Below, in pieces: positions 1-33,128 of a stretch of DNA of 33,128 nt (position 1 is its first letter; the number at the start of each line of letters is the position of its first letter). The stretch comes from an uncultured Pseudomonadota bacterium. GTDB lineage: Bacteria; Pseudomonadota; Gammaproteobacteria; CAJXQU01. A model generated the notes under the pieces. The model saw nothing but the letters and a program-made list of their open reading frames with translations. It searched no databases and had not been told where the DNA came from. Position numbers and translations under genes: made by a program. The stretch lies in contig CAJXQU010000022.1 of NCBI GenBank assembly GCA_913058255.1, forward strand, positions 1-33,128. The letters are read 5' to 3'.

Positions 1-55
1 TTTGTATGGAAACACCACCGCTGTAACCACTAATTCCTTCTTGGTATGTGACCGT
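1..55. repeat. 55-bp direct repeat, copy 1 (left edge)
   Basis: Bases 1-55 are identical to 964-1018. In the minus-strand gene both encode the same 18 residues (TVTYQEGISGYSGGVSIQ), which open a domain. The repeat may extend left of the window, since identity still holds at base 1. It ends on the right at base 55, where the two copies diverge (CGCAC here, TTCAT there). Nucleotide identity, rather than only protein similarity, points to recent duplication or gene conversion. Confidence 0.97.
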
Positions 56-1120
56 CGCACTTGAGCCTCCAGTACTGCCACTGCTCACCGTCATGCTAAT
101 ACTGTCACTAACACCACCAGCACTGGCCGTAATCGTATGTGTACCCGCACTTAAACTACTGGTGCTGACTGAACTACCCGAAGCTATCTGACCATCTAGG
201 TTAGACGTCCAAACAAGACTGCTACTAATATCCGTTCCACTGGCATCTGTCGCACTGCCCATAAAGTTAATGCTATCTCCTAGGCTGTAACTACTACCAT
301 TATTCGGCGAGTTAATGGTTACACCGGCTTGACTGCCACTGCCACCTCCTCCAAACACTATTGTCAGCTTCGGACGCATCGATGCATTCCCATGATTCGA
401 GCTCGCGGTAAAACTCTGAAGGTTGGCTACATCATCACCGTGCAAAGCCCAGCCTTGATTCGGACAACTACCTTGTTTAATACACTGAATGTCTTGTGTT
501 ACATCAACTGAATAACTCGTACCTATTCCATCATTTTCTAAGGGACTGAAGGAGCGGCCTATAGCACTTAGCGCACCCTCAATATAGCTAGCTCCTAAAT
601 CCGCCGGTGAGTCCGGATCGGAATTACGCCATTTGGTATCAGGCTCACCAAAAATATCATTGTCGTGCCGTGACTCAACATTCGCTCCGCTGCGATAACC
701 GTCTCCAACGCCCCAACCAGGAAGATCGTTACTATCAGCTAGGTTATCGGGATCTAATATCTGACGAACATAAACTTCAGAAGCGGTACCGTCATTATAG
801 AGAGCACCTTCAGCATGATAAAACGTTAAGGTCGCGCTTTGAACGGCACCATATTGACTTAAGTCTCCTAGCTCAAAATACTCCAAGTTGTAAATCTTTG
901 AATAACCGCTATAACGAAACTCATGATTGGTTAAGCTACTTTCCGTTTGTCGGCCATTATTGATTTGTATGGAAACACCACCGCTGTAACCACTAATTCC
1001 TTCTTGGTATGTGACCGTTTCATCGGCCGATACGGTTGAGTTATAAAAAGCCAATGTAACAAAGAGAAATAGAAAACGAAAAACCGGTTCCTTTAAGAAT
1101 CGGGTTTGGAAGGTATTCAA
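1..1120 (-). CDS. Secreted DNRLRE/Ig-like multidomain protein (3' end outside window)
   Basis: Reading leftward from TTG at 1118-1120 the frame stays open for 373 codons to the window edge, so the C-terminal part is missing. The start is supported by AGGAG seven bases upstream and by a signal peptide directly after it: residues 1-32, basic start, hydrophobic core about 14-26, likely cleavage after VSA. Residues 35-256 begin TVTYQEGISGYSGG and end ASMRPKLTIVF, the pattern of DNRLRE-type beta domains of exported proteins, with Trp- and Gly-rich segments and one Cys pair (C234, C240 approx.). A glycine/serine linker (257-263) leads to an Ig-like domain at about 265-350 (GVTINSPNNGSSYSLGDSI; ends in THTITAS). 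At residue 356 a second copy of the first domain begins. It is divergent from the adjacent T2SS operon, so it could be a substrate of that system. Exact function, adhesin or enzyme, cannot be told from the part visible. Confidence 0.85.
   Translation of the reverse strand, partial: MNTFQTRFLKEPVFRFLFLFVTLAFYNSTVSADETVTYQEGISGYSGGVSIQINNGRQTESSLTNHEFRYSGYSKIYNLEYFELGDLSQYGAVQSATLTFYHAEGALYNDGTASEVYVRQILDPDNLADSNDLPGWGVGDGYRSGANVESRHDNDIFGEPDTKWRNSDPDSPADLGASYIEGALSAIGRSFSPLENDGIGTSYSVDVTQDIQCIKQGSCPNQGWALHGDDVANLQSFTASSNHGNASMRPKLTIVFGGGGSGSQAGVTINSPNNGSSYSLGDSINFMGSATDASGTDISSSLVWTSNLDGQIASGSSVSTSSLSAGTHTITASAGGVSDSISMTVSSGSTGGSSATVTYQEGISGYSGGVSIQ
964..1018. repeat. 55-bp direct repeat, copy 2
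   Basis: This is the second copy of the repeat at 1-55, 963 bp away (321 codons, in frame). It lies just after the signal-peptide coding region of the minus-strand secreted protein. Recombination between the copies would delete one DNRLRE-like plus Ig-like unit without shifting the frame. Confidence 0.97.
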
Positions 1121-1338
1121 TGAAGTTCTCCTCAATTGGTGGTGCTCTTAAATGATGATTAATGAGTATTGTTAAAATCTATCCGTGAAGCAGATAACGA
1201 CGGGCGGCATAAAAACTTTAATCATCTTGAAAGGTGTTGTAAGAAACAAAGAGACTTACGTCACAGGACTCCTCGAATAATTTAACTCTCGTGTTATAGT
1301 TTTCTTTTTATTTATTTTTAATTACAAGGTCATAGGTC

Positions 1339-1764
1339 ATGTCATTACAGAACAAAACAGCTTCTGGATTTTCGTTAATTGAGTTATTGGTTGTGCTCGT
1401 AATCTTGGGGTTGCTCGCTGCAGTAGTGGCACCGAATGTTATGAATAAACTCGGTGGTGCTAAATCGAAAACTACACGACTGCAAATTGAAGAGCTTGGA
1501 GCGGCACTGGATATCTTTTCATTGGAGGTGGGACGTTACCCCTCCTCTGAGGAAGGGCTTAAAGCTCTGGCGATCAACCCGAATAACTCTTCCAACTGGA
1601 ATGGCCCTTATTTGAAAAAGAAAACAGTTCCCGTGGATGCTTGGGGAAATGACTATCATTACAAATATCCGGGCGATCATGGCGATTATGATCTTTATTC
1701 ATTAGGTGCTGATAATAGCAATGGTGGCGAAAAAGATAATGCAGATATTAATAGTTGGCAATAA
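1339..1764 (+). CDS. gspG: T2SS major pseudopilin GspG
   Basis: GspG is the main subunit of the periplasmic pseudopilus that pushes folded proteins through the secretin. The 141-aa product has a short leader ending in G10, then the class III prepilin signal FSLIELLVVLVILGL, with the key Glu at mature position 5 (E15). The globular part has the family features GRYPSSEEGLKAL, WNGPYL, DAWGNDYHY and a C-terminal LGADNSNGGE...DNADI segment, which in this family binds calcium. Length is normal. It is the first gene of the gsp operon. No good -35/-10 pair is obvious upstream, although TATAGT at 1295-1300 could be a -10. The Shine-Dalgarno sequence is weak. The gene needs a prepilin peptidase, which is not in the window. 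Confidence 0.97.
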   Translation: MSLQNKTASGFSLIELLVVLVILGLLAAVVAPNVMNKLGGAKSKTTRLQIEELGAALDIFSLEVGRYPSSEEGLKALAINPNNSSNWNGPYLKKKTVPVDAWGNDYHYKYPGDHGDYDLYSLGADNSNGGEKDNADINSWQ

Positions 1765-1792
1765 TTTGTAGAATTAAGTTACAATTCACTTT

Positions 1793-2296
1793 ATGTTATT
1801 TCTTTTCTCATCTGATATTAAAGGGTTTTCTCTACTAGAGTTATTGGTAGTCCTCGTAATTGTCGGCTTTATGGCTGTATTGATCCCTCCTCGCATCAAT
1901 GGTGCTATGGCTAGCACACAAGCCAAAGCTACAGCCCGTGATGTTATTTCAGCTTTACGGCAAGCCCGAAGTACGGCCATTGTGCGCCAAAAAGAGTTTG
2001 TTTTTAAAGTCGATCTGACCCATAAAACCTATGCGGTTGATGACCATAAAATATATAAAATGCCTAACAAAATGCAAGTTGGTTTATTGACAGCTCGCTC
2101 TGAACAAATCTCTGAGCATGTGGGTGGGATCCGCTTTTTCCCTGACGGTTCATCAACTGGTGGAAGAGTTAGGCTCTCAATGGAAAATTTGACTCTATTT
2201 ATCGATGTTAACTGGTTAACAGGAAAAGTTGCCTTGTTAGAAGATATCAATCCTGAATCAATGGCAATCGGGTATCAATTGGATGGCAACCTTTGA
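1793..2296 (+). CDS. gspH: T2SS minor pseudopilin GspH
   Basis: A 167-aa minor pseudopilin. The leader ends at G11 and is followed by FSLLELLVVLVIVGFMAVL, with Glu at mature position 5 (E16). After the helix come the family-typical stretches ATARDVISALRQARSTAI and a beta-rich C-terminal domain with FFPDGSSTGG. It follows gspG by 28 nt and its stop overlaps the TTG start of gspD by four bases (TTGA), which suggests translational coupling. In the T2SS the minor pseudopilins H, I, J and K form or join the tip of the pseudopilus. Confidence 0.95.
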   Translation: MLFLFSSDIKGFSLLELLVVLVIVGFMAVLIPPRINGAMASTQAKATARDVISALRQARSTAIVRQKEFVFKVDLTHKTYAVDDHKIYKMPNKMQVGLLTARSEQISEHVGGIRFFPDGSSTGGRVRLSMENLTLFIDVNWLTGKVALLEDINPESMAIGYQLDGNL

Positions 2297-4563
2297 TTAA
2301 TCTACCCCCTTTGCAACAGCACAATAAAAATCTTCTACCTTCAAGATCCTTTCCGTCGGATGCTTTGCTTGTCGGATCTTCATTAACGAAAATAGTTATT
2401 TTTATCGGAGGTTTGTCGTTACTGTCTGCCTGTGAAACCTTAGTTGATCACGAACCGGTGGCAGCCGAAGTTAATGCGTTATTACTGGTACAACCAATGC
2501 CAGTGGATTCTACAAAACTGATTGCCAATACCGATCAACTTAAAAGTAATGAATTGGATCTCATTAAAGAAAATCAAAAAAAACAACCTGAGTTCTATTC
2601 TGGCAGCGGTGTTTTTGTTGGTCATTCTCACTATGACGAAGACTCCGCTGACCAACCTGCATCGGTCAGCCCTAAAGAGACTAAAGGTAGCCTAACGCTC
2701 AATTTTCAAGAAACCGATATTCATGAGGTTGTAAAGGTTTTGCTAGGTGATGTGCTAAAGAAAAATTATGTTATTGACCCTGCCGTTACAGGAACGGTCA
2801 ATATTCAAACCAGCAGCCCTTTTTACCGAAAAGACCTGTTGCCTATTCTGAATGATTTACTACACATGTCGGCCGCTACACTGGTTGAGTCCGATAACTT
2901 GATCAAGATTGTTCCTTTGTCGAAAGCCGCTTTATCCTCTTTACCTCCTGTGGTTAGTAATCATATGCTCTCTTCTTCAGGCGGTTTTCACACTCAAATC
3001 GTGCCATTACGTTACATTGGGGCAGAAGAGATTAACAATATATTGCAACCCTTTCTAAAAGATACCATTGCACAAATCTACCCTCAACGTAACCTGATCA
3101 TCCTTTCTGGCGCCCAAACAGATATCAATCGGCTGGTTGAAACTATCCATATCTTTGATGTTGATTGGTTAAAGGGTATGTCGCTGGCCATGGTGCCACT
3201 CAATTATGCTGAAGCAAACGACATTGTTCACGAATTGGATGCTCTATTTGGTCAATCATCTGGAAGTCCTATATCTGCCATTGTACGATTCGTTCCTCTC
3301 GAACGTTTAAATGCGATCATTATCGTCACCCAACAACCTCGTTATTTAAGTGAAATGAGCCATTGGATCCAACGGTTAGATCGTTCCGATGGCATTGATG
3401 GTCAACAACTGTATGTTTATCCCGTTCAAAATAAACATGCGGGTGAGCTGGCAGTTGTCCTGAATAGTATTTTCTCAGATCAAAATAACAGCTCGCCTCA
3501 ATATGTCAGGCCAGAACTCGCACCCAACCTTGAACCTGTTCAACTCGAAAGCGACCCAAACAATACCAATCAGCAAGTTGGTCTCGATAATCAAACTGTA
3601 GCATCTACGAGCACAACACCTATAGTAGCCGGAAAAGGTATCGTTTTGCCTAGTGCCAACTCGATAAAAATTATTGCCGATGAAACGAACAATTCCCTTG
3701 TTATCTTAGCTTCACCATCTGATTACCACATGATTGAGAGCGCTTTGCATAAACTGGATGTCACCCCTCTGCAAGTGCTGATAGAGGCTAGTATTATTGA
3801 AGTAACACTGACAGACGAGCTGAGCTATGGCCTTGAGTGGTTCTTCAAAAATAATACTGGGATCAGTCATAAAAATGGAGTTGCTTCACTCGATCTCGGA
3901 TCCGCGGGGCTGTCCGCGATATCTCCAGGGTTTTCTTATGGAATTGTCGATGCCGCTGGTGCTGTCAGAGGCGTCTTAAACACCCTCGCCAATGAGTCAA
4001 AAGTTAATGTACTTTCTTCACCATCCTTGATGGTCTTGGATAATCATACCGCGACGATTAACATAGGTGATCAAGTTCCTATTCTTACCAGTCAATCTAC
4101 CAGCAACGTAACCAATGATGCGCGTACTATCAACCAGGTTGAGTACCGAGATACAGGGGTCTTAATGACTGTCACACCTCGCGTCAATTCCAGTGGTTTA
4201 ATCATTATGGATATCATTCAGGAAGTTACCGATGTTGCAGCAACCAATAGTTCAGGGATCGATGCGCCAACCTTCCAACGGCGAAGTATCGAAAGCACAA
4301 TCTCCGTCAACACTGACAATACTATTGTCCTAGGAGGGTTGATCCGAGATAACCGTTCTAAAAGTAAAAGTGGAATTCCTGGTTTGCATAAAATGCCATT
4401 TATTGGACCTTTGTTTGGACAGACTGCCGACAATCTTCGCCGTACTGAGTTAGTCGTACTGCTTACGCCCCGCGTGATCCGGAATGATCAGGACGCTTGG
4501 GAAATTACCAATGAATTCAAACAAAAATTAAAAGATCTGCGCCATAATATTGATGAAATTTAA
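2293..4563 (+). CDS. gspD: T2SS outer-membrane secretin GspD, lipoprotein type
   Basis: GspD forms the ring-shaped outer-membrane channel. The 756-aa product has an N-terminal hydrophobic segment ending in a lipobox, LSAC with C47 and Glu at +2, so it is probably lipidated and sent to the outer membrane. N-domain repeats follow: LTLNFQETDIHEVVKVLLGD at about 135-155, then VPLRYIGAEEINNILQPFL, VPLNYAEANDIVHELDALF and VYPVQNKHAGELAVVLNSI. The secretin core starts near QVLIEASIIEVTL and includes VPILTSQST, EYRDTGVLMTVTPRV, TIVLGGLI and TELVVLLTPRVI. The TTG start at 2293 has GGATGG nine bases upstream but gives a long 46-residue signal. An internal TTG at 2365 would give a more usual 22-residue lipoprotein signal. 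No GspS-type pilotin gene is nearby, as expected if the secretin is itself a lipoprotein. Confidence 0.95.
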   Translation: MINLPPLQQHNKNLLPSRSFPSDALLVGSSLTKIVIFIGGLSLLSACETLVDHEPVAAEVNALLLVQPMPVDSTKLIANTDQLKSNELDLIKENQKKQPEFYSGSGVFVGHSHYDEDSADQPASVSPKETKGSLTLNFQETDIHEVVKVLLGDVLKKNYVIDPAVTGTVNIQTSSPFYRKDLLPILNDLLHMSAATLVESDNLIKIVPLSKAALSSLPPVVSNHMLSSSGGFHTQIVPLRYIGAEEINNILQPFLKDTIAQIYPQRNLIILSGAQTDINRLVETIHIFDVDWLKGMSLAMVPLNYAEANDIVHELDALFGQSSGSPISAIVRFVPLERLNAIIIVTQQPRYLSEMSHWIQRLDRSDGIDGQQLYVYPVQNKHAGELAVVLNSIFSDQNNSSPQYVRPELAPNLEPVQLESDPNNTNQQVGLDNQTVASTSTTPIVAGKGIVLPSANSIKIIADETNNSLVILASPSDYHMIESALHKLDVTPLQVLIEASIIEVTLTDELSYGLEWFFKNNTGISHKNGVASLDLGSAGLSAISPGFSYGIVDAAGAVRGVLNTLANESKVNVLSSPSLMVLDNHTATINIGDQVPILTSQSTSNVTNDARTINQVEYRDTGVLMTVTPRVNSSGLIIMDIIQEVTDVAATNSSGIDAPTFQRRSIESTISVNTDNTIVLGGLIRDNRSKSKSGIPGLHKMPFIGPLFGQTADNLRRTELVVLLTPRVIRNDQDAWEITNEFKQKLKDLRHNIDEI

Positions 4564-4600
4564 GAAACCTTAGTCGAAAACTTGTAACATAAAATCTCAT

Positions 4601-6310
4601 GTGTACAACGACTTCATGTTAAAATCAGCTAACTGGAATCACTTTTCAAAAGCGTTGGTTTCCTCCAATTTGCTTAAGGCAGAAAGCGTAGTCAAGATTA
4701 CCCAACTTGCCGAGCAGAGCGGTGAAAAGCCACTTAGTTTATTATCGAGTTCGGGGCTTGTATCCGCAACGGCAATCGCCAACCTTTGGGCAGAGATCAC
4801 TCAACTTCCATTGGCCAATATGGACAACCTAGCGGACTATCCTCTGTGTGCCGATCTCCTTACACAAAAGTTTCTTAAGCAACATCAGGTTGTTCCTTTT
4901 GATGAAACAGAAGCATGTATAACTTTTGCTGTAGCCGATCCTAGCGATATATATTGTTTTCAGGCCTTAGAGCTAGCCACAGAAAAAGCGATATCATTAC
5001 TGATATCAACACCAGAAAAAATTGATCAAGCTTTGGAACGGATCTATGTCAATCAGGCTTCATTATCTGAGATCTCTGATGAGATTGTAGAAACAACTCA
5101 AGATGATACTGATGATGTAGAGCGTCTTAAAGATCTGGCTAGTGAAGCTCCGGTAGTCCGGTTGGTAAACTTATTGATCAATCATGCGGTGGAGCTGCGG
5201 GCATCTGACATCCACATTGAGCCTTTTCGAAATAGCTTAAAGGTTCGTTATCGTGTTGATGGGGTGCTTCAAGAAGTTGAGTCTCCCCCTGCTCGTTCAA
5301 CAGCAGCGGTCATTTCACGTGTAAAGATCATGGCGAAATTGGACATCGCTGAACGACGTCGACCTCAGGATGGTCGGATCCAATTACGTATCCATGGTCG
5401 AGATATTGATCTTCGTGTCTCTACAGTACCATCCCTGTATGGGGAAAGTGTCGTCTTACGTATTCTTGATAAGGAGCAGTCATCATTGGATCTCATCAGT
5501 TTGGGCTTCGATGAGGATATTCATCAACAATTTCTATCAACAATTGCTTTACCCCATGGGATCCTGCTAGTTACAGGCCCCACTGGCAGCGGCAAAACCA
5601 CCAGTTTGTATGGTGCTTTACAAGTTCTGAATAGTCCCGATAAAAAAATTATTACTGTGGAAGATCCGGTGGAGTATCAGGTAACAGGGATCACCCAAAT
5701 ACAGGTAAGAACGCAGGTTGATCTAACCTTTGCTAATGCCTTGAGATCCGTTGTCAGACAAGATCCTGACATTATTATGATCGGAGAAATGCGTGATCTT
5801 GAAACCGCATCCATAGCAGTACAAGCAGCATTGACAGGACATCAAGTTTTCTCAACCTTGCACACTAACGATGCCGGGAGTGCAATCACTCGTTTACTGG
5901 ATATGGGGGTTCAAGATTATTTATTAACTTCCACCATCAATGGCATTGTTGGACAACGACTGGTACGAACCTTATGCCAGCATTGCCGACAAGAACAAAC
6001 GGTATTACCTGAGTTAAGAGAAGAACTACAATTAGATCGGCTGGGGTACCAAGATGGTCAATCAATTTATGAGCCGGTTGGTTGTGAACAATGTTCTCAT
6101 AGTGGTTTTAATGGTCGTACTATTATTTTAGAATTTTTAACGATGACAGATACTATTCGACAGTTGATTCTGAATAAAGCAGACAGTACAACCATCCAAA
6201 AAGTGGCCATCGACGAAGGTATGCAATCCATGCGTGGTCATGGCTTGAAAAAAGTCTTACGCGGTGAAACCACTCTAGATGAAGTGCTACGCATGACGCA
6301 AAGGATCTGA
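4601..6310 (+). CDS. gspE: T2SS cytoplasmic ATPase GspE
   Basis: GspE is the hexameric ATPase that powers pseudopilus assembly at the inner membrane. The 569-aa protein has an N-terminal N1E-type domain (about 1-140, MSHA/GspE N-domain pattern), then ASDIHIEPF, the Walker A loop GPTGSGKTT (326-334, K332), the Walker B/Glu segment IIMIGEMRD (catalytic E396, where most relatives have GEIRD), the His-box STLHTNDA, and a zinc-binding tetracysteine C459-x2-C462 and C495-x2-C498. All catalytic parts are present. The start is GTG at 4601 with no clear Shine-Dalgarno. ATG at 4616 is an equally possible start five codons in. It is 37 nt after gspD and its stop overlaps gspF by one base. Confidence 0.97.
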   Translation: MYNDFMLKSANWNHFSKALVSSNLLKAESVVKITQLAEQSGEKPLSLLSSSGLVSATAIANLWAEITQLPLANMDNLADYPLCADLLTQKFLKQHQVVPFDETEACITFAVADPSDIYCFQALELATEKAISLLISTPEKIDQALERIYVNQASLSEISDEIVETTQDDTDDVERLKDLASEAPVVRLVNLLINHAVELRASDIHIEPFRNSLKVRYRVDGVLQEVESPPARSTAAVISRVKIMAKLDIAERRRPQDGRIQLRIHGRDIDLRVSTVPSLYGESVVLRILDKEQSSLDLISLGFDEDIHQQFLSTIALPHGILLVTGPTGSGKTTSLYGALQVLNSPDKKIITVEDPVEYQVTGITQIQVRTQVDLTFANALRSVVRQDPDIIMIGEMRDLETASIAVQAALTGHQVFSTLHTNDAGSAITRLLDMGVQDYLLTSTINGIVGQRLVRTLCQHCRQEQTVLPELREELQLDRLGYQDGQSIYEPVGCEQCSHSGFNGRTIILEFLTMTDTIRQLILNKADSTTIQKVAIDEGMQSMRGHGLKKVLRGETTLDEVLRMTQRI

Positions 6311-7530
6311 TGCCATTATTCCATTACCGAGCTTTGACAGCTAAAGGGGAACCCTTTGAAGGCGAAATGGATGCGGCCAAAAAAGAGGCCGTGATCAGTT
6401 GGTTGCATGAAGCTGGCCAGGTCCCTATTGAGGTAAAAAGCATCAGTAATTCTGCGGTGTCTGTTCAAAAAGCAAAAATTTTTGGTTCAAAAAAAGCTTT
6501 ATCCGCTCAAGACGTAAATTTAATTACCGGTAAATTAGCCATCATGCTACGCGCAGGCCTACCGTTGGATAATGCCCTAGGAATGTTAGCCGATCTAGTG
6601 CCCTCTCGAGCAGGTCAGCAGATTCTTGAAAAAATACAGACTGATGTACAAAATGGTGATCCTCTTTCAAAAGCCATGCAAGCTTACCCTCAGGTATTTG
6701 ACAAACTTTATGTCAACACGCTCAAAGCCGGTGAAGCCGCCGGTGCAATGGACACCGTTCTTGAAAGGTTAGCCGACTATCTCGAGCGAAGTAGGGAGCT
6801 GAAAGAAACTATAAAATCTGCCCTTATCTATCCTGCTATTTTATTCTTTGTAGCACTAGTTTCGCTAGGAATATTATTGATCTATGTCGTGCCGCAGTTT
6901 AGTGACTTGTTTGCAGGTATGGGGCAAGCGATGCCATTACCTACTGCTATTGTGATAGGAGTATCTGAGTTTATTCGACACTGGTGGTGGATGATTCTAC
7001 TGTTGTTAATCGCCGCTTATGCGGCTGCACATTTTATGTATAATCACCCACGAACACGGAAAGTCATTGATCAACGTCTGTTAACAATTCCACTGTTATC
7101 TGATCTGATCAAAAAAATCGAAGTCGCGCGCTTCAGTCGCACACTGGGAACCCTGACCGCTAATGGAGTACCTCTACTGAATGGTCTCAGCATTGTCGCT
7201 GAAACGGTCAAGAACACCGTATTGTCTGAAGCATTGGGTTCAGTGTCAAATCAACTTCGTGAAGGAAAAGGAATGGCGAAACCACTGACCAAGTCGGGAA
7301 TGTTTCCTCAACTGGCGGTGCAACTGATTCATGTCGGTGAAGAGACCGGTGAGTTAGAAAAAATGCTCAACCAATTAGCCGATATTTATGATAATGAAGT
7401 TAAAGAGACAGTTAAACGCCTGCTGACCTTACTAGAACCCGCATTGATCATTGGCCTCGGTGTTATCATCGCAGCGATTATTATGTCTATTTTACTGGCC
7501 ATACTCGGCTTGAATGAATTTGCGGTTTAA
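6310..7530 (+). CDS. gspF: T2SS inner-membrane platform protein GspF
   Basis: GspF is the polytopic platform protein that links the ATPase to the pseudopilus. The 406-aa sequence has two T2SSF cytoplasmic domains (about 70-190 and 270-390), each with the helix pattern ...L..ML.AGLPL..AL and GEEtGeLe...LA. Membrane segments are near 171-192 (YPAILFFVALVSLGILLIYV), 222-242 and 375-400. The end, LLTLLEPALIIGLGVIIAAIIMSIL, is typical. Its ATG overlaps the gspE stop by one base and its 3' end overlaps gspI by 17 nt, so E, F and I are tightly coupled. Length matches the family. Confidence 0.97.
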   Translation: MPLFHYRALTAKGEPFEGEMDAAKKEAVISWLHEAGQVPIEVKSISNSAVSVQKAKIFGSKKALSAQDVNLITGKLAIMLRAGLPLDNALGMLADLVPSRAGQQILEKIQTDVQNGDPLSKAMQAYPQVFDKLYVNTLKAGEAAGAMDTVLERLADYLERSRELKETIKSALIYPAILFFVALVSLGILLIYVVPQFSDLFAGMGQAMPLPTAIVIGVSEFIRHWWWMILLLLIAAYAAAHFMYNHPRTRKVIDQRLLTIPLLSDLIKKIEVARFSRTLGTLTANGVPLLNGLSIVAETVKNTVLSEALGSVSNQLREGKGMAKPLTKSGMFPQLAVQLIHVGEETGELEKMLNQLADIYDNEVKETVKRLLTLLEPALIIGLGVIIAAIIMSILLAILGLNEFAV

Positions 7531-7939
7531 CAGTCAACACTCGGAACGAGGTTTTTCCTTGCTGGAGATCTTGGTCGCTTTTTCGATTCTGGCTCTTAGC
7601 TTGGGCGTTTTATTTCAAATCTATTCACGAGGCTCGCATGTTACGGCCCTATCACGCGATTATTCTCAAGCCCTAATCATTGCTCAATCACAGCTCGCCA
7701 CACTAAAACTAACCGAAGATATTCCTTTCGGTGAAGAAAGTGGAACCAATGAAGAAGGCTTTGACTGGCATCGGCGTGTCTCTATCTATGAAGAAGATGA
7801 AAGTGCAGAAATACCTTTTAAGAAAAAATTTCATTTGGTCCGTATTGAGTTAGATATTCACTGGCAAACACTGGCACGGGAACACAGCTTTATCTTGAAA
7901 TCGTTACGGCTAGTTCCTGTAAACAATGTTCATCAATAG
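7514..7939 (+). CDS. gspI: T2SS minor pseudopilin GspI
   Basis: A 141-aa minor pseudopilin with a leader ending in R12-G13, then FSLLEILVAFSILALSLGV and Glu at mature position 5 (E18). The short GspI-type globular domain contains ALIIAQSQLA and a beta-rich tail with FDWHRRV. It is longer than the shortest GspI proteins but within range. It overlaps gspF by 17 nt and gspJ by 14 nt. In known systems GspI is the core of the I-J-K tip complex. Confidence 0.93.
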   Translation: MNLRFNSQHSERGFSLLEILVAFSILALSLGVLFQIYSRGSHVTALSRDYSQALIIAQSQLATLKLTEDIPFGEESGTNEEGFDWHRRVSIYEEDESAEIPFKKKFHLVRIELDIHWQTLAREHSFILKSLRLVPVNNVHQ

Positions 7940-8663
7940 AAAAGTATCTCGACATAAATTACAGGGTTTCACACTCCTTGAAATCCAGATTGCATTAGTA
8001 CTACTGGTCTTGATCATGGGCGTCTTGTTCAGTGCATTACATCTCGCTTCAAAAAGTTGGCGTGTTGGTCAAGCTCAGAATGAAATGATCGAAGAGAAAC
8101 GTCTAGTGGCTGAATTTTTGCGTGCTCAGATCAGTCAAATAACTCCTCTCTATTGGACTGATACCCGAGGCTCAGCCCTTATCTTTCGTGGCTCAGCTGA
8201 ATCCATACGGTACGTTGGAAAACTTCCCGCTAATAGGAGTTCAAAGACGCTATCGCTGATGGAGTTAATTCTCATTGAAGATACAACGAAGAGACGATTG
8301 GAACTCGGTTATGGCAGACTCGATCCGAATCATTCTCCCTTTACCTCTAACGATGGAGAAATGAAACATACCCTCGTTCTCGATCAGATCAAACAGCTTA
8401 AATTTGAGTACTATGGCCAGCAAAAACTCGGCTCTGGTTCTCCCGAATGGTCAGAACACTGGGAGAGTAAAAAACAACTTCCACAATTGATAAAATGCCA
8501 GATCACCCTACTCAATAACAAACAATGGCCAGAAATGTTCTTTCCCATCCATACGATGAGCACCAATGGCTTTCAACAATTTATCCTGCAAGCATCAACA
8601 AAACACCATCGCACTGGCAGTACCATTAACAACAGGGGTCCCGACATTGAAGCACTGTTCTGA
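7926..8663 (+). CDS. gspJ: T2SS minor pseudopilin GspJ
   Basis: A 245-aa minor pseudopilin. The leader ends at G14, followed by FTLLEIQIALVLLVLIMGV with Glu at mature position 5 (E19). The larger globular domain has LRAQISQITPLYW, LIFRGSAESIRYVG and LKFEYYGQ...PEWSEHWE, which is the GspJ layout, so it is distinguished from GspI by size and by these blocks. It overlaps gspI by 14 nt. Its last 17 nt probably overlap the true start of gspK. Confidence 0.92.
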   Translation: MFINRKVSRHKLQGFTLLEIQIALVLLVLIMGVLFSALHLASKSWRVGQAQNEMIEEKRLVAEFLRAQISQITPLYWTDTRGSALIFRGSAESIRYVGKLPANRSSKTLSLMELILIEDTTKRRLELGYGRLDPNHSPFTSNDGEMKHTLVLDQIKQLKFEYYGQQKLGSGSPEWSEHWESKKQLPQLIKCQITLLNNKQWPEMFFPIHTMSTNGFQQFILQASTKHHRTGSTINNRGPDIEALF

Positions 8664-9603
8664 GAGCTCGAATAAACAGCATGGGATCGCTCTCGTAATC
8701 GTTCTGTGGATGCTGGCACTAATGACCATTATTGCCTTGGCTTATTCAAGCATGACACGTAACGAAAGCTTGCTGAGTTACAACGGATTACGTTCTGCAC
8801 AAGCCCGAGAAAAAGCTGAGTCGGGGATATGGCTTGTCATTAATGATTTACTTAAACCTATCAATAATCGACGCTTTTTAGTCAATGGTTTACCCGTTCA
8901 ACTCGGAGCTATTTATCCTGAAGATGAATCAGTTCAAGACCTGTTGATCTCAATCCAAGATGAATCAGGCAAGATTGATCTCAATAAAGCTAGCCAACAA
9001 CTTCTCCTCGGTTTGCTCCGTTCAACGGGTGTTGATTCTGATCAGAGTCATCAAATAGTTGATGCGATTCTTGACTGGCGAGACAAAGATAACTTGAGTC
9101 GGCTCAATGGGGCTGAAGATGATGATTATGCAGCCAATGGTTTATCTTATGGTGCTAAAGATGGCCCGTTTAATAGTATTGGTGAGCTACAGCAAGTTCT
9201 AGGTCTGTCCCCTTCAATTTATCAAAAATTGCAGCCTCTCCTCACGGTTCACTCCTTGCAATCCAGAATCAGATTACACACAGCTCCCATTGGGGTACTA
9301 AAAGCACTCCCAGATATGTCTGATGAATTACTAGCCCAGATCATATCAGAACGCAGCACGATGGATACAACTCCCCTCTCCCTTGTTGTTCCAGATGCCT
9401 CTAAAACTCTCGTGTTTACATCAGGACAAGGTAGGGTCTTTTCCATTACCAGTGAAGCGAAGGTTAGTGGTGTAACATCTCGACTGTTGGTAACATTTGC
9501 ACTTAAAAAGAGTAATAACATGCCGATAACGATACTCGACTGGCAAGAAAATGCACCGCTGCTAACCTATCAACCTGAAACCGAACTGGAGCATAATCAA
9601 TAA
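8647..9603 (+). CDS. gspK: T2SS minor pseudopilin GspK (TTG start preferred)
   Basis: GspK caps the pseudopilus tip. The frame is open from ATG at 8566, but that would add 27 untypical residues and a 98-nt overlap with gspJ. TTG at 8647 has AGGGG at 8634-8638 eight bases upstream, and gives a 13-residue leader ending in H-G before IALVIVLWMLALMTIIALA. With this start the protein is 318 aa. The mature N-terminus lacks Glu at position 5 (Ile instead), as is characteristic of GspK. Later blocks are NESLLSYNGLRSAQAREKAESG, a helix-hairpin-helix-like region with KIDLNKAS and ILDWRDKD, and GPFNSIGELQQVLGL. The region is alpha-helical, as in known GspK. The stop is one base from the gspL start. Confidence 0.9.
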   Translation: MKHCSESSNKQHGIALVIVLWMLALMTIIALAYSSMTRNESLLSYNGLRSAQAREKAESGIWLVINDLLKPINNRRFLVNGLPVQLGAIYPEDESVQDLLISIQDESGKIDLNKASQQLLLGLLRSTGVDSDQSHQIVDAILDWRDKDNLSRLNGAEDDDYAANGLSYGAKDGPFNSIGELQQVLGLSPSIYQKLQPLLTVHSLQSRIRLHTAPIGVLKALPDMSDELLAQIISERSTMDTTPLSLVVPDASKTLVFTSGQGRVFSITSEAKVSGVTSRLLVTFALKKSNNMPITILDWQENAPLLTYQPETELEHNQ

Positions 9604-9604
9604 A

Positions 9605-10693
9605 ATGCCATTGAATTCTGAATCATCAATGATCAACTGGTGGCTACAAGGCTTGGGGTTTCTAATACCTACGGAACTTAAAAATCGGTTTAGCCCAATC
9701 AAAAGGCGGATCTTGATCCAGTTACAAGATGAGCAGCTGGCTGTCAACTGGCCATCCCAAGAATCAGACACATCACCTGTTCGATATCACTTATCATTAG
9801 ACAATGAAAGGCAAGAGTTCTCACGGTTACTATCTAAATACAATAAGAAAAAATACATGTTGGTGCTTTGTCTTCCCGCAACAAAAGGGCTGAAGAAATA
9901 TATAAAATTACCACTCAATGCTGAAACCGATCTGGCCAATATTCTTGAATTTGAGTTCGATCGACAAACTCCGTTTACACACGATCAGATCTATTCTGGC
10001 TATCATGTAATCAGTAAGAATAAGGAGAGCAACACTCTCACTATTGAACTAAATGTTGTCCCAAATAAATACCTAGACTCACAGCTAGCTATTTTACAAA
10101 AAGTGGGGATAATTCCACAAGCTGTGGAAATACTATCTGATACCACAACCACAGTACATGGAATTAACGTTCTCCCTGTAGATACTAACAAGAAACAACC
10201 AACAGCAGCTCGGTATGTAAATATGTTTCTTATTCTATTTAGTCTCATATTATTAGGTGTATTGACAGCGCTTCCTTTTCAGAATATTAAGCTCGCAATC
10301 AAACAAACTGAGAAAACTATACAGGAAGCTAGAGTAGATGCTGTGGAAGTAAATAAACTGCGGTCAGAATGGGAAACAATGCAAGAAAGACAGTCTATTG
10401 TGAATAACAAAATTGAGAACCATAGTTCAGTGACAGTACTGCTTGAGGAGTTAACTCGACTGCTTCCGGATGACACCTGGTTAAGTCAATTACACATCAA
10501 AAAAACAACACTTCGCCTACAAGGTGAGTCGGCTGCAGCCACCAATCTAATCAGTCTGATTGAAAACTCTGAGTACTTTTCAGGAACACGCTTTCAGTCT
10601 CCGGTCACTAGCAATTTATCCACTGGCAATGATCGTTTTCAAATCACAACACAGAATAGATCCCAAGCTGTTTCTCAGGTTTTTTCAAAATGA
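9605..10693 (+). CDS. gspL: T2SS inner-membrane assembly protein GspL (PilN-like, XpsL type)
   Basis: GspL recruits the GspE ATPase to the inner membrane. The 362-aa protein has an N-terminal cytoplasmic part with the block LEFEFDRQTPF (114-124), seen in XpsL/PilN-type GspL proteins, a single membrane segment at about 206-225, a coiled-coil-like helix (228-270) and a C-terminal PilN-type ferredoxin-like domain (about 275-345: LLEELTRLLPDDTWLSQL, then LRLQGES). The cytoplasmic domain is not the classic actin-like GspL layout in my reading, so the name rests on the PilN-like part and its operon position. It follows gspK by one base and overlaps gspM by four. Confidence 0.85.
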   Translation: MPLNSESSMINWWLQGLGFLIPTELKNRFSPIKRRILIQLQDEQLAVNWPSQESDTSPVRYHLSLDNERQEFSRLLSKYNKKKYMLVLCLPATKGLKKYIKLPLNAETDLANILEFEFDRQTPFTHDQIYSGYHVISKNKESNTLTIELNVVPNKYLDSQLAILQKVGIIPQAVEILSDTTTTVHGINVLPVDTNKKQPTAARYVNMFLILFSLILLGVLTALPFQNIKLAIKQTEKTIQEARVDAVEVNKLRSEWETMQERQSIVNNKIENHSSVTVLLEELTRLLPDDTWLSQLHIKKTTLRLQGESAAATNLISLIENSEYFSGTRFQSPVTSNLSTGNDRFQITTQNRSQAVSQVFSK

Positions 10694-11280
10694 CATTAAC
10701 GCGTTGGCAACATGCTTTGCTCTCACTGATAATATTGTTCGGAATGATGATGTTAATTCTTCTGGCCTGCGTCAAACCCTCAGTTTCTTATTATCAAGCA
10801 CTGCAAACTGAACTCAACACAAAACAGGAACGTTTACAGCGTTATCGTGCCGTGGCAGCACAACAAGATGAACTTATTCCGTTCTATCAACAACAACTTA
10901 ATAGCCCTCAAGATCAACAATATTTCCTTAAACAAGTAACACCTTCATTAGCTGCTGCAAAACTACAAGAAAAAATCAAATCATTATTAGCTTTGCATCA
11001 AGGACAGCTGATCAGCACCCAAGCTGTTCCCGTACAAAAAGAAGAAATTCTTACCCCCGTGATGATCCGCATTAATATGAAATCTGATATTGAAGCTTTG
11101 CTTAAGATCTTGCATAGTTTGGAATCTACAAAACCTCTGGCATTTATTGATAATCTTCAGATCCAGCGCGTAGGTGGAGCACGAAATAACCATCAACGAA
11201 AGAGCAAGCTTACGATCAAACCTCTCAATACTCGTTTTGATCTCAGGGTTTATATGTTGAATGAAAAGGTAAAGCCTTAA
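10690..11280 (+). CDS. gspM: T2SS protein GspM (GspM-b / XpsM type)
   Basis: GspM is the inner-membrane partner of GspL. The 196-aa protein has one N-terminal membrane helix (about 8-28), a periplasmic coiled-coil stretch (35-65, YYQALQTELNTKQERLQRYR) and a ferredoxin-like C-terminal domain with VMIRINMKSDIEALLKILHS and FIDNLQIQR. This layout corresponds to the GspM-b family found in Xps-like systems. Its ATG overlaps the gspL stop by four bases and its stop overlaps the next ATG by one (TAATG). Confidence 0.85.
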   Translation: MTLTRWQHALLSLIILFGMMMLILLACVKPSVSYYQALQTELNTKQERLQRYRAVAAQQDELIPFYQQQLNSPQDQQYFLKQVTPSLAAAKLQEKIKSLLALHQGQLISTQAVPVQKEEILTPVMIRINMKSDIEALLKILHSLESTKPLAFIDNLQIQRVGGARNNHQRKSKLTIKPLNTRFDLRVYMLNEKVKP

Positions 11281-11930
11281 TGCTAAGCAGTAAACTCACG
11301 ACACTGATCCTTCTCATCACTTGTGCTCTCCTCGGAGGCATGATCAACTACCTGCTTAAGAACCCTCTGGAGTTGACTGCTATATCATCAAAGTCTTCTT
11401 ATGAAGCGTTAAATCTTACAAAAATATCCGTGAGCGAAGTTAACTCACTTGCAAACATACATACTTTTAATCAGGTAGTGGAAAGACCATTATTTTCTAA
11501 CAATAGACAACCTAAAGAGATGGAGACAGTAAAAAAAATCCTTGAGCCTAACGTTGAACCAACCCCGGTTAATAAACCTGCTCTAAAACTGATAGGAATA
11601 GTTTTAAGTGATGAAGATAAAATAGCATTATTTAAAAGTGAAAATGAGTTAAAACTTCAACGTATTCAATTAGGCGAAACCGTTGATGGGTGGAAGCTTA
11701 TCGAGATACACTCTAGCTCGGTTAAGTTAGCTTCAGGAAAAAATAAAATCACTTTTAAAATTTCCAGAAAAAAAGATTCACGGCAGTTGTTAAATACACC
11801 TCCACAACGTTTCATAAATAAGCAATCCATACCGAACCTAAAGATACCTCAGCCTAGCATAGACCCCGTAAACAGTTTGAACATACCTCCTCAAATCCCC
11901 GCAGGGTTACTCAAACCTCCTGTTCAATGA
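11280..11930 (+). CDS. gspN: T2SS GspN/XpsN-like protein with GspC-type HR domain
   Basis: A 216-aa protein that ends the gsp operon. It has an N-terminal membrane helix (8-25), then the block VVERPLFSNNRQP (67-78), which is the hallmark of GspC and XpsN proteins, and a small beta domain at 101-162 (LKLIGIVLSDEDKIALF ... IQLGETVDGWKL ... VKLASGKN) matching the GspC homology region that contacts the secretin. No PDZ domain follows. Instead there is a 50-residue Pro/Asn-rich tail. The operon has no separate gspC, so this protein most likely fills that bridging role. The exact name (GspN, GspC or PilP-like) is a matter of convention. Confidence 0.82.
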   Translation: MLSSKLTTLILLITCALLGGMINYLLKNPLELTAISSKSSYEALNLTKISVSEVNSLANIHTFNQVVERPLFSNNRQPKEMETVKKILEPNVEPTPVNKPALKLIGIVLSDEDKIALFKSENELKLQRIQLGETVDGWKLIEIHSSSVKLASGKNKITFKISRKKDSRQLLNTPPQRFINKQSIPNLKIPQPSIDPVNSLNIPPQIPAGLLKPPVQ

Positions 11931-12027
11931 GTAACCGTTAATATCTTTCTGTCAGGGTTTTAACGATAGTTAAGTAATATATAAGGTGAACTCCAAGGTA
12001 GGTATTTAAAGACTATGTGATGATATT

Positions 12028-12058
12028 GGCTGGTTGGTAACTTTAGCCAGCTTAATTT
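12028..12058 (+). terminator. Possible terminator between convergent gsp operon and HD-GYP gene
   Basis: A hairpin with GCTGG (12029-12033) pairing CCAGC (12047-12051), extended by weaker pairs around a seven-base loop, followed by TTAATTT. It sits between two convergent genes and touches the stop of the minus-strand gene at 12052. The stem is short and the T tract broken, so this is only a candidate. Confidence 0.35.
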
Positions 12059-13356
12059 CCAGGATCGATAAAGTAATTTATCGAGTCGCCAAAATTCAAA
12101 TAAGATAAAACGTTTGCTGAGACTTCGTTCCTTCGAATGGTTTCTTTTATTGTTACATCTTCCTCAGACAAATCAATAATAGCCGCTTCTTCCTTTGGAA
12201 TGTCTTCATCGTAAACAACAACGTGAGGATTCAGTAAGTCGTCATGATTCACTGCTGTGACGCCGGCCACGAGATCATTTGAAAGCCGAACCAATGTCCC
12301 CGGAGGGTAAACTCCTAACTTATTAATAAATATTGAAAGGATCTTTTTATCGAATTTAGTTTGCGAAAACATGAGGGACATGGCTTCATAAGGTGTCAAT
12401 AATTTTTTATTTCTAGGACAGTTACATAAATCATCATACGCCGTCGCGACTACAACTATCTTGCTCAACTTCCCAATCTTTTCAGACGTTAATTGATAAG
12501 GATATCCGGTACCATCTTCATACTCATGATGTTGCTCAATTATTTGAATTACAGCCTTGGGTAACTGATCCAACTTCCGTACTATTTCTGCTCCATACCG
12601 TGGATGTAATTCGTAAACTTTTTTTTCAACTGCGGTGAAAGCTGATGTTTTTCGTGAGATTTTGGTAGGCACTTTTAACATTCCAAAATCATGCAGCATA
12701 GCCCCTACGCCTAGGTAGTTCATTTCCTCCTCACTTAAACCAAGTTGCTTGCCGATAATTAATGACAGCATTGTAACGTTGATTATATGAAAGTAACTCC
12801 CCTCTTCTTGTCCTTTCATGTTGACCAATTGCATTGTGGAATTCTGATCTTTTAAAATGTCACCAACAATATCTTCGACTAAAGTTTCCGCAATGGCTAA
12901 AGATTCTTTTGGACGAGCCTGAAAACTTGAAACCAAATTTTTTACTGCACCAACAGACTCAGTGAATGCCTTCTCACAACGGTTTAGACTAACTCGACGC
13001 TCTTTTAATAATTTAATTCGTTTTGTTTTTTCTTGAAAAGCTTCTTCAATCAAAAGCTCTGTATTTTCTTCTTGAACTTCTTCATCACTATCTACACTGG
13101 CAATTTCAGGTGTAGCCTGAACCGGTTGAGAGACTTTAATATCACTACGAGATGGATCATATAAAATCAATTCTACCCCTAGTCCCTTAATCAACCTTAT
13201 CTGTTTTTCGGTCTTTATTTTGAAAGATCGGAACATAAATGGACAATCTGTCCATGAGCCATCAAGCCGGATATAGTGCCCAACTTGTAATTGGTCGACA
13301 TCTATTTTTTCTAACGACACTGCGCAACATTCCATAACTATAAGTATGCCAAACAT
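12052..13356 (-). CDS. DUF3391 / HD-GYP domain protein, altered signature
   Basis: HD-GYP proteins usually hydrolyse cyclic di-GMP. The 434-aa product starts with a DUF3391-like domain (about 15-75: KIDVDQLQVGHYIRLDGSW), then an acidic linker and helix (80-130) and an HD-GYP domain (about 175-330). H190, H222-D223, H251, H276-H277 and D281-GTGYP (GYP 284-286) are present. Two positions differ from the usual pattern: HDxGK reads HDFGM (M226), and the Asp of the vaDxxDAL motif is Thr (T305 in VATAYDDL). Catalytic activity is therefore uncertain. A C-terminal region after about 345 (GVYPPGTLVRLSN) is normal for the class. Start codon is open: 13356 (ATG), 13335 (ATG) and 13320 (GTG, giving MSLEKIDVDQL, the usual family start) are all possible. 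It converges on the gsp operon. Confidence 0.9.
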   Translation of the reverse strand: MFGILIVMECCAVSLEKIDVDQLQVGHYIRLDGSWTDCPFMFRSFKIKTEKQIRLIKGLGVELILYDPSRSDIKVSQPVQATPEIASVDSDEEVQEENTELLIEEAFQEKTKRIKLLKERRVSLNRCEKAFTESVGAVKNLVSSFQARPKESLAIAETLVEDIVGDILKDQNSTMQLVNMKGQEEGSYFHIINVTMLSLIIGKQLGLSEEEMNYLGVGAMLHDFGMLKVPTKISRKTSAFTAVEKKVYELHPRYGAEIVRKLDQLPKAVIQIIEQHHEYEDGTGYPYQLTSEKIGKLSKIVVVATAYDDLCNCPRNKKLLTPYEAMSLMFSQTKFDKKILSIFINKLGVYPPGTLVRLSNDLVAGVTAVNHDDLLNPHVVVYDEDIPKEEAAIIDLSEEDVTIKETIRRNEVSANVLSYLNFGDSINYFIDPGN

Positions 13357-13404
13357 ATCGGCTTTCTAAATAGAAACTTGAAAAGAGTATTCTGCCTATC
13401 GGCC

Positions 13405-15408
13405 TTACCTTAACCCTTGTTCACGTAGTCGATCTATTTCATCTCGCATCCGTGCTGCTTCTTCAAATTCTAAATCACGGGCATGGCGATACATCTGCTC
13501 TTCCATCTGCTTGAGTCTTTTCATCAACACATCTGGAGGCATAACCGTGTAGTCCGCAGCATCTTCAGCCACTTTCTTGACGCTTTTAGACGATGCAAAT
13601 CCATCTGTTCTTGCACCCTCCATCACATCCGCTATACCTTTTTTAATGCCTTTCGGAGTAATACCATTTTTTTCATTAAATTCAGACTGCAACTTACGAC
13701 GACGCTCTGTTTCATCCATTGCCCGTTTCATAGAGCCTGTGATCTTATCAGCGTAAAGAATTGCTCTGCCTTCCAGATTCCTCGCAGCTCGGCCAATGGT
13801 TTGAATCAAAGCTCTCTCTGACCGCAAAAAACCTTCCTTATCAGCATCCAGAATAGCCACTAAAGATACTTCAGGAATATCTAGCCCTTCTCGCAACAAG
13901 TTGATTCCAACAAGTACATCGAAAACCCCAAGCCTCAGATCACGAATGATTTCGACGCGCTCGACCGTATCAATATCTGAATGTAAATAACGGACTTTTA
14001 CATGGTGTTCGGCCAAATAATCTGTCAGATCTTCTGACATTCGTTTGGTCAATGTTGTAATTAATACACGTTCTTTTTTCTTCACCCGAATAGAAATTTC
14101 TGACAGCACATCATCCACCTGTGAGGCAACAGGTCTGACTTCTACAGGAGGATCCAGTAAGCCCGTGGGACGAACGATCTGCTCAGCCACTCGCCCAGAA
14201 TGCTCATATTCATAAGTACCTGGCGTCGCTGAAACAAAGATGGTTTGTGGCGCGATATGTTCAAATTCATCAAAGCGCATTGGTCGGTTATCTAGCGCAG
14301 AAGGCAGTCGGAAGCCATATTCCACTAAATTCATCTTCCGCGAACGATCACCTTTATACATCGCTCCCAGCTGCGGAATGGTGACGTGACTTTCATCGAT
14401 CACTAGCAAAGCATTATCAGGTAAATAGTCAAACAAGGTCGGGGGTGGCTCCCCCGGTTTGCGTCCAGATAAATAACGCGAGTAATTTTCAATACCCTGA
14501 CAATAACCAATTTCCAGAATCATCTCGATATCAAACCGTGTGCGTTGCTCAAGTCGTTGTCGCTCGACTAGTTTTTTCAGATCTTCTAACTCTTTTAGCC
14601 TACCATCCAGCTCACTTTTGATCTTGTCGACCGCCCCTAACATCGTTTCACGCGCGGTCACATAGTGCGTTTTGGGATAAATGGTTAAACGTGGAACACG
14701 ACGAATGACTTCCCCTGTCAACGGATCAAAATAAGATAAAGACTCTATTTCATCATCGAAGATCTCAATCCGCACCGCCTCCCGATCAGACTCCGCAGGG
14801 AAAACGTCAATCACATCACCGCGCACGCGATAACTTGCTCGGTGTAGCTCAATTTCATTGCGGTTATATTGCAACTCGGCTAGGCGTCTGATCAAATCAC
14901 GTTGATTTGCCTGCTCTCCGCGCACCAAGTGCATCACCATCTTATGATATGAATCTGGGTCACCCAAACCATAGATCGCAGACACTGTTGCAACAATGAT
15001 CGCATCGGGACGTTCTAACAGCGCCTTGGTTGCCGAAAGCCGCATCTGCTCGATATGCTCATTTATCGATGCATCTTTCTCTATATAGGTGTCCGATGCA
15101 GGAACATAGGCTTCTGGCTGGTAATAGTCATAATAGGAGACGAAATACTCAACGGAATTTTCTGGAAAAAACTCCCTCATCTCACCGTAAAGTTGAGCCG
15201 CTAGGGTTTTGTTGTGTGCTAATATTAATGTTGGGCGTTGTCGTTCTTGAATGACATTAGCAATCGTAAATGTCTTACCCGAGCCAGTCACACCAAGCAA
15301 AGTCTGCTCAGCAAGCCCGTCATCCAGCCCTCCAATAAGACTTTTGATGGCTTCTGGTTGATCGCCAGCAGGTTTGTATTCAGATTGCAGCTTAAATGGT
15401 TGCTTCAT
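13405..15408 (-). CDS. uvrB: Excinuclease ABC subunit UvrB
   Basis: UvrB is the damage-verification helicase of nucleotide excision repair, acting with UvrA and UvrC. The 667-aa protein starts [21 protein letters not shown], aligned to the start of E. coli UvrB. An in-frame TTG at 15429 would add seven residues without support. Visible motifs: Walker A GVTGSGKT, the beta-hairpin [12 protein letters not shown] that clamps DNA, the DEAD-like DESHV, and helicase motifs [22 protein letters not shown] and QTIGRAARN. The C-terminal UVR motif ([19 protein letters not shown]) binds UvrC. Complete and of normal length. Divergent from the aminotransferase gene. Confidence 0.98.
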
Positions 15409-15453
15409 AGCAGTTTTGTTTAATATCAATGATTATTATCAGTAAATGGCTTG

Positions 15454-15469
15454 TGTTTTCAAAAAACAG
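15454..15469 (-). promoter_or_regulatory. Degenerate LexA-box-like half palindrome upstream of uvrB
   Basis: On the minus strand this reads CTGTTTTTTGAAAACA: a good left half (CTGT), but ACA where CAG is expected after the ten-base spacer. It lies about 46 bp before the uvrB ATG, where E. coli uvrB has a LexA box of similar T-rich type (CTG, T tract, CAG). SOS control is possible, not shown. Confidence 0.3.
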
Positions 15470-15582
15470 TCGAAAAGATGATTCTTTTTGGTGCTCTGCG
15501 GCAAAACTTCAAGTATATTACATTCGCGTTTCAATATCGTTCAATCAACAATAAATCGTTAATTTTTAATAGGTAGAAAAAA

Positions 15583-16761
15583 GTGAAAGTATCCCACAGA
15601 GCAAATAGCATCAAACCATCACCAACGCTGGCTGTTTCCGCCAAAGCTGCAGAGCTTAAAGCGGCAGGTAAGGATATTATTAGCCTTGCTGCGGGTGAGC
15701 CTGATTTCGACACGCCAGATTTTGTCAAAGAAGTGGCGATTAACTCGATTAACGATGGCTTCACGAAATACACTGCTGTAGATGGTACTCCTGTCTTGAA
15801 AAAAGCGATCCAAACTAAATTCAAGAACGAGAACAACCTTGATTATGATCTCGATCAGATTTTAGTATCCGTTGGTTGTAAACACAGTATTTATAACCTA
15901 ATGCAAGCAACGCTTGATCCGGGTGATGAAGTGATCATCCCTGCTCCATACTGGGTTTCTTATCCAGACATGGTTCAATTGACTGGCGCGGAACCCGTTA
16001 TCTTAAAAACTGGCATTGCAGATAACTTCAAGATCACACCGAAACAGTTAAAAGGTGCGATCAACGAAAACACGCGTATGTTGATCCTTAACAGCCCTTC
16101 AAACCCTACCGGTAGTAATTATACGGAAGAAGAGCTTAAAGCTTTAGGTGAAGTCTTACTTGAACATCCAGAAATCATGATTGCTTCTGATGATATCTAT
16201 GAGCACATCCTTTGGGGAGCTGACCGATTTGTGAATATCGTCAACGCCTGTCCTAAACTCTACAAACAAACCATCATTTTGAATGGCGTTTCAAAAGCCT
16301 ATTCAATGACAGGCTGGCGGATCGGATACGCGGCCGGTGATGTGAGTATCATTAAAGCAATGAAGAAGATCCAATCTCAAAGTACTTCAAACCCAGCATC
16401 GACAGCACAATTTGCTGCCCAAGCTGCTCTGCAAGGCGATCAGTCTATCGTGCGTGAATGGTGTCAAATATTCAAAGCTCGGCATGACTTCGTTTGTGGG
16501 GAATTAAACAAGATCGATGGTGTTCGTTGCCGTCCATCAGAAGGGACTTTTTATAGCTTCCCTGATCTAAATGACGTTATCGACAGAATGCCGAATATCA
16601 GCAACGATATCGAACTCGCTGAATACCTTTTAGAAGAAGCTGGTGTCGCTATCGTGCCTGGTTCTGCATTTGGTGCACCTGGTTGCATCCGTATTTCATT
16701 TGCGACCAGTATGGAGCTTTTGGAAGAGTCTCTAGCGCGAATAGCTAAAGCTCTAGCTTAA
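15583..16761 (+). CDS. aspC: PLP-dependent class I aminotransferase (aspartate aminotransferase-like)
   Basis: A fold-type I, class I/II aminotransferase, cytosolic, most likely transferring the amino group of aspartate to 2-oxoglutarate. The 392-aa protein has the small-domain entry LAAGEPDFDTPDFV, cofactor residues in PAPYWVSYPDMV and NSPSNPTG (N and P of the PLP-binding loop), SDDIYE (Asp to the PLP pyridine N), the Schiff-base lysine K238 in GVSKAYSMTGWRIGY, and the carboxylate-binding Arg in RISFA. The start is GTG at 15583 with AGG ten bases upstream. It is the 1-beta-type aspartate aminotransferase layout rather than the E. coli AspC type. The gene symbol follows Pseudomonas usage, and its substrate is inferred. 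Confidence 0.9.
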   Translation: MKVSHRANSIKPSPTLAVSAKAAELKAAGKDIISLAAGEPDFDTPDFVKEVAINSINDGFTKYTAVDGTPVLKKAIQTKFKNENNLDYDLDQILVSVGCKHSIYNLMQATLDPGDEVIIPAPYWVSYPDMVQLTGAEPVILKTGIADNFKITPKQLKGAINENTRMLILNSPSNPTGSNYTEEELKALGEVLLEHPEIMIASDDIYEHILWGADRFVNIVNACPKLYKQTIILNGVSKAYSMTGWRIGYAAGDVSIIKAMKKIQSQSTSNPASTAQFAAQAALQGDQSIVREWCQIFKARHDFVCGELNKIDGVRCRPSEGTFYSFPDLNDVIDRMPNISNDIELAEYLLEEAGVAIVPGSAFGAPGCIRISFATSMELLEESLARIAKALA

Positions 16762-16805
16762 TAGCCCATTAAATTTAAATACGCGAAAAAAAGTACACAA
16801 TCACG

Positions 16806-16834
16806 TTGACCAAATCGGTTCTGATCAGTATTAT
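16806..16834 (+). promoter_or_regulatory. Sigma-70 promoter of tRNA-Asn
   Basis: TTGACC at 16806-16811 and TATTAT at 16829-16834 are 17 bases apart, close to the consensus. A G/C-rich discriminator (GCGCG, 16835-16839) follows, typical of stable-RNA promoters under stringent control. The tRNA starts 17 bases after the -10. Confidence 0.75.
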
Positions 16835-16850
16835 GCGCGTTCAATTTTAA

Positions 16851-16926
16851 TCCTTGGTAGCTCAGTTGGTAGAGCGGGTGACTGTTAATCACTAGGTCGG
16901 CGGTTCGAGCCCGTCCCAAGGAGCCA
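16851..16926 (+). tRNA. tRNA-Asn (anticodon GTT)
   Basis: A 76-base gene with the 3' CCA encoded. The acceptor stem TCCTTGG pairs with CCAAGGA, the D arm is GCTC...GAGC, the anticodon stem GGTGA pairs with TCACT around CTGTTAA with GTT at 16884-16886, and the T arm contains GGTTCGAGCC. G is the discriminator base. Its neighbours, the aminotransferase and wbpM-like genes, match the end of the Pseudomonas O-antigen locus as I recall it. Confidence 0.98.
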
Positions 16927-16931
16927 AATTT

Positions 16932-16970
16932 AAAAATCCTGAATAATAAAAATTATTCGGGATTTTTTTT
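16932..16970 (+). terminator. Rho-independent terminator of tRNA-Asn
   Basis: The stem AATCCTGAATAAT (16935-16947) pairs with ATTATTCGGGATT (16952-16964), with one G-T wobble and an AAAA loop, followed by an unbroken run of eight T (16963-16970). The stem can be extended by further A-T pairs into the T run. It starts six bases after the tRNA CCA. Confidence 0.9.
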
Positions 16971-16987
16971 GGCTTCGATTTAATCTT

Positions 16988-17033
16988 AACAAACGCTACT
17001 TTCGAACGCGGAAGTTCAAAGGTAACGTTTGTT
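16988..17033. repeat. 46-nt imperfect inverted repeat downstream of tRNA-Asn
   Basis: AACAAACG (16988-16995) pairs with CGTTTGTT (17026-17033). After a C/A mismatch come six pairs with one T-G wobble, then another mismatch and four pairs (GAAC/GTTC) around a GCGGAA loop. It lies between the tRNA terminator and galU. Function is unknown. It could help end transcription from either side (TTTT follows on the plus strand) or be a dispersed element. Confidence 0.7.
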
Positions 17034-17143
17034 TTGGGGCTTGAATAATCTGCTGCTTAAGTTCACATGTTTAATTCAGTCTTAATGTAATTCAAAAAAA
17101 TCAGCTAAATCATTTTTTTGTATTAATGTATTTATTCAATACA

Positions 17144-18028
17144 CTACTTTTTCTCAGCAGCGAAATTTGCCAAATATTCTTTGAAATCTTTTTTAAGCTC
17201 TGGATGTTTCAACGCAAATTCTACAGTGGCTTGTAAATAACCCAGTTTTGATCCGCAATCATATCGAGTACCATCAAACTCCCATGCCTGAACTTCTTTC
17301 TTTTCAAGTAAGGTAGCAATCGCATCCGTCAGTTGGATCTCACCACCAGCACCCTTCCCCGTCGTTTCTAAAATACCCATAATGCTAGGAGGAAGAATAT
17401 AGCGCCCTACCACAGCTAGATTTGAAGGAGCCTCCGCAGGATCTGGCTTCTCGACAATACTCATAATACGACTTAGTTTATTATCTATATTTTTGACTTC
17501 AACAATTCCGTATTTATCAGTATCAGCTTGAGGAACTCGTTCTACGGCTATAACACCACTATTATGCCGGTCATAAATCTCAACCATTTGCTTTAGACAG
17601 CCTTTGTTACCGCCATCGATCAAATCATCAGCTAAAAGGATCGCAAATGGCTCATTGCCGATAACAGGTTTCGCACACAAAATCGCATGTCCTAAACCCA
17701 GTGGTTCTGCTTGCCGAATATAAACACAAGAAATGTTAGGTGGCAGAATATTCTGCACGATCTCAAGCATTTCTCTCTTAGCTTTTTTTTCTAATTCAGC
17801 TTCAAGCTCATAGGCCTTATCAAAATGATCAATAATTGAATTCTTGCTACGTCCAGTAACAAAAATAAGCTCGGTAATACCAGCCGCTTCTGCTTCTTCA
17901 GCCGCATATTGAATCAATGGCTTATCAACCACAGGAAGCATTTCTTTGGGGTTTGCCTTGGTTGCGGGTAAAAACCTTGTCCCTAAGCCTGCTACAGGAA
18001 AAACAGCTTTTTTAACAACTGCAGTCAT
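17144..18028 (-). CDS. galU: UTP-glucose-1-phosphate uridylyltransferase GalU
   Basis: GalU makes UDP-glucose from UTP and glucose-1-phosphate, feeding surface polysaccharides. The 294-aa protein has the nucleotide-binding signature [22 protein letters not shown] (residues 12-33), [23 protein letters not shown] with the metal-binding Asp, [20 protein letters not shown], and [12 protein letters not shown]. Complete, usual length. AAGGACG sits nine bases upstream of the ATG. It is the last gene of the leftward polysaccharide operon, 61 nt after the wbpM-like gene. UDP-glucose could supply a uronic acid precursor for the same glycan. Confidence 0.97.
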
Positions 18029-18089
18029 TTTTTATCGTCCTTTTTTAAAGCGTTCGTCATTAGATACTGAGAATATCAGTCTTCCTTTC

Positions 18090-19934
18090 TTAACGAACTG
18101 ATTCATCGTGAATTAATTCTGGTACTAATTCTTTTACTATTTCCAAGGCTTTATGCTCATTATAAACACCGCAAGCAGTTTCAATTTGCTCTACGGTTTT
18201 TTCAAATTTTTGCCAGTCTTGAACACGTTGTTTGGCTAATAGTATCTTTTTATGCTCGGTTGCAACTAGATCTTCTTCGATATGAAACAATTCTTCACTT
18301 AGCTTCTCTCCGGGGCGTAAGCCTGTGAACTGAATATCAATACCTTTATTCGGAACTTTTCCTGAGAGCTTGATCATTTGTTCGGCTAAATACAACACAC
18401 TAACGGGATCACCCATATCCAGTACGAAGATCTCACCTCCCTTGCCCATGGAGCCACTCTGTAAGATCAGCTGACAAGCTTCCGGTATCGTCATAAAGAA
18501 TCGCGTCATTTCTTTATGCGTCACAGTAACCGGCCCGCCTGAGGTGATCTGTTGCTGAAATAATGGCACGACACTACCAGCAGAGCCCAATACATTACCG
18601 AAACGTACCGTAATATATTTTGTCTTTGAAACAGGATTTTTCGCTTCGCATAAAATCTCAGCAATACGCTTACTCGCCCCCATGATACTGCTCGGGTTTA
18701 CTGCTTTATCAGTTGAGATTAAAACAAATTTTTCACTTTCGTATCGATCTGCGGCATCAACGACAATACGTGTTCCGATCACATTATTCCGTAATGCCTC
18801 TCTGATCTGTCCTTGTAGCATAGGGACATGTTTATATGCCGCCGCGTGGAAGACAACTTCCGGCCGAAACGATTTGAAGGCCGCATCGACAGCAACCATA
18901 TCATGCACATCACCTAGCCGAGCTTCGAGTAATAACTCTGGGAACTCTAATTTCAACGTTCGATCAATGCTATAAAGATTAAACTCTCCTTGTTCAAAAA
19001 TCATGATCGAAGCAGGATCAAGCTTAGCGATTTGCCGACAAAGTTCTGAACCTATCGAGCCGCCACCGCCAGTAACAAGAATTCGCTTTCCCGCAATACC
19101 TTCGCTTATTACAGACCAATCAAGCTCAACCTTATCGCGCCCTAATAAATCATCGATAGACACTTCTCGAACATTGTCTAAGCCCCACTCTTCAATATTG
19201 CCAGAATCATCGGTGAACATGGGCAACATTCTGAATGGCTTTCCTGTTTGTTCACATTGAGCAACGATATCTTTTATTTGCCCTTTCGTTGCTGACGGAA
19301 TTGCGATGAGTAGAGAGTTCACTCCTAAGTCGTCAACAGTATCTGCGAGCGAACTCAAACCTCCAACAACAGGAATACCTTGAATTCTGCGTTTATGTAA
19401 TTTGGCATTGTCATCGATAAATCCTACTGCGACATAAGCTGGATCGCGCAAAAGATCACGCGCGACCGTTTCACCGGCACGCCCTGCCCCAATAACCAAC
19501 ACGCGCTCTGCACCTGAGATACTCTTAAAGCTAAGCGTATTATCTTTCCAAAATCGGTACCCGAGTCTTGAACCGCTTAGCAAGAACATTAAGAACACAG
19601 GATAAAAAACGATCACTGAACGCGGAAAGTTATCCAGTCGAGTAATGACAAAGGAAACCAGCACCACGGCCACAACACCAAATGCACTTGCCCGAAAGAT
19701 ATTCCACAGATCAGGCAAGCTAGCGAACCGCCATAAACCTTTATATAGGCCTAGTCTCCAACTGATCAAAGATTGAATAACTATCACAAAAGGGAGTGCT
19801 TTAAGGTTAGTATCCCAAAAGGCCTGAGGTGGCATTGAGAAATTAAACCGAGCAAACCAAGCTAGCTCCCACGCCAACACAACCATAATGAGATCATGTA
19901 AAAAAACCATTATGGTTCGAAAATTAATATTCAT
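18090..19934 (-). CDS. wbpM: WbpM/CapD-family membrane nucleotide-sugar 4,6-dehydratase
   Basis: This enzyme removes water from UDP-GlcNAc (C4, C6) to start synthesis of 6-deoxy HexNAc sugars such as QuiNAc and FucNAc. The 614-aa protein has four N-terminal membrane helices (about 6-28, 45-62, 82-98, 106-122), a first Rossmann-type region with VIGAGRAGE (147-155), and a short-chain dehydrogenase domain with TGGGGSIG (288-295), HAAAYKHVP and STDKAVNPS. The YxxxK motif is replaced by M418-GAS-K422, the known Met-for-Tyr change of this long WbpM class. FTGLRPGEKLSEELF near 536-550 is conserved. It overlaps the wbpL-like start by four bases. WbpM of Pseudomonas is slightly longer (about 665 aa by memory). 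Confidence 0.93.
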   Translation of the reverse strand: MNINFRTIMVFLHDLIMVVLAWELAWFARFNFSMPPQAFWDTNLKALPFVIVIQSLISWRLGLYKGLWRFASLPDLWNIFRASAFGVVAVVLVSFVITRLDNFPRSVIVFYPVFLMFLLSGSRLGYRFWKDNTLSFKSISGAERVLVIGAGRAGETVARDLLRDPAYVAVGFIDDNAKLHKRRIQGIPVVGGLSSLADTVDDLGVNSLLIAIPSATKGQIKDIVAQCEQTGKPFRMLPMFTDDSGNIEEWGLDNVREVSIDDLLGRDKVELDWSVISEGIAGKRILVTGGGGSIGSELCRQIAKLDPASIMIFEQGEFNLYSIDRTLKLEFPELLLEARLGDVHDMVAVDAAFKSFRPEVVFHAAAYKHVPMLQGQIREALRNNVIGTRIVVDAADRYESEKFVLISTDKAVNPSSIMGASKRIAEILCEAKNPVSKTKYITVRFGNVLGSAGSVVPLFQQQITSGGPVTVTHKEMTRFFMTIPEACQLILQSGSMGKGGEIFVLDMGDPVSVLYLAEQMIKLSGKVPNKGIDIQFTGLRPGEKLSEELFHIEEDLVATEHKKILLAKQRVQDWQKFEKTVEQIETACGVYNEHKALEIVKELVPELIHDESVR

Positions 19935-20947
19935 GATGAGTGATACTTATTATATTTACGTCGTATTGCAAGCCACAAGCCTGCACTCAAAATCCCCACA
20001 GCAATAACGATGGGTAATAGCAGCGAATTATAACGCATTGTGAACCATGCCAGTGGCCAGAAAATGGTGATATTGATCACTAAAAATATCAGCGCCAATT
20101 TTTTATGGCTGTTACCTAGTTGTACAAAGCGTTGATAAGCATGGCTGCAATGAGCGGCATACCATTTCTCTCCCTTTCTAAAACGATAGATTAAGGTCAA
20201 GGTTGTATCCCAAAAGAACAGCGCGAGTAAAATAAACCAAACAAGAAGCGGCATCACCCCAGACTGCTCCCCCAGCATAGCCAGAGCGGCGAAAAGGTAG
20301 CCAAGATAACTGCTACCAACATCGCCCATGAAAATTTTTGCAGGTGGCCAGTTCCAAACCAAAAAGCCTGCCGCAGCGCCAAGCATGGCAAGCAGTATTG
20401 AGCCAATGCCTGTCGCGCCTGCGGATAGAAATATAAAAGCCGCAAAACTGCCAGCCGTTAAAGCCTGTACCGTTGCTAGGCCATCCGTGCCATCCATAAA
20501 ATTATAGAGGTTGATCATCCAGACGATCGCTATCACCGCCAGTAATGAGCCGAAGAAACCGAGGTGAACTGTCATCAAACCCAGATCTAGGGACGAAAGC
20601 CCACCTAACCAAAACACTGTCCAACTCGCTGCAGCAAGATGAACCATAGCCCTGATCAAAGCTGAAATATCTTTGTGATCATCTAACCAACCAATCAGTG
20701 CAACCAAACAGCCCCCACCTAAAAGCGCAATATATTGCTCATATTCTAGCCAGTCCAAACTACCTGTAACGATGATGGCCAATAAACTGATCAGAACAAT
20801 ACTCAAACCACCACCCCGAGGGACAGGAATGCTATGCGAACTTCTTTCATTAGGAATATCAATCAGAGATTTCTTGATCGCATAACGACGGATCAAGCCC
20901 GTCAAAAGCACAGATGAGATCAAGCTAATGATGACGATCAGGATCAT
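19931..20947 (-). CDS. wbpL: WbpL/WecA-family undecaprenyl-phosphate HexNAc-1-P transferase
   Basis: This integral membrane enzyme places the first sugar phosphate on undecaprenyl phosphate and so starts each O-unit. The 338-aa, strongly hydrophobic protein (about ten helices) has the family motifs RGGGLSI (44-50), DDHKD (89-93, metal/catalytic Asp pair), NLYNFMDGTDG (146-156), IFMGDVGSSYLG and a late HAYQR in the cytoplasmic loop. The PNERSSHSIPVPRGGG stretch points to the WbpL/WecA branch rather than MraY. Donor is inferred to be a UDP-6-deoxy-HexNAc made by the overlapping dehydratase. Overlaps both neighbours by four bases. Confidence 0.93.
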   Translation of the reverse strand: MILIVIISLISSVLLTGLIRRYAIKKSLIDIPNERSSHSIPVPRGGGLSIVLISLLAIIVTGSLDWLEYEQYIALLGGGCLVALIGWLDDHKDISALIRAMVHLAAASWTVFWLGGLSSLDLGLMTVHLGFFGSLLAVIAIVWMINLYNFMDGTDGLATVQALTAGSFAAFIFLSAGATGIGSILLAMLGAAAGFLVWNWPPAKIFMGDVGSSYLGYLFAALAMLGEQSGVMPLLVWFILLALFFWDTTLTLIYRFRKGEKWYAAHCSHAYQRFVQLGNSHKKLALIFLVINITIFWPLAWFTMRYNSLLLPIVIAVGILSAGLWLAIRRKYNKYHSS

Positions 20948-22080
20948 GTTTTATCCAAAGCAGTTTTGTAAAGATTCAAAGTCTCGTCGATCACTTTCTC
21001 GATAGTAAACTCCTTCTCGACAAGCGCCCGACCTTCATCACCCATTGTCTTACGTAAATCAGGATCCATCAGCAAAGTTTCTATCGCATCAGCTAATGCT
21101 TGAGAATCCTTAACGGGCACCAGCAACCCATTCACTCCATGTTGAACAATTTCACGACAACCCGGTGCATCGGTAGTAACAATCGTCTTTCCACACGCGG
21201 CGGCTTCGATCAACACCTTGGGCAACCCTTCGCGGTAAGATGTCGGTAAACAAACAATATCTGCTTGGCTTAGAACATCAGCCATCTTATCTCTTCTGCC
21301 CCACCACTCGATAACACCGTCTTTATCCCAGTCTGAGAGTAACTCCTCTGAAACCGCTGAAGGATTTTCAATATCAGCTGCTCCTACAAGCACAAACCTC
21401 ACTTGAATACCTTTTCCATTTAAAAGTTGTGCTGCCTCAACAAACTCACTGATACCTTTTTCCCAGATCAACCTAGCAGCCAACATAACAATAGGAATAT
21501 TAGTTTCTAAACTTTTTTGCAATTTAAAGTTAGAAATATCGACGCCAGATCCTCTAATCAGAGCCACCCTATGATGACTCATGATCTTCCCCTTCCTTAG
21601 AGTTTGTAAGTCATCCGGGTTTTGTAAAATTAACCACGTATTTGCTCTAGAGAGCAAATACCGTAAGAATGGCGAGATTATTCTTCTGATCAACCTTGCT
21701 TTTTTTTGTGTAGATGAGAAAACGAAACCAAGTCCGGTTAATGCATTCACAACAGCAGGAGTTCGCGCAAAAAAACTAGCGATAGAACCATACAAAACAG
21801 GTTTAATCGCTACATGATGGACTATGTTCGGTTGATGTTTTTTATATAGTCTATAAATTTGTATGACCGTTTTTAGATCTTGCCAAGGTTTTGTATGAGA
21901 TCGTGCAAAAAGTAATGGTTCCAAAATTAAACCAGCTTCTTCGATTAACTCTTGGTGTTTTCCTATTTGAGTAGCGACGATAACATCAAAACCTGCTTCT
22001 TTTGCAGCACACGCTAATTGCATTCTATGCGAGACAAAGTACCAATCTTCCGTTACTAAAAAGAATAGTTTTGGTTTCAC
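20944..22080 (-). CDS. GT4-family glycosyltransferase
   Basis: A cytoplasmic-face glycosyltransferase that adds a sugar to the lipid-linked intermediate. The 378-aa, GT-B fold protein opens with KLFFLVTEDWYFVSHRMQLA, has the Gly-rich region NALTGLGFVFSS, a second-domain start PIVMLAARLIWEKGI, and the EX7E-type donor site REGLPKVLIEAAACGK with acidic residues seven apart. The C-terminal helix is regular. Donor and acceptor are unknown. The gene lies next to wbpL, so it could add the second sugar. It overlaps wbpL by four bases and is one base after asnB. Confidence 0.9.
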   Translation of the reverse strand: MKPKLFFLVTEDWYFVSHRMQLACAAKEAGFDVIVATQIGKHQELIEEAGLILEPLLFARSHTKPWQDLKTVIQIYRLYKKHQPNIVHHVAIKPVLYGSIASFFARTPAVVNALTGLGFVFSSTQKKARLIRRIISPFLRYLLSRANTWLILQNPDDLQTLRKGKIMSHHRVALIRGSGVDISNFKLQKSLETNIPIVMLAARLIWEKGISEFVEAAQLLNGKGIQVRFVLVGAADIENPSAVSEELLSDWDKDGVIEWWGRRDKMADVLSQADIVCLPTSYREGLPKVLIEAAACGKTIVTTDAPGCREIVQHGVNGLLVPVKDSQALADAIETLLMDPDLRKTMGDEGRALVEKEFTIEKVIDETLNLYKTALDKT

Positions 22081-22081
22081 T

Positions 22082-24034
22082 TTATTCTTGCTCCAGCCAT
22101 TGTTGAAACATCAATACATCCCAAAGATGATATTGCCAGTTTCGTTTTCCTGAAAGATGTTCATCCCACTTTTCTCTGATCGGCTGAGGGTTAAAATAAC
22201 CTTCATTTTTCAAACGAGACTCATCTAATAATTCTTCCGCCCACTCACGAAGCGGCCCACGCAACCAGCTGTCTATTGGCACACCAAATCCCATTTTAGG
22301 CCGATCTAGTAACGTTTGAGGAACATAATTATACAAAACCTGTCGTAATATCCACTTACCCTTACCTTCACGAATTTTCATGTTCATCGGTAATTGCCAA
22401 GCAAATTCAGCAACACGATGGTCAAGCAAGGGCACACGCGTTTCGAGGCTGACGCCCATTGCTGCTCGATCAACCTTGGTTAGAATATCTCCCGATAGAT
22501 AGCCCGTACTATCAATACACATCATGCGATCGATAAAACTATCCAGAAGCAATGTCTGCTCTACTTGCTTGTTAGGATCATTTGAATTCAGGACTATTTT
22601 TTCAGGTTCATCCCAATGCGATAAAAGTTTCAGATAGAGCTCATTCGAGCTAGAAACAGAGAATAAAGAAGCTAGCTTATGTAACTTGTCGCCAGCTCGT
22701 CCTGCACTAAGCTCAGCCGGCGTAATTCGTCCCAGACCAGCGACTAGTTTATCCCAAGTCGTTGGTGAGACTGATGTGACAAGGCTAGCAGAAAGTTTCC
22801 GTGACCAATGTGGAAATGGTTTCAACCGCTGCCAGATCTTTTCACCTAAAAAATATCGGTTATAGCCTCCGAAAAGCTCATCGCCTCCATCGCCAGACAA
22901 ACTCACCGTGACATGTTCACGCGCCATTTTCGAAACTAGATAAGTTGGGATCTGTGAAGAATCTGAGAAAGGTTCGTCATACAATGTTGAAAGCTTCGGA
23001 ATCACCGCCATCGCTTCTTCTGCTGTAACATAAAGCTCGGTATGATCCGTTCCCAGGTGCTGAGCGACAGCCTTTGCATGCTGCGCCTCATCAAAACCTT
23101 TTTCATTAAAACCAATAGAAAAAGTTTTTACGCGTTGCTTTGATTGCGCTTGCATCAATGCAACAACTAACGACGAATCATAACCGCCAGACAAAAAAGC
23201 ACCCAAAGGGACATCTGCTAACATTTGATCTGCGACAGATTGATTTAACAACTGGTCTAGTTTTTCAATAGCTTGTTGATCCGTACCCAAATAGGGATCA
23301 GCAATTCCTTGTTCAGCAACTGTTTTAAATGACCAATAAACGATCGGCTCTGGTGATTTTTTATTCTTAAATTGCTCAGAATCTAATCGGAAACTAACGT
23401 AACTTCCCGGGACCAACTTACGAATATTTTTATAGATCGACCAGGGTGCAGGAATGTAGTTATAGCGCATAAAAAGTGCCATCACATCCCGATCAATCTC
23501 CGCTTGAAAATCAGGATGTACTTTTAAAGATTTCAACTCAGAGCCAAATAAGAAGCTATCCTTTTGCCAGCCATAATAGAGTGGTTTTTCACCCATGCGA
23601 TCACGCGCTAAGGTCAACGTTCGTTCTTGTTTATCCCATAAAGAAAAAGCAAACATGCCGACTGTTTTTTTCAAGGCATCAGAAATACCCCAAACATTGA
23701 TCGCGGCAAGTAAAACTTCTGTATCAGAGTGCCCTCTCCAATCAGGTGCAAGCCCTATCGTTTCAAGTTCTTTTTTTATTGCTTTAAAATTATAAATTTC
23801 ACCATTAAAAGCGATCACATAACGTCCACCTGCCGATAGCATCGGTTGATGCCCTTCTGGAGAAAGATCGTTGATCGACAAACGCGTATGTCCAAGTGCA
23901 ATACCTCGCTCTTCATCAAACCAATATCCCTGATCATCAGGTCCACGGTGCTCAAGCTTCTCGTTCATTGAGACAATTAAGTTTCTAGAATATGATGCTG
24001 ACTCTGTTTGTATATACCCGCAAAATCCACACAT
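22082..24034 (-). CDS. asnB: Asparagine synthetase-like glutamine amidotransferase (AsnB/WbpS type)
   Basis: Class II glutamine amidotransferase joined to an ATP-dependent synthetase. In an O-antigen operon it most likely converts a uronic acid of the glycan to its amide (as proposed for WbpS in Pseudomonas), though free asparagine synthesis is possible. The 650-aa protein has nucleophile C2 after Met (MCGFCGY), R51, NGEIYN (77-82), the synthetase PP-loop SGGYDSS (282-288; SGGLDSS is usual), SLSGDGGDELFGGYNRY and a late D-R-x-x-M-x-x-S-L-E-x-R-x-P-x-L-D block. All catalytic parts present; length is close to the family. Three bases downstream of the next GT4 gene. Confidence 0.93.
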   Translation of the reverse strand: MCGFCGYIQTESASYSRNLIVSMNEKLEHRGPDDQGYWFDEERGIALGHTRLSINDLSPEGHQPMLSAGGRYVIAFNGEIYNFKAIKKELETIGLAPDWRGHSDTEVLLAAINVWGISDALKKTVGMFAFSLWDKQERTLTLARDRMGEKPLYYGWQKDSFLFGSELKSLKVHPDFQAEIDRDVMALFMRYNYIPAPWSIYKNIRKLVPGSYVSFRLDSEQFKNKKSPEPIVYWSFKTVAEQGIADPYLGTDQQAIEKLDQLLNQSVADQMLADVPLGAFLSGGYDSSLVVALMQAQSKQRVKTFSIGFNEKGFDEAQHAKAVAQHLGTDHTELYVTAEEAMAVIPKLSTLYDEPFSDSSQIPTYLVSKMAREHVTVSLSGDGGDELFGGYNRYFLGEKIWQRLKPFPHWSRKLSASLVTSVSPTTWDKLVAGLGRITPAELSAGRAGDKLHKLASLFSVSSSNELYLKLLSHWDEPEKIVLNSNDPNKQVEQTLLLDSFIDRMMCIDSTGYLSGDILTKVDRAAMGVSLETRVPLLDHRVAEFAWQLPMNMKIREGKGKWILRQVLYNYVPQTLLDRPKMGFGVPIDSWLRGPLREWAEELLDESRLKNEGYFNPQPIREKWDEHLSGKRNWQYHLWDVLMFQQWLEQE

Positions 24035-24037
24035 AAT

Positions 24038-25159
24038 TTAGGTCATTACTTCCTGATAAAGATTGGTATATTGTTTTGCGATATTTTCAATTGAAAAATT
24101 TTCTTCGATTCTCTTTCTAGCCTGAAGCCCCAGTTTCAAACGTTGTTGAGGATCCATTAAGAGTATCGATTCCCATGCATCAGCCAGTGCTTGTGGATCA
24201 TTCGGTAGCACAACAAGGCCTGTTTCTCCTACGATCCAGGCTGAATCTCCAACATCCGTCACCACACAAGGGACGCCACAAGCCATTGCCTCACCGATCA
24301 CATTTGGAAATGCTTCGCCATAAGCAGATGACATAGTGGCTAGATCTAATTCAGAGGTAATTTGATCCACATCCGTTCGCAAACCTAATAGCTCGAAAGA
24401 ATTCGTTAAGCCTGCTGCATCTATCCATTGATTCAATGTTTTATTCTTCTCATCCATTTGTGCGCCACATAATGCAAAGCACACATTTTTATATTTTTCT
24501 GCTAATAACTTCGCAGCTGCTACAAAGCCCTTATGATCTTTTTGCGGATCAAACCTTGCAATGAAGCCGATCAAAAAACTTTCTTTATTAACGCCTAAAC
24601 TACGACGAACATCTCTATTCTCAGCAATCTTAAATTTATTCAGATCAAAACCATTCGGAATAATAATAAACTTTTCTTTTTTATAGCCTTTCTGTTGATG
24701 TAGCTCTGCAGATCTTGTTGAGTTACTTATAATTTTTTTAGGGATGAACCTAGAAATAACCCCACAGACATTCACCGTTAAACGTGTATGATATTTTGTT
24801 TTATTCGGGTCAAGATCACTATTACGAATATTCCAAATTATATTCTTAAACCCAATCATTCTTGCGACAATGCCACCTATCAGATCAGCGTGATACATCC
24901 AGGTTTGAATGACATCGGGTTGAGCTTTACGAATTTCTGAGGCGAGCTTGGTTGTGCCTTTAAGTCCAGATACGAGTGAACTCATGTCTAAACTGATCAC
25001 CGGAATTCCAGCATTTTTTATTTGCTCACCAATCATTCCAGAGTTAGTCAAAGAAATCACCACATGCTCTAGATCAGTTTGCGTTGCCATGATCAATTTT
25101 GACAACATCATCTCGGCACCACCCATGCCTAGCCCTGTAATTATATGGAGTACTTTCAT
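24038..25159 (-). CDS. GT4-family glycosyltransferase
   Basis: A second GT-B glycosyltransferase of 373 aa. It has the N-terminal Gly-rich loop LHIITGLGMGGAEMMLSKL, HADLIGGIVAR, the inter-domain IPNGFDLNKF, the second-domain start IGFIARFDPQKDHKGFV and the donor-binding EX7E site GEAFPNVIGEAMACGVP. These are the standard GT4 features. Donor not predictable; dTDP-L-rhamnose from the neighbouring rml operon is one option. Overlaps the next gene upstream by four bases. Confidence 0.93.
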   Translation of the reverse strand: MKVLHIITGLGMGGAEMMLSKLIMATQTDLEHVVISLTNSGMIGEQIKNAGIPVISLDMSSLVSGLKGTTKLASEIRKAQPDVIQTWMYHADLIGGIVARMIGFKNIIWNIRNSDLDPNKTKYHTRLTVNVCGVISRFIPKKIISNSTRSAELHQQKGYKKEKFIIIPNGFDLNKFKIAENRDVRRSLGVNKESFLIGFIARFDPQKDHKGFVAAAKLLAEKYKNVCFALCGAQMDEKNKTLNQWIDAAGLTNSFELLGLRTDVDQITSELDLATMSSAYGEAFPNVIGEAMACGVPCVVTDVGDSAWIVGETGLVVLPNDPQALADAWESILLMDPQQRLKLGLQARKRIEENFSIENIAKQYTNLYQEVMT

Positions 25160-26166
25160 ATAACTTTCTTCAAAACATCAGTCAATTTAGTAGCAATAAT
25201 TTCATGACTAAAATGCTGCTCAACAACCTCACGTCCCTTGCTTCCAAACTCCGTTCTAAGCTTTTCGTTATCGAGAAAATCACTTATTCGATCAACCCAT
25301 TCGGTTTCGGTGTTTGCGAAAAACCCACTATCTCCTAACGCTAGAACCTGTCGATTCATACCCACAGGTGAAACCACTGTAGGCACTCCGCAAGCCATGT
25401 ATTGCAACATTTTAAAACTGCACTTTCCACGTTCCCACTCTCCGTCCTCAAGTGGCATCAGACCTACGGTCATCGATTGCAATTGCTCCACCTCATTTGC
25501 GGGCGTCCACTTTATATAATCAACAAACTGATCAAGCTTTGAGTTAAATTCTGGACGTTGATCAGAGACAATACGAAACACACCATCACTTCTGCTAGTT
25601 AATATTTTTTCTAATGCGGGCGCAATTTTATAGAGGTATGAAAAGTTTCCGGAAGTTCCCATCCAGCCGATTATTTTCTTCTCCGTCACAAGTTTTTTAG
25701 GCACATATTTCGTTGTATCAACCGCTGTAGGAACAATAGACATCTGCTTATTCCATTGATTAAATTTTTCTGCTAAAAACTCATTTCCACAGATCACATG
25801 CTCGGAAAGTTCTGCAAGCTTCTTCGCTGCCCGGCCTTCACGAAAGAGAAAAATAGCATCATCAACATCGAGTACGCGTGGACTTTTTGTAAACGGTTCC
25901 AATGACACTAAAGTTGAGAGCATTTCTCGTTGCAACAAGGTCACATCGGCTTGATAGCCAGCCACAACTGAAGCAGACCTTGATAATAGGACACCCGCGC
26001 CCCAAAAGGGCCTAAGTAATTTTTGTTTTGGCGGATACACGCTGATCGGTGATCGATATTCTTTAATTTGGATATGATTTCTTTGCAACGCAGGAATCAA
26101 TTGACGCACACGATAACGCGCACTAGGAACATCAAGCCCACCAGTATAAGCCGCTACCTTGATCAT
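25156..26166 (-). CDS. Glycosyltransferase, GT4-like
   Basis: A 336-aa GT-B type protein with a less common N-terminal part (AAYTGGLDVPSARYRVRQLI; a similar R-Y-R region is seen in other cluster glycosyltransferases), LDVDDAIFLF (acidic patch), the domain boundary VPTAVDTTKY and IGWMGTSGNFSYL, and the donor region KCSFKMLQYMACGVPTVVSPVG. The Glu of the usual EX7E motif is replaced here by Lys/Lys-Cys-x-Phe context, so donor binding may differ. Overlaps neighbours by four bases at both ends. Confidence 0.82.
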   Translation of the reverse strand: MIKVAAYTGGLDVPSARYRVRQLIPALQRNHIQIKEYRSPISVYPPKQKLLRPFWGAGVLLSRSASVVAGYQADVTLLQREMLSTLVSLEPFTKSPRVLDVDDAIFLFREGRAAKKLAELSEHVICGNEFLAEKFNQWNKQMSIVPTAVDTTKYVPKKLVTEKKIIGWMGTSGNFSYLYKIAPALEKILTSRSDGVFRIVSDQRPEFNSKLDQFVDYIKWTPANEVEQLQSMTVGLMPLEDGEWERGKCSFKMLQYMACGVPTVVSPVGMNRQVLALGDSGFFANTETEWVDRISDFLDNEKLRTEFGSKGREVVEQHFSHEIIATKLTDVLKKVI

Positions 26167-27119
26167 TTTTTTTGTGCCCAGATCGTCATTCTACCGGTTT
26201 GACCAAACAGGCTTAACAACCATGCCAGCGGATACACAGCGACATTCCACAACACGCCTTTTTCAGAAATACCTGAAAGAAATTGATGTAGTCGGCCATT
26301 AGGAAATCGTTCACCTACAACATAACCCAAACTTTCGAACTGACTACCTAGCATACGTTGATGATGGATTTTTTTTAGCTGCCAACCAGAAGCATCAAGG
26401 ACTTTCTCAATTGACTCAGGAGTAAAGTGATAAAGATGTGTCGGCAATTGTAATGCATGCCATCGATCTTTGAATATTTTAAATTCAATTGAATGTGCAT
26501 TCGGAACTGAGATCGCAATCCAACCGTTTGGCTTTGTCCAACCCGCCAGCCTTTTCAAGGCCTCAACAGGTTTATGAAGATGTTCCACAACCATCCAGCC
26601 CGTGATCAGATCAAATGGTTCAGCATAATCATCAACCGTTTCTAAACTGCCTGTTTTAATGGAATAGCCCAGCAAACGCGCTGAATCAGCCGCTTCTTCT
26701 GAAAACTCAATGCCTTCAACTCGCCAGCCTTGTTGAGCCATTTTGTGTAGGTAGCGCCCAGAAGCACAACCGACTTCGAGCATTCTTCCACCTTTCAGTG
26801 ATTCAGGTATACATTCTGTATTAAACCGGATGAAACGCTTTGCGAACCGAGCCATTAAGGAAGGTTTGTTATTCTGATCAGCTACAGACACTTTTGTGCC
26901 TTGATATGGCCCATAATTTTCGGGGTAGTAATAGCCGATTGTTTCTGCCGTCGGCCTAGGATTTGTTCTCATCAGGCCACAAGATTGGCATGTCACCACC
27001 TCAAACTCACCAAGCAAATTATGTAATCGATCGCTACCTTTGAGCACGGCCTTATCACTAGGCTTACAATCCATAGGACAAACAGCACTTTCTAGCTCAA
27101 CTTGTTCAGGCAAACTCAT
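26163..27119 (-). CDS. Class I SAM-dependent methyltransferase with zinc-ribbon-like N-terminus
   Basis: A 318-aa protein with Cys pairs at C14/C18 and C40/C43 (VCPMDC, TCQSCG), likely a zinc ribbon, then RTNPRPTAETIGYYYPENY, and a SAM-binding Rossmann domain: motif I MLEVGCASGRYLHKM, acidic EGIEFS, and LITGWMVVEHLHKPVEAL. The C-terminal PTHLYHFTPESIEKVL is common to this group. It probably methylates a sugar, perhaps the glycan end, which in some systems controls length. Target unproven. Start overlaps the flippase stop by four bases. Confidence 0.88.
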   Translation of the reverse strand: MSLPEQVELESAVCPMDCKPSDKAVLKGSDRLHNLLGEFEVVTCQSCGLMRTNPRPTAETIGYYYPENYGPYQGTKVSVADQNNKPSLMARFAKRFIRFNTECIPESLKGGRMLEVGCASGRYLHKMAQQGWRVEGIEFSEEAADSARLLGYSIKTGSLETVDDYAEPFDLITGWMVVEHLHKPVEALKRLAGWTKPNGWIAISVPNAHSIEFKIFKDRWHALQLPTHLYHFTPESIEKVLDASGWQLKKIHHQRMLGSQFESLGYVVGERFPNGRLHQFLSGISEKGVLWNVAVYPLAWLLSLFGQTGRMTIWAQKK

Positions 27120-28600
27120 GGCTCTATGTCCTTAGGTGTCGAAAAAGTACCATGCTGCTTAATATCGCTCCAAATCATCAAAAGGCTTATCAAGCCAACT
27201 ACAAACACTAAAATAAACTTAGCCGGTATGTTTTGTATGTATGAAGCTGCTAATAATACCAAAAGACTGCAGATTATATATATAAAGTGTTTAATCTGAG
27301 CCTGTCGAGCTTCTGGTAATAAACTATTTGCGATCAGAAATAAAACGACCGTATCTATGACAACACGGATCAACCAAACCCAAGCCGCACCGACAATGCC
27401 CAAATGAACCGTCGTATACCAAAGTGCAATGAGATAAAACGGGAGCTCGACCAAATGTAACTTGGCATTTAGATCGGGCCTTCCAGCAGCCTTGATCAAT
27501 GATGAAGGTACAGCTGCCATACAGTTGATAAACACACCAACGATCAATAATCGCAATACAAGGAAACTTTTTTCTGCAAACTCATCGCTCAGCCACATGG
27601 CTAAGCCTTCTTCAGCAAACATATACACCATAATAATGATCGGTAACAGACAAAAAAACGTCAGGGTTTGTCCTCTGTCGAGCAAACCAGCAACTCGCGA
27701 CCGCTGATTAACCAGGCTGGCTGCTAACGCTGGAAACAGCACACCAACTAGCGCACTTGGGAAGATCCATAATTTAGAAACAACTTCATGAGGTGTAACG
27801 TAATATGCAACCGCCGCCATCGAAACAACAGCACCGATGACAAACCGATCAAAATACACCATCACCGGTCCAATCACCCCACTGACCGTCATCCAGCCTC
27901 CAAATGTGATCAAGGGCCGCAAGTGCTCCTTAGCCAGATCCACTTTATGCATCAAAGCTGGCATCGTTTGGAATGAATACTTCAAATAAAACAACCAAGC
28001 CAGCAGCCGGCCTGCTAACAACACCCACATAATAACGACTAGACTAGAAGAGAAAGGTAAAACAAGTAGTGGAGCAATGAAGATCAATACGCCTAATGGG
28101 ATTCTGACCAGATTTATCTTTTTAAACTCTTGATAAGCTTCGAGAATTCCTCGCAGACCCGCCGTCGTGATCACAATAGGTAGACCTAAACAGAGCCAAT
28201 AAAACGAAGTAATGACTTCTTCTTTTAAATGCTCTGGAATTTTCAACAAGGATAAAACTAACCAGGGGGTTAAAAACCACAGGATCACAGCTGCGATCAG
28301 TCCCATCAAAAGCAATAAACTCATACCAGTCCAAACCAGTGGAGCAAGCACTTGCCCCGTCTCGGTTTCTCTTCTCTCGGCTAATAGTTTGGTCAGTGCC
28401 TGCCCGACACCAAAATCAAATAAATTGAAATAACCTAGCACTGCCCATATCAAGGTCAAAACACCAAACCGCTCAAGCCCTAACTCTGCTATAACTAACG
28501 GAACAGCGGCGATGGCAACCAATAACGGTGCAAAAGAACCTAAAACATTCCAGATTACATTACGAGAAAGTGTTGGTGACCGTTTAGCAGAAGTATTCAA
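27116..28600 (-). CDS. wzx: Wzx-like oligosaccharide flippase
   Basis: A 494-aa, strongly hydrophobic protein of the MOP/PST exporter type that turns the lipid-linked oligosaccharide across the inner membrane. The N-terminus SRNVIWNVLGSFAPLLVAIAA followed by ELGLERFGVLTLIWAVLGYFNLFDFGVGQALTKLLAE is typical, and about 12-14 helices can be counted. It uses a TTG start at 28598-28600 with no good Shine-Dalgarno. No in-frame ATG is close. First gene of the leftward operon; the 159 bp before rmlB hold its promoter, which I cannot place firmly. No JUMPstart/ops sequence (GGCGGTAG) is seen. Confidence 0.9.
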   Translation of the reverse strand: MNTSAKRSPTLSRNVIWNVLGSFAPLLVAIAAVPLVIAELGLERFGVLTLIWAVLGYFNLFDFGVGQALTKLLAERRETETGQVLAPLVWTGMSLLLLMGLIAAVILWFLTPWLVLSLLKIPEHLKEEVITSFYWLCLGLPIVITTAGLRGILEAYQEFKKINLVRIPLGVLIFIAPLLVLPFSSSLVVIMWVLLAGRLLAWLFYLKYSFQTMPALMHKVDLAKEHLRPLITFGGWMTVSGVIGPVMVYFDRFVIGAVVSMAAVAYYVTPHEVVSKLWIFPSALVGVLFPALAASLVNQRSRVAGLLDRGQTLTFFCLLPIIIMVYMFAEEGLAMWLSDEFAEKSFLVLRLLIVGVFINCMAAVPSSLIKAAGRPDLNAKLHLVELPFYLIALWYTTVHLGIVGAAWVWLIRVVIDTVVLFLIANSLLPEARQAQIKHFIYIICSLLVLLAASYIQNIPAKFILVFVVGLISLLMIWSDIKQHGTFSTPKDIEP

Positions 28601-28759
28601 GTATTTATAGTCTTAAGTTTATGTCGATTTACAGTCATTTACAGAAAGAAGTTCTTGAGTAACAACCCTGCAATTGTTAAGGTTGCAGCATCATTTTGAC
28701 GCTTATTCTACAATGAAATCAATATACATTTCTGCGCGCACTTTCAGGTTTCTAATTTT

Positions 28760-29806
28760 ATGATCTTAATCACTGGTGGAGCTGGTTTTATCGGCTCAAA
28801 CTTTGTCTTGGACTGGCTCTCTGAAAATGATGAACCTATCATCAATCTCGATCTTCTAACTTATGCTGGCAATCTTCAAAGCCTAGCCACACTCGATAAC
28901 AATGATCAACATACTTTTATTAAAGGTGATATCGGTGATCGAGAGCTGATCACGTCTCTATTGAATGAGCATAAGCCTCGTGCGGTGATCAACTTTGCGG
29001 CTGAAAGCCATGTTGATCGTTCGATTCATGGGCCTGAAGATTTTATCCTCACCAATGTAAATGGGACTTTTAATCTTATAGATGAGGTTAAGCGCTACTG
29101 GAAAGACTTGCCTGAAGATAAAAAACAGGCCTTCCGCTTCCTGCATGTATCAACGGATGAAGTCTATGGTTCACTTGAAAAGACGGATCCCGCTTTTTCT
29201 GAAACCACTGCATATGCGCCGAACAGCCCTTACTCGGCTTCAAAAGCCGCTTCTGATCATCTAGTCAGAGCCTATCACCACACTTATGGCTTGCCTACGC
29301 TGACAACAAACTGTTCAAACAACTATGGCCCGCAGCAGTTTCCTGAAAAACTGATCCCGCTCGTTTTATTAAATGCCTTAGCTGGGAAAGATCTGCCTAT
29401 TTATGGCGATGGACAAAATATTCGTGACTGGTTATATGTCGGCGATCACTGCTCTGCTATTCGCGCTGTTTTAGAAAAAGGTAGGGTCGGTGAAGTTTAT
29501 AACATCGGTGGCAACAGCGAAAAAACCAATCTTGATGTTGTGCATACCATTTGCTCTATTCTTGACGAGAGACGACCCGCCGATAAGCCATATGCTGAAC
29601 TCATCACTTATGTCACTGATCGCCTGGGCCATGATCGGCGTTATGCTATCGACGCAAATAAGATTGAAACTGAAATTGGCTGGACACCGACAGAAAGTTT
29701 TGAGACAGGCATCAAAAAAACAGTTGACTGGTATTTATCAAACAGTGACTGGACTGATAATGTAACAAGCGGTGCTTATAAAAGCTGGATCAACAAAAAC
29801 TACTAA
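28760..29806 (+). CDS. rmlB: dTDP-glucose 4,6-dehydratase RmlB
   Basis: RmlB turns dTDP-D-glucose into dTDP-4-keto-6-deoxy-D-glucose, the second step to dTDP-L-rhamnose. The 348-aa SDR protein has TGGAGFIG (residues 5-12), HVDRSIHGP, the catalytic T-D-E of [20 protein letters not shown] with the Tyr/Lys pair, [13 protein letters not shown] and [13 protein letters not shown]. All present. It starts the rightward rmlBACD operon, divergent from wzx; the ATG at 28760 is preceded by a weak AGGTT. A promoter is expected in 28601-28759 (TTGACG at about 28697 is a possible -35). Confidence 0.98.
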
Positions 29807-29820
29807 ACAAAGGAAAATTC

Positions 29821-30699
29821 ATGAAGGGAATTATTCTAGCAGGTGGCTCAGGAACTCGACTCTACCCTGTCACCCAAGTTGTTTCAAAACAACTATTACC
29901 AATCTACGACAAGCCAATGATCTACTATTCTCTCAGCACCTTAATGCTGGCTGGAATTACTGAGATTTTGATCATATCAACACCACAGGACACACCTCGA
30001 TTCGAACAACTCTTGGGTGATGGAAGTCATCTCGGTATCAGCTTGAAGTATGCGGAACAGCCTTCACCGGATGGCCTCGCTCAAGCGTTTATCATTGGTA
30101 AAGAGTTTATCGGCTCGGATAATGTCGCACTTATCTTGGGCGATAATATTTTCTATGGTCACGACTTCCAGGCTGAATTAGAAAAGGCAGCGAAAAAACC
30201 TAACGGCGCAACGGTTTTCGCCTATCGGGTTAACGATCCGGAACATTACGGGGTTGTCGAATTCGACGATCAAGGAACCGCTATCAGCCTTGAAGAAAAA
30301 CCACTAAAACCTAAATCGAGCTATGCCGTTACGGGACTTTATTTTTATGATAATCAAGTCATAGAAATTGCTGAGAGTATCAAACCATCCGATCGTGGTG
30401 AGCTAGAAATAACAGACGTTAATAGGATCTATTTAGAAAAACAACAACTCGAAGTTTCTATGTTAAGTCGAGGTTATGCATGGTTAGACACAGGCACACA
30501 TGAGTCTCTACTAGAAGCATCAGCCTTTATTGAAACGATAGAGCGTAGACAAGGTTTAAAAGTTGCCTGCCCTGAAGAAATCGCTTGGCGACTAGGACAT
30601 ATTTCCTCTGAACAGTTAAAAAAATTAGCCATGCCTTTAGCTAAAAATGGCTACGGTCAATACCTGCTGAATATACTAGAAGAAAAACTTCTCAAATGA
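29821..30699 (+). CDS. rmlA: Glucose-1-phosphate thymidylyltransferase RmlA
   Basis: RmlA makes dTDP-glucose from dTTP and glucose-1-phosphate, the first step. The 292-aa protein has the nucleotidyltransferase signature [50 protein letters not shown] (metal Asp), EKP...[22 protein letters not shown] and [13 protein letters not shown]. Complete, standard length. AAAGGA lies seven to eight bases before ATG. Fourteen bases after rmlB; its stop overlaps the rmlC ATG (ATGA). Confidence 0.98.
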
Positions 30700-31256
30700 A
30701 AATTATCGAAACAACCATACCCGAGGTTTGCATTATAGAACCCTCTGTTTTTGGTGATGAGCGTGGCTTTTTTTTCGAAAGCTACAATGAAAAAGTCTTC
30801 ATGGAACACATCAAAGAAACATCTGGATTAGATCTTAACTTCGTCCAAGATAATCACTCTCGTTCCAGTAAAAATGTCTTGCGTGGCTTACATTATCAAA
30901 TCAAGCAGGCCCAAGGAAAGTTAGTCAGGGTTGTTTCTGGTGAAGTGCTGGATATTGCTGTTGATATGCGAAAAAGCTCACCAACGTTTGGTAAGTGGGT
31001 CGGTGAAAATCTCTCTGCTGAAAATAAAAAAATGTTCTGGGTACCACCAGGCTTTGCGCATGGCTTTGTAGTGTTGTCAGAGTCAGCAGACTTTCTATAT
31101 AAAACTACAGATTACTATGCTCCTGAACATGAACGAACACTAGCTTGGGATGAGGCGAGCCTTGATATCGATTGGCAGTTAAATGGAGAGACACCAACAC
31201 TTTCAGAAAAAGACAAAATCGGTAAATCACTAGATGAGTGCGAGACTTACGCATGA
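30696..31256 (+). CDS. rmlC: dTDP-4-dehydrorhamnose 3,5-epimerase RmlC
   Basis: RmlC epimerises C3 and C5 of the 4-keto sugar. The 186-aa cupin has [34 protein letters not shown] with the catalytic His, [36 protein letters not shown], the Tyr-rich [12 protein letters not shown], and [17 protein letters not shown]. All usual blocks present and length standard. It overlaps rmlA and rmlD by four bases each. Confidence 0.98.
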
Positions 31257-32146
31257 CAACTATATTGCTAACAGGAAAAAATGGTCAGCTTGGCTGGGAA
31301 CTACAACGAACACTATCATCTCTCGGTCATGTTGTTGCGTTTGATCGTGCAACACTCGACCTAGCCGATCATAAAAATCTACGGGCAACCATTCAAGAAA
31401 TAAAACCTGATCTCATCGTAAATGCAGCCGCTTATACTGCTGTAGATAAAGCAGAAACAGAGCGAAAACTAGCTACCTCAATTAATACTCATGCGCCAGA
31501 AATCATGGCAGAAGAAGCAAAAAAACTTGGCTCTGCTTTGATACACTACTCTACAGATTACGTTTTTGATGGTACTAAGCAAACAGCTTACGTAGAAACA
31601 GATCGAACTAACCCGCAAAATGTTTATGGTGAAACTAAACTCAATGGTGAACTAGCAATCCAAAGCTACGACATTCCTCATTATATATTTAGAACTAGTT
31701 GGGTTTATGCGGCACGTGGTCATAATTTTTTGCTGTCCATGCTGCGGTTAATGCAAGAACGAGACAGCCTAAACATTGTAGACGATCAATTTGGCTCCCC
31801 TACTTGGAGTAGAGATATATCAAGCATCACCAGTTATATACTGGCTCAATCATTGGACAATAAAGGCCTTGAGTTAGGCATTATGAAAGAGACCTCAGGG
31901 CTCTACCACCTAACCTCAAGAGGCCGAACCAGTTGGTGTGATTTCGCGAGACAAATTCTGGCGAAATGTTCATCACAACAAAAAGAGCACTCTTTTCAGA
32001 TTAGTGGTATACCTTCTTCAGAATACCCTGCTCCGGCCAAAAGACCGATGAATTCTAAACTATCTACCCTGAAGTTAAATAATTCCTTTGGAATAATCTG
32101 CCCTCACTGGACAGAGTCTCTAGAACTTTGTATCCAAGATGTTTAA
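31253..32146 (+). CDS. rmlD: dTDP-4-dehydrorhamnose reductase RmlD
   Basis: RmlD reduces the 4-keto group with NAD(P)H to give dTDP-L-rhamnose. With the ATG at 31253, which overlaps the rmlC stop as ATGA, the protein is 297 aa and starts [17 protein letters not shown], the normal start with the GxxGxxG loop. A GTG at 31238 would add five unneeded residues. It has NAAAYTAVDKAE, STDYVFDGT, VYGETKLNGE (Tyr and Lys of the SDR pair), RTSWVYA, DQFGSPTW and a C-terminal RPMNSKLST. It ends the rml operon, giving the order B-A-C-D. No clear terminator follows. Confidence 0.97.
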   Translation: MTTILLTGKNGQLGWELQRTLSSLGHVVAFDRATLDLADHKNLRATIQEIKPDLIVNAAAYTAVDKAETERKLATSINTHAPEIMAEEAKKLGSALIHYSTDYVFDGTKQTAYVETDRTNPQNVYGETKLNGELAIQSYDIPHYIFRTSWVYAARGHNFLLSMLRLMQERDSLNIVDDQFGSPTWSRDISSITSYILAQSLDNKGLELGIMKETSGLYHLTSRGRTSWCDFARQILAKCSSQQKEHSFQISGIPSSEYPAPAKRPMNSKLSTLKLNNSFGIICPHWTESLELCIQDV

Positions 32147-32234
32147 GCTCCCTAAACACCCCCTTATATTTTCAGGAAATTATCCTTAACTTTGCTGACC
32201 CGATAAAACATTCACGCTTCTTCACAAAAAACTA

Positions 32235-32264
32235 TTGTTTATGATCAAGCTTCTAAAGTAATAT
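32235..32264 (+). promoter_or_regulatory. Candidate promoter of the right-edge secreted-protein gene
   Basis: TTGTTT (32235-32240) and TAATAT (32259-32264) are 18 bases apart, each near the sigma-70 pattern. About 47 bases separate the -10 from the ATG, leaving a short leader that carries AGGGAG. The rest of 32147-32311 shows no gene. Confidence 0.4.
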
Positions 32265-32311
32265 TCCCTCACTCATCAACAAAACCAAAATTTTAATAGG
32301 GAGTATTAAAC

Positions 32312-33128
32312 ATGGTTTCCTTACGACTTTTTTTCTTAATTTCTTTTTTATCCGCCTCAAGCTTGAGCTTCGCTGAATCTTTAGAGTCTCCAAACTCAGT
32401 TGCATTAACCTCCGAATATCTGCCGCTTATACCCGGAAATAGTTGGCGGTACAGAGTCAATGAAGCTAATCCCGTCGCCGTTAAAGAATATACACATACC
32501 GTTCAGCACCAGACTCACTCTATCAATGGTATAGAGGCGGTCACTTTTACAAGCTCTACTACTGCAGAAGATCCTGTATATTCTTACTTCACAAACGACT
32601 CAAATGGACTAAGAGCCCATGGTGGCACATTTCTAGACGAGAATAACCAACCAATAGAAGGTAGGTACAGTCCTCCAATGACATTCCTAGGCCCTCAACT
32701 TATCGTAGGTCAAACCCAAACCAGCTCTGGAACAATTGAATCCGACAACATAAGACCAGAAGATGAGCTTACAATGGAGTATTCATATAGCTCAACCGTC
32801 CTTGGAACAGAAACAGTAACAGTAACAGCAGGTACATTCGCAACGATAAAAGTACAAGATCGCACAACCAGAAAAATTCTTCATCAAGGTATTGTCGTCT
32901 ATGAATATTACTACATTGATACTTCTTGGCTGGCTAAAAATGTCGGTATTGTAAAGGCCACATCCGAAGATGATGAGGGCTTTATTGATTATAGTGAACT
33001 ACTGAGTACGTCTTTCACAGCTCCACCAAGCGGCTCCAATATAAAAACCGACTTCGATGGCGATGGCAAAGCTGACATTCTTTGGCGTAATGGTAGTACC
33101 GGACAAAATTATCTGTACCTGATGGATG
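32312..33128 (+). CDS. Secreted FG-GAP/VCBS-like repeat protein (3' end outside window)
   Basis: From ATG at 32312 (AGGGAG eight bases upstream) the frame is open for 272 codons to the window edge. The first 21 residues are a signal peptide (MVSLRLFFLISFLSASSLSFA, cut about A21). Then comes a beta-rich region of about 200 residues with LPLIPGNSWRYRV and TFATIKVQD, resembling poorly characterised exported domains, and finally TDFDGDGKADILWRNGSTG (246-264), the start of an FG-GAP/VCBS-like repeat with D247, D249, D251 and D255 able to bind calcium. More repeats are likely beyond the window. It lies just outside the rml operon and is probably exported, perhaps by the T2SS here. Role unknown. Confidence 0.85.
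   Translation, partial: MVSLRLFFLISFLSASSLSFAESLESPNSVALTSEYLPLIPGNSWRYRVNEANPVAVKEYTHTVQHQTHSINGIEAVTFTSSTTAEDPVYSYFTNDSNGLRAHGGTFLDENNQPIEGRYSPPMTFLGPQLIVGQTQTSSGTIESDNIRPEDELTMEYSYSSTVLGTETVTVTAGTFATIKVQDRTTRKILHQGIVVYEYYYIDTSWLAKNVGIVKATSEDDEGFIDYSELLSTSFTAPPSGSNIKTDFDGDGKADILWRNGSTGQNYLYLMD

Follow-up and report, generated by a model that had tools for sequence, protein, structure and literature searches.

Exact 55-bp repeat at a contig end as a probable k = 55 assembly break within a gene for a secreted protein with DNRLRE-like and Ig-like domains

An exact 55-bp direct repeat opens the stretch of DNA analysed herein (33,128 nucleotides; "the window"), and very probably reflects a k = 55 assembly break inside a domain-repeat gene. 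This gene would encode a secreted protein of modular build, made of DNRLRE/CBM96-like and Ig-like domains in alternation, and its DNA would hold at least two copies of the DNRLRE-like domain start that match perfectly over 55 bp or more. A short-read de Bruijn assembler (k = 55) would have walked in from the side of the type II secretion system (T2SS) genes, through the signal peptide and the first DNRLRE-like domain to the Ig-like domain, and would there have met the same 55-mer again, at which point the contig ended; the 55 bp would simply be the word length. The true repeat would probably be longer, extending past the contig end into a second DNRLRE-like domain.

Bases 1-55 and 964-1018 of the window are identical at 55 of 55 positions, with an in-frame spacing of 963 bp (321 codons); the identity, coordinates and spacing given in the preliminary description of this DNA are all exact. 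Both copies translate to TVTYQEGISGYSGGVSIQ in the same frame and with the same codons. Such identity is far beyond chance; the 16-mers that recur in the 33,128-bp window, on either strand, number 40 and all form part of this one repeat, with no further exact repeat of 16 bp or more detected there. Across the 2.78-Mb assembly (in which contig C33 reads N), the 55-mer occurs twice, both times in contig C22. The two edges of the repeat are of different nature. Because the bases that follow the copies differ (C at position 56 vs T at 1019), the right edge reflects a genuine boundary in the sequence; it falls where the DNRLRE-like domain begins, in keeping with repetition of whole domains. The window is the entire contig C22 of its assembly (G000:C22:1-33128), its length being that of the full contig, such that base 1 is a physical contig end; the left edge, and with it the number 55, therefore reflects the assembler rather than the DNA.

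The repeat lies in the 5' portion (2-1120, minus strand) of a gene that codes for a modular secreted protein and is open at the contig end. The minus-strand frame begins mechanically at 1135 and runs off the contig, a TTG at 1120, with GAGGAG before it, being the probable start (by eye). The protein opens with a signal peptide ending in VSA (also by eye), followed by a DNRLRE-like and then an Ig-like domain, after which the initial 18 residues of the DNRLRE-like domain recur. The first copy of the 55-mer (964-1018) lies just after the signal peptide and opens the first DNRLRE/CBM96-like domain (359-1018, ~220 aa), of which profiles recognize the C-terminal part only: NCBIfam NF033679 matches the window protein (P0001) at E 5.2e-5 and 23.4 bits, below its cut-off of 34, and matches 359-535 in a search of the own genome at E 1.5e-4 and 22.2 bits, likewise below cut-off. 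The CBM96 profile (Pfam PF24517) gave no match to P0001 at E <= 0.1, nor one at the corresponding place in the own genome at E <= 1. Between the two DNRLRE-like starts, the Ig-like domain (125-322) corresponds to residues 272-337 and is matched by Pfam Big_7 (PF17957; profile positions 3-70 of 70, E 3.1e-4) at 21.8 bits, below the cut-off of 24.1, as well as by matches in other genomes of the class. Since both scores fall under curated cut-offs, the domains are called DNRLRE-like and Ig-like only, and this, along with the CBM96 non-match, counts against the preferred reading. An AlphaFold2 model of P0001 alone has a mean pLDDT of 36.2 and was set aside.

The terminal k-mer of the contig (1-55) constitutes the start of a second DNRLRE-like domain, cut by the contig end; we infer that this second copy is real and would continue as such a domain; the in-frame domain repeat is probably real. 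The DNRLRE domain is described in one source from archaeal and bacterial surface proteins (PMC2447325), and another traces the first CBM96 module to an alginate lyase (PMC9971899). The protein encoded here would function extracellularly, perhaps as a surface protein or one that binds carbohydrates, with export via Sec and possibly through the T2SS encoded next to it.

Each of the 66 ends of the 33 contigs in the assembly was searched for its longest exact match in a pool made up of the terminal pieces, the whole of C22 and the five smallest contigs. With counts as lower bounds given this pool, the longest match was exactly 55 bp at 25 of the 66 ends, both C22 ends included, while matches of 51-54 bp were found at none (0/66); one end had a 63-bp match, inside an 8-bp tandem repeat. 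The usual largest default word of SPAdes is 55, and fixed 55-bp terminal matches are the mark of k = 55 de Bruijn assembly at branch points. Two traits of a k = 55 junction are present here, i.e., the repeat begins at the first base of the contig and its 55-bp length recurs at other ends. In published simulations, as reported in the COBRA study (PMC10914622), contigs broken at repeats share maxK-long end sequences with both metaSPAdes and MEGAHIT. C22 resembles the k-length end overlaps of de Bruijn contigs treated in that study (PMC10914622) in that one fixed exact terminal length is found at many ends; unlike those overlaps, for which the partner lies at the end of another contig, the partner copy for C22 is inside the same contig, 963 bp in.

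The behaviour of such a junction was modelled with a toy k = 55 graph, built from the window gene and random sequence, with the simplified rule that the walk halts before using any edge a second time. Two copies sharing 80, 150, 300, 600 or 900 bp, as well as arrays of 2, 3 or 5 perfect units, stopped in 8/8 constructs with a 55-bp end and a spacing of 963, whereas none of the three constructs sharing 30, 50 or 54 bp broke. A true 55-bp repeat did not interrupt the walk, which counts against the preferred reading, but follows from the walk rule used. In this model, the true repeat is thus at least 55 bp, and longer unless equal to the word size by coincidence. As any longer exact repeat is also cut to 55 bp here, the identity does not support recent duplication or conversion. 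More generally, contigs break at long exact repeats, such that perfectly identical sequence is to be expected at a contig end and provides no date for a duplication.

These results bear on what had been concluded from the repeat beforehand. The preliminary description had proposed an in-frame repeat whose copies enclose one DNRLRE-like plus Ig-like unit, and this part stands; its view that DNA-level identity points to recent duplication or conversion does not, given that 25 of the 66 ends show the same 55 bp, that longer repeats are cut to this length in the toy graph, and that the contig ends at a word-length repeat. Its expectation that recombination would preserve the frame agrees with the in-frame spacing of 963 bp (321 codons), which spans one such unit. 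An assembly artefact had also been named as grounds for refutation; this applies to the length and end point of the repeat, but probably not to the existence of the second copy.

According to the toy graph, the contig sequence is compatible with 2, 3 or 5 units alike and gives no copy number. The contig end could in principle conceal many near-perfect 963-bp DNRLRE-Ig units in a long array, yielding a large surface protein that changes in length by whole units between cells or strains; we consider this version of events rather unlikely.

Comparisons with relatives were made in a set of one genome per species, comprising 369 genomes of the class including that of the window, with two congeners; three genomes were found for the order. 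Neither congener (0/2) had a match to P0001, and no full-length relative was found among the 369 class genomes apart from the window's own. Matches occurred in 12 of the 368 other class genomes, nearly all via the Ig domain only, while the own genome had no second relative at E <= 1. Pattern scans returned 34 stretches in genome contigs and 3 in viral contigs, with none confirmed in either, and a literature search on collapsed adhesin repeats found no papers. CBM96 was present in 26/369 class genomes, of which 8 (G011, G012, G038, G168, G214, G305, G322 and G367) had at least two CBM96 matches, each over more than 100 profile positions, in one open frame.

The one-contig genome G322 encodes a 1524-aa protein (L100:1737-6311) with three CBM96/DNRLRE-type domains and Big_7 pairs between them. 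A similar motif opens each of the three domains (cut by eye), and a home-made profile of these finds the window domain weakly, at 16.5 bits. The G322 protein is like that of the window in domain order, in the similar motif at DNRLRE starts, and in its in-frame units; it differs in having two Ig domains between DNRLRE domains and is only distantly related, with a longest exact direct repeat of 14 bp in the 8 kb examined, unlike the 55 bp of the window. An intact case with a long exact stretch, as in the window, is provided by a 693-bp in-frame repeat in G127 (L141), beside and within CBM96 genes, which is exact over 68 bp, 96% identical over 184 bp and 72% identical over 271 bp; there, the repeated unit is another, unnamed domain, as opposed to DNRLRE-Ig. 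Among 32 loci with CBM96/Ig relatives (29 plus L100-L102, some from one genome), exact direct repeats of at least 55 bp were found at 2 (59 and 68 bp), both in G127; this is a weak lower bound, as only ~1.5 kb on each side of the match was covered for most loci and longer repeats interrupt short-read assemblies. Proteins in which DNRLRE/CBM96 and Ig domains alternate are ordinary.

A chimera or other misassembly would dispense with a second genomic copy altogether, the end of the Ig-like domain having been joined to a domain start in a mixed population or through a chimera formed during amplification or library preparation. Two observations count for such an event and against a k = 55 break. 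First, no left neighbour is present in the bin: apart from C22's own, no readable contig end matches C22 at 25, 31 or 55 bp. Second, a library-adapter motif, which we take to be Nextera-like, persists at 14 other ends of the 66 (two more, those of C33, read N), meaning that the reads were incompletely cleaned. The motif, which should have been trimmed, lies within the first 120 bases of these ends, on C2, C7, C9, C10, C14, C15, C17, C18, C26, C29 and C30 (G000). However, the reading frame is kept across the junction, which sits exactly at the beginning of a domain, a position that few random joins would hit, and the tandem DNRLRE-Ig order is natural elsewhere; a chimera is accordingly improbable.

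More improbable still is that the 55-mer is common to a different gene, with the T2SS side wrongly joined to a unit of the latter. Dispersed repeats do exist in this assembly, as a 55-mer at the far end of C22 recurs in a paralogous gene on contig C4. The C22 gene in question encodes FG-GAP repeats (32312-33128), with 33074-33128 identical to L038 1616-1670 (C4); the C4 gene, also at a contig end, has another N-terminal head and FG-GAP repeat DNA in common with the C22 gene, again cut at 55 bp. Against a wrong join at the left end, the 55-mer studied here is confined to C22, P0001 lacks a second relative in its own genome at the threshold above, and frame and domain order are coherent through 1018. 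Least credible, and highly unlikely, is a true recent duplication or conversion tract with exact identity over just 55 bp, for which the DNA-level identity with the same codons would speak, but which needs both a true length equal to the word size and a left edge equal to the contig end by coincidence. The k = 55 break within a domain-repeat gene remains the reading we favour.

Divergent from the broken gene, and outside the repeat, lies a T2SS operon (1339-11930, plus strand) delineated by Pfam matches and ORFs (GspG, GspH, GspD, GspE, GspF, GspK, PilN-type and GspM-b among others); the secreted protein may be a T2SS substrate. The gspD gene is kept in both congeners. In one of these (G002), lysC, tRNA-Ser and tRNA-Arg are directly followed by gspG; in the other (G001), the lysC block leads elsewhere, and another gene fragment precedes gspG, at a contig end. 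In the window's own assembly, the lysC/tRNA block on C13 is followed by ABC-transporter and NRPS-like genes truncated by the contig end (labels by eye). The tRNA-Arg/gspG site was considered as an insertion hot spot, an idea that was dropped since gene order is simply not conserved. The lysC match contains two TAA codons inside the aligned stretch in the own assembly (L111, i.e., G000:C13:1-8000, at 4528-5760) and one in G001 (L146); the lysC ORFs end slightly earlier than that of G002, probably reflecting just a shorter C-terminus. Farther along the window (17144-28600, minus strand) is a polysaccharide biosynthesis cluster with glycosyltransferases, a flippase-like protein, an asparagine synthase and an epimerase.

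Ultimately, these findings call for caution, in that an exact direct repeat running from the first base of a contig, and as long as the assembler's word, is not to be taken for a biological tract or for evidence of recent duplication. Were the long perfect array to be true, it would add one more length-variable secreted protein, in an order for which only three genomes were found here.
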